A stretch of DNA of 49,960 bases, from the IMG/VR virus record IMGVR_UViG_3300013014_000617, positions 1 through 49,960 of that record. One strand, given 5' to 3'. Below, piece by piece: positions 1 through 49,960 of the stretch (position 1 is its first letter; the number at the start of each line of letters is the position of its first letter). Source of the stretch: a virus. The notes under the pieces were generated by a model. It was not told the DNA's origin. It did no database searches and saw nothing but the letters and a program-made list of their open reading frames with translations. The position numbers and the translations under genes were made by a program.

Positions 1-2648
1 CGGAACAGGACAGAACAACAGTTGTCCCGACGGTAGCAACCACATCTGGAGGATTTGCAGGAGCGTTCCAATGGGGACCTGTAGAAGAAGTAACAACTGT
101 AGATTCAGAAACAAATTTAGTTAATGCTTTTGGTAAACCAAATGACACTACTGCTGGTTATTTCTTTACCGCAGCAAATTTCTTGTCGTATGGTAATAAT
201 TTACAAGTAGTTCGTGTTGTGGATAAAGGCGTTGCAAGAAACGCTGTTACTAGACCTTCTGGTATAGTTACTGGGGTTAATATTCCTGCAAATAATACAA
301 ACGACAGTATATATTTTACCTCTACTGCAAATTTAACCGCCCTCTTTGACATAGATACATTTGTTATTACTCGCGCAACAGGCACTCCGGTTTTAAATAC
401 TAGTAATGGAAAAGTAGTAAGCCTAATAGTTTCATCTACAGGGTTTGGATATAATACTGCTCCTACCGTTACTTTAGTAGGTGGTTCTCCTACAAGTACA
501 GCAACTGCAACTGCAACACTATCAAGCGGACAAGTATCTAATATATTTGTACTAGACGGTGGTAATAATTATACCACATCTTCTAATGTTGTAATACAAA
601 ATCAAGATTCAACATCTGCAAGAGCCAATCTGGTATTAAGATTCAAGATGAGAGATGCGAATATTTCTGTCATTGGATCCAATTACGATTCTAATGCAAA
701 TATCGTATTCTCTGGTAATATTGACGCTACAGGTGTACATGCTACAGCAAATCTAGTTATTACCAATGGTAATATTACTGGGGTAACAATAGTAACACAG
801 GGTAATGGTTACATTGGCGCGCCAAACGTAACAATTAATAGAAACAGCGCAAACACTGGAACAAATGCAACCGTAGTTGCAAACGTTGCATATGGTTATA
901 TTAATAGTATAACTATTGATAACCCAGGTATTGCTGGATATTTCTTTGTCCCTAACGTGACAATTAATAAAAATAATCAATTAGGTGGCACAAATGCTGC
1001 AGTTCAAGCTCGTATTAGTGCATACGTTAGTACATTAACTTTAACTGCAAATGGATATGGTTATATATCTACTCCTTCGGTACAAATTACCCCGGCAGCA
1101 GACGATTTAAATTATATTACTGCAAACGTTGCAGCAAATGTTGTAGTTAAATACCCTTTACAATCTGTTACTATAGTAAATGCAGGTTCTGGATATACTT
1201 CTAATGCAAATACTGTTTCTATTTTATCTAGTAATATAGCAGTATTAGAAACTACGGCAAATATATCTTTAGCTCCTCCTGTTATAACTAACGGTGATAA
1301 TTTTATTGCTAGTTATTCTACAGGTGGTCTAGCGTTTGGAGAATTTTCAGCAAGATATCCTGGTGCTTTAGGAAACTCTATTAAAGTTTCTATGGCGGAT
1401 TCCGCAACTCATAGCACATGGCTGTATAAATCTCAATTCGATGGTGCGCCTAGTACATCTGCTTATGTTAGTGGTAAAAGCGGGTCGAATGATGAACTAC
1501 ATATTTTAGTTATAGATGCGGATGGATCTTGGTCAGGTACCGCAGGTACAGTATTAGAAAAATATGCATACGTATCTAAAGCATCGGATGCTAAAAATAG
1601 TGATGGTTCTACTAACTATTATAAAAATGTAATTAATAATCAATCCGAGTATATCTGGTCTTTGGATCACCCAGAATCAGGTACATCTTGGGGTAACGAA
1701 GCCAAAACAACAACATTCGGAAGCTTAACAGCTAACATAACAACTACATTGAGTGGCGGTGTTTCTGGGGATAGCGTTTCTACAGGAAATGTTTCAACAG
1801 GTTATGCATTGTTCTCAAATGACGAATTGTACGATGTTGGCTTAATTCCAATGGGTCCAACAACTGCAGTATCTGCTGTTAATGCGGTAATTGCTATTGC
1901 GGAAACAAGAAGAGACGCTGTAGTATTTGCTTCTCCTCCTTATGCGGATATTGTTAACACAACAGGACAAGCCGACAAACTTGTTACTTATAGAAACCAA
2001 TTAACATCTTCATCTTATGCAGTGTTAGATTCGGGTTGGAAGTATCAGTATGACCGATATAACGACAAGTACAGATATGTTCCTTTAAATGGTGACATTG
2101 CTGGTCTTGCAGTAAGAACTGATCTAGTAGCAGATCCTTGGTTCTCTCCTGCAGGTTATAACAGAGGCGTGGTTAAGAATTTAGTTAAATTAGCTTATTC
2201 TCCATCCAAAACAGATAGAGACACTCTATATAAGAGCGGAGTCAATCCTGTAGTAACATTCCCGGGTCAAGGCACATTGTTGTTTGGAGATAAGACTCTT
2301 CTAGCAAGACCAAGTGCATTCGACAGAATCAATGTTCGCAGATTGTTTATTGTTCTTGAGAAGTCTATCGCAACTGCGGCAAAATTCCAGTTATTTGAAT
2401 TCAACGATCCATTCACAAGAAATCAATTTAAGAATATTGTAGAACCATTCCTAAGAGACGTACAAGGTCGCAGAGGCATTACAGATTTTAAAGTAGTTTG
2501 TGATGAAACTAATAATACACCCGCAGTCATAGACAGAAATGAATTTACTGCAGATATTTTTATCAAACCATCAAGAGCTATTAATTTTATTCAGTTAAAT
2601 TTCATAGCAACAAGAAGCGGTATTTCTTTCGAAGAAGTCGGCGCTTAA
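1..2648 (+). CDS. gp18: Tail sheath protein gp18 (5' end outside window)
   Basis: This is the contractile tail sheath subunit, which polymerises around the tail tube and contracts at infection. The open frame runs in from base 3 with no start codon, so the N terminus lies upstream. The visible N-terminal part has the gp18-like run F-A-G-A-F-Q-W-G-P followed by a SET-LV-FG-P stretch. The conserved sheath segment ARYPGALGNSIKVS appears near base 1350, and the C-terminal domain (about 2250-2640) has RRLFIVLEKSI and ends FIATRSGISFEEVGA. At more than 880 residues it is longer than T4 gp18 (about 660). The extra length is a run of about seven ~40-residue repeats at about 411-1280. The tail tube gene follows 12 bases downstream, as in T4. 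The identity is firm; the repeat insertion is the unusual part. Confidence 0.93.
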   Translation, partial: EQDRTTVVPTVATTSGGFAGAFQWGPVEEVTTVDSETNLVNAFGKPNDTTAGYFFTAANFLSYGNNLQVVRVVDKGVARNAVTRPSGIVTGVNIPANNTNDSIYFTSTANLTALFDIDTFVITRATGTPVLNTSNGKVVSLIVSSTGFGYNTAPTVTLVGGSPTSTATATATLSSGQVSNIFVLDGGNNYTTSSNVVIQNQDSTSARANLVLRFKMRDANISVIGSNYDSNANIVFSGNIDATGVHATANLVITNGNITGVTIVTQGNGYIGAPNVTINRNSANTGTNATVVANVAYGYINSITIDNPGIAGYFFVPNVTINKNNQLGGTNAAVQARISAYVSTLTLTANGYGYISTPSVQITPAADDLNYITANVAANVVVKYPLQSVTIVNAGSGYTSNANTVSILSSNIAVLETTANISLAPPVITNGDNFIASYSTGGLAFGEFSARYPGALGNSIKVSMADSATHSTWLYKSQFDGAPSTSAYVSGKSGSNDELHILVIDADGSWSGTAGTVLEKYAYVSKASDAKNSDGSTNYYKNVINNQSEYIWSLDHPESGTSWGNEAKTTTFGSLTANITTTLSGGVSGDSVSTGNVSTGYALFSNDELYDVGLIPMGPTTAVSAVNAVIAIAETRRDAVVFASPPYADIVNTTGQADKLVTYRNQLTSSSYAVLDSGWKYQYDRYNDKYRYVPLNGDIAGLAVRTDLVADPWFSPAGYNRGVVKNLVKLAYSPSKTDRDTLYKSGVNPVVTFPGQGTLLFGDKTLLARPSAFDRINVRRLFIVLEKSIATAAKFQLFEFNDPFTRNQFKNIVEPFLRDVQGRRGITDFKVVCDETNNTPAVIDRNEFTADIFIKPSRAINFIQLNFIATRSGISFEEVGA
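411..1280 (+). repeat. Tandem ~40-residue beta-type repeats within the sheath
   Basis: About seven degenerate protein repeats are encoded back to back. Each has a V-x-x-I/L-x-I strand, then G-x-G-Y (variants N-N-Y, S-N-Y, A-G-Y), then a P-x-V-T-I strand and an Ala/Thr/Asn-rich tail. The clearest copies are GYNTAPTVTL, GYIGAPNVTI, GYFFVPNVTI, GYISTPSVQI and GYTSNANTVSI. The repeats diverge at DNA level, so this is an old protein duplication rather than a recent DNA repeat. They interrupt the sheath core between its N-terminal domain and the ARYPGALGN segment, where a surface domain is tolerated in sheath proteins. Confidence 0.8.
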
Positions 2649-2660
2649 TAGGAGACCCAA

Positions 2661-3242
2661 ATGGCATCAACTTTCGACGTATCAGCATTTAGAAGTAAAT
2701 TAAACGGCGGTGGCGCAAGACCGAATCAGTTTGAGGTAGTCATTAGATATCCAACGGTTCTCGGCGGCATAGCTGGCGATGTGGGAAGATTTTTAATAAC
2801 TACTGCAGAATTGCCTGGTCAGACACAGGGCGTTACTCCTGTTTATTACAGAGGTCGTTTAGTTAAATTAGCAGGCGATAAAGAGTTCGCGCCTTTCAGT
2901 TGTTCTATAATTAACGACAATAATTTTACTATCAGAAACTCTTTGGAAAATTGGATGAATTATATTGAGGATAGAGTTACCAAAGCAGGCGAACAAAGCC
3001 CACAAAGATATCAATCTATAATCGATATTTACCAATTGGATCGTAACGGTAATACTTTAAGACAATATAAATTAAGAGACGCCTTTCCTGTGGAAATAGG
3101 ACCCGTACAATTAGATTTTGGTAGCAATGATCAAATTTCAACATTTGGTGCAACATTTCAATATCAGACATTTGATATTATTACTACACCCGCATCAGCC
3201 GCATTAAACTCAGTAGCTGGTCAAGGCGCAGTTATACAATAA
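2661..3242 (+). CDS. gp19: Tail tube protein gp19
   Basis: This is the subunit of the inner tail tube through which DNA passes. The 193-residue length is close to T4 gp19 (163). The N terminus carries RSKLNGGGARPNQFEV, the middle has ITTAELPGQTQG and GDKEFAPFSCSI, and the C-terminal part has QLDFGSNDQISTFGATFQYQ, all typical of T4-like tube proteins. The ATG follows a clear AGGAG ribosome site and sits directly between sheath and portal genes, the conserved T4 order. No late promoter is visible in the 12-base gap, so it is probably cotranscribed with the sheath gene. Confidence 0.93.
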   Translation: MASTFDVSAFRSKLNGGGARPNQFEVVIRYPTVLGGIAGDVGRFLITTAELPGQTQGVTPVYYRGRLVKLAGDKEFAPFSCSIINDNNFTIRNSLENWMNYIEDRVTKAGEQSPQRYQSIIDIYQLDRNGNTLRQYKLRDAFPVEIGPVQLDFGSNDQISTFGATFQYQTFDIITTPASAALNSVAGQGAVIQ

Positions 3243-3261
3243 TTTTTGAAAGAATTTAATT

Positions 3262-4827
3262 ATGGCAGTTAAGCTATTTGGCTTTACCTTTGGTCGTGAT
3301 GATGCAGATGATCAACCGATAACGAAGAACAAACAGGGATTCGCTACACCGATATTAGATGATGGCGCATCTACTGTACAGGCAGGCGGTTATTTTGGTA
3401 CATATGTTGACTTAGATGCAACTACAAAGTCTGAGTATGAGCTGATTACTCGTTATAGAGAAGCAGCATTATACCCGGATACTACCGCAGCTATTGATGA
3501 AATTTTAACTGAGGCAATTGCAGCAATTGATGACGAGGCAATTGTCAAAGTAAATTTGGATCAGCTTGATATTCCTGATGATATCAAAGATACCATTGAA
3601 AAAGAATTCGATGCAATATTACAGTTGTTAGATTTCAACGATAAAGGATATGATATCTTTAGGCGTTGGTATGTGGATGGTCGATTATATTTTCAAAAGA
3701 TTATTGATACGCAAAACCCAAGAAGAGGGGTTTTAGAGCTTATTCAAATTGATCCGAGAAAAATTAAAAAATTACGTGAGATTAAAAAAGAGAAAGACAG
3801 AGATACCGGCGTTGATTTAATTAAATCTGTTGATGAATTTTTCGTTTATAATGATAAAGGGTTAACGTATAATCCAACCTATTCTAGTACTGCGAATCAA
3901 GGTATTAGAATAAACCCAGATGCAATTTGTTTCGTACCATCTGGTCTATTGGATTATGATAAGAACATAGTAATTGGTCATTTACACAGGGCAATTAAGC
4001 CTGTTAACCAATTAAAGATGATGGAAGATGCATTAGTTATTTACAGAATAGCTAGAGCACCGGAGAGAAGAATATTTTATATTGACGTAGGTAATTTACC
4101 TAAGTTAAAAGCTGAGCAATATCTAAAGGATATTATGGCTCGCTATAGAAATAAAATTGTGTATGATTCAAGCACGGGTGAAATTAGAGACGATCGTAAG
4201 ATGATGTCTACACTTGAGGACTTTTGGTTGCCTAGAAGAGAAGGTGGCAGAGGTACAGAAATTGATACGTTGGCAGGCGGAGAGAATCTTGGTCAGATTG
4301 AAGATGTGAATTATTTTCAAACTAAATTATATCAGGCATTGAATGTTCCTTTGTCAAGAATGCAACCGCAGACAGGTATCTCGTTTGGTAGGGCGACTGA
4401 GATAACTAGAGATGAGTTGAAGTTCGCGAAGTTTGTTGGTAGATTGCGAAAGAAGTTTAATGAATTGTTTACCGATTTATTAAGAACGCAACTATTACTA
4501 AAAGGTGTATTGACTGATAAAGACTGGTACGTTATAAAGGATAAAATCCAATATAGATATACACAGGATCAGTATTTTGAAGAAATGAAAGATGCTGAGA
4601 ATATGAGAAACAGAATTGATTTGTTAATGCAAATTCAACCTTTCGTTGGTGCATATTACAGTCAAGATTATGTTATGAAAAATATACTAAGAATGTCGGA
4701 AAAAGAAATTGCAGCAATGAAGACTCAGATAGAAGCTGAACCTCCACCGCCGCAAATTGGTATGCCGGGTATGCCGCCAAATCAACTTCCGCCAGGACAA
4801 GATCAACAGCAGCCGCCACAGCAATAA
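3262..4827 (+). CDS. gp20: Portal vertex protein gp20
   Basis: This is the portal, a dodecameric ring at one capsid vertex that nucleates head assembly and is the channel for DNA packaging. Its 521 residues match T4 gp20 (524). Diagnostic stretches are ELITRYREAALYPDTTAAIDE, RRWYVDGRLYFQKIID, ELIQIDPRKIKKLREIKKE and PLSRMQPQTGISFGRATEITR. The C terminus is a Pro/Gln-rich, low-complexity tail of about 30 residues, probably disordered. The gene lies between the tube gene and the small prohead-core genes, in T4 order. Confidence 0.95.
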   Translation: MAVKLFGFTFGRDDADDQPITKNKQGFATPILDDGASTVQAGGYFGTYVDLDATTKSEYELITRYREAALYPDTTAAIDEILTEAIAAIDDEAIVKVNLDQLDIPDDIKDTIEKEFDAILQLLDFNDKGYDIFRRWYVDGRLYFQKIIDTQNPRRGVLELIQIDPRKIKKLREIKKEKDRDTGVDLIKSVDEFFVYNDKGLTYNPTYSSTANQGIRINPDAICFVPSGLLDYDKNIVIGHLHRAIKPVNQLKMMEDALVIYRIARAPERRIFYIDVGNLPKLKAEQYLKDIMARYRNKIVYDSSTGEIRDDRKMMSTLEDFWLPRREGGRGTEIDTLAGGENLGQIEDVNYFQTKLYQALNVPLSRMQPQTGISFGRATEITRDELKFAKFVGRLRKKFNELFTDLLRTQLLLKGVLTDKDWYVIKDKIQYRYTQDQYFEEMKDAENMRNRIDLLMQIQPFVGAYYSQDYVMKNILRMSEKEIAAMKTQIEAEPPPPQIGMPGMPPNQLPPGQDQQQPPQQ

Positions 4828-4846
4828 ATAATGTAAAGGAAAAATT

Positions 4847-5029
4847 ATGGAATCAACAGTCATTCATCACATGGTAGATAGTATTATTAATAATCAGCAA
4901 ACTGATGCTATGGAAAAATTTAATGAAATCATGGCAACCAAGGTTACTGATGCGTTGGATGCTAAAAAAATGGAACTTGCGTCTAATATAGGCAGAGAAC
5001 AAGGACAAGAAGAACATGAAGAAATTTAA
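4847..5029 (+). CDS. gp67: Small prohead core protein, gp67-like
   Basis: This is a 60-residue acidic, helical protein directly after the portal gene, where T4 has gene 67, an inner prohead core component that is processed by the gp21 protease. The sequence opens MESTVIHHMVDSIINNQQTD and has NEIMATKVTDALDAKK, similar in style to core proteins of cyanophage-type T4-likes. An AAAGGA ribosome site precedes the ATG. Its last codons overlap the start of the next gene by 14 bases. The assignment rests mainly on position, size and charge. Confidence 0.6.
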   Translation: MESTVIHHMVDSIINNQQTDAMEKFNEIMATKVTDALDAKKMELASNIGREQGQEEHEEI

Positions 5030-5324
5030 AGAACTTCGAGAAAAATATTTGGAAGAAAAAACCATGAGTCGTGCTGCCAAAGGCCACGAAAAATATGGTA
5101 AAGAAGGTATGCAAGCTTTGGCTAAAGCTGGCAAAGAAGGCAAAGATCTAGATAAAGTCAGAGACAAATATAACAAATATGATGAAGCCGTAATGGATAC
5201 TGTTAAGTCTGTTGCTAAGAAAGTTGGCAAAGCGTTAACTGGCGGTTCAGATCAAGATCAATTAAAGAACTTACAAAAGAAGATGGGCGTGCCACAAACA
5301 GGCAAGAAGCCCACTTCTAAATAA
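5016..5324 (+). CDS. Small basic prohead core protein, possibly gp68-like
   Basis: This is a 102-residue Lys-rich protein in the position of T4 gene 68, between gene 67 and the protease gene. It has MKKFKELREKYLEEK at the N terminus, a middle segment AAKGHEKYGKEGMQALAKAG, and a C terminus rich in Lys and Gln. These are features of prohead-core or internal head proteins that bind DNA or scaffold. It starts inside the previous gene, suggesting translational coupling. Homology to T4 gp68 is not proven by eye; size, charge and position support the call. Confidence 0.5.
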   Translation: MKKFKELREKYLEEKTMSRAAKGHEKYGKEGMQALAKAGKEGKDLDKVRDKYNKYDEAVMDTVKSVAKKVGKALTGGSDQDQLKNLQKKMGVPQTGKKPTSK

Positions 5325-5333
5325 GAGAATAAA

Positions 5334-5738
5334 ATGCCAATAACAACAACCATACTTAAAAATACCAAGCAACAAACTATAATTAAAATTGTAGGAGATG
5401 GTTCTACTAATATAGATTTGCCCAATTTAGCAATATCATCTGATACTATAGATGTACAAGCTAATTTAAATGTACCTATTACAAACTTAGTTTGGTCTGC
5501 ATCTGATGTATCTTTTGCACCTATTGTTATCAAGAGACCGCAAACTGCTGCAGCTAATGTTTATATGTTATATAGTTCAGATAATTGGGGACTATCTCAA
5601 GAATATGGTATATCAGATACTACAAATGCCAGTTCAAATATCTACGTAACGATGCCCGCGGCCGGCGCAACATTGTTTATGACTTTATCTAAGCCAGCAG
5701 GTTTTATTGCTCAAGATTTACAAGCAAATAGACGTTAA
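5334..5738 (+). CDS. Unknown protein in the head-assembly cluster
   Basis: I do not recognise this 134-residue protein. It looks beta-rich, with short hydrophobic strands alternating with Asn/Thr/Ser loops, and motifs such as IIKIVGDGSTNIDLPNL and NVYMLYSSDNWGLSQEYG. There is no signal peptide or membrane segment. It lies 9 bases after the core gene and ends 10 bases before the protease ATG, so it is in the structural operon. A minor virion protein or head decoration protein is the likeliest role, by position only. Confidence 0.7.
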   Translation: MPITTTILKNTKQQTIIKIVGDGSTNIDLPNLAISSDTIDVQANLNVPITNLVWSASDVSFAPIVIKRPQTAAANVYMLYSSDNWGLSQEYGISDTTNASSNIYVTMPAAGATLFMTLSKPAGFIAQDLQANRR

Positions 5739-5748
5739 GAGAACAATT

Positions 5749-6399
5749 ATGAGATTAATTAAAGAAGTAGCACAGGATTTAAACTATCTAGTTGAAGCCA
5801 AAGAAGGCGGCGGCAAGAATGTCTACATCGAAGGAATTTTTGCACAATCTGATACTGCAAATAAAAACAATCGTTCCTATGGTAAAAATATCATGGAAAG
5901 AGAAGTTGGTAAGTATCAGGATTTAATCGGACAAAAAAGATCTCTAGGAGAACTTGGTCATCCTGAGAATCCTTCTATCAATCTGCATCAGGTATCCCAC
6001 CTAATCACCAGCCTCAAAATGGAAGGCAAAGATGTATATGGTAGGGCAAAAATTTTAGAAACACCGATGGGTGTTATTGCAAGAAATTTAATAGAAAATG
6101 AGGTTCGGTTAGGCGTATCGACTAGAGGGCTAGGATCGTTAAAAATGAACTCAAATGGAATTAACGAAGTGCAGGATGACTTTCATCTAGCAACCGTTGA
6201 TATTGTGGCTGATCCATCCGCACCAGAAGCTTTTGTTCAAGGCATTATGGAATCGGCAGAATGGATATTAGAGAATGGTATTTGGAAAGCAGTCCACATT
6301 GAGGCGGCGCAAAAGCAAATAAGGGCTACATCTAAGAAAAACTTGGATGAAGTTAAGTTAAAAATATTTGAACAATTTGTTAATCAATTGTCTAGGTAA
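5749..6399 (+). CDS. gp21: Prohead core protease gp21
   Basis: This is the prohead maturation protease, a serine peptidase of the herpesvirus-assemblin-like type that digests the scaffold and trims capsid proteins before packaging. The 216 residues match T4 gp21 (212). The catalytic His lies in LGELGHPENPS, the Ser in EVRLGVSTRGLGSL, and DIVADPSAP is the conserved C-terminal motif. The ATG at 5749 was chosen because it matches the family N terminus (MRLIKE). The open frame continues upstream into the previous gene, but without a family-like start. The scaffold gene follows after a late promoter. Confidence 0.93.
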   Translation: MRLIKEVAQDLNYLVEAKEGGGKNVYIEGIFAQSDTANKNNRSYGKNIMEREVGKYQDLIGQKRSLGELGHPENPSINLHQVSHLITSLKMEGKDVYGRAKILETPMGVIARNLIENEVRLGVSTRGLGSLKMNSNGINEVQDDFHLATVDIVADPSAPEAFVQGIMESAEWILENGIWKAVHIEAAQKQIRATSKKNLDEVKLKIFEQFVNQLSR

Positions 6400-6406
6400 C
6401 TAGAAT

Positions 6407-6414
6407 TATAAATA
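6407..6414 (+). promoter_or_regulatory. T4-type late promoter before the scaffold gene
   Basis: An exact TATAAATA box lies 36 bases upstream of the scaffold ATG and just after the protease stop. This is the consensus recognised by gp55-type late sigma factors, and gp55 is encoded in this window. Confidence 0.85.
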
Positions 6415-6450
6415 TCAATTGAAGAACATCAATACATTTAGGAGACACTA

Positions 6451-7596
6451 ATGTCAGTAGAAAGTAAAGTTAAGGAATTGCTAGAAAAAGTAACAGCAAA
6501 AACTTCAGTTATTGAAGAAGAAGCTGGTCCTATGGTTCCTACCAAGCAAAAAGATTCCACAATTAAAGCTGCCAACTCTGGCGATAGTAGTCAGCCAAGA
6601 CAAGGCGATTCACAGGACGCTTCTCACGAAGATCGTGAGGAAACTGCTGTTAACCAAGGAGCAATTACTGCAAAAGGTATTTCCAAAAATACTATTGCAA
6701 TGAAAGGTCCTGTTGGTCAAGCACCAAATTTCACAACAGTAAAAGATCTAAGCCAAATTCCTCAGAATACAGGCATTCATGAAGAAGAAGCTGAAGATGA
6801 AAATCTTGAAGTTGTGGCTGAAGAAGAGGAAATAGAGAATCAGGAAGAAGAGTCAACAGAAACTATTGTTGAACCTATTGATCTTTCTCCAATCTTTGGT
6901 GATGATTTGTCAGAAGACTTTAGAGAAAAGGCAACATCCATTTTTGAAGCAGCAGTTATTGCTCGCGTTAATAACGAAATGGAAAAAGTATCAGAAGCAT
7001 TGGAAGAAAAATATGCTGAAGAATTTACAGAATACAAAGAAGGCGTTGTAGAAAAGATTGACGCTTATCTCAACTATGTTGTTGAGAATTACTTAGAAGA
7101 AAATAAATTGGCTGTCGAGAGTGGTCTTCGTTCGGAAATCGCCGAAGACTTCATGTCAGGTCTAAAGGCTCTATTCAAAGAACACTACATTGAAGTGCCC
7201 GAGGAAAAATATGATGTAATTAGTGAATTGCAAGACAAAGTAACAGAGCTGGAAGAAGGACTTAACGGTCAGTTGGAAAACAATGTTAATTTGAATACCG
7301 AAGTAACAGATCTTAGAAAGAAACTTATTATTAAGGAAATGTCTAAAGATCTTGCAGATACCGAGGCTAGCAAATTAGCAAAACTTCTAGAGGGTGTAGA
7401 GTTCGATAATGCAGATTTTTACAAGGAAAAAGTATCTGTTATTAAAGAAAATTATTTCCCACGCGACGCTATTGTAACAAAAGAATCAGCAAAGCAAGCG
7501 CTTATAGAAGAAACCGCACCGACTGAAGTTTATTCAGGCAACGACGTTGTTTCGACTTATGCACAAGCCTTATCAAGATCAATCAAAAGAACATAA
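6451..7596 (+). CDS. gp22: Prohead scaffold protein gp22
   Basis: This is the main internal scaffold of the prohead, assembled with the capsid protein and then degraded by gp21. It is 381 residues (T4 gp22 is 269), strongly acidic, with a Glu-rich middle (about residues 110-140) and a predicted coiled coil around residues 170-300, including VISELQDKVTELEEGLNGQ. The C-terminal part with LADTEASKLAKLLEGVEF and YAQALSRSIKRT is typical of cyanophage-type gp22. A GGAGA ribosome site lies 7 bases before the ATG and a late promoter lies upstream. Confidence 0.92.
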   Translation: MSVESKVKELLEKVTAKTSVIEEEAGPMVPTKQKDSTIKAANSGDSSQPRQGDSQDASHEDREETAVNQGAITAKGISKNTIAMKGPVGQAPNFTTVKDLSQIPQNTGIHEEEAEDENLEVVAEEEEIENQEEESTETIVEPIDLSPIFGDDLSEDFREKATSIFEAAVIARVNNEMEKVSEALEEKYAEEFTEYKEGVVEKIDAYLNYVVENYLEENKLAVESGLRSEIAEDFMSGLKALFKEHYIEVPEEKYDVISELQDKVTELEEGLNGQLENNVNLNTEVTDLRKKLIIKEMSKDLADTEASKLAKLLEGVEFDNADFYKEKVSVIKENYFPRDAIVTKESAKQALIEETAPTEVYSGNDVVSTYAQALSRSIKRT

Positions 7597-7598
7597 CT

Positions 7599-7606
7599 TA
7601 TAAATA
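7599..7606 (+). promoter_or_regulatory. T4-type late promoter before the major capsid gene
   Basis: An exact TATAAATA box starts 3 bases after the scaffold stop codon and 38 bases before the capsid ATG. It is the expected late promoter for the most abundant virion protein. Confidence 0.88.
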
Positions 7607-7644
7607 ACTATAAGTTCAAACAGTTACCAACAAGGAGACATTAA

Positions 7645-8946
7645 ATGTTTTTATCAGAGAATATTCAGCAAAAGTGGTCAGCCATTCTGGATCATCCAGA
7701 CCTGCCACAAATCAAGGACAACTACAAGCGTCAAGTTACTGCTGTATTGTTAGAGAACCAAGAAAAATCTTTACGTGAAGAGCGTCAAGCATTGTTCGAG
7801 ACTCCGGCAAACAACATTAGCGCAACCGCCGGTATTGACAAGTATGACCCAATTCTAATCGGTTTGGTTCGTCGTGCTATGCCTAACCTAATGGCGTATG
7901 ACATTTGCGGTGTACAACCAATGACTGGTCCAACAGGCTTGATCTTCGCAATGAGATCTATATATAAAACTACTCGAGGTGATACTACAAACAGAGTAGA
8001 AGCATTGTTCAACGAAGCAAACACCTCATTCTCTGGTTCTATTCCAGGTACAGGTTCAATACCAGCTCATTCTGGTTCTAACCCAGTACAAGGTACATAT
8101 ACCACAGGTAATGCAGTTTCTACAGCATCCATGGAAGCTGCAGAATCATTTAATGAAATGTCATTCTCAATTGACAAGACTACAGTTACTGCTAAGTCAC
8201 GTGCTTTGAAGGCTGAGTACACTGTTGAATTGGCTCAAGACTTAAAAGCAATTCACGGACTTGATGCAGAAGCAGAATTGTCAAACATCTTGTCACAAGA
8301 ATTCATGTTTGAAATTAATCGCGAAGTTGTTCGTACAATTTACGGCGTTGCCAAAACAGGTTCACCTGCAACAGCAACCGCAGGAACATTTGACTTAGAT
8401 ATTGACTCTAATGGACGTTGGTCTGTTGAGCGTTTCAAAGGTCTGTTGTTTAATATTGAGCGTGATGCTAATCACATTGCACAAGATACTCGTAGAGGAA
8501 AAGGTAACTTCATCGTTTGTTCTGCAGACGTTGCAAGTGCATTAGCTATGTCTGGTGTTCTAGACTATACCCCAGCATTGTCAACCAACTTAAATGTTGA
8601 CGATACAGGCAACACATTCGCAGGTGTATTGAACGGTCGTTTCCGTGTTTACATTGATCCGTATTCTGCAAACCTTGGTGCTGCCAGCCAGTTCTACATG
8701 GTTGGTTATAAGGGTTCTTCTCCTTATGATGCAGGTATGTTCTACTGCCCATATGTTCCTTTACAAATGGTTCGTGCTATCGATCCTAACAGCTTCCAGC
8801 CAAAGATTGGCTTCAAGACACGTTACGGTCTGATTGCTAACCCATATGTTACATCTAGCGATTCTTTATCAGACGCAGATGCAGACAGATTCACAGCAGG
8901 TCGCAACCAATACTATCGCAAGACTAAGGTTGTCAACTTAATGTAA
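7645..8946 (+). CDS. gp23: Major capsid protein gp23
   Basis: This is the major head protein (HK97 fold) that forms the hexamers of the capsid. Conserved T4-like gp23 segments are DPILIGLVRRAMPNLMAYDI, GVQPMTGPTGLIFAMRS, KSRALKAEYTVELAQDLKA and the C-terminal KIGFKTRYGLIANPY. The N-terminal arm is probably removed by gp21 after Glu52, because ALFE followed by TPANN fits the L-x-E cleavage rule. It is 433 residues, shorter than T4 (521) and similar to marine T4-likes. An AAGGAG ribosome site precedes the ATG, and codons look more optimised than in neighbours. A terminator follows. Confidence 0.97.
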   Translation: MFLSENIQQKWSAILDHPDLPQIKDNYKRQVTAVLLENQEKSLREERQALFETPANNISATAGIDKYDPILIGLVRRAMPNLMAYDICGVQPMTGPTGLIFAMRSIYKTTRGDTTNRVEALFNEANTSFSGSIPGTGSIPAHSGSNPVQGTYTTGNAVSTASMEAAESFNEMSFSIDKTTVTAKSRALKAEYTVELAQDLKAIHGLDAEAELSNILSQEFMFEINREVVRTIYGVAKTGSPATATAGTFDLDIDSNGRWSVERFKGLLFNIERDANHIAQDTRRGKGNFIVCSADVASALAMSGVLDYTPALSTNLNVDDTGNTFAGVLNGRFRVYIDPYSANLGAASQFYMVGYKGSSPYDAGMFYCPYVPLQMVRAIDPNSFQPKIGFKTRYGLIANPYVTSSDSLSDADADRFTAGRNQYYRKTKVVNLM

Positions 8947-8973
8947 TTAAGTAGCCGACATAGATCGGAATTT

Positions 8974-9000
8974 AAAAGGGGGAAGTACTTCCCCCTTTTT
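8974..9000 (+). terminator. Intrinsic terminator after the capsid gene
   Basis: A perfect inverted repeat, GGGGGAAGTACTTCCCCC, is flanked by AAAA on the left and a TTTTT run on the right, a textbook rho-independent terminator. It separates the capsid transcript from the gp3 late promoter 17 bases further on. Confidence 0.93.
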
Positions 9001-9016
9001 CTATCTTTGCACAGGC

Positions 9017-9024
9017 TATAAATA
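9017..9024 (+). promoter_or_regulatory. T4-type late promoter before gp3
   Basis: An exact TATAAATA box lies just after the terminator and 21 bases before the start codon of the next structural gene. Confidence 0.85.
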
Positions 9025-9045
9025 TATTAGATAACAAGGAAGCGT

Positions 9046-9630
9046 ATGTATACAGCAAACATCAATAATCTACAAAATAATTTTTATAACTCATTACCGA
9101 AAACGTATGATTATTTAAGACCGAACGCATTTAGATTTGGTGTCAAAGATATACCTAATGTTTCTTTTACTTGTCAATCCGCAAACATTCCAGATATACA
9201 ACTTGGATATGCGGTTCAACCTACCCCGTTTGTTGATATTCCCACTATCGGCGATAAGATTAATTTCGGCGAGCTTGAAATTAGATTTTTGATATCGGAA
9301 GATATGTCAAATTATCTTGAATTGTATAGATGGATGGTTGCTATAGGTTTTCCTAAAGACTACAACCAGTTCTCAACTTTTGTAAAAGATAGGCCAAGTA
9401 GATTTCCTTTTATTACTCGTCTAGACGGTACTTCAGAGATTTTGGCATACTCGGATGCAACTTTAACGATTTTAGACTCGACAAACACGGCAAAAGTAAA
9501 TATAATATTTAAAAATCTGTTCCCTACATCATTGTCCGCTTTGGACTTTGATATAGCATCAGGAAGCGTAGAATATTTCACAGCGATCGCATCGTTCAAA
9601 TATACTATTTTCGAAGTAGAACCCTTATAA
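9046..9630 (+). CDS. gp3: Tail terminator/completion protein gp3
   Basis: This is the tail-tube terminator, which caps the tube and stabilises the sheath before head joining. The 194 residues are close to T4 gp3 (176). It has the tube-fold pattern FTCQSANIPDIQLG, then a family-like helix segment ELEIRFLISEDMSNYLELYR, a strand ATLTILDSTNTAKVNIIFKN, and a C terminus FKYTIFEVEPL. It lies directly after gp23, the gene order of marine T4-like phages. It also resembles gp19, as expected for a tube-related fold, but the shorter match and position favour gp3. Confidence 0.8.
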   Translation: MYTANINNLQNNFYNSLPKTYDYLRPNAFRFGVKDIPNVSFTCQSANIPDIQLGYAVQPTPFVDIPTIGDKINFGELEIRFLISEDMSNYLELYRWMVAIGFPKDYNQFSTFVKDRPSRFPFITRLDGTSEILAYSDATLTILDSTNTAKVNIIFKNLFPTSLSALDFDIASGSVEYFTAIASFKYTIFEVEPL

Positions 9631-9648
9631 TATAAACTTGGAGTTATT

Positions 9649-10542
9649 ATGAATACAAAAAAGAAGATTACACCGATGGCTTTGCCAAAGGTGCCTGCAT
9701 TGCCTAAAGTGCCAACAACATTGACACCACCTGCTAATACAAACGAACAAAAATTGGAAGTCAAATTAGATGACTTGCGAAAAGAAAAACTCTTCATAGC
9801 AACTCCTTGCTATGGAGGAATGTTAACAGAAGCATATTTTCGTTCAACAATTAGATTGTTAACATTCTGTAATCAGCATCAAATCCCAGTGGCATTTGGC
9901 ACTATTGCAAATGAATCATTAGTAACAAGAGCACGCAATGTACTTGTTGCATATTTTCTGCAAAGTGATTTTACTCGATTAATGTTTATTGATGCAGACA
10001 TCGAATTCCAAGTTGAAGATGTAATTAAATTAATTGCGCATAATAAAGAAGTGGCAGTTGGTGCTTATCCTAAGAAGGGTGTAAATTGGCAACGTATTCG
10101 CGAATCAGTTAGATTGAAGGATGAAGGTTATTCGGATCAACAGATTGCTTCTTTCGGCAGTGACTATGCTATCAACTTTAAATTCTTAAATCGTGATACT
10201 AAACAAATTGCTATTGAGAATGGTCTAATTCGTTTACACGATGGTGCTACAGGCTTTATGATGATTAAGCGTGAAGTTATCGACAAGATGATTAAACATT
10301 ATCCTGAGCTTAAGTATAACAACGATTTGAATACTCCCCCTGAATTGAATCCGCATTTTTATGCATTCTTTGATACTATGATTGATCCGAAGGACAAGCG
10401 CTATTTGTCTGAAGATTATACCTTCTCACGCAGATGGCAAGACATGGGCGGTGAGATTTGGCTTGACCCATCCATCAGCTTGAACCATTATGGCTCATTT
10501 AACTTCCAAGGCAATCCTCAGCAAATTATCCAAATCGGTTAA
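9649..10542 (+). CDS. Glycosyltransferase-like protein (GT-A type)
   Basis: This looks like a GT-A-fold glycosyltransferase of 297 residues. A Lys/Pro-rich leader of about 45 residues precedes the domain, which starts LFIATPCYGGMLTEAYFRST. The segment RLMFIDADIEF contains the D-x-D motif that binds metal and nucleotide-sugar. Later segments include AVGAYPKKG, IRLHDGATGFMMIKREV and YLSEDYTFSRRWQDMGGEIW, a typical acceptor-side ending. A GGAG ribosome site precedes the ATG. Similar proteins occur next to gp3/uvsY in marine T4-likes. The sugar and acceptor are unknown; virion protein, DNA or host surface are all possible. Confidence 0.75.
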   Translation: MNTKKKITPMALPKVPALPKVPTTLTPPANTNEQKLEVKLDDLRKEKLFIATPCYGGMLTEAYFRSTIRLLTFCNQHQIPVAFGTIANESLVTRARNVLVAYFLQSDFTRLMFIDADIEFQVEDVIKLIAHNKEVAVGAYPKKGVNWQRIRESVRLKDEGYSDQQIASFGSDYAINFKFLNRDTKQIAIENGLIRLHDGATGFMMIKREVIDKMIKHYPELKYNNDLNTPPELNPHFYAFFDTMIDPKDKRYLSEDYTFSRRWQDMGGEIWLDPSISLNHYGSFNFQGNPQQIIQIG

Positions 10543-10558
10543 TTGAAGGTTTTATATA

Positions 10559-10999
10559 ATGAAATTAACTGAGTTGCAAGATACTTGGGAAGCGGATTGT
10601 AAAATCAATGAATTGAATTTAGGGCAGGAGTCTATAAAAACTCCTAACCTTCATGCAAAATATTTGAATCTACTTTCTTCTACTCGCCTTAACCTTCGTA
10701 AAACTGAATCTGATTATTTAAATTGCCGGCGCAAAAAGTATCGGTATTATAGAGGTGAGATGACACAAGCAGAATTAGAAGAAGAAGGCTGGGATCAATG
10801 GCAGGGTAACAAACCTCTTAAAAATGAAATGGATGAGTTTTTAACTGTCGATGCTGAATTAATTATACTACAAGATAAAGTGGAATATTTTAAAACAGTA
10901 TTATACCAATTAGAACAAATTGTTCGCTCTATTAATAGTAGAGGTTGGGATATTAAAAATGCCATCGAATGGCAGAAGTTTACTAACGGCATGATGTAA
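10559..10999 (+). CDS. uvsY: Recombination mediator UvsY
   Basis: UvsY loads the UvsX recombinase onto gp32-coated single-stranded DNA in recombination-dependent replication. The 146 residues compare with T4 UvsY (137). The family pattern is visible: MKLTELQDTWEADCKIN at the start, then TPNLHAKYLNLLSSTRL, the basic stretch RRKKYRYYRGEM, and a C-terminal helix pair (ILQDKVEYFKTVLYQLEQIV) that forms the oligomer. Its stop overlaps the ATG of uvsW (TAATG), which is the conserved partner downstream. Confidence 0.93.
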   Translation: MKLTELQDTWEADCKINELNLGQESIKTPNLHAKYLNLLSSTRLNLRKTESDYLNCRRKKYRYYRGEMTQAELEEEGWDQWQGNKPLKNEMDEFLTVDAELIILQDKVEYFKTVLYQLEQIVRSINSRGWDIKNAIEWQKFTNGMM

Positions 11000-12480
11000 T
11001 GGCTGATATAGTATTATCGAAAAAAGATGAAGTTTATCTTAGAGTAAAATGCGAACCTTCTCTTGGACAAGAATTAAATGACCATTTTGCATTTGATGTC
11101 CCGGGGGCAAAGTTCCATCCTCTTTATAAGTCTCGTATGTGGGATGGTAAAGTTCGTCTCTATTCTATGTTCACACAGGAACTGTATGTAGGATTAAAAG
11201 AATATCTAGAAAAATTCTGTGACGAAAGAGATTACACTATAGATTATAGTAATTATGTACAGGAATCTGATGCTGTAACTTATGATATTGTTAGAAAATT
11301 TTGTGAAGACTTAAATATAGGCTCAAAGGGAAAGCCTATCGAAATTAGAGACTACCAAGTAGATGCTGTTTTTCAATCCATTAAAGATGGAAGACGTCTT
11401 TTATTATCTCCTACTGGTTCAGGAAAATCCCTTATCATATATTGTCTTATTCGTTGGCATGAACGATATACTAGAAGACAATTAATCCTTGTACCAACAA
11501 CCTCACTTGTAGAACAAATGTATTCAGATTTCCAGGATTATTCTTGTTTGAATAATTGGAAAACATCTGAGCATTGTCATCGTATTTACGGGGGACATGA
11601 AAAATCTAATGAGTATGATGTTGTTATTAGTACTTGGCAATCGTTATATAAATTACCTAAACCTTTCTTTAAAGACTTTAAAGTAATTTATGGAGACGAG
11701 GCACATAATTTTAAAGCCAAGTCCTTAACAAGCATTCTAAATAAATGTACTACATCACCTTATAGAATTGGTACTACAGGAACATTGGATGGAACCAAAA
11801 CACATAAGTTAGTTCTTGAAGGATTGTTTGGGTCTGTCTATAAAGTTACTACAACCAAGAAACTTATTTCGGATAACCAATTGGCAAATCTTCAAATTTA
11901 TAATATAATATTAGAATACAGCGACGAATTAAGAAAAGGAACTAAGGGCAAGTCCTATCAAGATGAGATGGATTTTATAGTTCAGTATGAACCAAGAAAT
12001 AAATTTATACGAAACCTTGCCTTAAAACAGACAGGCAATACTTTAGTATTATTCCAATACGTAGAAAAGCACGGCAAACCATTGCATGAGATGATTAAGG
12101 AAAAGGCTGAAAATAGAAAAGTCTTTTTTGTGTTTGGTGGGACAGATACAGAACAACGAGAGGATATTCGTAGAATTACAGAATTAGAATCTGATGCTAT
12201 TATTGTTGCTAGTTACGGTACATTCTCTACAGGAATAAATATTAAAAACCTACATAATATTATTTTTGCATCTCCGTCAAAATCTAGAATTAGAAATTTG
12301 CAGTCTATAGGTAGAGGTTTGAGAACCAGCGAAACTAAAACATCATGTAACCTTTATGATATTGCAGATGACTTAACATGGAAAAGTAAAAAGAACTATA
12401 CTTTACTCCATATGATTGAGCGGATTAAGATATATAATGATGAGCATTTCAACTATAAATTAGTAAGGGTAAAAATATAA
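10999..12480 (+). CDS. uvsW: DNA helicase UvsW
   Basis: UvsW is an SF2 helicase that unwinds R-loops and branched DNA, ending origin-driven replication and promoting recombination-driven replication. In 493 residues (T4: 503) the motifs appear in order: Walker A in SPTGSGKSLI, motif II as GDEAHN, TTGTL for motif III, and motif VI in SIGRGLRTSETK. An N-terminal region with FAFDVPGAKFHPLYKSRMWD matches the UvsW DNA-binding domain. Stop and start codons overlap with both neighbours by one base, so the uvsY-uvsW-next gene set is translationally coupled. Confidence 0.96.
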   Translation: MADIVLSKKDEVYLRVKCEPSLGQELNDHFAFDVPGAKFHPLYKSRMWDGKVRLYSMFTQELYVGLKEYLEKFCDERDYTIDYSNYVQESDAVTYDIVRKFCEDLNIGSKGKPIEIRDYQVDAVFQSIKDGRRLLLSPTGSGKSLIIYCLIRWHERYTRRQLILVPTTSLVEQMYSDFQDYSCLNNWKTSEHCHRIYGGHEKSNEYDVVISTWQSLYKLPKPFFKDFKVIYGDEAHNFKAKSLTSILNKCTTSPYRIGTTGTLDGTKTHKLVLEGLFGSVYKVTTTKKLISDNQLANLQIYNIILEYSDELRKGTKGKSYQDEMDFIVQYEPRNKFIRNLALKQTGNTLVLFQYVEKHGKPLHEMIKEKAENRKVFFVFGGTDTEQREDIRRITELESDAIIVASYGTFSTGINIKNLHNIIFASPSKSRIRNLQSIGRGLRTSETKTSCNLYDIADDLTWKSKKNYTLLHMIERIKIYNDEHFNYKLVRVKI

Positions 12481-12956
12481 TGGAGAATCTTTACTACAAA
12501 TATTTAAAATTATCCTCAGGTGATAACATCATTTGTATGACAACAGATGATTGTGAGAACATTTATGATAAGAAAAGTATAAAGGTAACACAGCCTGTTA
12601 TTTTATCTGCAATTCGTATGCCATCATCTAGAGGCATTGTGGAATCATATATTATGTATCCTTTATTCAGTTTTACTGAGGAAGAGGAATATACAATTCC
12701 TACAAGCCAAATTGTGCTGGCAATAAACATAAAAGAAAATTTAAAAGATAATTATTTAACTTATCTATCTCAACGAGAAGACCAAGATGACGAACTTGTT
12801 GAGGATGATGAGGATGAACTTGAAGATGAAGAAGAAACGATTGATGAATTTTTAAATAGATTAGGAGATGAAATAAATGAAGACAAAGAAACCAAAGAAT
12901 ACGGAGACGGAATCCTTGTTGGACGAGTTGGTAGAAATCCAAAAAGATACCATTGA
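12480..12956 (+). CDS. Unknown acidic-tailed protein, possible Sm-like fold
   Basis: This is a 158-residue protein that often accompanies uvsW in marine T4-likes. The N-terminal half has a strand-rich pattern, LKLSSGDNIICMTTDD then KSIKVTQPVIL, that looks like the start of a Sm/Hfq-type barrel (my inference). The C-terminal third is a run of Asp/Glu (about residues 100-130), ending in a short basic tail NPKRYH. The start overlaps the uvsW stop (TAATG), and the last 80 bases overlap the gp55 gene in another frame. Function is unknown; an RNA- or polymerase-binding accessory is a guess from context. Confidence 0.72.
   Translation: MENLYYKYLKLSSGDNIICMTTDDCENIYDKKSIKVTQPVILSAIRMPSSRGIVESYIMYPLFSFTEEEEYTIPTSQIVLAINIKENLKDNYLTYLSQREDQDDELVEDDEDELEDEEETIDEFLNRLGDEINEDKETKEYGDGILVGRVGRNPKRYH
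12861..12867 (+). promoter_or_regulatory. Ribosome binding site that fixes the gp55 start
   Basis: TTAGGAG lies 9 bases before the ATG at 12877, inside the coding end of the previous gene. It supports starting gp55 within that gene rather than at a later codon. Confidence 0.65.
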
Positions 12957-13506
12957 GATTCCTCAAACTTCTCATTACGTAGATAACAAAAAGTTCTTAG
13001 CTGCTCTTATAGAATATAAGGCAGGTATAGATGCTGCCAAGGAAAAGAATGAAGAACTGCCTCGAGTACCTAGATACATAGGTGAATGCTTTATTAAAAT
13101 TGCTACGCATCTATCATACAAATCAAATTTCATTAATTATACATTTAAAGATGATATGATTTCTGATGGTATAGAAAACTGTTTAACCGCTGCCGCAAAA
13201 TTTGATCCAGCAAAATCATCTAATCCATTTGCATACTATACACAAATTATTTACTTTGCCTTTATTCGCAGAATCCAGAAAGAGAAAAAACATCAGGCAA
13301 CTAAATATAAAATTATTGAGAATTTGGATTTAGATTCAATCATACAAAATAGTGATGATTCGGAATCGAGTAGACAACTTGTAGATTATTTGAAAAAGCA
13401 ATTGGATAACATAGATCCAGAAAGACGGGAAACACCTTCAGAAACGAAATCTAGGAAAAAGAAATCGGCAGAAAAGGATGATTCTTTTATTGACACAATG
13501 TTCTAA
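12877..13506 (+). CDS. gp55: Late-promoter sigma factor gp55
   Basis: gp55 is the small sigma factor that directs host RNA polymerase to TATAAATA late promoters and is activated by the sliding clamp gp45. The 209 residues (T4: 185) contain the sigma region 2-like core DDMISDGIENCLTAAAKFDP, SSNPFAYYTQIIYFAFIRRI and QKEKKHQATKYK. The C terminus, rich in Lys then DDSFIDTMF, fits the hydrophobic/acidic clamp-binding tail known for T4 gp55. The gene starts inside the preceding one. A sigma70-type promoter for mazG overlaps its last codons. Confidence 0.93.
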   Translation: MKTKKPKNTETESLLDELVEIQKDTIEIPQTSHYVDNKKFLAALIEYKAGIDAAKEKNEELPRVPRYIGECFIKIATHLSYKSNFINYTFKDDMISDGIENCLTAAAKFDPAKSSNPFAYYTQIIYFAFIRRIQKEKKHQATKYKIIENLDLDSIIQNSDDSESSRQLVDYLKKQLDNIDPERRETPSETKSRKKKSAEKDDSFIDTMF

Positions 13507-13518
13507 ATATATTATAAT
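13490..13518 (+). promoter_or_regulatory. Sigma70-type promoter for mazG-queE
   Basis: TTGACA (13490-13495) and TATAAT (13513-13518) are separated by exactly 17 bases, both boxes perfect. The -35 box lies in the last codons of gp55. The expected transcription start is at or next to the ATG at 13525. Confidence 0.85.
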
Positions 13519-13524
13519 TATAGC

Positions 13525-13809
13525 ATGATTAAAACTGATGAGATAATGTATATTCTTCAAGAAGAATGCGCGGAAGTAACACAAGCAATTTCAAAATGTT
13601 TACGATTTGGAATAGACAATTATAAACCAGGAAAGCCAAAAACTAATAGAGAACATCTTGCAGAAGAACTCGGTGATCTACAAGCAATGATTGATTTGTG
13701 TATTAAATTTAATATTGTCAGCAGTGAACAGGTAAGCATTGCCGCTGATAATAAAATTGCTAAACTTAAACAATGGTCTACAATATATGAGCAAACTGAA
13801 AATATCTGA
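13525..13809 (+). CDS. mazG: MazG-like nucleotide pyrophosphohydrolase
   Basis: This is a short all-alpha NTP pyrophosphohydrolase of 94 residues. The two metal-binding motifs of the MazG/dUTPase-2 superfamily are visible, EECAEV near the N terminus and EELGDL about 35 residues later. Phage versions have been proposed to alter cellular nucleotide or alarmone pools; the substrate here is unknown. It has its own sigma70-type promoter. A second in-frame ATG lies at 13546, and the promoter position would make a start at 13525 nearly leaderless. It overlaps queE by 23 bases. Confidence 0.85.
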   Translation: MIKTDEIMYILQEECAEVTQAISKCLRFGIDNYKPGKPKTNREHLAEELGDLQAMIDLCIKFNIVSSEQVSIAADNKIAKLKQWSTIYEQTENI

Positions 13810-14626
13810 ACTATTTTATAGCATACAGGGCGAGGGTCGTTACATGGGCGTACCCTCTGTCTTTTTAAGAACCTTTGGTTGTAACTTTACTTGTGGCGGC
13901 TTCGGTATGCCAAGAGGAGAACTGAGCAATGAGCGTTTTAAAGTCGATGGGGAAAATTATAGTAAGTATAATGACTTACCGCTTGTCCATACTGGATGTG
14001 ATAGCTACGCTTCTTGGGATCCTAGGTTTAAGCATCTTAGTCCCGTTCTTGATAGTAATAATATTGCCGAGGCTATTATTGACACGCTTCCTCACAAAGA
14101 ATGGAAAGACGAACATCTCGTAATTACTGGGGGCGAACCGTTATTGGGTTGGCAAAGAGCATTCCCTGATCTTTTAGAACATCCGAAAATGTTTAATCTC
14201 AAAGAAATTACTTTTGAGACAAACGGCACACAGCCATTGACAGACGAATTTAAAATATATCTGTTTGAATGGGCTCGTTGGAAAAATAGAGAAGTAACAT
14301 TTAGTGTCAGTGCAAAACTGCCATGCTCAGGTGAACCCTGGGATGACGCAATTATTCCTAAAGTAGTATGTGAATATGAAAATTATGGTACAGCATACCT
14401 AAAATTTGTCATTGCAACGGAAGATGACTTTAAAGATGCAGAATGTGCAATTGGTGCATACCGCAGTTATGGTTTCAAGGGTCATGTGTATCTTATGCCT
14501 GTTGGTGGCACTGAACAGTTGTACAGTCTTAATAATAGAGCAGTGGCTGAAATCGCAATGCGAAACGGATATAGATACTCAGACAGACTACAAATACCTT
14601 TGTTCAAAAACGCTTGGGGAACATAA
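13787..14626 (+). CDS. queE: 7-carboxy-7-deazaguanine synthase QueE (radical SAM)
   Basis: QueE converts 6-carboxytetrahydropterin to 7-carboxy-7-deazaguanine using SAM and a 4Fe-4S cluster. In this 279-residue protein the opening ISELFYSIQGEGRYMGVPSV is the QueE hallmark, followed by LRTFGCNFTC, a long insertion, then TGCDSYASWDPRF. The cluster cysteines thus read C-x3-C-x34-C, a spacing unlike ordinary CxxxCxxC enzymes. HLVITGGEPLLGWQ is the SAM-binding GGEP motif. The ATG at 13787 was chosen for the conserved N terminus; it lies within the mazG end. It belongs with folE, queD and dpdA in the 7-deazaguanine pathway. Confidence 0.93.
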   Translation: MSKLKISELFYSIQGEGRYMGVPSVFLRTFGCNFTCGGFGMPRGELSNERFKVDGENYSKYNDLPLVHTGCDSYASWDPRFKHLSPVLDSNNIAEAIIDTLPHKEWKDEHLVITGGEPLLGWQRAFPDLLEHPKMFNLKEITFETNGTQPLTDEFKIYLFEWARWKNREVTFSVSAKLPCSGEPWDDAIIPKVVCEYENYGTAYLKFVIATEDDFKDAECAIGAYRSYGFKGHVYLMPVGGTEQLYSLNNRAVAEIAMRNGYRYSDRLQIPLFKNAWGT

Positions 14627-14830
14627 ATGAATAGACACACATTACATGAAGTAGAAATGATGGGCATAGAAGTATGCTCCCCTCATAATGATGGCTTTAC
14701 TACTTGGGATATTAAAAAACAATTATATCTTATTCAAGACAGAATAAATAAGATAATGGAACGGGCACCTACTCATGCAGGTGAACAAGAATGGTTAGAT
14801 GAAAACATTAACAAAAAGGAAGAACTATGA
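14627..14830 (+). CDS. Small unknown protein
   Basis: This is a 67-residue protein starting immediately after the queE stop and ending with an ATGA overlap into the histone-like gene. It has no recognised motif. The N-terminal third (HEVEMMGIEVCSPHNDGF) may be a small beta hairpin; the rest, IKKQLYLIQDRINKIMER, is a probable amphipathic helix. Tight packing on both sides supports it being a real gene. No function can be offered. Confidence 0.65.
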   Translation: MNRHTLHEVEMMGIEVCSPHNDGFTTWDIKKQLYLIQDRINKIMERAPTHAGEQEWLDENINKKEEL

Positions 14831-15021
14831 ACGCACATAACGATATTAAAACAAGCTTGGCAACATATGAGGCTGAGAATGAAAAATTTACAAAGGGTAA
14901 TAGCGCCGCAGGAACACGTGCCCGTAAAGCACTAGCAGAAATGTCTAAAGCTATTAAAGCAAGACGTAATGAGATTACCGAAGAGAAGAATGCTCGTGCT
15001 GAGGCTAAAGCAAAGGCATAA
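14827..15021 (+). CDS. Histone H1/Hc1-like DNA-binding protein
   Basis: This is a 64-residue, Lys/Ala/Arg-rich helical protein. The run KGNSAAGTRARKALAEMSKA followed by IKARRNEITEEK resembles the helical core of chlamydial Hc1-type histones and the small histone-like proteins of marine T4-like phages. Such proteins bind DNA non-specifically. The start overlaps the previous stop (ATGA). Its place between queE and folE suggests it is made with the DNA-modification genes, but a role in packaging or nucleoid disruption is equally possible. Confidence 0.72.
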   Translation: MNAHNDIKTSLATYEAENEKFTKGNSAAGTRARKALAEMSKAIKARRNEITEEKNARAEAKAKA

Positions 15022-15086
15022 ATAATAATGTTACACAAAGGTAACAAAATTCAATTATCATATCCGTGTAAGGAAGGATTCAAAAA

Positions 15087-15767
15087 ATGTCATACAACAA
15101 AACAAAAACTGACCCTGAGTTAGGTCAAAAGGTACATGAACATCTATTTAAAATGGGTGTTGAAACTCCCCGTAGAGATAACGGTATTGATCGCAAATTA
15201 AAAATTGCAATGATCGAGGAAAAGTTCCAAGATATTATGGGAATACTTGGATTAGATTTAACTGATGATAGTCTAATGGAAACGCCTAAACGTGTTGCCA
15301 AGATGTATGTGAATGAAATTTTCTGGGGATTAGATTATGATGCGTTTCCAAAGTGTACGACTGTTGATAACAAGATGCATTACAATGAAATGGTCGTTGA
15401 ACGCAACGTCAATGTCCAAAGTAACTGCGAACATCACTTTGTTGTTATTGATGGTTTGGCTACCGTGGCTTATGTTCCTAAACAGAAAGTCCTCGGACTA
15501 TCTAAAATTAACCGCATTGTTGAGTATTTCAGCAAGCGCCCTCAAATCCAAGAACGACTCACTGAACAGATTTTCCATACTCTCCAATTTATACTGGAGA
15601 CTGAAGATGTTGCGGTAATGATTGATGCACAACACTATTGTGTTAAATCTAGAGGTGTTGAAGATACAGGTTCATCTACCGTTACAGTTCGTCTAGGTGG
15701 TGGATTTAAAACAGATACATCCGCGAGGAATGAATTTTTAAGTATTGCAAGAATGTGTGGTAGATAA
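15087..15767 (+). CDS. folE: GTP cyclohydrolase I FolE
   Basis: FolE makes 7,8-dihydroneopterin triphosphate from GTP, the first step towards 7-deazaguanine (or folate). The 226 residues carry the full family signature: TPKRVAKMYVNEIFWGLDY, the zinc ligands in NCEHHFVVIDG, KVLGLSKINRIVEYFSKRPQ, and QHYCVKSRGVEDTGSSTVT near the end. An AAGGAAGG ribosome site is 9-16 bases before the ATG. Because queE and queD are also present, its product most probably feeds DNA 7-deazaguanine. The stop overlaps the next start (TAATG). Confidence 0.96.
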   Translation: MSYNKTKTDPELGQKVHEHLFKMGVETPRRDNGIDRKLKIAMIEEKFQDIMGILGLDLTDDSLMETPKRVAKMYVNEIFWGLDYDAFPKCTTVDNKMHYNEMVVERNVNVQSNCEHHFVVIDGLATVAYVPKQKVLGLSKINRIVEYFSKRPQIQERLTEQIFHTLQFILETEDVAVMIDAQHYCVKSRGVEDTGSSTVTVRLGGGFKTDTSARNEFLSIARMCGR

Positions 15768-16276
15768 TGGCTGTTAATATTATGGTTGACTTGGAAACAA
15801 TGTCAACAAGATCAAATGCTGCTATTTGTTCTATTGGTGCAGTAAAATTTGAAGGTAAAGAAATACTTGATACTTTTTACTGTACTGTAGACATTAAATC
15901 TTGTAAAGATGCAGGAATGCATATTTCAAAAGAAACAGTTAAGTGGTGGTCTGAGCAAAACAAAGAAGCATTGCGAGAACTTACTCGCAACAATATCCCA
16001 TTAAAACAAGCCTTGGATGAATTTGAAGAATGGTTCGGACCTAAGAGTCTAGCTGTCTGGGGAAATGGCGCAGTCTTTGATAATACAATTTTGGCAAATG
16101 CCTATTTCAATACTGACAGGGAACCACCTTGGAAATGCTGGGATGATCGATGCTATCGCACAGTCAAAGCATTATTCCATTGGGTACCTGCAGATGCAAG
16201 AGAAGGAACATATCATAATGCCTTAGATGATGCTATGCATCAGACTAAACATTTAATTAAAATATTAGGTGAGTAA
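15767..16276 (+). CDS. 3'-5' exonuclease (DEDDh, RNase H fold)
   Basis: This is a 169-residue nuclease of the DEDDh type. Motif ExoI is MVDLETMSTRSNAAICSIGA (Asp and Glu for metal), ExoII is around WGNGAVFDNTIL, and ExoIII is HNALDDAMHQTKHL with the His and Asp. The length and the KETVKWWSEQN segment resemble phage and bacterial 3'-5' exo(ribo)nucleases of the Rv2179c type, and the gene is related to T4 DexA in function class. Substrate (DNA or RNA) cannot be decided. It sits between folE and a small unknown gene. Confidence 0.85.
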   Translation: MAVNIMVDLETMSTRSNAAICSIGAVKFEGKEILDTFYCTVDIKSCKDAGMHISKETVKWWSEQNKEALRELTRNNIPLKQALDEFEEWFGPKSLAVWGNGAVFDNTILANAYFNTDREPPWKCWDDRCYRTVKALFHWVPADAREGTYHNALDDAMHQTKHLIKILGE

Positions 16277-16465
16277 ATGGATAATGTAGATGTGCCAAAA
16301 AGAATGGCAGAATTGATGGAACCTATAGATCAACAAATTATGATGTGCGACGACCGCAGAGATTTATTAATGTTAAATTGCGCTATGTTACAACGAGTAA
16401 TTGAAGTATTTGATATGCTAGTAGGAATTGAGGGTCGTAAAATGATGCTAAAGGATAAAGCATGA
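16277..16465 (+). CDS. Small unknown helical protein
   Basis: This is a 62-residue protein that starts directly after the exonuclease stop and ends by overlapping the next ATG (ATGA). It is rich in Met and Asp/Glu, with a probable helix around LNCAMLQRVIEVFDMLVG. I see no family match. Its packing between coupled genes and lack of any gap support it being translated. Confidence 0.65.
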   Translation: MDNVDVPKRMAELMEPIDQQIMMCDDRRDLLMLNCAMLQRVIEVFDMLVGIEGRKMMLKDKA

Positions 16466-17826
16466 AAACTTATAGTAAGCGCATTGCTTTTTGTATTAGC
16501 GATCAACATCTTGTCCCACACGGAGGTATAGGCCAATTTGCTAAAGGCTTTACTGAGATGGCCAAAGACTTGAATTGGAAAGTCGATTTAATTTTAGATA
16601 AGGCGTCTAGTAACGATTTTGGTGCACTGGTTGAGTCCTTAGGTGCCAACATAATCACTTCGGATGCGCCTATGTCATATAAGAATCATACCGGCACATT
16701 TGCATTTACTGATTCTATTAATTTTGAGAAGATGCTCAATTTTAGAAATGCTATAATGAAAGCATTTAATACTAATCTATATGACATGATAGTATGTAAT
16801 TCATTAGAAGCAATGCCTGCTGCTTTGTCCTTTGATCTAAACAAATATATCCCAGTTGTATTCTACACACATGAGGAAAGTATGGTGTTCCGTGACACTA
16901 GAAAATTCAAAGGTGTGTTTGGCGAAAGTTGTAATGAATTTTTCAACAACTTAATGAACCTTGAAAATTGTTATATCGGCACACAATCGGATCGTAATGT
17001 AAATGAGATTTTAGGCAATGGGGGAATCAATGTTAAAAAATTACCTATGCCTATGTCCGAGCGAGGTCTCCTTGTAGAAAACAATGGATCGAGAGAAGGT
17101 GTACTTTATATTGGTCGTTGGGAAGATAGAAAGAATCCAGAAGCATTTCTTAAAATTATAAAAGAAACAGGATTGCCCGCAAAGATTATTACCAACAGTA
17201 ATGGTAAGAAAAAATTTGAACTTCGTCTTAAAGAATTAGAAATTGCTGATTATGAGATTAAGTCGGGCGTTGTGGGTGATGAAAAGGTGGACTTTATCAA
17301 GTCTGCAAGAGTCCACTTCAATCCCTCACTAAGAGAAAACTACCCGTTTACATTCTTTGAATGTCTTGGCCATATGCCATGTGTTGTTATTGACAAATCT
17401 GAATGGGTAACAAACTTCGATAAGAAATATTATATTAGAAAACCTGTAGCAGAAGCAGGTGAAGCCATTAAGGCAATATATGGAATGAAGCCTAAAAAAT
17501 GGTATGGTAACGGTGCACTACAATATATTAAAGATTTAGATTCCAGTACAGCAAAATATTGGAAAGACTTTATTGAATCATATACACCGTCGGTTGCATC
17601 AAAATCAGATTCAGCAAAAATAAATGAGTATTCCGAAATCAAATATATTGACTTTGTTCGCATACTAAATAGGTCATTCTTAGCAATAGATGATGTCAAA
17701 AGTGTATTGACAAACAGGTCAAAGTATAATATAATTTATACAGACAAGGACACATACTTGGCAAAAGATCCAAACTTCGTACCATCTGAAAAAGAAACAG
17801 ATAATTTAGAAAGCTTATTCGCATGA
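16462..17826 (+). CDS. Glycosyltransferase (GT-B, GT4-like) with clamp-binding-like tail
   Basis: This is a 454-residue GT-B glycosyltransferase. The N-terminal Rossmann domain opens with HGGIGQFAKGFTEMA, the usual GT4 glycine loop. The C-terminal domain has VLYIGRWEDRKNPEAFLKII and the donor-binding region FNPSLRENYPFTFFECLGHM with its E-x-x-x-x-F/E pattern. About 100 C-terminal residues are extra to a normal GT4 and end NLESLFA. Downstream dpdA ends SLEDLFA, so the two proteins share a tail. T4 alpha-glucosyltransferase, a DNA-modifying enzyme, is known to bind the sliding clamp. A role on DNA is therefore my inference; a surface-sugar role is the alternative. It overlaps dpdA by ATGA. Confidence 0.82.
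   Translation: MKTYSKRIAFCISDQHLVPHGGIGQFAKGFTEMAKDLNWKVDLILDKASSNDFGALVESLGANIITSDAPMSYKNHTGTFAFTDSINFEKMLNFRNAIMKAFNTNLYDMIVCNSLEAMPAALSFDLNKYIPVVFYTHEESMVFRDTRKFKGVFGESCNEFFNNLMNLENCYIGTQSDRNVNEILGNGGINVKKLPMPMSERGLLVENNGSREGVLYIGRWEDRKNPEAFLKIIKETGLPAKIITNSNGKKKFELRLKELEIADYEIKSGVVGDEKVDFIKSARVHFNPSLRENYPFTFFECLGHMPCVVIDKSEWVTNFDKKYYIRKPVAEAGEAIKAIYGMKPKKWYGNGALQYIKDLDSSTAKYWKDFIESYTPSVASKSDSAKINEYSEIKYIDFVRILNRSFLAIDDVKSVLTNRSKYNIIYTDKDTYLAKDPNFVPSEKETDNLESLFA
17707..17735 (+). promoter_or_regulatory. Sigma70-type promoter before dpdA
   Basis: TTGACA (17707-17712) and TATAAT (17730-17735) are 17 bases apart, both perfect, inside the end of the glycosyltransferase gene. It would start transcription about 80 bases before the dpdA ATG. 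A second overlapping TATAAT at 17725 has a 12-base spacer and is ignored. Confidence 0.7.
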
Positions 17827-19112
17827 GTAAAATATTAGAATATGTGATATCAGGTCCAGCATACTTGAGACTTGGTGCGGAACAATGTAATGATCCTGAG
17901 ACATTACAAATGATTATAGACATGATTAATAAGACTGTTCATAATAAAAACAATCACCAATTCTCATTATTGTATAATGGATTCACAGAAAAGAACTTTG
18001 GTAATAAATTACAGAAGTTTAGACCAGCAATTAAAAACATTCATGCTGACTCTGGTGGATTGCAAATTATTACTCGAGGATTGCAGAATACACCTGAGAC
18101 AAGAAACAAGGTATACGAAAATCAAGGAACATATGCTGATATTGGTATGGCGTTTGATGAGATTCCTGTAAAGTCTACATCTGCTAGTGGCGTATCAGCA
18201 AAAATTGATACTAAGCGTAGATATGTTGACATGGAAAATTTTGAGTCTTATGCAAGAGCAACAGGCAAGAATGTTAAAGATCAAATTTTAAAGTTTGATT
18301 CTTTGAAGAGTAACTGTAGACCATTTGCTATTTTACAAGGTTCAGGTGCAGATACTTATGCTAAATGGGCAGAGTGTATGCTTGACGAGATACCAAAAGA
18401 ATTGCACAATCGTATAGGTGGTGTTGCTATGGGATCAGCTGCACTAGGTATGGGACCACTTGAGGATGTTAAACGAGCATTCTATGTTAATTCTGTTCCA
18501 TTTGAAAGACCATTTCATTTACACGTCTTAGGTGTTGGTGCACTTAAACGTATTTTACCTTATTTGTTATTCAGTCAAACTGGTCTATATGATGGTGTAG
18601 ATATTTCGTATGACTCTACAACGCATTCTATGTCACTAGATAATGGATTATTTTACTTCTCACACTGTAAGAAAAACAACCCAGGTGATTATGGTGGTTC
18701 TTCAGTTAAAATGGGAAGAGAATATTCCAACATTTACAGAACAGTGACTGATGAGATTAACAGTGTTTGTGGTACAGAATATACACCTGAAGAATACCAC
18801 AAGTTGATGAATATTGCTGTTGGTCTATATTTAGAAAAAGGCGGAAAATTCATAGATGTAATGAGAGCAAGGCTTGCATTCATCTTAACAAATGTTCATA
18901 ACTTTACAATGGATGTTTCTGAACTAATGAATTCAAAAGAAAACTTCCTGAGATTCTGCAGAGATAAAGGTTGTGAGAATGAATATTCTACATTGTTTGA
19001 TGTAAAGACTAATGATGATTTTCTTTATTGGGAAAAGCATGTTGGTAAATTTATGGACTCGGAGCCAGTCAACGCTGTAGCTCCATCTTCACTTGAGGAC
19101 TTATTCGCATGA
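17823..19112 (+). CDS. dpdA: DpdA-type DNA 7-deazaguanine transglycosylase
   Basis: This is a 429-residue relative of tRNA-guanine transglycosylase, of the kind (DpdA) that swaps guanine for 7-deazaguanine bases in DNA. The TGT-like substrate pocket is visible: HADSGGLQ (Asp76), FAILQGSG, IGGVAMGSAALG and FHLHVLGVGALKR. LYDGVDISYDSTTHSMS lies where TGT has its FDCV nucleophile, so Asp257 is the candidate. The zinc motif of tRNA enzymes is absent, as in phage DpdA. The C terminus SLEDLFA matches the tail of the preceding glycosyltransferase. FolE, QueD and QueE encoded nearby can supply 7-carboxy-7-deazaguanine. It has its own promoter. Confidence 0.88.
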   Translation: MSKILEYVISGPAYLRLGAEQCNDPETLQMIIDMINKTVHNKNNHQFSLLYNGFTEKNFGNKLQKFRPAIKNIHADSGGLQIITRGLQNTPETRNKVYENQGTYADIGMAFDEIPVKSTSASGVSAKIDTKRRYVDMENFESYARATGKNVKDQILKFDSLKSNCRPFAILQGSGADTYAKWAECMLDEIPKELHNRIGGVAMGSAALGMGPLEDVKRAFYVNSVPFERPFHLHVLGVGALKRILPYLLFSQTGLYDGVDISYDSTTHSMSLDNGLFYFSHCKKNNPGDYGGSSVKMGREYSNIYRTVTDEINSVCGTEYTPEEYHKLMNIAVGLYLEKGGKFIDVMRARLAFILTNVHNFTMDVSELMNSKENFLRFCRDKGCENEYSTLFDVKTNDDFLYWEKHVGKFMDSEPVNAVAPSSLEDLFA

Positions 19113-19537
19113 TGTTAAAAACAGATAGTTATATTTGGGTTACCTTTCAGAAAGAAGGTATCCACAAATATCCTGCAGCAGCAACTGATCCTAAGTTGGC
19201 TACAGGTGATTGGTTAGATGTTTCATTCTTAGGAACACCTCATAGACATATCTTTCATTTCAGAGTTGAGATGCAGGTATTTCATGATGATAGAGATGTT
19301 GAATTTATTCAAGCAAAGCGTATTATGGAACGCTGGTATGCTGATGGAACATTACAATTAGATTATAAGTCTTGCGAAATGATGGCAAAGGATCTATATA
19401 ATAAATGTATCAGCACATGGCCAGATAGAGACTATGTAATTGAAGTATCAGAAGACGGAGAGAATGGTTGCAGAATGTATTTCTCTCATATCAAAGGCAA
19501 AGATATTACACCTAGGATGTATTTAAAAGATGAGTAA
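19109..19537 (+). CDS. Unknown protein, possibly tunnelling-fold (QueD/QueF-like)
   Basis: This is a 142-residue protein overlapping dpdA by ATGA. The segments PHRHIFHFRVEMQVFHDDRD, SCEMMAKDLYNKCIS and VIEVSEDGENGCRMYF recall the strand-helix-helix-strand layout of pterin/deazapurine tunnelling-fold enzymes such as 6-pyruvoyltetrahydropterin synthase. No full QueD zinc motif is present. Similar proteins occur in marine T4-likes. Because it lies directly after dpdA, a part in base synthesis or modification is plausible, but the fold assignment is by eye only. Confidence 0.7.
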   Translation: MMLKTDSYIWVTFQKEGIHKYPAAATDPKLATGDWLDVSFLGTPHRHIFHFRVEMQVFHDDRDVEFIQAKRIMERWYADGTLQLDYKSCEMMAKDLYNKCISTWPDRDYVIEVSEDGENGCRMYFSHIKGKDITPRMYLKDE

Positions 19538-20192
19538 ATTATATTATATGGGCTTGGAGCCCTATGAAGGTCGCTATACTTTACAACTTCAGCAATGGAG
19601 TGAGGCAGCATTTAAACGCAGAGGTATTGATTATGAAATTATTCATGGTGATACTCTTGACGATTCTAAATCTATTGTAACAGGTCAGGTGCTTGATGCA
19701 CACGGTCGTAGCTATTATTCTTTAACACAGATGGCTAATCTTGTTAAGAAAATGAAGTCAGGTCAGATTACCTGGGAAGATACTATTTTCTTTGAGGATA
19801 TGTTTACACCTGGCATTGAAGCAATTCCTTATATTGTGGATCAATTACCATGGGAATATCAACCTGAGATTTATGTTCGTTGTCTTGCACAGACAATAGA
19901 TCCTGATGACTTCCTTCATGTATGGGATATGCAAGAATGGATGGGACATTATGAAAAGATGTGTGATACTTGGGTAACAGGTATTCTTGCGTCTAATGAG
20001 GAGATGGTTGCGCATATGAAAATTGCAGGTTGGAAGGCACCAATCTTTAACATCTCTGGACTAGCATTTGATAAAGATGAAGTACAAAGTCGTGTTGCCG
20101 AAATTAAACCATTCCTGCATCGTAAGAAGCGAGTAGTATTTGCTGCTAGATTCGATCAGGAAGCAACCAGGATTCTTTATGGATCTGATTGA
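19530..20192 (+). CDS. Glycosyltransferase, N-terminal part of a frameshifted gene
   Basis: This is the 220-residue N-terminal domain of a GT-B glycosyltransferase. Recognisable stretches are GLEPYEGRYTLQLQQWSE, TGQVLDAHGRSYYSLTQMA, TIFFEDMFTPGIEAIPYI and YVRCLAQTIDPDDF, all typical of a T4-like phage glycosyltransferase. The protein should continue after RVVFAARFDQE into the GT-B C-terminal domain, but here the frame ends after nine unrelated residues (ATRILYGSD). The continuation lies in the +1 frame from about 20161. Restoring two bases near 20158-20163 joins the halves. It is either a broken gene, a sequencing error or a two-piece enzyme. Confidence 0.75.
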   Translation: MSKLYYMGLEPYEGRYTLQLQQWSEAAFKRRGIDYEIIHGDTLDDSKSIVTGQVLDAHGRSYYSLTQMANLVKKMKSGQITWEDTIFFEDMFTPGIEAIPYIVDQLPWEYQPEIYVRCLAQTIDPDDFLHVWDMQEWMGHYEKMCDTWVTGILASNEEMVAHMKIAGWKAPIFNISGLAFDKDEVQSRVAEIKPFLHRKKRVVFAARFDQEATRILYGSD

Positions 20193-20697
20193 AGACTATG
20201 GCAAATATAATCGGGATGTGGAGTTTGCTGTTTTGTCAGGTGGACCATTACGTAGTAACGATGAAAAATATTTAAGCAGAGCGAAGGAATTAGAAAAGAC
20301 TGCTAATTTTAAGATCTATGAAAATCTTAAAAAGAATGAATATTATGAATTGCTAGCTGATTCCCGAGTATTGTTTAATTGTGCTTTACAGGATTGGGTA
20401 AGTAACACAGCATCAGAAGCAGATGCGTTAGGTACAAACTGTTTATATCCTGCCTATAGATCTTTTCCCGAGACATTTGCAAATGATGCAGAATGTTTAT
20501 ATGTTCCTTGGTCTATGGATGATGTTAAAAATAAATTAGATCATTTATTGGTTAATCCAAGAAAGAAAATGGGTCATTTATCTAATTGGACTACTGGAAC
20601 TATTGATAGATGTATAGACATTATGATTGATGGATCTGAAACATGGTATCGTAATACTAAGGATTATAGAAATAATGTCCCTGGCTCAAAATACTAA
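20179..20697 (+). CDS. Glycosyltransferase, C-terminal part of a frameshifted gene
   Basis: This is the nucleotide-sugar-binding half of the glycosyltransferase above. The frame is open from before 20161 (KQPGFFMDLIEDYGKYN) and the first ATG is at 20179. It has the GT-B C-terminal pattern: VEFAVLSGGPLRSND, a helix ending YYELLADSRVLFNCALQDW, then NTASEADALGTNCLYPAYRS. No good ribosome site precedes 20179, which argues that it was once translated as one chain with the upstream half. The epimerase gene starts inside its last codons. Confidence 0.7.
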   Translation: MDLIEDYGKYNRDVEFAVLSGGPLRSNDEKYLSRAKELEKTANFKIYENLKKNEYYELLADSRVLFNCALQDWVSNTASEADALGTNCLYPAYRSFPETFANDAECLYVPWSMDDVKNKLDHLLVNPRKKMGHLSNWTTGTIDRCIDIMIDGSETWYRNTKDYRNNVPGSKY

Positions 20698-21709
20698 AAA
20701 CGTAATTGTAACAGGCGCCGCTGGTTATATCGGTGGTGCTATATGTATTGAACTTAAGAAACAGGGTTATACTGTTATAGGTATCGATCGTAGATCATTG
20801 CCTAAACATCTTGAGTCTTATGTGGATCAATTTATAAAAGCATGTTTTACCCATGCATGGTCGCTTGAGCATATTGAGAAAAAACCTGTTGCTATTATAC
20901 ATTGTGCCGGAACAAGTTTAGTTGAACCTAGTATAAGGAATCCTCATGACTATTATGAAAATAATGTAATTAAAACTGAAAAATATTTAGACTATATTAG
21001 ACGCTGGTCTCCTTTTACTAAATTTATTTTTAGTAGCAGTGCTGCAGTATATGGTGATCCATTAGGAGCAATACTAATTGAAGGTGCTGATACCAAACCG
21101 ATATCGCCGTACGGGGAATCCAAACTAATTACTGAGATGATGCTTAAATCATTTAATAAAGCATATGGTTTAAACTATGTCTCATTTAGATACTTTAATG
21201 CATGCGGTGCTGTTGAGGGTGGCTTGCATGGACAGGAACCTGAAGCAACTCATATCTTTGCTAAGATATTTGAAGCAGTTGAAAAGAAACAGGACTTTAC
21301 TTTATATGGAGCCAACTATCCCACGAAGGATGGTACTTGTGTACGAGACTATGTTCATGTTACTGATATTGCCAAAGCACATATATTAGCTATTGAAAAT
21401 AATATCAAAGGGATATATAATATAGGATCAGTTAGAGGATACTCTAATCTAGAAATTTTTGATGCTGTAGAAACATTCTTATTGAATGAAGAAGCAATAC
21501 ATAACAAAATTGTTGTTCACATTGAACCTAACAGAGAAGGCGATCCTGCAACTTTAATTGCAAGTTCTGCAAAATTGAAATCCGAAACAAATTGGAAACC
21601 TGAAAAAGACTTAAATAATATTATCAATGATTTATATTGCTGGTATTTTTCGGAAAATTATATGAAATTAAAAAAGCGGTCTTCAAACGTCATTCAACCC
21701 GCTATATAA
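20675..21709 (+). CDS. NAD-dependent sugar epimerase, GalE-like
   Basis: This is an extended short-chain dehydrogenase of 344 residues, most like UDP-glucose 4-epimerase. It has the NAD motif GAAGYIGG, catalytic Ser in FSSSAAVYGDP, the Y-x3-K in SPYGESKLITE, the GalE-type RYFNACGA, and RDYVHVTDIAKAHI. GalE usually has VYG-P and an Asn-rich ending as here. The ATG at 20675 gives the correct N terminus; it overlaps the upstream gene. Lying between glycosyltransferase and queD genes, it may supply the donor sugar for those transferases. The exact nucleotide-sugar is unknown. Confidence 0.87.
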   Translation: MSLAQNTKNVIVTGAAGYIGGAICIELKKQGYTVIGIDRRSLPKHLESYVDQFIKACFTHAWSLEHIEKKPVAIIHCAGTSLVEPSIRNPHDYYENNVIKTEKYLDYIRRWSPFTKFIFSSSAAVYGDPLGAILIEGADTKPISPYGESKLITEMMLKSFNKAYGLNYVSFRYFNACGAVEGGLHGQEPEATHIFAKIFEAVEKKQDFTLYGANYPTKDGTCVRDYVHVTDIAKAHILAIENNIKGIYNIGSVRGYSNLEIFDAVETFLLNEEAIHNKIVVHIEPNREGDPATLIASSAKLKSETNWKPEKDLNNIINDLYCWYFSENYMKLKKRSSNVIQPAI

Positions 21710-21748
21710 ACTCTGCATGTCGTCAAACTTACTCACTGGAGGCAAGAG

Positions 21749-22198
21749 ATGGCTAAATATTTCTCGACAAAACATTACGGACATAACTTAGGATTGAGCG
21801 CTGTATTTAGACAGCCAAACGCAGATCATTCGCATTGTCATTTATTACATGGTTACAGTCTAGCATTTACATTTACATTCGGATGCGCATATTTAGATAA
21901 TAAAAATTGGGCAGTAGACTTTGGCGGACTTAAACCGCTTAAGGCTTGGCTTGAAGATCATTTTGATCACAAGCTGGCTTTGGACAAGTCAGATCCGCAT
22001 TTAGCTAAATTTCAAGAACTTGAAGAATTAGGGCTGGCAGAGATTAGAATCTTTGACGGTGTTGGTGCAGAGAAATTTGCTGAGCATGCGTTCAATTTTG
22101 CGAATCAATTGATTAAAGAAAAGACAAATGGTCGTTGTTATTGTGTTAGGGTAGAGTGTGCTGAACATGGTGCCAATAATGCTATATACGAAGGCTAA
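21749..22198 (+). CDS. queD: 6-carboxytetrahydropterin synthase QueD
   Basis: QueD converts dihydroneopterin triphosphate (from FolE) to 6-carboxytetrahydropterin, the QueE substrate. The 149 residues have SAVFRQPNADHSHCHLLHGY, with catalytic Cys30, followed by NWAVDFGGLKPLKAWLEDHF and a C-terminal VRVECAEHGANNAIYE. The usual H-G-H zinc motif reads H-G-Y here, a variant I recall from alphaproteobacterial-type QueD. The gene has a good ribosome site (GGAGGC) 12 bases before the ATG. It lies 39 bases after the epimerase and leads straight into a 38-residue gene. Confidence 0.93.
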   Translation: MAKYFSTKHYGHNLGLSAVFRQPNADHSHCHLLHGYSLAFTFTFGCAYLDNKNWAVDFGGLKPLKAWLEDHFDHKLALDKSDPHLAKFQELEELGLAEIRIFDGVGAEKFAEHAFNFANQLIKEKTNGRCYCVRVECAEHGANNAIYEG

Positions 22199-22315
22199 GT
22201 GAGATATATAACTAATAAAGATAAAACAGTAAAACTTCCTTTTGAGGAAGGATTACTAGAATGGTTGCGAAAACAGTATCCATTTTCTAAATACTATATT
22301 GTAGAAACAACATGA
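22199..22315 (+). CDS. Small 38-residue protein with GTG start
   Basis: A 38-residue frame fills the otherwise empty space between queD and the cupin gene. It begins with GTG directly after the queD TAA, and its TGA overlaps the next ATG (ATGA). The product starts MRYITNKDKTVKLPFEEG and ends KYYIVETT. Perfect packing between both neighbours supports translation; an AAGG lies 8 bases before the GTG. No family is recognised. The lack of an ATG is the main doubt. Confidence 0.55.
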   Translation: MRYITNKDKTVKLPFEEGLLEWLRKQYPFSKYYIVETT

Positions 22316-22770
22316 ATTGGTTTTTAAATTTGCTTGATAGTATTGGTCGTAAGCGTATTGTCATGGATCGTATAGATAATGAACCATACCTTGAACGATA
22401 CTATCTTTTTCTTAAAGATAGAAAAAAATTCCCCTTTAATATCTTTTTACATAAATTCCTAAAAGGAGACCCTGACGATGTACATGATCACCCATGGCCG
22501 TACTGCACTTTCATACTTAAAGGCGGTTATTATGAATGGATACCACAATTTAATTCCGATGGCACAAAATTTAATGAGGTTCGTATGTGGCGCGGACCCG
22601 GCCATTTCCGCTATTGCCGCAGTACTTCTTATCATCGTATTGAGTTAAAAGAAGGTGTAACAGCCTGGACTTTATTCATGCCTGGTCCTCAAAAAAGAGA
22701 TTGGGGATTTCTAGTTAAAGATAACTGGATACATCATGAGAAGTATCTGAAGGAACGACATGCCAAGTAA
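22312..22770 (+). CDS. Cupin-domain protein
   Basis: This is a 152-residue small beta-barrel cupin. The metal-site pattern is seen in DDVHDHPWPYCTFILKGGYY and the second cupin motif in GHFRYCRSTSYHRIEL, with further conserved AWTLFMPGPQKRDWGF. Proteins of this form are common in phages and bacteria and resemble dioxygenase-type cupins, but the substrate is not known. It overlaps the next gene by 11 bases. Its place after queD hints at a role in base modification without proving it. Confidence 0.83.
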   Translation: MNWFLNLLDSIGRKRIVMDRIDNEPYLERYYLFLKDRKKFPFNIFLHKFLKGDPDDVHDHPWPYCTFILKGGYYEWIPQFNSDGTKFNEVRMWRGPGHFRYCRSTSYHRIELKEGVTAWTLFMPGPQKRDWGFLVKDNWIHHEKYLKERHAK

Positions 22771-23239
22771 TGTAATGAAAGGCGTTAATAGTAAAGATGC
22801 TATTATCGGGGAACAATTAGTTCCCTTTATTAATCGTAGTAGTAGTGAATATCCTGTAGAAGTTGGTGCTTCATTCTTTGCCCCAGTAAAGGTTGAAGAC
22901 CAAAAAGACATATCCTTAAATGTAGCAAAGGAACATGCCAAACAAGAATATGATAGAATCATGCAAATGGTTGATATTCTACAGGAACAAGCAAAACAAC
23001 TAATGAGTAGACTTGATGCTACAGACTTAGTGCATGGATCATCTTTTGCATTCAATCCTGTATATGGTAAAGAATACCATATCTATTTAAATACTATCCA
23101 TGAGAAAAATCAAATGGGTTTAATTGGCCCAACAGATTGGAGTGGTAGCATACCAGACCATTTAACTTTTGTTGCATCCGTTATTAAAAAGGGAGATTCA
23201 ACTTGGGAGTATACAGATGAAGATAGCATTAGTAACTGA
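22760..23239 (+). CDS. DUF2452 family protein
   Basis: This 159-residue protein looks like the DUF2452 family, also found in bacteria and animals. The recognisable pattern is a helical middle (DRIMQMVDILQEQAKQLMSR), then SSFAFNPVYGKEYHIYLN, GLIGPTDWSG and KKGDSTWEYTDE. The molecular function of the family is not known to me. It overlaps the cupin gene at its start and the gp47 ATG at its end. Confidence 0.75.
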   Translation: MPSNVMKGVNSKDAIIGEQLVPFINRSSSEYPVEVGASFFAPVKVEDQKDISLNVAKEHAKQEYDRIMQMVDILQEQAKQLMSRLDATDLVHGSSFAFNPVYGKEYHIYLNTIHEKNQMGLIGPTDWSGSIPDHLTFVASVIKKGDSTWEYTDEDSISN

Positions 23240-24281
23240 TACGCATTTTGGTGCAAGATCAGATTCTCAACAGTTTGATAATTATTTTAAAAAATTCTAC
23301 GATGAAGTATTTTTTCCTGAACTAGATAAGAGGGAAATTACACAGATCATTCATCTAGGCGATTGTTTTGATCGTAGAAAGTATATCAATTTCAACTCAT
23401 TGAGTAATTGTAAAAAGTATTTCTTTGAGCAGATTGAATCTCGCGGTATAGACATGGATATGATTATCGGCAATCATGATACATTCTATAAAAATACTAA
23501 CGATGTAAATTCTCCTGATTTATTATTAGGAGAATATTCCGGTATCAGAACATATGATAAAGCACAAGTTGTTGTATATGATGGATTAAAAATACTATTG
23601 GTGCCTTGGATATGTGCTGATAACTATGAGCATACTTCAAAATTAGTTGAAAGTAAAATAGCAACTGTTTGCTTTGGTCATTTAGAACTTGCTGGTTTTA
23701 TAATGTACAAGGGTCAAGATACGCATCTTGGTCACGAAGGATTAGATCCTGCGATGTTTAAAGAATTTAAGCTAGTATGTTCAGGTCATTTCCATCATAA
23801 GCATGGTCGAGGCAACGTACAGTATTTAGGTAATCCTTATCAATTATTCTGGAATGATTTTGAAGATGACAGAGGATTCCATATCTTTGATACTAAGACA
23901 TTAGAACTAGAATTTATTAAAAACCCAAATACTATTTTTGAGAAGTATTACTACGATGATGAAAAGGAAGACCCTTTATCTGTAGACATCACACAATTCA
24001 ATTCTAAATTAATCAAAGTTATTGTGGTCAATAAAAAAGATTACTTAAAGTTCGATAAATTTATAGAAGCAATCTACAAAGAAAATCCCATTGAATTAAA
24101 AATCATCGAGGATTTTTCTGAGTTTGAATCTGAGGCAATAGATGAAAATATTGACCTAGAAGATACTATGACACTATTATCTAATTATGTAGATAGTATC
24201 GAAACAGATGCAGATAAGGAAAGACTAAAAGGAATTTTAAAAACTCTTTATGTTGAAGCACAACACTATGAGGAAGTATGA
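23217..24281 (+). CDS. gp47: Recombination nuclease subunit gp47 (Mre11-like)
   Basis: gp47 is the phosphoesterase nuclease of the gp46/47 complex (Mre11/Rad50 or SbcCD type) that resects DNA ends for recombination-dependent replication. The 354 residues (T4: 339) have the metal motifs in order: DTHFGARSD, HLGDCFDRRKY, IIGNHDTFY, CFGHLELAG and CSGHFHHKHGRG. The ATG at 23217 gives the family N terminus MKIALVTDTHFG and overlaps the DUF2452 gene. It overlaps gp46 by ATGA, the usual partner order. Confidence 0.96.
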   Translation: MKIALVTDTHFGARSDSQQFDNYFKKFYDEVFFPELDKREITQIIHLGDCFDRRKYINFNSLSNCKKYFFEQIESRGIDMDMIIGNHDTFYKNTNDVNSPDLLLGEYSGIRTYDKAQVVVYDGLKILLVPWICADNYEHTSKLVESKIATVCFGHLELAGFIMYKGQDTHLGHEGLDPAMFKEFKLVCSGHFHHKHGRGNVQYLGNPYQLFWNDFEDDRGFHIFDTKTLELEFIKNPNTIFEKYYYDDEKEDPLSVDITQFNSKLIKVIVVNKKDYLKFDKFIEAIYKENPIELKIIEDFSEFESEAIDENIDLEDTMTLLSNYVDSIETDADKERLKGILKTLYVEAQHYEEV

Positions 24282-25996
24282 TAAGATTTAGCAAAGTTAA
24301 ATGGAAAAATTTCTTATCCACCGGAGCTCAAGGCACAGAAGTAAAATTAGATAAAGCAACTACAACACTTATAGTAGGCGAAAATGGTGCCGGTAAAAGT
24401 ACTATTCTTGATGCTATTTGTTTCTGCCTATTTAATAAACCATTTCGTAGCATCAATAAACCTCAGTTGATGAACAGCATCAATGGTAAAAATTTACTTG
24501 TTGAACTAGAATTTAGTATCGGTCCTAAGAACTATAAAATTGTCAGAGGCATTAAGCCTGGTATTTTTGAGATTTATGTTAATGATGTCTTATTGAATCA
24601 GGATGCCGCATCTAAAGATTATCAGAAATATCTTGAAGACGGTATTCTAAAATTAAACTATAAATCATTTACTCAGATTGTTATCTTAGGTAGTGCTTCT
24701 TTTACCCCCTTTATGCAATTACCATTAGGGCATAGAAGAGAAATTATTGAGGACATTTTAGATATTCAAATCTTTACTGTAATGAATTCTGTACTTAAAG
24801 ATAAAACTACAGAAATAAAAAATCAAATTATAGACATTGATACTCAGATTGAATTGGGTAAAACTAAAGTTAAAATGCAACAGCAGTATATAGCTACGCT
24901 GGAGAATGATAAACAGAAGAAGGTGGAAGATGTACAAAAGCGAATACTTGAAACGACTGCAGAAATATCACAACTTAATGCTAGCGTCAACGCAGAACGG
25001 GAGACGGAAAGTAATCTTAAATCCTCGATTTCAGATGCGAAAGAAAAACGCAACAAACGAACAGAAATGGGATCTTTGCTTAGAAAACTTTCCGAACGGA
25101 TTACTACTCAGGAAACCCAAGTACAGTTTTATCACGACAACGACACATGTCCAACGTGTAGTCAAGCTCTTGATGACGAAGTCAAGAGCGGTGCGATACA
25201 ATCGCACACGCATAAGATCGAGGAGATTGCAACAGCTATTGAATCACTTAACACTCAACTCTCGGACATTGAAACAAGACTTGCAGAAATTGATTCAATC
25301 GAAGAGAAAATATCTGAACATCAAAGCAACATCATTACCTTCAACACCGGCATTATTGCGAACCAAAACTACATTCAAAAGTTACAGGGAGATTTATCAA
25401 CTTCTGCAACCGAGTCCGGAGATATTGAAGCAGAAAAAATTAAACTCAAGACTCTCGCCAAAGAGGTGGTCGCTCATTCGGATCAGAAGAGCAAGGCTTC
25501 GGAAGAAAAGCATTACCTAGATATCGCAAGTGTGTTACTAAGAGATACAGGTATTAAGACAAAGATCATTCGTCAATATTTGCCTGTCATTAATAAATTA
25601 GTAAATAAATATCTGCAAGCAATGGACTTCTTTTGTCACTTTGAATTGGATGAAACATTTAATGAATCAATCAAGTCACGACACCGAGACGAATTCTCAT
25701 ACGCCTCATTTAGCGAGGGCGAGAAACAACGCATAGACTTAGCTTTATTATTCACATGGAGAACCATAGCAAAAATGAAGAATTGTGCTAGCACAAACCT
25801 TTTGTTACTTGATGAGGTTTTTGACTCTTCTCTGGATGCTAACGGCACAGACTATGTTATGAACCTAATAAATACTTTAGGAGAAGAAACTAATGTTTTC
25901 GTTATTAGTCACAAGGGAGACCTTCTGTTTGATAAATTTAGAAGTGTTATAAAATTTGAGAAGTATCAGAACTTTTCTAGAATACAAGGAATATAA
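24278..25996 (+). CDS. gp46: Recombination ATPase subunit gp46 (Rad50-like)
   Basis: gp46 is the SMC-like ATPase partner of gp47. The 572 residues (T4: 560) begin with an ABC half containing Walker A GENGAGKST, then a coiled coil of about 300 residues interrupted by the zinc hook CPTC. It closes with the signature FSEGEKQRIDLAL and Walker B LLLLDEVFD plus SHKGD. The central coiled coil (24900-25500) also leaves a second frame open for about 200 codons, which I take as a composition effect. The next gene begins 1 base after its stop. Confidence 0.96.
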   Translation: MIRFSKVKWKNFLSTGAQGTEVKLDKATTTLIVGENGAGKSTILDAICFCLFNKPFRSINKPQLMNSINGKNLLVELEFSIGPKNYKIVRGIKPGIFEIYVNDVLLNQDAASKDYQKYLEDGILKLNYKSFTQIVILGSASFTPFMQLPLGHRREIIEDILDIQIFTVMNSVLKDKTTEIKNQIIDIDTQIELGKTKVKMQQQYIATLENDKQKKVEDVQKRILETTAEISQLNASVNAERETESNLKSSISDAKEKRNKRTEMGSLLRKLSERITTQETQVQFYHDNDTCPTCSQALDDEVKSGAIQSHTHKIEEIATAIESLNTQLSDIETRLAEIDSIEEKISEHQSNIITFNTGIIANQNYIQKLQGDLSTSATESGDIEAEKIKLKTLAKEVVAHSDQKSKASEEKHYLDIASVLLRDTGIKTKIIRQYLPVINKLVNKYLQAMDFFCHFELDETFNESIKSRHRDEFSYASFSEGEKQRIDLALLFTWRTIAKMKNCASTNLLLLDEVFDSSLDANGTDYVMNLINTLGEETNVFVISHKGDLLFDKFRSVIKFEKYQNFSRIQGI

Positions 25997-25997
25997 A

Positions 25998-26591
25998 ATG
26001 GCAAATGAATGGCAATTACAAACACACCAAATTAACGCATACTGCTACTATCAAAATATCTTTGATGAGGACATGATTAAAAGTATTGTGGAACTGGGTG
26101 ACTCTTTAGAAATGGGTGACGCCCAAGTAGGTGGTACATTTGATAAAGCGGGCGGAGCAAATCCTGAAATACGAAAGACAAAGATTTCGTGGATTCCTAC
26201 TACTGCAGAAAATGCTTGGTTGTTTAGAAAATTAACAGACGTAGTATTAGCAGCAAACACACAATGGTTTGGCTTTGATCTTAACCATATAGAAAATTTA
26301 CAATTCTCAGTATATAATGAAGGCGACTTCTATGATGCTCACGTTGACCATCACTTTCAAGGTGCAGGACAATTTCCTAGAAAGTTAAGCTTCACTATGC
26401 AATTAACTGACCCAGAAGAATATGAGGGTGGGCAGACATATTTAATTACATCACAGGAACCTTTTCCTATTGCTAAAGAAAAAGGTGCAATTACATTCTT
26501 CCCCTCATACACATTACACGAAGTTAAGCCAGTCACTAAAGGAACAAGAAAAGCTTTAGTGGGCTGGATTCACGGACCTAGATGGAAATAA
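25998..26591 (+). CDS. 2OG-Fe(II) oxygenase (prolyl-hydroxylase-like)
   Basis: This is a 197-residue iron- and 2-oxoglutarate-dependent dioxygenase. The iron ligands H-x-D are in YDAHVDHHF, followed by RKLSFTMQLTDPEEYEGGQT, and the distal His and the 2OG-binding Lys/Arg are in FFPSYTLHEVKPVTKGTRKA. The arrangement is that of PKHD-type/prolyl-4-hydroxylase-like enzymes that are common in marine T4-likes. Substrates there are unproven; protein hydroxylation, DNA base oxidation or nucleotide change are options. The start at 25998 was chosen over upstream codons that overlap gp46. Confidence 0.9.
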   Translation: MANEWQLQTHQINAYCYYQNIFDEDMIKSIVELGDSLEMGDAQVGGTFDKAGGANPEIRKTKISWIPTTAENAWLFRKLTDVVLAANTQWFGFDLNHIENLQFSVYNEGDFYDAHVDHHFQGAGQFPRKLSFTMQLTDPEEYEGGQTYLITSQEPFPIAKEKGAITFFPSYTLHEVKPVTKGTRKALVGWIHGPRWK

Positions 26592-26592
26592 A

Positions 26593-26868
26593 ATGGCAAC
26601 CAAAATACCCTTAGAGTATTTAGACTTAAGTAATGATTTTGGATTTACCGCAGTACACGAAAATGATGTGCTGGATCCATTCATTACCGAAGTTAAGTCT
26701 GGTGCAGATGCAGAAATAAAGCAAAAATTGGCTTCGGTTGAAAAAATGATTTTGCCTCTTTTGGTTAATTTGATGAAGAATCCTGAGAAGGATTACATAC
26801 ATTGGCCTAACAGAGTGCCCCTAATAGAGAAACAAATAGAAAAGATTCTGGCGATCACCCGTAGTTAA
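26593..26868 (+). CDS. Conserved small unknown protein
   Basis: This is a 91-residue protein following the oxygenase by one base. It has an N-terminal PLEYLDLSNDFGFTAVHEND and a helical C terminus with LPLLVNLMKNPEKDYIHWPN, then a Glu-x-Gln-Ile-x-Lys helix. I recall similar short proteins near gp46 in marine T4-likes, without a function. It is the last gene before the sigma70-type promoter of the CobT-like gene. Confidence 0.72.
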   Translation: MATKIPLEYLDLSNDFGFTAVHENDVLDPFITEVKSGADAEIKQKLASVEKMILPLLVNLMKNPEKDYIHWPNRVPLIEKQIEKILAITRS

Positions 26869-26883
26869 TGGCTTACTGGGGGC

Positions 26884-26912
26884 TTGACTTCTGTCCTGAA
26901 AGGTGTTATAAT
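26884..26912 (+). promoter_or_regulatory. Sigma70-type promoter for the CobT-like gene
   Basis: TTGACT (one mismatch) at 26884-26889 and a perfect TATAAT at 26907-26912 are spaced by 17 bases in the only gap of this region. The sequence AAAGGTGTTATAAT is shared with the promoter at 29140. A GGAGAAG ribosome site lies just before the ATG at 26936. Confidence 0.85.
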
Positions 26913-26935
26913 AATAAAAACCGAAGGAGAAGTGT

Positions 26936-29143
26936 ATGCTAGCGCAGTCAAAATCTATACTCGCAAAATTACTTGCAACTGAAAACATTACAGTCGAACA
27001 TCGCAAAACTGTAACTGCTTACTTTGATACTAAGAACAGAATCATGGTTCTTCCTATGTGGAAAGAAATGTCTCCTGAACTATATGACCTTCTGCTAGGT
27101 CACGAAACAGGCCACGCCTTATATACACCAAACGAAGGCTGGCACAACAATCTAAAAGACAAAACAAAACCCGGATTCAAGACATATTTGAATGTCGTTG
27201 AAGATGTTCGCATCGAAAAGAAGATCCAAGAAAAGTTTCCTGGTCTGAAGACTAGCTTTAAAAAGGGCTACTCAGATTTAATGGAAAAAGATTTCTTTGG
27301 TCTTTATGCCGAAGATTTAGTTATTGCAGATCTTGCTTTAATTGATCGAATCAATCTTCACTATAAGGTCGGGTCATATCTTAACATTCAATTTTCAAAA
27401 GAAGAGCAATATTATATTAATTTGCTTGACAATATGAAGACATGGGAAGATGTTGAAGATGTCGCTAATGAGCTGTATGCAAATGGTAAAAAAGAATTGC
27501 GTGAAATGCTTAAAAAGATGTTTCCTGATCTAGAAAGCGATATCAATGTAGAAATGGATGACGACATTGAATATGATTTTGAGGAAACAGACGAAGAAGG
27601 TGACGGCGATAAAAGAAAACGTCATCGGGGTTGGGGTGGTTCAAACTCTGAGTTTGATGACGAAGATCCAGAATCAGTAACAGATCGTTACTTTAGACAG
27701 CGTGAGAGATCTTTGGTAGATGATAGTATGAAACCTTTCTCCTATGCAAATTGTCCTACAGCTAATCTAAGACATATTATTGTTCCATACAAGAACATTA
27801 AGCCGCACTATAATGATTTCAAGATATCATATGAGATAGATGAAGAGCAGGGACTCAAGTTAATTGAGGAAGGTAAAAATAAAGCGTTTACTCGTTTCAA
27901 TGAAACAAATAAGAAATACATATCTTATTTGATCAAAGAGTTTGAAATGCGTCGTAATGCTAGACAGTATGCCCGTGCATCTGTCTCGAAAACTGGCGAA
28001 CTAGATTTGAAGAAAGTCCACCAGTATAGAACAAATGATGACTTATTTAAGCGCATTGCAGTTGTACCAAAAGGTAAATCACATGGCTTAGTTATGTTCA
28101 TAGATTATTCTGGATCTATGATTGAAAACATTAAAGCAACGATTGAGCAGACTCTTATTCTCGCAACATTCTGTAGAAAGGTAAGTATTCCTTTCCGAGT
28201 ATATGCATTCACAGATTCGAATGATACACCAGATAAAATTAGTCAAGAATTGGGATACGATTTAGATACTTACGTAACAGATAGAATACTAAACCCTAAT
28301 AACTATCGCAAGTTCTCAACTAATATGGGTGAGCTTGATCTTGACTGCTCATGCTTTAGATTGCGCGAATATTTATCTAACGAAATGTCTAGTATAGAAT
28401 TTAAAGAAGCATCCAAGTACTGGTTGCTTGTAGGTGAACTATATAATCGTCGACACGGTTCTTGGAGAAATCGTAATCAGCAAAACATTGATATTAGTAC
28501 AGAAATTAAAAATTCGGATTTTGAAGACTTAGGCGGTACCCCATTGAATGAAGCAGTAGTTGCAAGTATGGAGATTGTCAAAGAGTTCAGAAAGAAGTAT
28601 CGCCTAGACATTGTGAATACAGTATTCTTAACAGATGGTGATGCGAACGAAAATAATAGAATTATACACGAACCAGGCCAGAGAGGTTATTTACCTAATA
28701 CCAGATACGGTGATAGTAATATTATTATTCGGGATACTAAGACAATGAATGAGGGTAGAGCAAGACCAAAATCAGATTTGACTATCGCACTACTCGAATT
28801 GTTGAAAGCTAACACTGGAGTTAATGTAATTGGATTTTATATTAGTTCAGGCAATTTCAAAAGACAAATCATGTCGAGAATCGAAAGATCAGGTACCAAT
28901 ATGCCAGACTTTGATGAGAAGCTTAGAAAGGCTAAAAAGCAAAAATTCTTTATGATAAACGGAGCCGGATATGATGACTACTACATTATTCCCGGTGGCG
29001 GGGAATTGGATGCAAAAGATGATGAAATGCAAGTAGAAGAAAATGCTACAAAGAGTCAACTTAAGTCAGCATTTATGATGATGCAAAAGAGTAAAGGAAT
29101 CAACAGGGTTCTTTTGAGTAGATTTGTGGAAAAAATTGCTTGA
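26936..29143 (+). CDS. CobT-like protein with metallopeptidase motif and VWA domain
   Basis: This is a 735-residue protein with two visible parts. The N-terminal region has HETGHALYTPNEGWHNN, an HExxH zinc-peptidase motif, and VVEDVRIEKKIQEKFPG, as in CobT-type and phage peptidase proteins. An acidic linker (about residues 200-260) is followed by a von Willebrand A domain with the MIDAS motif FIDYSGSM and a later FLTDGDAN. It pairs with the MoxR/CobS-like ATPase gene downstream. In bacteria CobS/CobT insert cobalt in cobalamin synthesis; such pairs in phages have no proven role and may act as a general AAA+/VWA remodelling system. Confidence 0.88.
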   Translation: MLAQSKSILAKLLATENITVEHRKTVTAYFDTKNRIMVLPMWKEMSPELYDLLLGHETGHALYTPNEGWHNNLKDKTKPGFKTYLNVVEDVRIEKKIQEKFPGLKTSFKKGYSDLMEKDFFGLYAEDLVIADLALIDRINLHYKVGSYLNIQFSKEEQYYINLLDNMKTWEDVEDVANELYANGKKELREMLKKMFPDLESDINVEMDDDIEYDFEETDEEGDGDKRKRHRGWGGSNSEFDDEDPESVTDRYFRQRERSLVDDSMKPFSYANCPTANLRHIIVPYKNIKPHYNDFKISYEIDEEQGLKLIEEGKNKAFTRFNETNKKYISYLIKEFEMRRNARQYARASVSKTGELDLKKVHQYRTNDDLFKRIAVVPKGKSHGLVMFIDYSGSMIENIKATIEQTLILATFCRKVSIPFRVYAFTDSNDTPDKISQELGYDLDTYVTDRILNPNNYRKFSTNMGELDLDCSCFRLREYLSNEMSSIEFKEASKYWLLVGELYNRRHGSWRNRNQQNIDISTEIKNSDFEDLGGTPLNEAVVASMEIVKEFRKKYRLDIVNTVFLTDGDANENNRIIHEPGQRGYLPNTRYGDSNIIIRDTKTMNEGRARPKSDLTIALLELLKANTGVNVIGFYISSGNFKRQIMSRIERSGTNMPDFDEKLRKAKKQKFFMINGAGYDDYYIIPGGGELDAKDDEMQVEENATKSQLKSAFMMMQKSKGINRVLLSRFVEKIA

Positions 29144-29168
29144 CACGAATCGAAAAAGGTGTTATAAT
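29140..29168 (+). promoter_or_regulatory. Sigma70-type promoter for the CobS-like gene
   Basis: A perfect TTGACA (29140-29145) and perfect TATAAT (29163-29168) are spaced by 17 bases; the -35 box overlaps the stop of the upstream gene. The extended AAAGGTGTTATAAT matches the promoter before the CobT-like gene, so the two partner genes share promoter design. Confidence 0.9.
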
Positions 29169-29198
29169 TAATTATGAACAACGAACAGGAATTATATT

Positions 29199-30362
29199 AT
29201 GTCTAAATCTCATTTCTCGAACGAAGCCCGTCAAGAGTTAGTTGTCAAACTAATTGCTAAACATGGATCAAGTGTAACTAAAGAACAAATCGTTTCTTAT
29301 TGCATTGAACACGGCTTACCTAATCCTCACTTTCTTGTCTCACGCCGGGACATTAAAAATGGAAAAATGTATATGCTAAATTTATATGACTCAACTAATG
29401 AGGTAGTAACTGTGGATGAAGAAGAAATGGCTCCTGCGCTACAAGCACAAGTACTTCCTTTTAGACAAAAGCGAATGACTACAGAAATTGATAGTGTAGT
29501 TCCTGATAAAGATGAAACTTATGTTCCATTTGGATTCTTCAAGCAATTGGAAATGATTCTAAAATCTAAAACATTCTACCCTGTTTTTATTACTGGTCTT
29601 TCAGGTAATGGCAAGACTACTATGGTAGAACAAGTTGCTGCTAAGTTAAAACGAGATTGTATTCGTGTTAACATTTCTGTAGAAACAGATGAAGAAGATT
29701 TGATTGGTGGTAATACATTGCAAGATGGCAATGTAATTTATCGTGAAGGTCCTGTTCTAACGGCAATGCGCCGAGGCGCTATTCTTTTGATTGACGAAAT
29801 TGATCGTGGATCTAATAAATTGATGTGCCTACAAAGTGTGTTAGAAGGTAAAGCATACTTTAATAAAAAGACAGGCGAAGTTATTCGTCCAGCGCAAGGC
29901 TTTAATATTATTGCTACAGCAAATACCAAAGGTCGGGGCACAGAAGATGGTCGCTTTATTGCAGCTCAAATTTTGGATGAGGCATTTCTTGAGCGTTTTC
30001 CCATTACTGTTGAACAAGAATATCCCAGCACTACTGTTGAGAAAAAGATTGTCAACAATAAAATGGAATTCTATGGTCGTGTAGATGTAGAGTTTGCTGA
30101 TAAGTTAATTAATTGGGCAGATATTATTCGCAAGACTTTCAAAGAAGGCGGTGTAGATGAGATTATCAGTACACGTCGTTTGGTTAATATTGTTCAGGCA
30201 TATTCAATCTTTGAAGATCGAGTTGAGGCAATTAATTATTGTATTAATCGATTTGATGATGACACAAAGACAGCATTTATGGATCTTTGGAATAAGATGA
30301 ATGCGCCAGTATCAGAAGTTCTAACTCCTGCACCGACATTAGATGACGAAGTTCCATTCTAA
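29199..30362 (+). CDS. cobS: CobS/MoxR-like AAA+ ATPase
   Basis: This is a 387-residue AAA+ ATPase. A small N-terminal region (about 100 residues) precedes the Walker A GLSGNGKTTM, Walker B LLIDEIDRGS, and a sensor/arginine region STRRLVNIVQAYSIF. The insert NIIATANTKGRGTEDGRFI is typical of CobS in cyanophages, where the gene is labelled porphyrin biosynthesis. It forms a natural pair with the preceding VWA protein. In the absence of other cobalamin genes in this window, a chaperone-like role is at least as likely. A hairpin follows the gene. Confidence 0.93.
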   Translation: MSKSHFSNEARQELVVKLIAKHGSSVTKEQIVSYCIEHGLPNPHFLVSRRDIKNGKMYMLNLYDSTNEVVTVDEEEMAPALQAQVLPFRQKRMTTEIDSVVPDKDETYVPFGFFKQLEMILKSKTFYPVFITGLSGNGKTTMVEQVAAKLKRDCIRVNISVETDEEDLIGGNTLQDGNVIYREGPVLTAMRRGAILLIDEIDRGSNKLMCLQSVLEGKAYFNKKTGEVIRPAQGFNIIATANTKGRGTEDGRFIAAQILDEAFLERFPITVEQEYPSTTVEKKIVNNKMEFYGRVDVEFADKLINWADIIRKTFKEGGVDEIISTRRLVNIVQAYSIFEDRVEAINYCINRFDDDTKTAFMDLWNKMNAPVSEVLTPAPTLDDEVPF

Positions 30363-30382
30363 TTAAATTTTAATTCACAAAA

Positions 30383-30400
30383 AGGGCACCTTGGTGCCCT
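30383..30400 (+). terminator. Probable terminator after the CobS-like gene
   Basis: AGGGCACCTTGGTGCCCT forms a compact GC-rich hairpin 20 bases after the stop codon. The downstream T content is modest (only a short TTTAT), so it is a moderately convincing rho-independent terminator, supported by its place between two transcription units. Confidence 0.7.
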
Positions 30401-30417
30401 ACACCTATCTTTATCTA

Positions 30418-30425
30418 TATAAATA
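30418..30425 (+). promoter_or_regulatory. T4-type late promoter for the sugar gene cluster
   Basis: An exact TATAAATA box lies 28 bases upstream of the first sugar gene, after the hairpin. No other exact box was found up to 49960, so most of the cluster may depend on this late promoter. Confidence 0.82.
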
Positions 30426-30453
30426 TTTTTATAAATTATTTTAAGGCTATACT

Positions 30454-31470
30454 ATGGAACAACAAAAAGTTGCTTTGATTACAGGCATAACCGGGCAAGA
30501 CGGTTCCTATCTTGCAGAATTATTATTATCTAAAGGCTACGAAGTACACGGTATCATTCGTCGTAGCTCTTCTATGAACACAGGTCGCATTGACCACATC
30601 TACAACAATCCAAATTTACAACTTCACTATGGTGACGTAACAGATTCTTTGTCTATTATGAATGTCCTGAAGAAACATAATCCTTCCGAAATTTATAATC
30701 TAGCAGCACAAAGTCACGTTAAGGTTTCATTCGAAACCCCCGAGTATACAGCAACAGTTGACGCATTAGGTACACTTAAAATTTTAGAATCAGTTAGAAT
30801 CCTAAATATGGATAAGACTTGTAAAATATATCAAGCATCTACTTCAGAAATGTTTGGCTTGGTGCAAGAAACTCCGCAAAAAGAAACAACTCCTTTTTAT
30901 CCAAGATCGCCGTATGGCGTAGCAAAATTATATGCATACTGGATTACTAAAAATTATCGTGAATCGTATGATATGTTCTGTTGTTCTGGAATTTTATTTA
31001 ATCACGAATCCCCCCGTCGCGGATTTAATTTTGTTACGAAGAAGATTGTAGATGGATTAGAAGCAATTAGCGCCGGTCGCCAAGAGTGTTTGTATATGGG
31101 TAATCTTAATGCAAAACGAGATTGGGGACACGCTAAAGATTATGTTAAAGCAATGTGGTTAATGTTACAACAAGATAAGCCAGAAGATTTTGTTATTGCT
31201 ACAGGCGAACAGTATTCGGTTAAAGATTTTATTGCCAAATGCGCCCCATACTTTTATTTACATATTAAATGGGAAGGCAAAGGATTGGATGAGGTTGGTA
31301 TTAATGTTAATACCGGTAAAGTCATAGTTAGAGTTGATCCAAAATATTTTAGACCAGCTGAAGTTGAGACTTTACTTGGAGACCCCTCAAAAGCTAAAAG
31401 TGTTTTAGGTTGGTCGCCTGAATATACTTTTGATGCTCTTGTAGAGGATATGTGTATAAATTTTAGTTGA
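30454..31470 (+). CDS. gmd: GDP-mannose 4,6-dehydratase
   Basis: Gmd turns GDP-mannose into GDP-4-keto-6-deoxymannose, the precursor of GDP-fucose. The 338 residues show the NADP motif [45 protein letters not shown], catalytic STSEMFG and [10 protein letters not shown] (Y-x3-K), and [16 protein letters not shown], all characteristic of Gmd. It is followed by GDP-fucose synthase after 6 bases and opens the late-transcribed sugar cluster. Confidence 0.96.
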
Positions 31471-31476
31471 GGTTTT

Positions 31477-32412
31477 ATGGAAAAAAATAGTAGAATATTT
31501 GTTGCGGGTCATAGAGGATTAGTTGGATCTGCGATTGTTAGAAAATTACAAGAAGAAGGTTATACTAATCTAATTCTTAAAACAAAATCCGAATTAGATT
31601 TAAGAAATCAACTTGCGGTTAACGTATTTTTCTCTGTGCATCAACCAGAATATGTATTTTTAAGTGCTGCTAAAGTCGGCGGCATTAATTGGAATTGGAC
31701 ACATCCTGGTGAATTTATTTACGATAATTTGATTATCCAAAGCAATGTTATAGATGCTGCTTATAGAAACAGCGCTAAGAAATTATTATTCTTAGGTTCC
31801 GCTTGCATCTATCCAAAGATTACCCCTCAACCTATTAAGGAAGAATATCTTCTTACTGCTCCACTTGAGCCAACGAATGAGGGGTATGCATTAGCAAAAA
31901 TTACTGGTCTACGTATGTGCGAATACTATAGACGCCAGTATGGGTTTAACGCTATTAGTTGTATGCCTGCAAATTTATATGGCATTAATGATAACTTCAT
32001 TCCCGAGCATGGTCATGTTATTCCTGGTATTATTACTAAGATGCACAATGCTATGAAGAATGGAGAGGATAGTATTGAGTGTTGGGGTGACGGAACACCT
32101 ACAAGAGAATTTCTATATGTAGATGATCTTGCCGATGCTTGTTATTGGTTAATGGAAAATTACAATGAGAAAGAATTTGTTAATGTTGGAAGTGACGAAG
32201 AATTAACAATCAAAGAACTTGTAGAAAAATTAACTAAAGAGTTTGGCTTTACAGGTAAAGTTAATTGGAATACAGACAAACCAAACGGTACTCCGAGACG
32301 TAAATTAGATAATACAAAATTAAAAGAGTTAGGTTGGAAATCTAAAACAAGTTTTGACGACGGGTTAAAACTTACTATTGATTGGTATAAAAAAGATAGA
32401 GGTATGGTATGA
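31477..32412 (+). CDS. fcl: GDP-L-fucose synthase
   Basis: This is the epimerase-reductase that finishes GDP-L-fucose from the Gmd product. The 311 residues contain FVAGHRGLVGSAIVRKL, AAKVGGI, FLGSACIYPK (Ser/Cys pair at the active site), GYALAKITGLRMCEYY (Y-x3-K) and MPANLYGINDNF, typical of the Fcl/WcaG family. A GAGG ribosome site precedes the ATG, and the stop overlaps the next ATG. With gmd and the downstream fucosyltransferase it forms a full fucose cassette. Confidence 0.96.
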   Translation: MEKNSRIFVAGHRGLVGSAIVRKLQEEGYTNLILKTKSELDLRNQLAVNVFFSVHQPEYVFLSAAKVGGINWNWTHPGEFIYDNLIIQSNVIDAAYRNSAKKLLFLGSACIYPKITPQPIKEEYLLTAPLEPTNEGYALAKITGLRMCEYYRRQYGFNAISCMPANLYGINDNFIPEHGHVIPGIITKMHNAMKNGEDSIECWGDGTPTREFLYVDDLADACYWLMENYNEKEFVNVGSDEELTIKELVEKLTKEFGFTGKVNWNTDKPNGTPRRKLDNTKLKELGWKSKTSFDDGLKLTIDWYKKDRGMV

Positions 32413-33161
32413 CATTAGGTAATTTTATGGTGATGGATTCTGCATATGGTAAATTTATTTTACCTAGAAATTGCACACCCGGTCATCCTACCCCTAATCC
32501 TGCATCAGTAATGTTGATGACGGGTAAAACGCATATAGAACAAGAACTGCAAAATATATTTGCAATCGTAAATACACTACCTGAAAATGCTATCATTGTA
32601 GATGGTGGAGCTAATATGGGCTTCTTTACTGTTCCTGTTGCACAGATGGTTAAGGAGAAGAATAGTAAAGTTATTTCTTTTGAACCGCAAAAACAATTAT
32701 TCTATGCATTAGGCGGAACAATTGCTTTAAATGAATTGCCTAATGTGTTTTTATATAATTTAGGTATTGGAAGTGAACAAACAACGGCTGAAGTATCTCC
32801 TGTAGATTATAGTTTAAATACTGACTATGGTATGGTTACTATTAAAGCTACGGACTCTGCAGGATCATTAGATTACAGTTCTGTTGATGTTATTCCATTG
32901 GACTATATGGAATTGCCCGGATTAGATTTTATTAAATTAGATATTGAAGGTTTTGAGTGTGAAGCATTACGTGGTGCTATTAATACTATAGAAAAATATA
33001 GACCATGGATTTGGATTGAGTATAATATGGCAGGCGAGGATAACATTAAAAAGGAATTAGCTAGCCTAGAAAATTATGAATATCATATTGTGGATTGGCA
33101 AAATATGCTCTGTGCACCTTCAGAAAAAATTAAAGCATCTGGTATTTTAAGTAAAAGATGA
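32409..33161 (+). CDS. FkbM-family methyltransferase
   Basis: This is a 250-residue SAM-dependent methyltransferase of the FkbM type, which O-methylates sugars in bacterial polysaccharides. The SAM-binding loop is IIVDGGANMGFFTVPVAQ, followed by VISFEPQKQLFYALGG and the family motif DFIKLDIEGFECEALRGA. It overlaps both neighbours by ATGA. It may methylate fucose or another residue of the glycan built here. Two further FkbM-type genes lie at 43951 and 46575. Confidence 0.87.
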   Translation: MTLGNFMVMDSAYGKFILPRNCTPGHPTPNPASVMLMTGKTHIEQELQNIFAIVNTLPENAIIVDGGANMGFFTVPVAQMVKEKNSKVISFEPQKQLFYALGGTIALNELPNVFLYNLGIGSEQTTAEVSPVDYSLNTDYGMVTIKATDSAGSLDYSSVDVIPLDYMELPGLDFIKLDIEGFECEALRGAINTIEKYRPWIWIEYNMAGEDNIKKELASLENYEYHIVDWQNMLCAPSEKIKASGILSKR

Positions 33162-33940
33162 AGTCTTTAGTATTACACACCCACACGGGATTGGGTGATC
33201 ATATCATTACTAATGGTATGGTTCATTCTTTTACTGAGGACTATGACAAAGTTTATGTGCCTCATATTAAAATGTTTAGTGAATCCATTAATGCTTTATA
33301 TAAAGGATTTGATAAAGTAGAACCTGTTCCTTTGCCTGATATAGATATTAATCTTAACGGTAGACATTTAATACAAAAGATAGTGGATGATACTAGATCT
33401 GAGTATATGTGTATAGGTGATCCGTTATTAGTATACCCTTCGAGAATTGTTATGAATTCTAAAAATGAATTAGAAATGCGAAACATTGCTACAAACTTTG
33501 ATCGTCAATTTTACGAATTGGCAGGTATGCATTTTTCTATTAGATATACGTATGCTAAAATCCCAGAGTCTACAGATAGATCTTTTGAGATTTATAAACA
33601 ATTAACTAATGAAGAAGACTTTATTTTAGTCCACGATAATAGTAGTATTAGTTCTCAGTTACCATTAGCATTGGATCAAGTATCTAAATATAAGAATCTT
33701 AAAGTAGTTAAAATACAAATGGGTGTAACTAATAATGTTTTTGATTTTGTTGACTTAATAAAGAAAGCAAAAGAGATTCACGTAGTAGGAAGTTTTTTCC
33801 AATGTATTGTAGATAGTATGGTAGAACAAATATCTGCAGATCTATACTTTCATAATATTATGATAAAGCATGATGCGCAAGTAAATTGCGAATGGAATAA
33901 TAGGCGCTGGAATCAAATTGAGTATAGAAATAAGTTTTGA
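33158..33940 (+). CDS. Unknown glycan-cluster protein with GLGDHI motif
   Basis: This is a 260-residue protein that starts VLHTHTGLGDHIITNGMVHS, reminiscent of heptosyltransferase-like (GT9) N termini where a G-x-GD loop follows the first strand. The second half has FILVHDNSSI and later FFQCIVDSM, comparable with the donor half of a GT-B fold. It is paralogous to the product at 41861 (HHLGLGDHIICNGMVYG). A glycosyltransferase role fits but is not shown. It is translationally coupled with the methyltransferase upstream. Confidence 0.7.
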   Translation: MKSLVLHTHTGLGDHIITNGMVHSFTEDYDKVYVPHIKMFSESINALYKGFDKVEPVPLPDIDINLNGRHLIQKIVDDTRSEYMCIGDPLLVYPSRIVMNSKNELEMRNIATNFDRQFYELAGMHFSIRYTYAKIPESTDRSFEIYKQLTNEEDFILVHDNSSISSQLPLALDQVSKYKNLKVVKIQMGVTNNVFDFVDLIKKAKEIHVVGSFFQCIVDSMVEQISADLYFHNIMIKHDAQVNCEWNNRRWNQIEYRNKF

Positions 33941-33949
33941 GGAAATTAA

Positions 33950-34828
33950 ATGAGTAAGAAAATAAAATTAGGCTTTGCTGATACACACGAACATATATCA
34001 CAATTCTTTCATAGTCTATTGGCAAATAGATTTGATGTGGAAATAGACAATGAAAATCCTGACTATTTGATCTTCGGTGATAGTAATTTTGGATCAAATA
34101 ATAAAAAATTTAGTAAATCGGATTGCGTTAAGATTTTCTATACAGGCGAGAATCAAAGACCAGACAATTACGATTGTCATTATGCAATCACTTTTGATCA
34201 TAACTATAATAATTGGCATTTCCGATTACCGTTGTTTGTAGTCTATATGTGGGCATTGGATGCTATTCATAATACAGGGCACAAGTATTATCATATTCTC
34301 AGTGAGCATAACCCTATTTTAAAAACAGATTTTTGTTCCTTTGTTGTTAGCAATCCCGGCTGTGAAGAGCGTAATGAATTCTTTAAAGAATTGAATAAGG
34401 TCAAACGTGTGGATAGCGGTGGTGGATTATATAATAACATTGGTAGCAAGCTAGATGGTGAGCTAGCTAAAATTAATTTCTTAGCTAAGCGTAAATTCAA
34501 TATATGTTTTGAGTCTGGTTCTTATCCCGGTTATGCTACAGAAAAAATTCTTCATGCTTACTATGCTAGAACTATTCCTATCTATTGGGGCAGTCCCACA
34601 ATAGCATCAGACTTTAATATTCAATCTTTTATAAATGTTCATGATTTTAACAACCATGAAGAAGTAATTAATTTTGTTATGAGATTGGATTCGGATGAGG
34701 ATCTATATAACAGAGTAATATCAGCGCCTCCTTTAGCAGCAGGCATTCCTAGAGATTATATGATCTTGAACAATTTCTTAAATTGGTTTGAGTCTGTAGT
34801 TTATAACAAACAAGACATGAGAGAATAA
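33950..34828 (+). CDS. Glycosyltransferase family 10 (alpha-fucosyltransferase)
   Basis: This is a 292-residue GT10-type fucosyltransferase. The diagnostic GDP-fucose-binding region is FESGSYPGYATEKILHAYYA followed by RTIPIYWGSP and INVHDFNNHEEVINFV, very close in pattern to alpha-1,3-fucosyltransferases. KIFYTGENQRPD near the N terminus also fits the family. Its donor can be made by gmd and fcl a few genes upstream, so the phage has synthesis and transfer of fucose together. Good GAGGAAA ribosome site. Confidence 0.92.
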   Translation: MSKKIKLGFADTHEHISQFFHSLLANRFDVEIDNENPDYLIFGDSNFGSNNKKFSKSDCVKIFYTGENQRPDNYDCHYAITFDHNYNNWHFRLPLFVVYMWALDAIHNTGHKYYHILSEHNPILKTDFCSFVVSNPGCEERNEFFKELNKVKRVDSGGGLYNNIGSKLDGELAKINFLAKRKFNICFESGSYPGYATEKILHAYYARTIPIYWGSPTIASDFNIQSFINVHDFNNHEEVINFVMRLDSDEDLYNRVISAPPLAAGIPRDYMILNNFLNWFESVVYNKQDMRE

Positions 34829-35559
34829 TGAAAATACTTACATTTATATTTAATTGGCGTGGTCAATATGATAAGACTATTGAGAAAGTAAACCAACTTA
34901 GAAAGATCGGAGTTGATCCTATTGTTATTAATAGTGACGAAGAACATAATAATTCTGACTGGCATAACATAGGTGAAGACAGTTACTTCACTGCTCAGTT
35001 TATGAAAGCTCTAGAAGTATTTAAAGAAAAACAAGGCGACGTATTATTTCATATTCAAGGTGACGCAACATACGATAATTGGAAACAATTATATGCAGAT
35101 GCAGAAAAACATTTTGAAACATATGAATGGGGAATCTATGCACCTAATGTGGATTATACTTGGTATGATTCTTCAAGGGTGGATCTACGATTTAACATAG
35201 ATGAACCGAATCTTAAAATGGTAGCAGATACAGATTGTACTTGTTGGTTTATCCATAAAGATATTATTAATATGGCAGATGAAAAGGGGATTGATTTTGC
35301 ACCGTATAAAATGGGTTGGAGTTTTGATATAATTTATTCTGCTCTTAGTTTTTTAAGTCAAAGACCAGTTCTCCGAGATTACTCACATACTATTGACCAT
35401 CCACCAGGAACCAATTATAATAAGGAACAGGGCGAAAAAGAGATGGCAGAATTGTATGAGTCCTTAGAAGACGATGTCAAAGAAGCATTCTATTTTATTA
35501 AAACAGACATTAATAATCTATCAAAATATTATGAAGATCAGTTATCAACAAACGAATGA
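34828..35559 (+). CDS. Putative glycosyltransferase, GT-A-like
   Basis: This is a 243-residue protein that starts with a hydrophobic strand (MKILTFIFNWRGQYDKTIEK) and has FHIQGDATYDNWKQLY, where GDA takes the place of the D-x-D metal site, then WGIYAPNVDYTWYDSS and MGWSFDIIYSA. The order fits a GT-A fold, but no named family is recognised. The ATG overlaps the fucosyltransferase stop (TAATG). The next gene begins inside its end. Confidence 0.65.
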   Translation: MKILTFIFNWRGQYDKTIEKVNQLRKIGVDPIVINSDEEHNNSDWHNIGEDSYFTAQFMKALEVFKEKQGDVLFHIQGDATYDNWKQLYADAEKHFETYEWGIYAPNVDYTWYDSSRVDLRFNIDEPNLKMVADTDCTCWFIHKDIINMADEKGIDFAPYKMGWSFDIIYSALSFLSQRPVLRDYSHTIDHPPGTNYNKEQGEKEMAELYESLEDDVKEAFYFIKTDINNLSKYYEDQLSTNE

Positions 35560-36451
35560 TATAATTAGGGATGCCTTAATTAAAGGTGACCCTGCATCTA
35601 TACTTCGTATTGACAATACAGCTAAGTATATTATAGAATGTATTTTAAGTAATAAACAACCTTCTCCTGAATTTTGTAATGAGTCCACAGTTGTTCAAGC
35701 AGGTGTATTTCCTACAAGTATAGAATATCTTTTGGATAGTATTTATCCAGCAACAATAGATATAATGAAACAATGCGATTTATTAGGATTTGTTGATGTA
35801 GAGAATTCTATGCATAACGATCCTAATAAACAATTTATCTATGATACTTTTGCGGGTAGACCAATTTATTCTGGTCATTCTATACTTGTTATGGATCCGG
35901 GTGCAATCTTAGGTCACGCATCTCATGTCACTGGTTGTATTGATCCGTGGACAAAATATCTTAAGGGTAAAAAGGTATTAGTTATTTCTACACACGCAGA
36001 AACAATTAAGTATCAATGGAATCGTATAAATGAGGTATGGGGCAAGGATAAAGATATAATTGCGCCTTTTGAATTAGCAGGAGTTATACGAACCCCTTTC
36101 CATCCTATGATGGATAGTAGACAATATCCGGGTTGTAATAGTTGGTCTGATACTGTTGGTTATATTATGGAAGAGATGTCCAAGTATGATTATGATGTTT
36201 TACTTTCTGGCGCAACAACATCGTCTCCTTTTTATGTAGACTATGCTAAGCAACAAGGTAAGATAGGCATCCAAACAGGCGGAGCTATACAAATATTCTT
36301 TGGTATATTAGGATATAGATGGACTAAGGTTGATGGTTATAAGGGTTGGTATAATATGTACAATGAACATTGGATGTATCCTATGCCTATAGATAGCGCA
36401 CAGTTGCGTGAGAATTATAAATTTTTAGAAACTAATTTTGCATACTGGTAA
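35531..36451 (+). CDS. Unknown glycan-cluster protein, possible GT-D-like
   Basis: This is a 306-residue protein with KGDPASILRIDNTAKYIIEC at the start, a middle KGKKVLVISTHAETIKYQWN and the end VLLSGATTSSPFYVDYAKQQ then GIQTGGAIQIFFGILG. The pattern is like proteins of O-antigen clusters related to GT-D/DUF1792 glycosyltransferases, where a similar glycine-rich strand closes the fold. The link is by eye and weak. The start at 35531 was chosen because earlier codons lie deep in the previous gene. A two-base gap... spacing leads to the dehydrase gene. Confidence 0.62.
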   Translation: MKISYQQTNDIIRDALIKGDPASILRIDNTAKYIIECILSNKQPSPEFCNESTVVQAGVFPTSIEYLLDSIYPATIDIMKQCDLLGFVDVENSMHNDPNKQFIYDTFAGRPIYSGHSILVMDPGAILGHASHVTGCIDPWTKYLKGKKVLVISTHAETIKYQWNRINEVWGKDKDIIAPFELAGVIRTPFHPMMDSRQYPGCNSWSDTVGYIMEEMSKYDYDVLLSGATTSSPFYVDYAKQQGKIGIQTGGAIQIFFGILGYRWTKVDGYKGWYNMYNEHWMYPMPIDSAQLRENYKFLETNFAYW

Positions 36452-36452
36452 T

Positions 36453-37775
36453 ATGAATAAACAAGATATCATTAATGGAGTGGCTGCTTATTTTCAGAAT
36501 AAAGCAGCAAATAAGACATGGACTGCAGGTAAAGATTTTGTAAATTATGCTGGTCCATATTTTGACGAACACGAGTATTTGTCTGTTATAGATACTTTAC
36601 TTGATGGTTGGTTGGTCATGGGAGACAAGTCTTTAAAGTTTGAAAAAGAATTTCCTAAACAGTTTGGCAAAGAGCATGGCATCTTAACGAACTCAGGATC
36701 AAGTTCTAATCTATTGATGATGTCTACATTGACTTCTAAAAGAGGATATAACTTACCCAAAGGCACAAAAGTATTAATGCCCATTGCAGGATTTCCCACA
36801 ACACTCAATCCTACGCTACAATTAGGGTTTGAACCTATATTCTTAGATATTGAATTAGACACACTTAATTTAGATTTAACTAAAGCAGAAGAACTAATTA
36901 AACAACATAATATTAAAGTAATTACATTTGCTCACGTATTAGGCAATCCTCCTAATATGCGTTGGGTAATGGAATTGGTTAATAAGTATGATCTAATCTT
37001 ATTAGAAGATTGTTGCGATGCGCTAGGTAGTACATATGACGGAAAGCCATTGGGTTCATTTGGTGAAATGTCATCTTGTTCTTTCTATCCTGCTCATCAC
37101 ATGACTATGGGTGAAGGTGGTTTTGTAGCATGTAAAACTTATGAGACAGAAGTTATTGCTAGATCATTTAGAGAATGGGGTAGAGGTTGTTACTGTGTAG
37201 GACCCGAGGCAAACAAACTAAAGTGTGGCACTTGCGGTAAACGATTCCAAGAATGGATTCCTACAATGCCTGGCGAAATATTTGACCACAAGTATGTGTA
37301 TGATGAAATTGGCTATAATTTAAAACCAATTGAAATGCAAGGCGCAATGGGATTAGTTCAATTAGAAAAATTGGATCAGATTCATTACTTGCGCAGGCGC
37401 AACTATAAATTGTTATTTGATATCTATAGTAAGTATGAAGAATATTTCCACTTACCTAGACCACAGGAATATTCTGATCCTAGTTGGTTCGCATTTCCTT
37501 TAACTATTCGTAAGGGTTCTCCTTTTACAAGAAGCGATATTGTAGACTACTTAGAGGAAAAACTTATTCAAACAAGACCATATTTTGCTGGAAACATTAT
37601 GTTACAACCTGCGTATTCTCATATTATGGATCCCGCAGATGCTAAAGCAAATTTCCCTGTAGCAACAATGGTTATGACAAATACTTATTTCCATGGAACA
37701 AGTCCTGTTATTACCCCAGAACAAATTGCTTATATAGGTGAACAGGTTGATGGTTTTATGAGTTTATTCAATTAG
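36453..37775 (+). CDS. rfbH: RfbH-type 3-dehydrase (PMP/iron-sulfur, DegT fold)
   Basis: This is a 440-residue DegT/DnrJ-fold enzyme of the RfbH (E1) type, which removes the 3-hydroxyl of a nucleotide-4-keto-6-deoxy-sugar. Two features separate it from aminotransferases. The PLP-lysine site reads YPAHHMTMGEGG with His in place of Lys. Four cysteines (246, 248, 258, 261; GRGCYCVG then KCGTCGKRF) can hold the 2Fe-2S cluster of E1. Length fits RfbH (about 437). The classical substrate is CDP-4-keto-6-deoxyglucose and a reductase partner (E3) is needed; none is visible here. ThDP and reductase genes follow. Confidence 0.92.
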   Translation: MNKQDIINGVAAYFQNKAANKTWTAGKDFVNYAGPYFDEHEYLSVIDTLLDGWLVMGDKSLKFEKEFPKQFGKEHGILTNSGSSSNLLMMSTLTSKRGYNLPKGTKVLMPIAGFPTTLNPTLQLGFEPIFLDIELDTLNLDLTKAEELIKQHNIKVITFAHVLGNPPNMRWVMELVNKYDLILLEDCCDALGSTYDGKPLGSFGEMSSCSFYPAHHMTMGEGGFVACKTYETEVIARSFREWGRGCYCVGPEANKLKCGTCGKRFQEWIPTMPGEIFDHKYVYDEIGYNLKPIEMQGAMGLVQLEKLDQIHYLRRRNYKLLFDIYSKYEEYFHLPRPQEYSDPSWFAFPLTIRKGSPFTRSDIVDYLEEKLIQTRPYFAGNIMLQPAYSHIMDPADAKANFPVATMVMTNTYFHGTSPVITPEQIAYIGEQVDGFMSLFN

Positions 37776-37783
37776 GAACAAAT

Positions 37784-38794
37784 ATGAGAGTATGCGATTG
37801 GATTGCTAATTACTTATACCAACAAGGTATTACTAAAGTCCATGGCTTAATGGGCGGAGGTGCTAGCGGATTAAACGATGGCTTTATCAAGCACGGCAAA
37901 ATCGGTTATATCTGTTATCATCATGAACAAGGTGCCGGTCATGCCGCTATAGGTGAAAGTAAATTTACAGGTGAACTCTCCGTAGTTAATCCTACAACAG
38001 GATGTGCGGGAACTAATTGCGCGACATCTGTTTTAAATGCTTGGCAAGATGGTGTACCTGTTTTATTCTTATCAGGCAATGTTAGATTGAATACTTGTAG
38101 CAGTTGGATCAATATGCAAAAAGGAATTCATTTGCGTAAATATGGTATTCAAGAACATAACATTGTTAGTACTTTTGCAGGTATGACTAAGTATAGTAAA
38201 TTTATTACTCGCCCACAAGATGTACCATATCAATTGAGTTATGCTATACACATTGCTAAGGAAGGTCGCAAGGGTCCTGTTTGGATAGATATTCCTGGAG
38301 ATGTACAAACAGCGCAGATGCCCGAAGAATATAACTTATATGTGGATCGGCATTCGCACACTGAAAGAGAAAATTTATATAGAGTAAAAGCTAAATTAGA
38401 AACCGCAAAGAGACCTATTGTCCTAGCAGGATATGGTATTCGACAAAGTAATACAGTTAAAGAATTTGTAAATTTTATAGAGACCTATGATTTGCCGTTT
38501 GTTAGTACATATGGTGGCAGAGATTATACTCCAAATTCGCATCATTTAAGTATCGGCGCAGTAGGTATAAAAGGAAGTAGAGCAGGAAATTTTGCTATGC
38601 AGAATTCGGATTGTTTAATAGTATTAGGCAGTAGTTTAAATTCTAGTGTTATAGGTTATGATCCAAACCAGTTTAGTCCAGGGAGTTATAAAATACTAAT
38701 TGACATAGATGATAATGAGTTGAAAAAAGATGTATTACACATACACGAAAAGATTTGTATGTCTTTACCTGACTTTTTTAAGGAAATGCAATGA
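37784..38794 (+). CDS. Thiamine-diphosphate enzyme, N-terminal half
   Basis: This is a 336-residue protein equal to the PYR and middle domains of acetolactate-synthase-type ThDP enzymes. The catalytic Glu is in YHHEQGAGHAAIGESKFTGE, followed by PTTGCAGTNCATSVLNAWQD and PVLFLSGN. The middle domain has RPIVLAGYGIRQS and ends before where the PP domain should begin. That PP domain is encoded by the next gene, overlapping by ATGA. A two-gene version of an enzyme that is normally one chain of about 570 residues is unusual. YerE-like use in branched-sugar synthesis is a possibility. Confidence 0.88.
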   Translation: MRVCDWIANYLYQQGITKVHGLMGGGASGLNDGFIKHGKIGYICYHHEQGAGHAAIGESKFTGELSVVNPTTGCAGTNCATSVLNAWQDGVPVLFLSGNVRLNTCSSWINMQKGIHLRKYGIQEHNIVSTFAGMTKYSKFITRPQDVPYQLSYAIHIAKEGRKGPVWIDIPGDVQTAQMPEEYNLYVDRHSHTERENLYRVKAKLETAKRPIVLAGYGIRQSNTVKEFVNFIETYDLPFVSTYGGRDYTPNSHHLSIGAVGIKGSRAGNFAMQNSDCLIVLGSSLNSSVIGYDPNQFSPGSYKILIDIDDNELKKDVLHIHEKICMSLPDFFKEMQ

Positions 38795-39534
38795 AACATC
38801 AAGCATGGATAGACAAATGTAATCATTGGAAATCTATTTGGCCGGTGATGCAACCAGAATGGGAAGCAACCGACGACGCCGACGTATTAAATTTATATGC
38901 AGTATTAGATGCTGTTAATAAACATAGTAGACCCGAAGATATTTTAATGGGTGACGCTGGTAGTATTAGTTATGCCGGGCCAGTTGCTTTAAATGCTAAA
39001 CCGGGGCAACGATTTATATTCAGTCCTGCCCAAGCGGATATGGGATGGGCATTGCCAGGGGCAATAGGTGTTAGTATGGCTAGCAATCAACCTATTATAT
39101 CCATTATAGGTGATGGTAGTTTTATGAGTAACATTCAAGAACTGGCTGTGGTAAGGCAGCATGATCTTAATATTAAGTTTGTTATACTAAATAATAATGG
39201 CTACCTAAGTATTAAGAATACGCAAACTAAATACTTTGATGGTCGAGTGTTTGGTACAAGTTCAGAATCAGGATTATGGTTTCCTAATTTTAGAAACATT
39301 GCCGCATCTTTTGATATTAAGTATGCGCTTATTAAGAATAAGAGTAATCTTGAAACATTCCCCACATTATTAGAAACAGTTGGTCCCATGATTATTGATT
39401 GTAGATGCTTGGATGAACAAGAGATCTTACCAGCACAGGCATTAAAGAATGGCAAGCAAGCAGGACTACATGATATGACACCATTCCTTTCAGATGAGGA
39501 ATTAGCAAGAGAAATGATAGTGGAAATAAAATGA
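38791..39534 (+). CDS. Thiamine-diphosphate enzyme, C-terminal (PP) half
   Basis: This is a 247-residue protein equal to the pyrophosphate-binding domain of a ThDP enzyme. It has ILMGDAGSISYAGPVAL, FSPAQADMGWALPGAIGVSM and the ThDP motif GDGSFMSNIQELAVV ending in ILNNNGY (GDG then NN). Its N terminus HQAWIDKCNHWKSIW is the linker that normally follows the middle domain. Combined with the upstream protein it gives 583 residues, the normal size of one ThDP enzyme. The frame change between the halves is exactly at an ATGA stop/start. Confidence 0.88.
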   Translation: MKHQAWIDKCNHWKSIWPVMQPEWEATDDADVLNLYAVLDAVNKHSRPEDILMGDAGSISYAGPVALNAKPGQRFIFSPAQADMGWALPGAIGVSMASNQPIISIIGDGSFMSNIQELAVVRQHDLNIKFVILNNNGYLSIKNTQTKYFDGRVFGTSSESGLWFPNFRNIAASFDIKYALIKNKSNLETFPTLLETVGPMIIDCRCLDEQEILPAQALKNGKQAGLHDMTPFLSDEELAREMIVEIK

Positions 39535-40298
39535 GAAAGATTCTTATTTTAGGTGCGGGTGGATTTGTAGGTTCATACATAGGTCCTTTATTAACAAAAG
39601 ATAATATAGTAATGTCTATTACCAAACCGGGTATAGATGTAACAGATGCTGATGCTGTAAGAAATATGTTAGAACAGGCACAACCAGATTTTGTTATTAA
39701 TTGTCTTACATTCGGCGGCAATGACGATGTTAATAGTAAGGATCCTAATATAGTTGCTAAAAATTTAGCAATGTATTATAACTTTAAATGTAATTCTGAT
39801 CTATTCGGAAAATATATTAATATCGGATCTGGAGTAGAAGCAGATACTAATAACAATAGTGCCTATGCTGTTTCTAAAAGAATGATTACTAAAGATTTGG
39901 ATTATAATAAATTTACTAATCTTAAATTATATGGATGCTTTGGTTCGCATGAAAGAGATAGTAGATTATTGAAAAGATTCTTAGCAACAGATGGGCCTTT
40001 TATTTTAAAGGATGATAGAGAATTTGATTACATTTCTATAAGTGATTTTTATAGAATTATAAGATATGTATTAACTAACAATACATATAGAAATATGGAT
40101 TGTGTATACTACAAGAAAAGAACACTAAGTGAATTTTTAAGATTATTCTGCGATATAAATAATATAGATAAAGAAGTTATAGTTGAATCTACAAGTAAAA
40201 ATCATTATACTGGAGAATCATCTACTCTTGATATAATGCAAAGTCAAGGTTTAGAACTATATGGTATTATGCACGGACTGAAAGAATATATGCAATGA
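39531..40298 (+). CDS. Nucleotide-sugar reductase/epimerase (extended SDR)
   Basis: This is a 255-residue short-chain dehydrogenase of RmlD/YerF-like size. It has the NAD(P) motif ILGAGGFVGSYIGPLL, a catalytic SGVEADTNNNSAYAVSKRMI (Y-x3-K), and a short C-terminal substrate domain. The gene overlaps its neighbours by ATGA. In yersiniose clusters a reductase (YerF) follows the ThDP enzyme (YerE), the same order as here, so reduction of a branched keto-sugar is a reasonable inference. Confidence 0.82.
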   Translation: MRKILILGAGGFVGSYIGPLLTKDNIVMSITKPGIDVTDADAVRNMLEQAQPDFVINCLTFGGNDDVNSKDPNIVAKNLAMYYNFKCNSDLFGKYINIGSGVEADTNNNSAYAVSKRMITKDLDYNKFTNLKLYGCFGSHERDSRLLKRFLATDGPFILKDDREFDYISISDFYRIIRYVLTNNTYRNMDCVYYKKRTLSEFLRLFCDINNIDKEVIVESTSKNHYTGESSTLDIMQSQGLELYGIMHGLKEYMQ

Positions 40299-41239
40299 AG
40301 ATACTTTATGTTACAGGATGTTTAGGGTTTATAGGTTACCATGTAACTAAAAAATTCCTAGATGAAGGTCACTATGTTTATGGTATAGATAGTAAAACGT
40401 ATGCTAGTAATAAAGACTTTCTTTATGAATTACTAGAATATAAAAATTTTACATTCGACGGTTGTGATATAAATGATATCGAACGATTAGTCGATTGTGA
40501 TTACTTTATCAATACTGCCGCAGAAACACATGTGGACAATAGTATTGTCAGCTCAGATGTTTTCTTGCGTAGTAACATCAACGGAGTTCATAAGATATTA
40601 GAACTCATCAAACAAAAACCAAAATCAAGAAGACCGACGCTAATACACTTTAGTACAGATGAAGTGTATGGTGACTTAGTCTCAGGTTTTCATACTGAAA
40701 CAGATTTATTAAAACCAAGCAATCCCTATTCTGCAACTAAAGCTGCCGCAGATATGTTGGTTCTTGCTTGGGCAAGAACATATGATATTCCCTACGTAAT
40801 TGTTAGACCAACTAATAATTATGGCATTGGTCAATATGTAGAGAAATTTATTCCAAAAGCCTGTAAGAATTTATCTTTAGGCAAACCAATTGTAATGCAT
40901 GATAACGGCGAACCGATTAGAACATGGCTTCATGTTTCGGATACAGCAAACGCTGTCTTTGTACTTGTATTAATGAATATTAAGAATGATATCTTTAATA
41001 TCTCAGGAAATTATGAGGAAAAGAATATAGTTGTTGCAAGAAAAATTATAGATAATTACTTTGGTTATACTGTAGATTATGATAAGTATATGGATTTTTC
41101 AGAAAAACGTCAAGGTCAAGATGTACGATATGCTATAGATGATAGTAAATTACGAGGCTTGGGTTGGTCATGTAAAGCAGACTTTGATACAGGACTAAAA
41201 GAAATTATAGAATGGCATAAAGAAAATTTTGTATGGTAG
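40295..41239 (+). CDS. Nucleotide-sugar 4,6-dehydratase (RmlB-like)
   Basis: This is a 314-residue extended SDR most like dTDP-glucose 4,6-dehydratase. It has VTGCLGFIGYHVTKKFLDEG, NTAAETHVDNSI, the catalytic STDEVYGD (Thr-Asp-Glu), NPYSATKAAADMLV (Y-x3-K) and VRPTNNYGIGQYVEKFIP. Such an enzyme makes a 4-keto-6-deoxy sugar, which is the type of substrate that the RfbH-like dehydrase needs. The nucleotide (dTDP, CDP or UDP) cannot be read from the sequence. Confidence 0.9.
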   Translation: MKILYVTGCLGFIGYHVTKKFLDEGHYVYGIDSKTYASNKDFLYELLEYKNFTFDGCDINDIERLVDCDYFINTAAETHVDNSIVSSDVFLRSNINGVHKILELIKQKPKSRRPTLIHFSTDEVYGDLVSGFHTETDLLKPSNPYSATKAAADMLVLAWARTYDIPYVIVRPTNNYGIGQYVEKFIPKACKNLSLGKPIVMHDNGEPIRTWLHVSDTANAVFVLVLMNIKNDIFNISGNYEEKNIVVARKIIDNYFGYTVDYDKYMDFSEKRQGQDVRYAIDDSKLRGLGWSCKADFDTGLKEIIEWHKENFVW

Positions 41240-41874
41240 ACAAATATTTTACATTTAGTATTTGGGGCGACAACCCTAAATATCTGCAAGGCGCAATTAG
41301 AAATGCAGAACTTGCAGAAGAAATATTTCCCGAATGGAAATGCGTATTTTACTATGACTCAACTGTACCAAAAGAAACAATTGATAAACTATCTTCATTT
41401 AAGAATACGTCAGTTAAAGAAGTGACGGATGATAGTTTCGGTGCATTCTGGAGATTTGAAATGATGTTCAATAATCCGGGAGTTATATTATCTAGAGACA
41501 CTGATTCAAGATTAAGTTTAAGAGAAAAAGAACTTATTGACAACTGGCTTGAATCCGAATATAATTATATGATTATTCGAGACCACGATGCACACTACGA
41601 ATTTCCTATATTAGCAGGTATGTGGGGCAAGAAAAATGTATTGATGGATAGTAGTCTTAAAGACGCTATGCAAGAATATGTTTCTGTTAAACAATATTTG
41701 GTAGATCAATTTTATTTACGAGATAAAGTATGGCCAAATATAATGCACGATACTGCTATATACGGAGTTAAAGAAGTGGATTGGATGAGGGAGACTTATG
41801 ATTTTGAGAATAAAAATTTCATAGGTCAGACATACACAGAAAACGATGAGCCTGTATACGATGGAAAAATTTAA
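41233..41874 (+). CDS. Putative glycosyltransferase (GT-A-like)
   Basis: This is a 213-residue protein with FTFSIWGDNPKYLQGAIRNA at the start, a strand/helix WKCVFYYDSTVPKETIDKL and PGVILSRDTDSRLSLREK, which contains a D-x-D-like metal motif. MIIRDHDAHYEFPILAGMWG is a further conserved-looking loop. It resembles small GT-A-type sugar transferases found in phage and bacterial polysaccharide clusters. The stop overlaps the next gene by 14 bases. Specificity is unknown. Confidence 0.7.
   Translation: MVDKYFTFSIWGDNPKYLQGAIRNAELAEEIFPEWKCVFYYDSTVPKETIDKLSSFKNTSVKEVTDDSFGAFWRFEMMFNNPGVILSRDTDSRLSLREKELIDNWLESEYNYMIIRDHDAHYEFPILAGMWGKKNVLMDSSLKDAMQEYVSVKQYLVDQFYLRDKVWPNIMHDTAIYGVKEVDWMRETYDFENKNFIGQTYTENDEPVYDGKI
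41537..41565 (+). promoter_or_regulatory. Candidate sigma70-type promoter inside a glycosyltransferase gene
   Basis: TTGACA (41537-41542) and TATAAT (41560-41565), both perfect, are 17 bases apart. They lie within coding sequence about 300 bases before the next gene. It could be chance in AT-rich DNA or an internal promoter for the second half of the cluster. Confidence 0.4.
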
Positions 41875-42541
41875 AGAATTAGTATTACATCACCACTTAG
41901 GATTGGGTGATCACATTATATGTAATGGAATGGTCTACGGACTTATAGAAAAATATGATGTAGAACAATTATATCTTATGGTTAAAGATGTTAATTTACC
42001 CACAGTAAATAAACTATATGAGGATTCGGATATTATAATACCCGTATCTATTCCATATGAGACGTATGAACAAGAACAAAAATTTGTAGCAGAATATCGT
42101 ACAGACATTCCTCACCTAGATATAATTTATACAGGTGGGGGATCAGAATTCTTCGATATTGAATTCTATGGCATGGCGAATATAGAATTCGAAGATAGGT
42201 GGGATAAGTTTACAATGCCCAAGGATGATTCTGCTAGTAAAGAGTTCTTTAATAAGTTTATAAAAGATAAAGAATATTGCCTAGTACATTGTCAGGGAAG
42301 TCCTGGCCCATATAATTTGGACATAAAAACTAATCTACCAATATACTATGTTGAATCGGGACTAACCGATACCTTATTAGATTGGACAGACGTAATTAAA
42401 AATGCTAAGGAAATACATTGTATAGATAGTAGCATTATACATCTAGCAGATAGTTTAGACTTAACTGCTGAGAAATTATACTATCATGATGTTGGTCGAG
42501 GAAGTCAATTCCATCTTATTAATGAATGGTCAAGAGTATGA
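41861..42541 (+). CDS. Unknown glycan-cluster protein with GLGDHI motif (second copy)
   Basis: This is a 226-residue protein paralogous to that at 33158. Shared features are LHHHLGLGDHIICNGMVYGL near the start, a similar length and a donor-half segment KEYCLVHCQGSPGPYNLD then WTDVIKNAKEIHCIDSSIIH, comparable to DFVDLIKKAKEIHVVGSF in the other copy. A GT-B (heptosyltransferase-like) fold is possible. The start at 41861 was chosen because it gives the N terminus of the paralogue; earlier codons overlap the upstream gene. Confidence 0.7.
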   Translation: MEKFKELVLHHHLGLGDHIICNGMVYGLIEKYDVEQLYLMVKDVNLPTVNKLYEDSDIIIPVSIPYETYEQEQKFVAEYRTDIPHLDIIYTGGGSEFFDIEFYGMANIEFEDRWDKFTMPKDDSASKEFFNKFIKDKEYCLVHCQGSPGPYNLDIKTNLPIYYVESGLTDTLLDWTDVIKNAKEIHCIDSSIIHLADSLDLTAEKLYYHDVGRGSQFHLINEWSRV

Positions 42542-43635
42542 TGAACATTGTTATTCCTATGGCAGGGCTAGGAACTAGATTTCAAAAGATAGGAATAGAT
42601 AAACCTAAGCCGTTGATTGTTGTTAATGGTAAAACATTAATAGAACATTCTATAGATAGTTTTAATGTAAAGGGTAGGTTTATTTTTATTACTAGGGACT
42701 TTGATGACCCTGAGTATAATAAAGAACTAACTGATATCTTTGAATCAAAAGGTATAGAATATACTGAAATAAGAATTAGTAATACTACAGACGGTGCTGC
42801 AGATACAGTATTGTTTGCAAAAGACATTATTGATAATGATAACCCATTGGTTGTTTATAATTGCGATCAAATAATTAAGTGGGATTCTGTTGGTTTTTTA
42901 AATTGGATACAGGATAAAGATCCCGATGCTGCTCTTGTTTTATATAAGAGTAAAGATCCTAAAAATAGTTTTGCTGAAATAAAATTAAATAGAATCTTTA
43001 AAGTTGTAGAGAAGGATCCTATTTCTGATAATGCCTTGATTGGATTCCATTATTGGAAAAGAGGGAAAGACTTTGTTACTAGCGCAAAAAAATTATTAGA
43101 TAATTTTAGAATATCGGGAAGACCAGAATGTTATATCAGCGAGACATTCAATTATTTAAGAGACGCTAAAATTTTACCTTTCCATATAATTAATAACGCA
43201 TATATTCCTTTAGGTACTCCTGAAGATGTTGCAAAATATTTAGGTAAGGTTGGGGAATTTGATACTAACAAGCCAAAAACACTATTCATTGATATAGATG
43301 GTACTGTATTAAAACACGAACATACTATAAGCGGCGTCTATAAGAATGCACCTACAATTTTACCAGGTGTAGTTGACAAAATTAATGAATGGGATAGTAA
43401 AGGACATAAGATCATTTTTGTTACTGCTAGAAAAGAAAGCACACGAAAAATAACCGAGGAACAATTAACATTTTTTGGTTTAGCTTGGGATCAGTTAATA
43501 ATGGGAGTCGGTGGAGGTTCCAGATATATTATTAATGATAAAATGAATATTGATGATATGGATAGAGCAGTAGGAATAAGCGCAATTACTAACTCAGGTT
43601 TTAACACAATAAATTGGGCAGATTACGGATTATGA
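42538..43635 (+). CDS. Nucleotidyltransferase-HAD phosphatase fusion
   Basis: This is a 365-residue two-domain protein. Residues about 1-240 are a sugar-phosphate nucleotidyltransferase, with IPMAGLGTRFQKIGIDKPKP (the G-x-G-T-R-F and PKP motifs) and VYNCDQIIKWDS. Residues about 250-365 are a HAD-like hydrolase with TLFIDIDGTVLKHEHT and IIFVTARKESTRK, then IINDKMNIDD. This order is the reverse of the protein at 48142. It presumably activates a sugar (or polyol) phosphate for the cluster. ATGA overlap with the upstream gene sets the start at 42538; 42541 is also possible. Confidence 0.87.
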   Translation: MMNIVIPMAGLGTRFQKIGIDKPKPLIVVNGKTLIEHSIDSFNVKGRFIFITRDFDDPEYNKELTDIFESKGIEYTEIRISNTTDGAADTVLFAKDIIDNDNPLVVYNCDQIIKWDSVGFLNWIQDKDPDAALVLYKSKDPKNSFAEIKLNRIFKVVEKDPISDNALIGFHYWKRGKDFVTSAKKLLDNFRISGRPECYISETFNYLRDAKILPFHIINNAYIPLGTPEDVAKYLGKVGEFDTNKPKTLFIDIDGTVLKHEHTISGVYKNAPTILPGVVDKINEWDSKGHKIIFVTARKESTRKITEEQLTFFGLAWDQLIMGVGGGSRYIINDKMNIDDMDRAVGISAITNSGFNTINWADYGL

Positions 43636-43958
43636 AAATACTAAACATACAGGATATGAAGGATGGTTGGTTTGTTGGAGGATTTGAACCTACTGCATAC
43701 TTCACTAAAGACTTTGAGGTTAACTATAGAACTCATCCTGCCGGACAAAAATGGGATATGCATTACCACACCACTACTACAGAGATTAACTTATTGGTTA
43801 GCGGAAGAATGATAATGCAAGATAAAGAATTAACAACTGGTGATATTTTTATAGTTGAGCCATGGGAAATTTCTGATCCTGTATTTTTAGAAGATACTAC
43901 AGTTGTTTGTGTAAAAACGCCTAGCGGCAATGATAAAAAGGTAATACAGCATGGCTAA
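43632..43958 (+). CDS. Cupin-fold protein
   Basis: This is a 108-residue small cupin. It has KWDMHYHTTTTEINLLVSGR, containing the H-x-H and Glu of cupin motif 1, followed by TGDIFIVEPWE and a second strand set DTTVVCVKTPSGNDKK. Its ATG overlaps the fusion gene stop (ATGA) and its end overlaps the methyltransferase gene. Possible roles include a sugar isomerase/epimerase-like or a sensory cupin; none is proven. Confidence 0.78.
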   Translation: MKILNIQDMKDGWFVGGFEPTAYFTKDFEVNYRTHPAGQKWDMHYHTTTTEINLLVSGRMIMQDKELTTGDIFIVEPWEISDPVFLEDTTVVCVKTPSGNDKKVIQHG

Positions 43959-44688
43959 TGATCATTATATAGAAAGATTAAAGGGTTGGGCAAATTCGGG
44001 CAGAGAAAATATTGCATCACCTAAAATATTACAAGTTGCTGATTATATAGATTTTGATACAATAGAAACAGTATTAGATATTGGTAGTTGGCATTTAAAA
44101 CAAAGTATTGAATTTGCTTATGCTTTTCCTACAGCAATAATACATGCATTTGAACCTAGTCCTCAAAATCAGAGAGAATGTATTCAAATGAAGAGCGGTG
44201 TACCTAAAGACGTGCAGGATAGAATACAAATTTATAATGTAGCCCTATCTAATAAAAATGGACCAATAACATTTTATGATATTGATACATCTCAGGGTGT
44301 AGGTTATAATCCAGGTGCTGCAAGTAAGTATAAATTTGTCGACGGTATGAATGGAACATTCTTTAACCAAAATTGGATACAAAAAGAAATCGTTGTAGAA
44401 GCACTTACCTTAGATCATTGGGCAATGATTAATGGTATTAAATCTGTAGATGCACTATGGGTAGATGTGCAGGGCGGTGAGCTAGATGTATTTAAAGGTG
44501 GTTCTCAAACATTAAAAAATGTTAAGGTCATTTTTACAGAAGTTGGACTAAAAGAATATTATGCGGGACAAAGTTTAAAACCCGAAATAGAAGAATTTTT
44601 ATTTAATCTTGGCTTTGAAGAACTTCCTGGCGGATTTGAAATTAATGGTTTTGAATATGAAGGTAACAACATCTATATTAGAAAATGA
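43951..44688 (+). CDS. FkbM-family methyltransferase
   Basis: This is a 245-residue SAM-dependent methyltransferase. It has ETVLDIGSWHLKQSIEFAYA as the SAM loop, IIHAFEPSPQNQRECIQ, and the FkbM-type motif DALWVDVQGGELDVFKGG where D-V/I-E/Q-G is the core. Coupled to the cupin gene by an 8-base overlap and to the next gene by ATGA. It is one of three FkbM-type enzymes here, suggesting a multiply methylated glycan. Confidence 0.85.
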   Translation: MANDHYIERLKGWANSGRENIASPKILQVADYIDFDTIETVLDIGSWHLKQSIEFAYAFPTAIIHAFEPSPQNQRECIQMKSGVPKDVQDRIQIYNVALSNKNGPITFYDIDTSQGVGYNPGAASKYKFVDGMNGTFFNQNWIQKEIVVEALTLDHWAMINGIKSVDALWVDVQGGELDVFKGGSQTLKNVKVIFTEVGLKEYYAGQSLKPEIEEFLFNLGFEELPGGFEINGFEYEGNNIYIRK

Positions 44689-45125
44689 AATTAATTGCTC
44701 ATAGAGGCCTATTCAATGGCCCAGATGTTAATCTAGAAAATAGACCAGAACAAATTAAAGTTGCTCTTACGGGAGGCTTTGATTGTGAGATTGATCTATG
44801 GGTTGAGAATAGTGAATTGTGGTTAGGTCATGATCATCCCGATTATCATATTAGAGAAGATTTTCTAATGCAACCTGGACTCTGGATACATGCTAAAAAT
44901 TTATCAGCATTACGTTGGTTAACAAATACTAGACTTAATTACTTTTGGCATCAGAATGATGATTATGTTATTACAAGCCACTATTGGATATGGACATATC
45001 CCGGCAAAGATTTAACTACTCGCAGTATTTGTGTTATGCCCGAATGGAATAACCCGCCATTAGATGGTGTAAAAGATTTAAACTGTTACGGGGTATGTAG
45101 TGATTTTGTAGGAAAACTAATATGA
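44685..45125 (+). CDS. Short glycerophosphodiester phosphodiesterase-like protein
   Basis: This is a 146-residue protein with the N-terminal half of a GDPD barrel: KLIAHRGLFNGPDVNLENRP (His-Arg and Glu-Asn of the active site), GGFDCEIDLWVENSELWLGH and DHPDYHI (E-x-D and H of the metal site). It is much shorter than usual (about 240), so it could be a minimal version of the fold. It lies between methyltransferase and WavE-like genes; a glycerol-phosphate link in the glycan is a possible substrate. Confidence 0.8.
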   Translation: MKLIAHRGLFNGPDVNLENRPEQIKVALTGGFDCEIDLWVENSELWLGHDHPDYHIREDFLMQPGLWIHAKNLSALRWLTNTRLNYFWHQNDDYVITSHYWIWTYPGKDLTTRSICVMPEWNNPPLDGVKDLNCYGVCSDFVGKLI

Positions 45126-45910
45126 GATCTGTAGTTATAAGAGGTAGTATTGCTTTTGATAAGCGGCCTGGTGTGTATATACAACAGGTTATTGATAGTA
45201 TCCGTAGTTGGCATACTGGAGAACTTATTTTAAGTACATGGACAAATCAACAACATGCTGCACAAGGATTGATAGGTGTCGATAAAGTTGTTTGTTCAGA
45301 TGATCCAGGCGAGGGGCCTGTACAACAATTTTTAAGACAAGCACAAAGTTATTATGTAGGTGTCTCTGTTAGTACAGGTTCAGAAGTAATGGTTACAAGA
45401 ACAGACATACTACACTTCAGAGACTTATTCGAATTAAGAAATACTTATCCAAAGAAAACAAAATTAAACCTAAGTGCATTTGATGAAAAACTACTAATAG
45501 GTAATATGATGACTATTAGACCAGGTTCTGAAATTGATATATCTACTTATAGAGCAAATGATTGGTTTCAGGTTGGTACGAGAGAGGACATCTTAAAATG
45601 GGGTAATGTATTTGAGGATATCGAAACTTTGGATATAAATAGAATAACCGAGTTAAGAAATAATGGTTCTATCTGTACTGAGAATCTTTGGTTTAAGATG
45701 CTACTTAAAAAATATGTTAATCCTGAATTAGATATAATCGAATGGCCAGATCATTTAGCAACGCATGCGTTAATAGACAACTTTGAAGTTATCAACACCA
45801 TAACTACTGCAAGGTCTATAAATTTAAATTGGGCATTTCAACCACAACGACTCGGATGCTATATAACCGAAGAACAATATTTTAATGAATATCAGGCATT
45901 ATGCGAGTAG
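45122..45910 (+). CDS. WavE-like polysaccharide synthesis protein
   Basis: This is a 262-residue protein resembling the WavE family of lipopolysaccharide core/O-antigen proteins. It has VVIRGSIAFDKRPGVYIQQV, SIRSWHTGELILSTWTNQQH, QFLRQAQSYYVGVS and TRTDILHFRDLF, where R-T-D is like the D-x-D of GT-A enzymes. Exact activity of the family is not known to me. It overlaps its neighbours; the following gene is a distant relative (both have an I/L-STW segment). Confidence 0.75.
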   Translation: MRSVVIRGSIAFDKRPGVYIQQVIDSIRSWHTGELILSTWTNQQHAAQGLIGVDKVVCSDDPGEGPVQQFLRQAQSYYVGVSVSTGSEVMVTRTDILHFRDLFELRNTYPKKTKLNLSAFDEKLLIGNMMTIRPGSEIDISTYRANDWFQVGTREDILKWGNVFEDIETLDINRITELRNNGSICTENLWFKMLLKKYVNPELDIIEWPDHLATHALIDNFEVINTITTARSINLNWAFQPQRLGCYITEEQYFNEYQALCE

Positions 45911-46578
45911 CAATTTTATTAACAGGGTTTTGTAGAACATTCGAAAAAGTATTTTTCACTATAGAAGACCTGATACATAGGTATAATGCTGACGTATATA
46001 TTTCAACCTGGGATGTTAGTGACAGTAGATTAACTAAAGAAATAGTACCTTCTAAAGTAACAGGCGATGCCTTCAAGTGTGTTCCGAATGTGAGGGCATG
46101 TTCTATTTTTAACCTTGATCATTACAATAAAAATAAAATACCTTTTATACAAAACGAAAGATCAGATGATGTAATGGTCACCGATCCAAGAGCAATAGAG
46201 CATGGAGCATTCTGGGCTAATAGATGCCGAGATCAATGGTATCTTGTGAATGAGGGATTCAAATCTATTCTCGGTGAGTATGATGTAGTGCTAAGAACAA
46301 GATTAGACATTGCTTATAAGAATATAGAATTATATAAAAGTGATGAACTTATTATACCTGCAGATATAGGTGGTTGGGATTTTTCAGACCATCTGGCATT
46401 TGGTAATTATGATGCGATGGAAAAGTATTGTTCTTTCTATAAACATATGCAGGAAATATATGATAAATATAATGTTGATCCAACACACGCTGTAAATTTT
46501 CTTAAATTTTATACTTCTAATTATGGTACTCCGTCGGAATATAAAATAGATAAAAACATAACATACAAAATAATATGA
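45901..46578 (+). CDS. Putative glycosyltransferase, distantly WavE-like
   Basis: This is a 225-residue protein with RVAILLTGFCRTFEKVFFTI, NADVYISTWDVSDSRLTK and EYDVVLRTRLDIAYKNIELY. The R-L-D near the last strand is in the place of the R-T-D of the WavE-like gene upstream, so both may be GT-A-type transferases. GGWDFSDHLAFGNYDAMEKY continues the pattern. It is coupled by ATGA to a methyltransferase gene. Sugar and acceptor are unknown. Confidence 0.7.
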   Translation: MRVAILLTGFCRTFEKVFFTIEDLIHRYNADVYISTWDVSDSRLTKEIVPSKVTGDAFKCVPNVRACSIFNLDHYNKNKIPFIQNERSDDVMVTDPRAIEHGAFWANRCRDQWYLVNEGFKSILGEYDVVLRTRLDIAYKNIELYKSDELIIPADIGGWDFSDHLAFGNYDAMEKYCSFYKHMQEIYDKYNVDPTHAVNFLKFYTSNYGTPSEYKIDKNITYKII

Positions 46579-47216
46579 AAATTATAGACTTTCAAAATTT
46601 AATTCAAATAAATCAAACACAATTAGATCCTGGAGAAACTCAATGGTTAGTTCAATTAGGTGCCAATGACGGAGTAGTGTGTGAGGGTTATGGTTTACGA
46701 GATATATTATTAGAACAAAAGCACAACGCTATATTAGTAGAACCACTGCCAACAGTATTTGAGCGGTGCAAAGAAAATTATAAGGATGCAAATAGTAAAA
46801 TATATTTTGAGAATATTGCTATTGTGCCAACAAAGACTAATGAATATGAAAAAATTTATCATAACGACGATCATGAAGATGAACCAGGTGTACAAAGTAG
46901 TTTTGTTAGATATGCGCCTTCCGAAAAGTTTGATCTTGTTAGGGTTGAGGAATTTAAGTATCTAGTTGAAAAATATAAACTAACTAGAATACACGGTTTG
47001 TTTATAGATATTGAAGGATTAGAATATGATGTTCTTGATAGTATCTTTAAAACTATAAACATACCAATATCTTTTATAAGATATGAATTCCCCCACAGCA
47101 AGGATGTTGAAGCATTAGACAATATGCTTACAGATTGCGGATTTACTGTACTTCGTTGTAAATACGGTGCTGGGGATAAAGTTGCAATATCAAATGAATT
47201 TAGAGTGGTTGAGTAA
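46575..47216 (+). CDS. FkbM-type methyltransferase
   Basis: This is a 213-residue SAM-dependent methyltransferase. It has QWLVQLGANDGVVCEGYGLR as the SAM loop, NAILVEPLPTVFERCKENY, and GLFIDIEGLEYDVLDSIF, the FkbM signature D-I/V-E-G. It is the third such enzyme in the cluster. The next gene begins 2 bases after its stop. Confidence 0.85.
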   Translation: MKIIDFQNLIQINQTQLDPGETQWLVQLGANDGVVCEGYGLRDILLEQKHNAILVEPLPTVFERCKENYKDANSKIYFENIAIVPTKTNEYEKIYHNDDHEDEPGVQSSFVRYAPSEKFDLVRVEEFKYLVEKYKLTRIHGLFIDIEGLEYDVLDSIFKTINIPISFIRYEFPHSKDVEALDNMLTDCGFTVLRCKYGAGDKVAISNEFRVVE

Positions 47217-47218
47217 CT

Positions 47219-48145
47219 ATGGTAAAAGATATTTTATTTTTAAATTACCATTGGGTACCTAATAGTACTTTCATTTTCAAATCATTAGAAAATACTGGAT
47301 ATGTGTGTGATTTTATAGGTGAGCCGGAATTAGAATCATTCGTTCCAACTTGCGAATATAAAGTTGTAATCGCATACTTACATGACCCTCATCATTTACC
47401 TATAATCAGTAGATTACTAGAAACTTCTTTAAAGAATAGTTTCTTTATACAACATGATGATACTGATTCAGAAGATGTTAGTAGATGGTTCTCAAGATCT
47501 CCTGATTTAATTATGCACAGAGAGTTGACAAGTAACACTAATAGACATTATAATTGTCCTATATACCCAATGCATTTCCCCATTCCTTCGGTTAATGATT
47601 ACCAGAATAGAGAAAGAGATATAGATGTTTGTTTTATCGGTGCACCCACAAACCAACGAAGAAACTTCTTTGTAGATAAACTACGTCAAATACAACCTCA
47701 TTTAAATATTAATTGGTCAATAAAATATTCTCATGAAAGAAACATTCCTGAAACTTTAGATATTTTAAATAGATCTAAGATTGTAGTAAATTATCCAGGT
47801 AACAGTTACGATAGCTGGAGAATTTGGGAAGCGGCAAGTGCAGGCGCAGCAATTTTACAACCAAAATTACCGCTAGATAGTATATCAAAAGAGCATATGT
47901 TCTTTGATGAGTATGTAGAATACAATATGGATTGTTCTGATCTAAAAGATAAAATAGTGTGGCTATTAGAAGAGGACAGATGGATAGAATGGGGTAATAG
48001 AAGTATAAACTCATATGAGGCTTACCACACACCCGAGGATTGTTTTGTGAGATATTATAATAATATTATTAGACACGTTCCCCTCGAAAAACTAATACCT
48101 AATCCCGTAAATCCTTTTGAAATTTTTAAACCTAACCGAGTATGA
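47219..48145 (+). CDS. Glycosyltransferase, CgeB/GT-B-like
   Basis: This is a 308-residue protein of CgeB-like GT-B type. It has FIQHDDTDSEDVSRWFSRSP, DVCFIGAPTNQRRNFFVDKL, SKIVVNYPGNSYDSWRIWEA and the donor-site helix AASAGAAILQPKLP, a pattern of CgeB/glycosyltransferase group 1 proteins. It overlaps the next gene by ATGA. Specificity is not visible. Confidence 0.82.
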   Translation: MVKDILFLNYHWVPNSTFIFKSLENTGYVCDFIGEPELESFVPTCEYKVVIAYLHDPHHLPIISRLLETSLKNSFFIQHDDTDSEDVSRWFSRSPDLIMHRELTSNTNRHYNCPIYPMHFPIPSVNDYQNRERDIDVCFIGAPTNQRRNFFVDKLRQIQPHLNINWSIKYSHERNIPETLDILNRSKIVVNYPGNSYDSWRIWEAASAGAAILQPKLPLDSISKEHMFFDEYVEYNMDCSDLKDKIVWLLEEDRWIEWGNRSINSYEAYHTPEDCFVRYYNNIIRHVPLEKLIPNPVNPFEIFKPNRV

Positions 48146-49515
48146 TTAAACTAATAATTTTTGATTTAGACGGAGTACTAATAGATAGTAGGGAACTTCA
48201 CTACGAAGCATTGAATTCTGCCCTAGTTAAAATTGACCCTAAGTATATTATTACTAGAGAAGAACATTTAAGTAGATATGACGGATTAAATACTACTGCT
48301 AAACTAGAACTACTACACTCGGAAAAAGGATTGCCTAAATCCGAATTCAATTCTGTATGGCAAAATAAACAGTCTGCAACTATAGATGCATTCAAACAAT
48401 TCTCAAACGACGAAAAATTAATTAGTATATTCTTGGAACTAAAACAGATAGGATATAAAATAGGTGTTGCGAGTAATAGTATTAGAGAAACAGTAAAACT
48501 ATCTTTATTAAAAATCGGTATACTTGAATATGTGGACTACTATGTTAGCAATGAAGATGTAAAAAGACCTAAACCATTTCCTGAGATGTATTGGAAATGT
48601 ATGACTGCAATGGGTCACAATGCTAAGGAAACATTAATAATTGAAGATAGTCATATTGGAAGAGCAGGCGCTATTGCAAGCGGCGCGCATCTTTTACCCG
48701 TAGAAGATTGTAATGATTTATCTATGGAAAAAATAAGAAAAGAATTAATGATACTAAATGGACTAAACAATAGCCCTAAGGTACCATGGCGTGATAATAA
48801 ATTGAATGTACTAATACCAATGGCAGGCGCAGGATCCAGATTTGCAACTGCAGGATACACATTCCCTAAGCCATTGATTGAGGTTAATGGTAAACCAATG
48901 ATTCAAGTTGTTGTTAACAATTTAAATATAGATGCTAATTATATCTTTATAGTGCAAAAAGAACATTATGACAAATATAATTTAAAATATCTATTGAACT
49001 TAATAGCTCCAGACTGTAAAATAGTACAAGTCGAGGGCGTGACTGAAGGCGCTGCCTGTACAACGCTATTGGCAAAAGAATTTATAGATAATGCTAATCC
49101 ATTGTTAATTGCTAACAGTGATCAATACATTGAATGGGATTCTAATTCATGTATGTATGCGTTTGGTGCAGATACTATCGATGGGGGAATTTTAACTTTT
49201 GAAGCAAGTCATCCTAAATGGAGTTATGCCTCAATAGGCGAAGAAGGATTCGTAAAAGAAGTTGCTGAGAAAAAGGTTATCAGTAATAACGCAACAGTTG
49301 GTGTTTATTATTGGAAACGGGGAAGCGACTATGTTAAGTATACTAATCAAATGATAGAAAAGAATATTAGAACAAATAATGAGTTTTATGTTTGTCCAGT
49401 ATACAATGAAGCAATTTTAGATGAGAAAAAGATTCGAGTAAAAGAGATTAAAAATATGTGGGGCATTGGTACTCCAGAAGATTTAAATTATTTCTTACAA
49501 AATTACAAGGTTTAA
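48142..49515 (+). CDS. HAD phosphatase-nucleotidyltransferase fusion
   Basis: This is a 457-residue two-domain protein. Residues 1-210 are a beta-phosphoglucomutase-like HAD domain with IFDLDGVLIDSRELHYEALN, GVASNSIRETVKLS and ETLIIEDSHIGRAGA. Residues about 225-457 are a sugar nucleotidyltransferase with LIPMAGAGSRFATAGYTFPK, PLIEVNGKPM and ANSDQYIEWDS. The order is the reverse of the protein at 42538, and the two nucleotidyltransferase domains are clear homologues. It may act as mutase/phosphatase plus nucleotidyltransferase for one sugar phosphate. Confidence 0.88.
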   Translation: MIKLIIFDLDGVLIDSRELHYEALNSALVKIDPKYIITREEHLSRYDGLNTTAKLELLHSEKGLPKSEFNSVWQNKQSATIDAFKQFSNDEKLISIFLELKQIGYKIGVASNSIRETVKLSLLKIGILEYVDYYVSNEDVKRPKPFPEMYWKCMTAMGHNAKETLIIEDSHIGRAGAIASGAHLLPVEDCNDLSMEKIRKELMILNGLNNSPKVPWRDNKLNVLIPMAGAGSRFATAGYTFPKPLIEVNGKPMIQVVVNNLNIDANYIFIVQKEHYDKYNLKYLLNLIAPDCKIVQVEGVTEGAACTTLLAKEFIDNANPLLIANSDQYIEWDSNSCMYAFGADTIDGGILTFEASHPKWSYASIGEEGFVKEVAEKKVISNNATVGVYYWKRGSDYVKYTNQMIEKNIRTNNEFYVCPVYNEAILDEKKIRVKEIKNMWGIGTPEDLNYFLQNYKV

Positions 49516-49517
49516 TT

Positions 49518-49960
49518 ATGAGTAAAAAGGTGACGGTAATTACTCCTACAACAGGATCTGATTATCTAAAACAAAATGCAGATTCTGTAGTAAAACAGAC
49601 ATATGAAAATGTAGAACATCTTATTGTTATTGATGGGCCGGAGTTTCAAACCAAGGCATTTAAACAATTAGATTTAGAAACTTCCGCAACGGTAGTTACG
49701 CTACCTCATAACACCGGGCATAGCCAATACAACGGACATAGAATATACGGGGCATTTCCATATCTGATTGATTCTGATTATGTAATGTTCTTAGATGAAG
49801 ACAATTATATTGATCCTGCACATATAGAAACATTAGTTAAAGTTTGCGAAACTAATGATTGGGCATTCTCATTAAGAAAAATTGTGGACAAAGATAGCAA
49901 GTATGTTTGTCTTGATGATTGTGAGAACTTAGGTAAATGGCCTACATGCTTAAGTGAACA
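49518..49960 (+). CDS. Glycosyltransferase family 2 (3' end outside window)
   Basis: This is the N-terminal part of a GT2 enzyme. The visible 147 residues begin MSKKVTVITPTTGSDYLKQN and continue ADSVVKQTYENVEHLIVIDG, then YLIDSDYVMFLDEDNYIDPA, which contains the D-x-D-type metal motif of GT-A enzymes. It lies 2 bases after the preceding stop codon, so it belongs to the same operon. The frame is open to the edge of the window. Confidence 0.85.
   Translation, partial: MSKKVTVITPTTGSDYLKQNADSVVKQTYENVEHLIVIDGPEFQTKAFKQLDLETSATVVTLPHNTGHSQYNGHRIYGAFPYLIDSDYVMFLDEDNYIDPAHIETLVKVCETNDWAFSLRKIVDKDSKYVCLDDCENLGKWPTCLSE

Follow-up and report, generated by a model that had tools for sequence, protein, structure and literature searches.

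A beta-repeat array at the domain I site of a T4-type phage tail sheath, probably an expanded gp18 domain I

The 5' end of the window (the whole stretch of DNA analysed here, a virus sequence of 49,960 bases) falls inside a T4-type tail sheath gene (gp18), and an earlier note on this DNA had described a series of beta repeats within the encoded protein. What are these repeats, how do they relate to the domains of the T4 sheath, and what could they do on the outside of a contractile tail?

The sheath gene and its repeat array

By its domain matches, the open reading frame at the 5' end is the sheath of a T4-like phage. The following features were located in it and downstream of it:

3-2648, + strand: tail sheath protein of T4 type (gp18 homologue); 881 aa up to the contig edge, which cuts off the 5' end; Pfam, PHROG and PDB matches
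57-218, + strand: residues 19-72 of the sheath, N-terminal part of domain III; PF22671 Gp18_domIII_N, E 2.4e-11
1872-2300, + strand: sheath subtilisin-like core domain, residues 624-766; PF04984 Phage_sheath_1, E 1.5e-11
2310-2603, + strand: sheath C-terminal domain, residues 770-867; PF17482 Phage_sheath_1C, E 2.7e-15
2661-3242, + strand: tail tube protein (gp19 homologue); PF06841 at E 6.9e-6, under the curated cut-off, and tblastn matches to annotated tail tube proteins
3262-4827, + strand: portal protein (gp20 homologue); PF07230, E 3.1e-177
6451-7596: T4-type scaffold
7645-8946: Gp23 major capsid protein

All three sheath families exceeded their own Pfam cut-offs and stood in the conserved order of the sheath core. 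The top PDB sequence matches of the frame were the T4-type Klebsiella phage sheath 9ev2 and T4 gp18, and the AlphaFold2 (AF2) model of the full sheath (mean pLDDT 82.8, from an alignment of 48 sequences) matched T4 gp18M (3foa_B) at Z 34.3; the identification as a sheath made in the earlier note was thus borne out. The sheath of a relative (L002) has 893 aa counted from its methionine. The order of sheath, tube and portal genes is that of T4. Farther along, between 20627 and 49515, many + strand genes resembled a sugar-nucleotide or surface-glycan pathway: a GDP-mannose dehydratase (30454-31467), epimerases, a DegT aminotransferase, a TPP enzyme, nucleotidyl transferases, a HAD phosphatase and a weakly matched glycosyltransferase.

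The repeats were delimited within the sheath as follows:

243-1340, + strand: residues 81-446, the expanded domain-I site, 366 residues from anchor to anchor; anchor lengths in 67 sheaths
258-407, + strand: degenerate repeat unit 0, residues 86-135; under the threshold in the window, found in L006, L008 and L009; clade alignment
408-524, + strand: repeat unit 1, residues 136-174; self-alignment and repeat HMM
525-644, + strand: repeat unit 2, residues 175-214; self-alignment and repeat HMM
645-764, + strand: repeat unit 3, residues 215-254; self-alignment and repeat HMM; with unit 4 matches T4-type sheath domain I
765-890, + strand: repeat unit 4, residues 255-296; self-alignment and repeat HMM; with unit 3 matches T4-type sheath domain I
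891-1019, + strand: repeat unit 5, residues 297-339; self-alignment and repeat HMM
1020-1145, + strand: repeat unit 6, residues 340-381; self-alignment and repeat HMM
1146-1271, + strand: repeat unit 7, residues 382-423; self-alignment and repeat HMM

Seven clear beta repeats of ~41 residues occupied residues 136-423 (window 408-1271), in agreement with the span 411-1280 proposed before. Pfam coordinates confirmed that the array lies where it had been placed, after the N-terminal part of domain III and ahead of the ARYPGALGN segment. The gapped self-alignment of the repeat region scored 219, compared to a mean of 71.9 and a maximum of 111 in 100 shuffles. An ungapped lag test peaked at the expected lag of 42 (z 3.3), but did not reach significance after correction over all lags (p 0.15), since small indels separate one unit from another. 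The region was matched, with E down to 4.8e-24, by PHROG profiles of other virion proteins that carry repeats. Each of the seven units scored with a repeat HMM, at i-E between 2e-5 and 5e-11; the HMM was seeded with these same repeats, so these values are not independent. After iteration over 45 inserts, its consensus was GTVTSITVTNGGSGYTSAPTVTISANQGSGGTATA.

An eighth unit, at residues 86-135, was detected in three relatives (i-E 4e-3 in L006, 1e-5 in L008 and 9e-2 in L009) and lined up position by position across the clade. Within the group of the window, eight units were found in these three sheaths and seven in the other eight members; the unit missed was always the weak first or fourth one, and its slot was present by length. 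Therefore, of the description as about seven repeats of ~40 residues, the repeats themselves proved real, while their count became eight, in four likely pairs.

How old is the array? In 308 of 336 tests among seven proteins, a repeat found its best counterpart at the same position of the other protein, and the repeats inside one protein had a mean identity of 29%. On these grounds, comparison of the proteins indicates that the eight-unit array is ancient and has preserved its order, rather than being the product of recent duplication. We also considered a recent tandem array at the DNA level and rejected it: Tandem Repeats Finder reported only a 17-base hexamer array in positions 1-2700 and no recent array of a 41-codon unit. 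An assembly artefact was rejected as well, as the eight-unit layout was present in ten other loci (L001-L010; identities, for example, of 89% for L002/L007 and 62-68% for L003-L006). Among 165 open frames of at least 60 codons in the window, further copies of the repeat were limited to two weak matches (full-sequence E 0.035 and 0.58).

Variation among sheaths and occurrence in other virion proteins

We compared the window with sheaths from the best 80 of at least 600 loci in viral contigs; 14 of the 80 were dropped from the length counts because they had no start codon before the contig edge, which left 66 and the window, 67 in total, and the counts are not population frequencies. The distance between the anchors was 23-38 residues in 22 of the 67 sheaths (empty sites) and 108-371 in the other 45 (filled sites). 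At i-E < 0.1, the 45 inserts had one unit (2 sheaths), two (7), three (2), four (21), five (2), seven (8) or eight (3). Insert lengths were periodic at 83 residues, the length of two repeats (R 0.66, a value reached in 0 of 2000 uniform draws), for 35 non-redundant inserts from which near-duplicates had been removed, although these are related by phylogeny and do not form an independent sample. Exceptions to the two-repeat steps were L033, with three units, and several inserts of 240-286 residues with only four detectable units.

In a tree built from the core only, the eight-unit group formed one clade (support 0.999), and this clade grouped with four sheaths having no insert and with L024, whose insert has 124 residues (support 0.993). 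This grouping indicates that the module was gained, lost or resized more than once.

Some sheaths carried material elsewhere. In the sheath of Variovorax phage V45v66 (L092) a repeat pair was present at residues 239-309, well after the YPG segment, at a second insertion site. Two others (L079 and L038) had extra stretches after the YPG segment without a match to the repeat HMM. The sheaths of cyanophages P-TIM40 (923 aa, L084) and P-RSM4 (750 aa, L087) are long and had no repeat match at i-E < 0.01; they may carry other material.

The earlier note had suggested looking for the repeat in other proteins, and matches were found both in sheaths of other phages and in neck, baseplate and structural proteins. 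A Foldseek search of the insert against predicted viral structures gave 39 matches at E <= 0.001; most of the named ones belonged to cyanophages or uncultured phages and were baseplate, fibre or uncharacterised structural proteins. In three contigs with sheaths of four detectable units, the repeat also occurred in frames of 310-312, 253-269 and 858-938 residues, represented by neck gp14-like (L111), gp53-like (L115, L117) and gp8-like (L110) proteins, the gp8 Pfam match of the last being just below the cut-off. These four proteins had 2 to 7 repeat copies each. In the three eight-unit contigs searched, the repeat was confined to the sheath, apart from a frame of 462-468 residues in two of these contigs. 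By profile, the same repeat family includes proteins of the virion in T4-like marine phages (PHROGs 701, 19630, 460, 2885 and 438), although there the repeat is in neck, baseplate or fibre-like proteins and not in the sheath. Judged from these matches, the repeat module decorates more than the sheath.

Relation of the repeats to T4 gp18 domain I

In T4, domain I (residues 98-188) is a six-stranded beta-barrel with a helix, inserted in domain II; it projects to the outside and takes no part in contacts between subunits (PMC3004832). By its Pfam and anchor coordinates, the insertion site of the window sheath, after the N-terminal part of domain III, corresponded to the position of T4 domain I (PMC3004832). 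The view of the array as an inserted repeat domain on a T4-type sheath therefore held with respect to the insertion, while the site is domain I's own and a repeat pair resembles domain I. That this site is on the outer face in T4, as had been assumed, agrees with the outward position of domain I (PMC3004832).

Modelled alone from an alignment of 31 sequences, the insert was predicted as nearly all beta (pLDDT 91.1, pTM 0.73), consistent with the all-beta modules envisaged before. In the predicted models of both the full sheath and the insert, the region did not take the fold of a normal sheath core devoid of a repeated unit. Only the sheath of Klebsiella phage KP1 variant Lilla1, one of 974 PDB chains aligned, matched the insert at Z >= 5; its Z of 5.4 falls under the tool's safe level of 8, and the next match had Z 2.6. 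The aligned part of the Lilla1 sheath was residues 98-187, domain I, which superposed on insert residues 136-216, that is, on sheath residues 216-296, repeats 3 and 4 (70 residues aligned, 2.7 A, 24% identity). The match thus pairs unit 3 with unit 4; the alternative barrel registers are 0+1, 2+3 and so on, or 1+2, 3+4 and so on. On the other hand, a plain Foldseek search of the insert against the PDB returned nothing at E <= 0.001 (the T4 sheath chain 9mkb_AK ranked 38th, E 2.4, probability 0.21), and the insert profile found no relative among PDB sequences up to E 10.

When profiles of domain I and of the repeats were compared directly, the similarity was weak (E 0.017 to 0.32), with an observed score of 16.7 compared to up to 13.5 in 50 column-shuffled controls. 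An intermediate was provided by a non-sheath protein of V45v66 (L083:2167-3663, 498 aa) with domain-I-like repeats, first found by its match to T4 domain I. It matched T4-type domain I at E 9.2e-8 over 78 columns (reversed control 0.28), and the same stretch matched a profile of 119 repeat pairs at E 2.1e-4 over 75 columns (reversed control 0.45); the two matched stretches overlap. PHROG 26741 was matched by the domain I of T4 (9.5e-5) and of an Acinetobacter phage (1.3e-5). The V45v66 region matched the same PHROG at 4e-83 and also matched PHROGs 2885, 4406, 438, 460 and 701, all of which match the window insert.

Compared to T4 gp18 domain I (PDB 3FOA; T4-type sheath 9ev2), the insert has the same insertion site; one repeat pair superposes on domain I at a Z score under the safe level, and the sequence link runs indirectly through V45v66. 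It differs in that T4 has one barrel with a helix, compared to eight repeats and probably four barrels here, and in that direct sequence similarity to the repeats is marginal. We consider it probable, at roughly two chances in three, that the insert is an expanded T4 gp18 domain I rather than a foreign insertion, in which eight units in tandem replace the one barrel of T4 and present an outward accessory surface. Two repeats of ~41 residues would form one small beta-barrel resembling T4 domain I, and eight units, probably four barrels, would stand in tandem where T4 has one. Set in domain II and pointing outward, the insert would form an exposed extra layer that does not enter the contractile core. 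The wider proposition, that T4 domain I belongs, with its two repeats, to a mobile family of 41-residue repeats found also in neck, baseplate-wedge and sheath proteins, with sheath numbers changing mainly in pairs up to four barrels per subunit, seems to us about evenly poised.

Extra sheath domains as such are already known. The multi-domain 'type 3' sheaths of Evseev et al. 2022 likewise combine a conserved core with additional domains, mostly beta, that lie away from the tube (PMC9230969); their additions are, however, mostly Ig-like, and the word 'repeat' does not occur in the main text (PMC9230969). Among the papers listed by our literature searches, none was seen to describe this repeat within a sheath or to treat domain I as a pair of repeats; the new element would be the pairwise-expanded domain I.

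Possible roles of the insert

In nine comparisons with the window, dN/dS was 0.15-0.51 for the insert vs 0.08-0.13 for the C-terminal core, a 1.4- to about 5.7-fold difference, with most dS values above 1 and near saturation. In seven more distant relatives, identity was 32-49% in the insert vs 75-86% in the core, the C-terminal core having 75-81%. Such rates indicate that the insert is under purifying selection yet changes more rapidly than the core does, as an exposed surface would be expected to do.

The insert probably projects from the virion and is probably dispensable for contraction. It would most likely serve as an accessory surface for contacts along the outside of the tail: by the T4 precedent, docking of folded-back tail fibres or of the baseplate, with weak multivalent host adhesion almost as likely. 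We place docking slightly above adhesion because of what is described for T4 and for one cyanophage. The T4 domain-I mutations G106S, S175F and A178V inhibit retraction of the long tail fibres, and domain I also touches the baseplate (PMC3004832); the long tail fibre of cyanophage A-1(L) is folded back along a groove on the sheath (PMC10966104). In the T4 open reading frame, the mutated letters were found at +1 (G107, S176 and A179), an offset that would fit published numbering without the methionine. G107 is the first glycine of the T4 stretch aligned to the GxGY motif of the repeat, and S176 and A179 are in a Ser/Gly turn and the strand following it.

The earlier note had proposed that the repeats clad the tail and bind host glycans or stabilise the sheath. 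Should the repeats derive instead from general virion adhesion modules that bind glycans weakly along the tail, the likeness to domain I would be secondary. The presence of the repeat in neck gp14-like, gp53-like and gp8-like proteins and in cyanophage structural and baseplate proteins, as a general exterior module, is in line with this possible though rather doubtful origin, as are the fast evolution of the insert and the proposal of Evseev et al. that extra sheath domains help adhesion (PMC9230969). Still, no Pfam or carbohydrate-binding family reached its cut-off in the insert (the best weak matches had E 0.07-0.1), although an adhesion domain may go unmatched, no binding site was identifiable in it, and the exact placement of the module at domain I would be left unexplained. 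An unlikely alternative is that the domain I slot is simply permissive, repeat pairs being gained and lost by recombination with little benefit. Copy number does vary, and L033 with its three units groups with L053, which has four, in the core tree; however, the age and preserved order of the array, its same-position best matches, the purifying selection on the insert and the failure to find a recent DNA-level array all speak against near-neutral change.

Stabilisation has been proposed in print for extra sheath domains generally (PMC9230969), and adjacent repeat arrays could touch and so cement the extended or the contracted sheath. We regard this as quite improbable. Contacts between neighbours are disfavoured because the 22 empty sites among the 67 related sheaths (from the best 80 of at least 600 loci) have no module there and because divergence is much faster in the insert than in the core; moreover, the domain I of T4 has no such contacts between subunits (PMC3004832).

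If the insert is indeed an expanded domain I, then T4 gp18 domain I would be recognised as one form, with two repeats, of a widespread virion module. Sheaths with 0, 2, 4 and 8 units would offer a natural series for probing the role of the outermost domain, and the expansion would explain the wide variation of sheath length among close T4-like phages whose contractile core is constant.

Follow-up and report, generated by a model that had tools for sequence, protein, structure and literature searches.

Does a T4-like virus make a branched-chain dideoxy sugar? The question is raised by the genes at 36453-41239 of the window, by which we mean the whole 49,960-base IMG/VR virus record IMGVR_UViG_3300013014_000617, where an RfbH-type 3-dehydrase is followed by a ThDP enzyme, a short SDR, and an RmlB-like dehydratase (Table 1). 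We consider it probable that these genes encode a pathway to a nucleotide-activated 3,6-dideoxyhexose with a carbon branch at C4, the activity itself being inferred. What the sequences by themselves allow to be read are enzyme families, catalytic residues, a gene split, conservation, co-occurrence, and re-fusion. LPS-type gene clusters are well known in phages (PMC7029224), and RfbH is already known in cyanophages. No papers on phages with branched-chain sugars were found in the open-access literature, nor did we find any description of a phage YerE-like ligase, of a split version of it, or of one coupled with RfbH. More than 200 candidate YerE-like enzymes have been reported, with none in phages mentioned in the accessible part of that source (PMC12247030).

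Table 1. Features of the window, in order of position
Feature	Coordinates	Strand	Matches and motifs
gmd + fcl (GDP-fucose supply)	30454..32412	+	gmd TIGR01472, 544 bits, over cutoff; fcl NF047922, 429 bits, cutoff 500 not reached
GT10 fucosyltransferase, in glycan cassette with gmd/fcl	33950..34828	+	PF18025, PF00852
RfbH/E1-type PMP- and [2Fe-2S]-dependent NDP-4-keto-6-deoxyhexose 3-dehydrase	36453..37775	+	NF011936; His for Lys; four cluster Cys
ThDP enzyme, first half (ThN): PYR + TH3, catalytic Glu48	37784..38794	+	PF02776 (TPP_enzyme_N), PF00205 (TPP_enzyme_M)
ATGA stop/start overlap of ThN and ThC	38791..38794	+	AGGA 6 nt 5' of second start
ThDP enzyme, second half (ThC): PP domain, GDG...NN	38791..39534	+	PF02775 (TPP_enzyme_C)
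Short SDR	39531..40298	+	PF01370/RmlD-like; GAGGFVG (GxxGxxG), YAVSK (YxxxK)
RmlB-like NDP-glucose 4,6-dehydratase	40295..41239	+	TIGR01181; GxxGxxG, TDEVY, YSATK (YxxxK)
Nucleotidyltransferase-HAD fusion	42526..43635	+	PF00483 + HAD matches; RmlA-like, 65 bits, under cutoff

The glycan cassette and its deoxysugar enzymes

The left end of the window carried T4-like sheath, tube, portal, scaffold, and gp23 genes, and a glycan cassette extended from ~30.4 kb to the right end, encoding gmd, fcl, a GT10 fucosyltransferase, FkbM methyltransferases, and glycosyltransferases. Among the closest relatives of the window was a 222-kb record (L003) with gp23 and a nearly identical cassette. A cyanophage origin was unsupported, as no psbA was found in 10 related records. 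Two nucleotidyltransferase/HAD fusions were present in the cassette (42526-43635 and 48142-49515), with the domain order reversed between them; to judge by its domain matches, the first might supply an activated sugar. Cassette proteins at 34828-35559, 35474-36451, 41233-41874, and 41846-42541 were conserved, had no Pfam, NCBIfam, or PHROGs match, and are perhaps glycosyltransferases. Elsewhere in the window, a radical-SAM-like protein (13739-14626; weak match) and a GTP cyclohydrolase I (15087-15767) are possibly part of a 7-deazaguanine pathway, and a 2OG-Fe(II) oxygenase-like protein was encoded at 25956-26591.

The first-pass annotation had read the first gene as an RfbH-type 3-dehydrase with histidine in place of lysine and four cluster cysteines, and both the profile score and the alignment bear this out. 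The protein (440 amino acids from the ATG at 36453; the open reading frame opens upstream, TTG 36438) passed the RfbH equivalog cutoff of NCBIfam NF011936 (442.3 bits versus 423). Aligned to E1 (3bcx), it retained His220 (His215 here, within YPAHH) and the four cluster cysteines (C188, C246, C248, and C261), with a 5-residue insertion ahead of the last; the second matched E1 entry, 3bb8, has Lys at the His220 position. The His and CxC...C pattern was kept in the RfbH copies examined among those recovered from related phage loci. An E3-like reductase (PF00175, PF00111), which had not been visible earlier either, was found neither in the window nor in 7 long related records, including the 222-kb one, by a weakly sensitive search: the profile search of genomes missed the window's own nucleotidyltransferases (PF00483), weak matches can escape it, and its negatives carry limited weight. 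SpnQ, which is related to RfbH, is served by general host electron carriers.

The SDR reductase and RmlB-like dehydratase proposed downstream were likewise upheld by profile matches and motifs, with the nucleotide-binding and catalytic motifs intact in both proteins. Against TIGR01181, the dehydratase scored 291.5 bits and did not reach the equivalog cutoff of 365.1, for which reason we call it RmlB-like only; against the CDP-glucose dehydratase model TIGR02622 it scored 67.7 bits (cutoff, 278.45), and no CDP-glucose dehydratase was found. Because it matches the dTDP-glucose type far better than the CDP-glucose type, yet falls under the equivalog cutoff, dTDP is likely, on profile scores, to be the nucleotide carrier but is unproven. 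The SDR, which lay after or flanking the ThDP pair in most relatives, is by its family and motifs a candidate ketoreductase or epimerase that would act after ligation.

A ThDP enzyme encoded by two genes

A ThDP enzyme behind RfbH was supported by domain matches, but it is not encoded by a single gene, as had been annotated; two overlapping genes, ThN and ThC, each encode one half. The single-chain PYR-TH3-PP layout of characterized YerE-like members, which is typical of these ligases and no functional requirement, is lacking in the window. Relatives of ThN occupied 75 IMG/VR loci (43 nonredundant after clustering at 95%), every one of them split and none fused, and the junction was ATGA in 68 of the 74 that could be read. 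A sequencing error is excluded by the recurrence of the split in 75/75 loci that were mostly 53 to 89% identical and mostly had ATGA junctions. A second scan, based on ThC, matched 145 virus contigs, many overlapping the first set; its 78 newly fetched loci comprised 72 that were split, 4 with one chain (~594 to 610 amino acids), and 2 without the N half. In the tree, the one-chain phage forms nested within the split clade, with moderate support at some inner forks. The simplest history that these sequences suggest is one fission and then one re-fusion, and because the one-chain forms would represent a natural re-fusion within the split clade, ThN and ThC are inferred to act as one enzyme.

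Scans of bacterial genomes with exact peptides (VVNPTTGC and GLNDGFIK) returned no relatives of ThN, and a ThC-peptide scan returned fused enzymes only, at 31 to 38% identity and often located in sugar clusters with RfbH; divergent copies would escape scans that rely on exact short peptides. Two bacterial contigs (L087 and L097) each carried two fused YerE-like enzymes in tandem. Among 50,697 phage records, neither ThN nor ThC had a relative at ≥60% identity; all ThN matches in that collection were below 60%, those with annotations were labeled acetolactate synthase, and many resembled bacterial chromosome fragments. The split enzyme recurs in ~145 uncultured virus fragments, and none was found in cultured phages or in the bacterial genomes searched.

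Characterized YerE-like members ligate 2-oxo acids with ketones, the acceptor of YerE itself being a keto sugar (PMC12247030), and JanthE is such a ligase accepting ketones (PMC12247030, PMC12188165) and carrying a CDG motif (PMC12247030), which was visible in the 8rph sequence. JanthE (8rph) was the best PDB match of both ThN (149.6 bits, versus 136.6 for 5ahk) and ThC (108 bits, versus 72 for the next, a plant AHAS), and it was also the best fold match of the structures predicted for ThN (pLDDT 85.6) and ThC (TM 0.82). The 5ahk entry bears the title acetohydroxy acid synthase Pf5, and we take it to be the PpYerE of the literature. In a maximum-likelihood tree, the phage enzymes, their fused bacterial relatives, JanthE, and PpYerE stood apart from AHAS, Gcl, and PoxB (99/93), and a second, unrooted tree likewise placed the phage enzyme with YerE-like enzymes and not with AHAS. 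The phage sequences formed a single clade (100/100), nearest to enzymes of Sporomusa and Ruminococcaceae (97/93). The trees lacked the Yersinia YerE and ErwE sequences, and their bacterial members had been found via a phage-derived peptide, so that sampling was biased. In 20/20 phage sequences, the acceptor-carboxylate Arg of AHAS (At R377) was replaced by Ser, Thr, or Gly and the equivalent of Trp574 by Thr; the catalytic Glu, GDG, NN, and R..G.Q motif were retained. Clustering with acetolactate synthases, which the first-pass annotation had set in advance as a refutation of its reading, did not occur, as judged from the trees, the JanthE matches, and the Arg and Trp losses. That the phage pair belongs with YerE-like ligases and not with AHAS, Gcl, or PoxB is supported by these sequence comparisons, and its ligase activity is inferred; YerE, previously taken as the model, represents the right group, but the nearest characterized relative is JanthE.

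The phage enzyme has PYR-TH3-PP domains, the catalytic Glu, the ThDP motif, R..G.Q, and an RfbH neighbor in common with YerE (Yersinia), ErwE (Pectobacterium), PpYerE, and JanthE (Janthinobacterium), and a clade in common with the last two. It differs in that these ligases are one chain, whereas nearly all of the phages encode two genes (PYR+TH3 and PP), in having GDG where JanthE has CDG, and in an identity of only ~30%. AviB1/AviB2 and KbDH-alpha/beta (alphaKADH2) likewise employ two subunits to attach an acyl branch, the acceptor being a ketone or keto sugar; these enzymes are of the alpha-keto acid dehydrogenase (E1alpha/E1beta) types, whereas the phage enzyme belongs to the decarboxylase superfamily and is cut between TH3 and PP. 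The sulfopyruvate decarboxylase ComD/ComE is, as here, a ThDP decarboxylase in two genes, but ComDE lacks TH3, which ThN keeps on the first chain.

Linkage with RfbH and competing explanations

RfbH lay within 6 kb of the ThDP pair in 42 of the 43 nonredundant loci; in the remaining one (L060), a divergent RfbH started 6.3 kb upstream. SDR and RmlB genes were mostly present and the neighborhood was conserved in many contigs; a 4,6-dehydratase was absent within 6 kb in about one-quarter of the nonredundant loci. The RfbH copies adjoining the pair fell into two separate clades, one phage-specific, containing that of the window and linked with RmlB-like genes, and one beside bacterial E1 (the L059 group), and both accompanied one single ThDP clade. 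That distinct RfbH genes have repeatedly come to stand beside one kind of ThDP enzyme is hard to explain unless the two act in sequence, and together with the proximity in 42 of 43 loci we regard it as strong comparative evidence for one pathway. In the L059 group, RfbH-ThN-ThC was mostly followed by an SDR, a gp23 match was absent where tested, and no 4,6-dehydratase occurred within 6 kb, so that the keto sugar would have to come from the host. Compared with the 222-kb relative, dN/dS was 0.03 to 0.19, a sign of purifying selection that argues for genes in use; together with best profile E-values of 1e-132 (RfbH) to 1e-12 (SDR) and the conserved neighborhood, this speaks against a chance assemblage.

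A class I aminotransferase sat beside RfbH and ThN in 18 of the 43 loci, and none was found in the window or its 222-kb relative. One phage sugar cassette (L071:11759-12685) encoded PanB (3-methyl-2-oxobutanoate hydroxymethyltransferase; over the cutoff) after the split ThDP enzyme. In another (L031:8834-9996; also L029 and L030), a short E1alpha/E1beta-like ThDP pair (207 and 180 amino acids) was flanked by RfbH and the split YerE-like enzyme, in the slot that the aminotransferase occupies in others. Possibly, by inference, these proteins provide or lengthen the 2-oxo acid or introduce a further branch.

Might the ThDP pair instead be an acetolactate synthase for amino acid synthesis in the infected cell, with RfbH nearby by chance? 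AHAS models did score best among curated profiles, far under their cutoffs, but placement in the tree and loss of the acceptor Arg and Trp574 led us to reject an AHAS or other amino acid role, and with the RfbH linkage and JanthE as the nearest structure, we give this explanation very little credence. Even less credible is a nonfunctional piece of host DNA, decaying or newly captured: hypervariability is indeed known for the glycan cassettes of T4-like phages (PMC7029224), but this cassette has intact residues and low dN/dS, is conserved over many contigs and different phage types, and has a split form that exact-peptide scans did not find in host genomes. It also seems unlikely, though less remote, that two different sugars are involved, RfbH leading to a dideoxyhexose without a branch and the ThDP enzyme acting on another keto sugar to branch it, such as GDP-4-keto-6-deoxymannose made by gmd. 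Unbranched dideoxyhexoses exist and gmd and fcl stand in the same cassette; the non-T4-like group nevertheless has, repeatedly, a minimal RfbH-ThN-ThC-SDR set that lacks gmd, and RfbH genes of two separate clades are found with the ThDP enzyme.

A single pathway to a C4-branched sugar remains the preferred reading, and it could be refined without being displaced: the branch may exceed two carbons, as with ErwE, from 4-hydroxy-2-oxo or other 2-oxo acids, which would bring the product nearer to erwiniose or caryophyllose than to yersiniose. The aminotransferase, PanB, and E1alpha/beta neighbors favor this, as do the long donors taken by JanthE and the hydroxylated ones preferred by ErwE (PMC12247030). 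With no class I aminotransferase found in the window or the 222-kb relative, pyruvate remains the simplest donor to assume for these two, and we rate a longer branch as a serious possibility that falls somewhat short of even.

Proposed pathway and its meaning

A yersiniose-type pathway had been proposed for these genes. Its type stands, on the YerE-like grouping, the Arg and Trp losses, and the RfbH linkage; its CDP route does not, as the dehydratase is RmlB-like. The yersiniose A pathway (ddhA-D, yerE, yerF) resembles the phage genes in having an RfbH/DdhC-type dehydrase, a YerE-type ligase, and a reductase-like gene in that order, and differs in that the phage has an RmlB-like and not a CDP-glucose dehydratase, no E3/DdhD that we could find, and no certain nucleotidyltransferase. 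Cyanophages such as S-B05 also combine RfbH with a dTDP-glucose dehydratase within a phage glycan cassette, but no ThDP partner is annotated in theirs.

In the pathway that we propose, the RmlB-like enzyme would form NDP-4-keto-6-deoxyglucose, probably dTDP bound, and RfbH would use PMP and a [2Fe-2S] cluster to remove the C3 hydroxyl, drawing electrons from a ferredoxin or flavodoxin reductase of the host. Next, ThN and ThC, together a YerE-like enzyme, would decarboxylate a 2-oxo acid, which may be pyruvate or longer and need not be pyruvate, and transfer the acyl group to the ketone at C4, yielding a tertiary alcohol; the SDR would reduce the new ketone or adjust stereochemistry. Phage glycosyltransferases may build the branched sugar and fucose into a glycan displayed by the virion or by the host cell surface. 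The most likely product is an NDP-3,6-dideoxy-4-C-branched hexose for a phage-made glycan, with substrates, donor, nucleotide, product, biological role, and activity on keto sugars all inferred.

A broader account can be offered only tentatively, and we think it more doubtful than the pathway itself: a viral YerE-like lineage would have split early in phage evolution, re-fused once, gained RfbH as a partner on two or more occasions, and swapped donor-making neighbors (aminotransferase, PanB, and E1alpha/beta) to vary the branch, so that phages could produce dTDP-bound branched dideoxy sugars that are missing from the host repertoire and use them to coat the virion or alter the surface of the host. 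The bacterial one-chain, phage split, and phage re-fused forms provide a natural series for gene fission in a multidomain enzyme, and two-subunit ketone-accepting ligases with varied donor-gene neighbors may find use in biocatalysis. Bacterial surfaces are known to carry C-branched sugars that YerE-like enzymes make; a widespread viral pathway would widen the presumed output of phage glycan cassettes.
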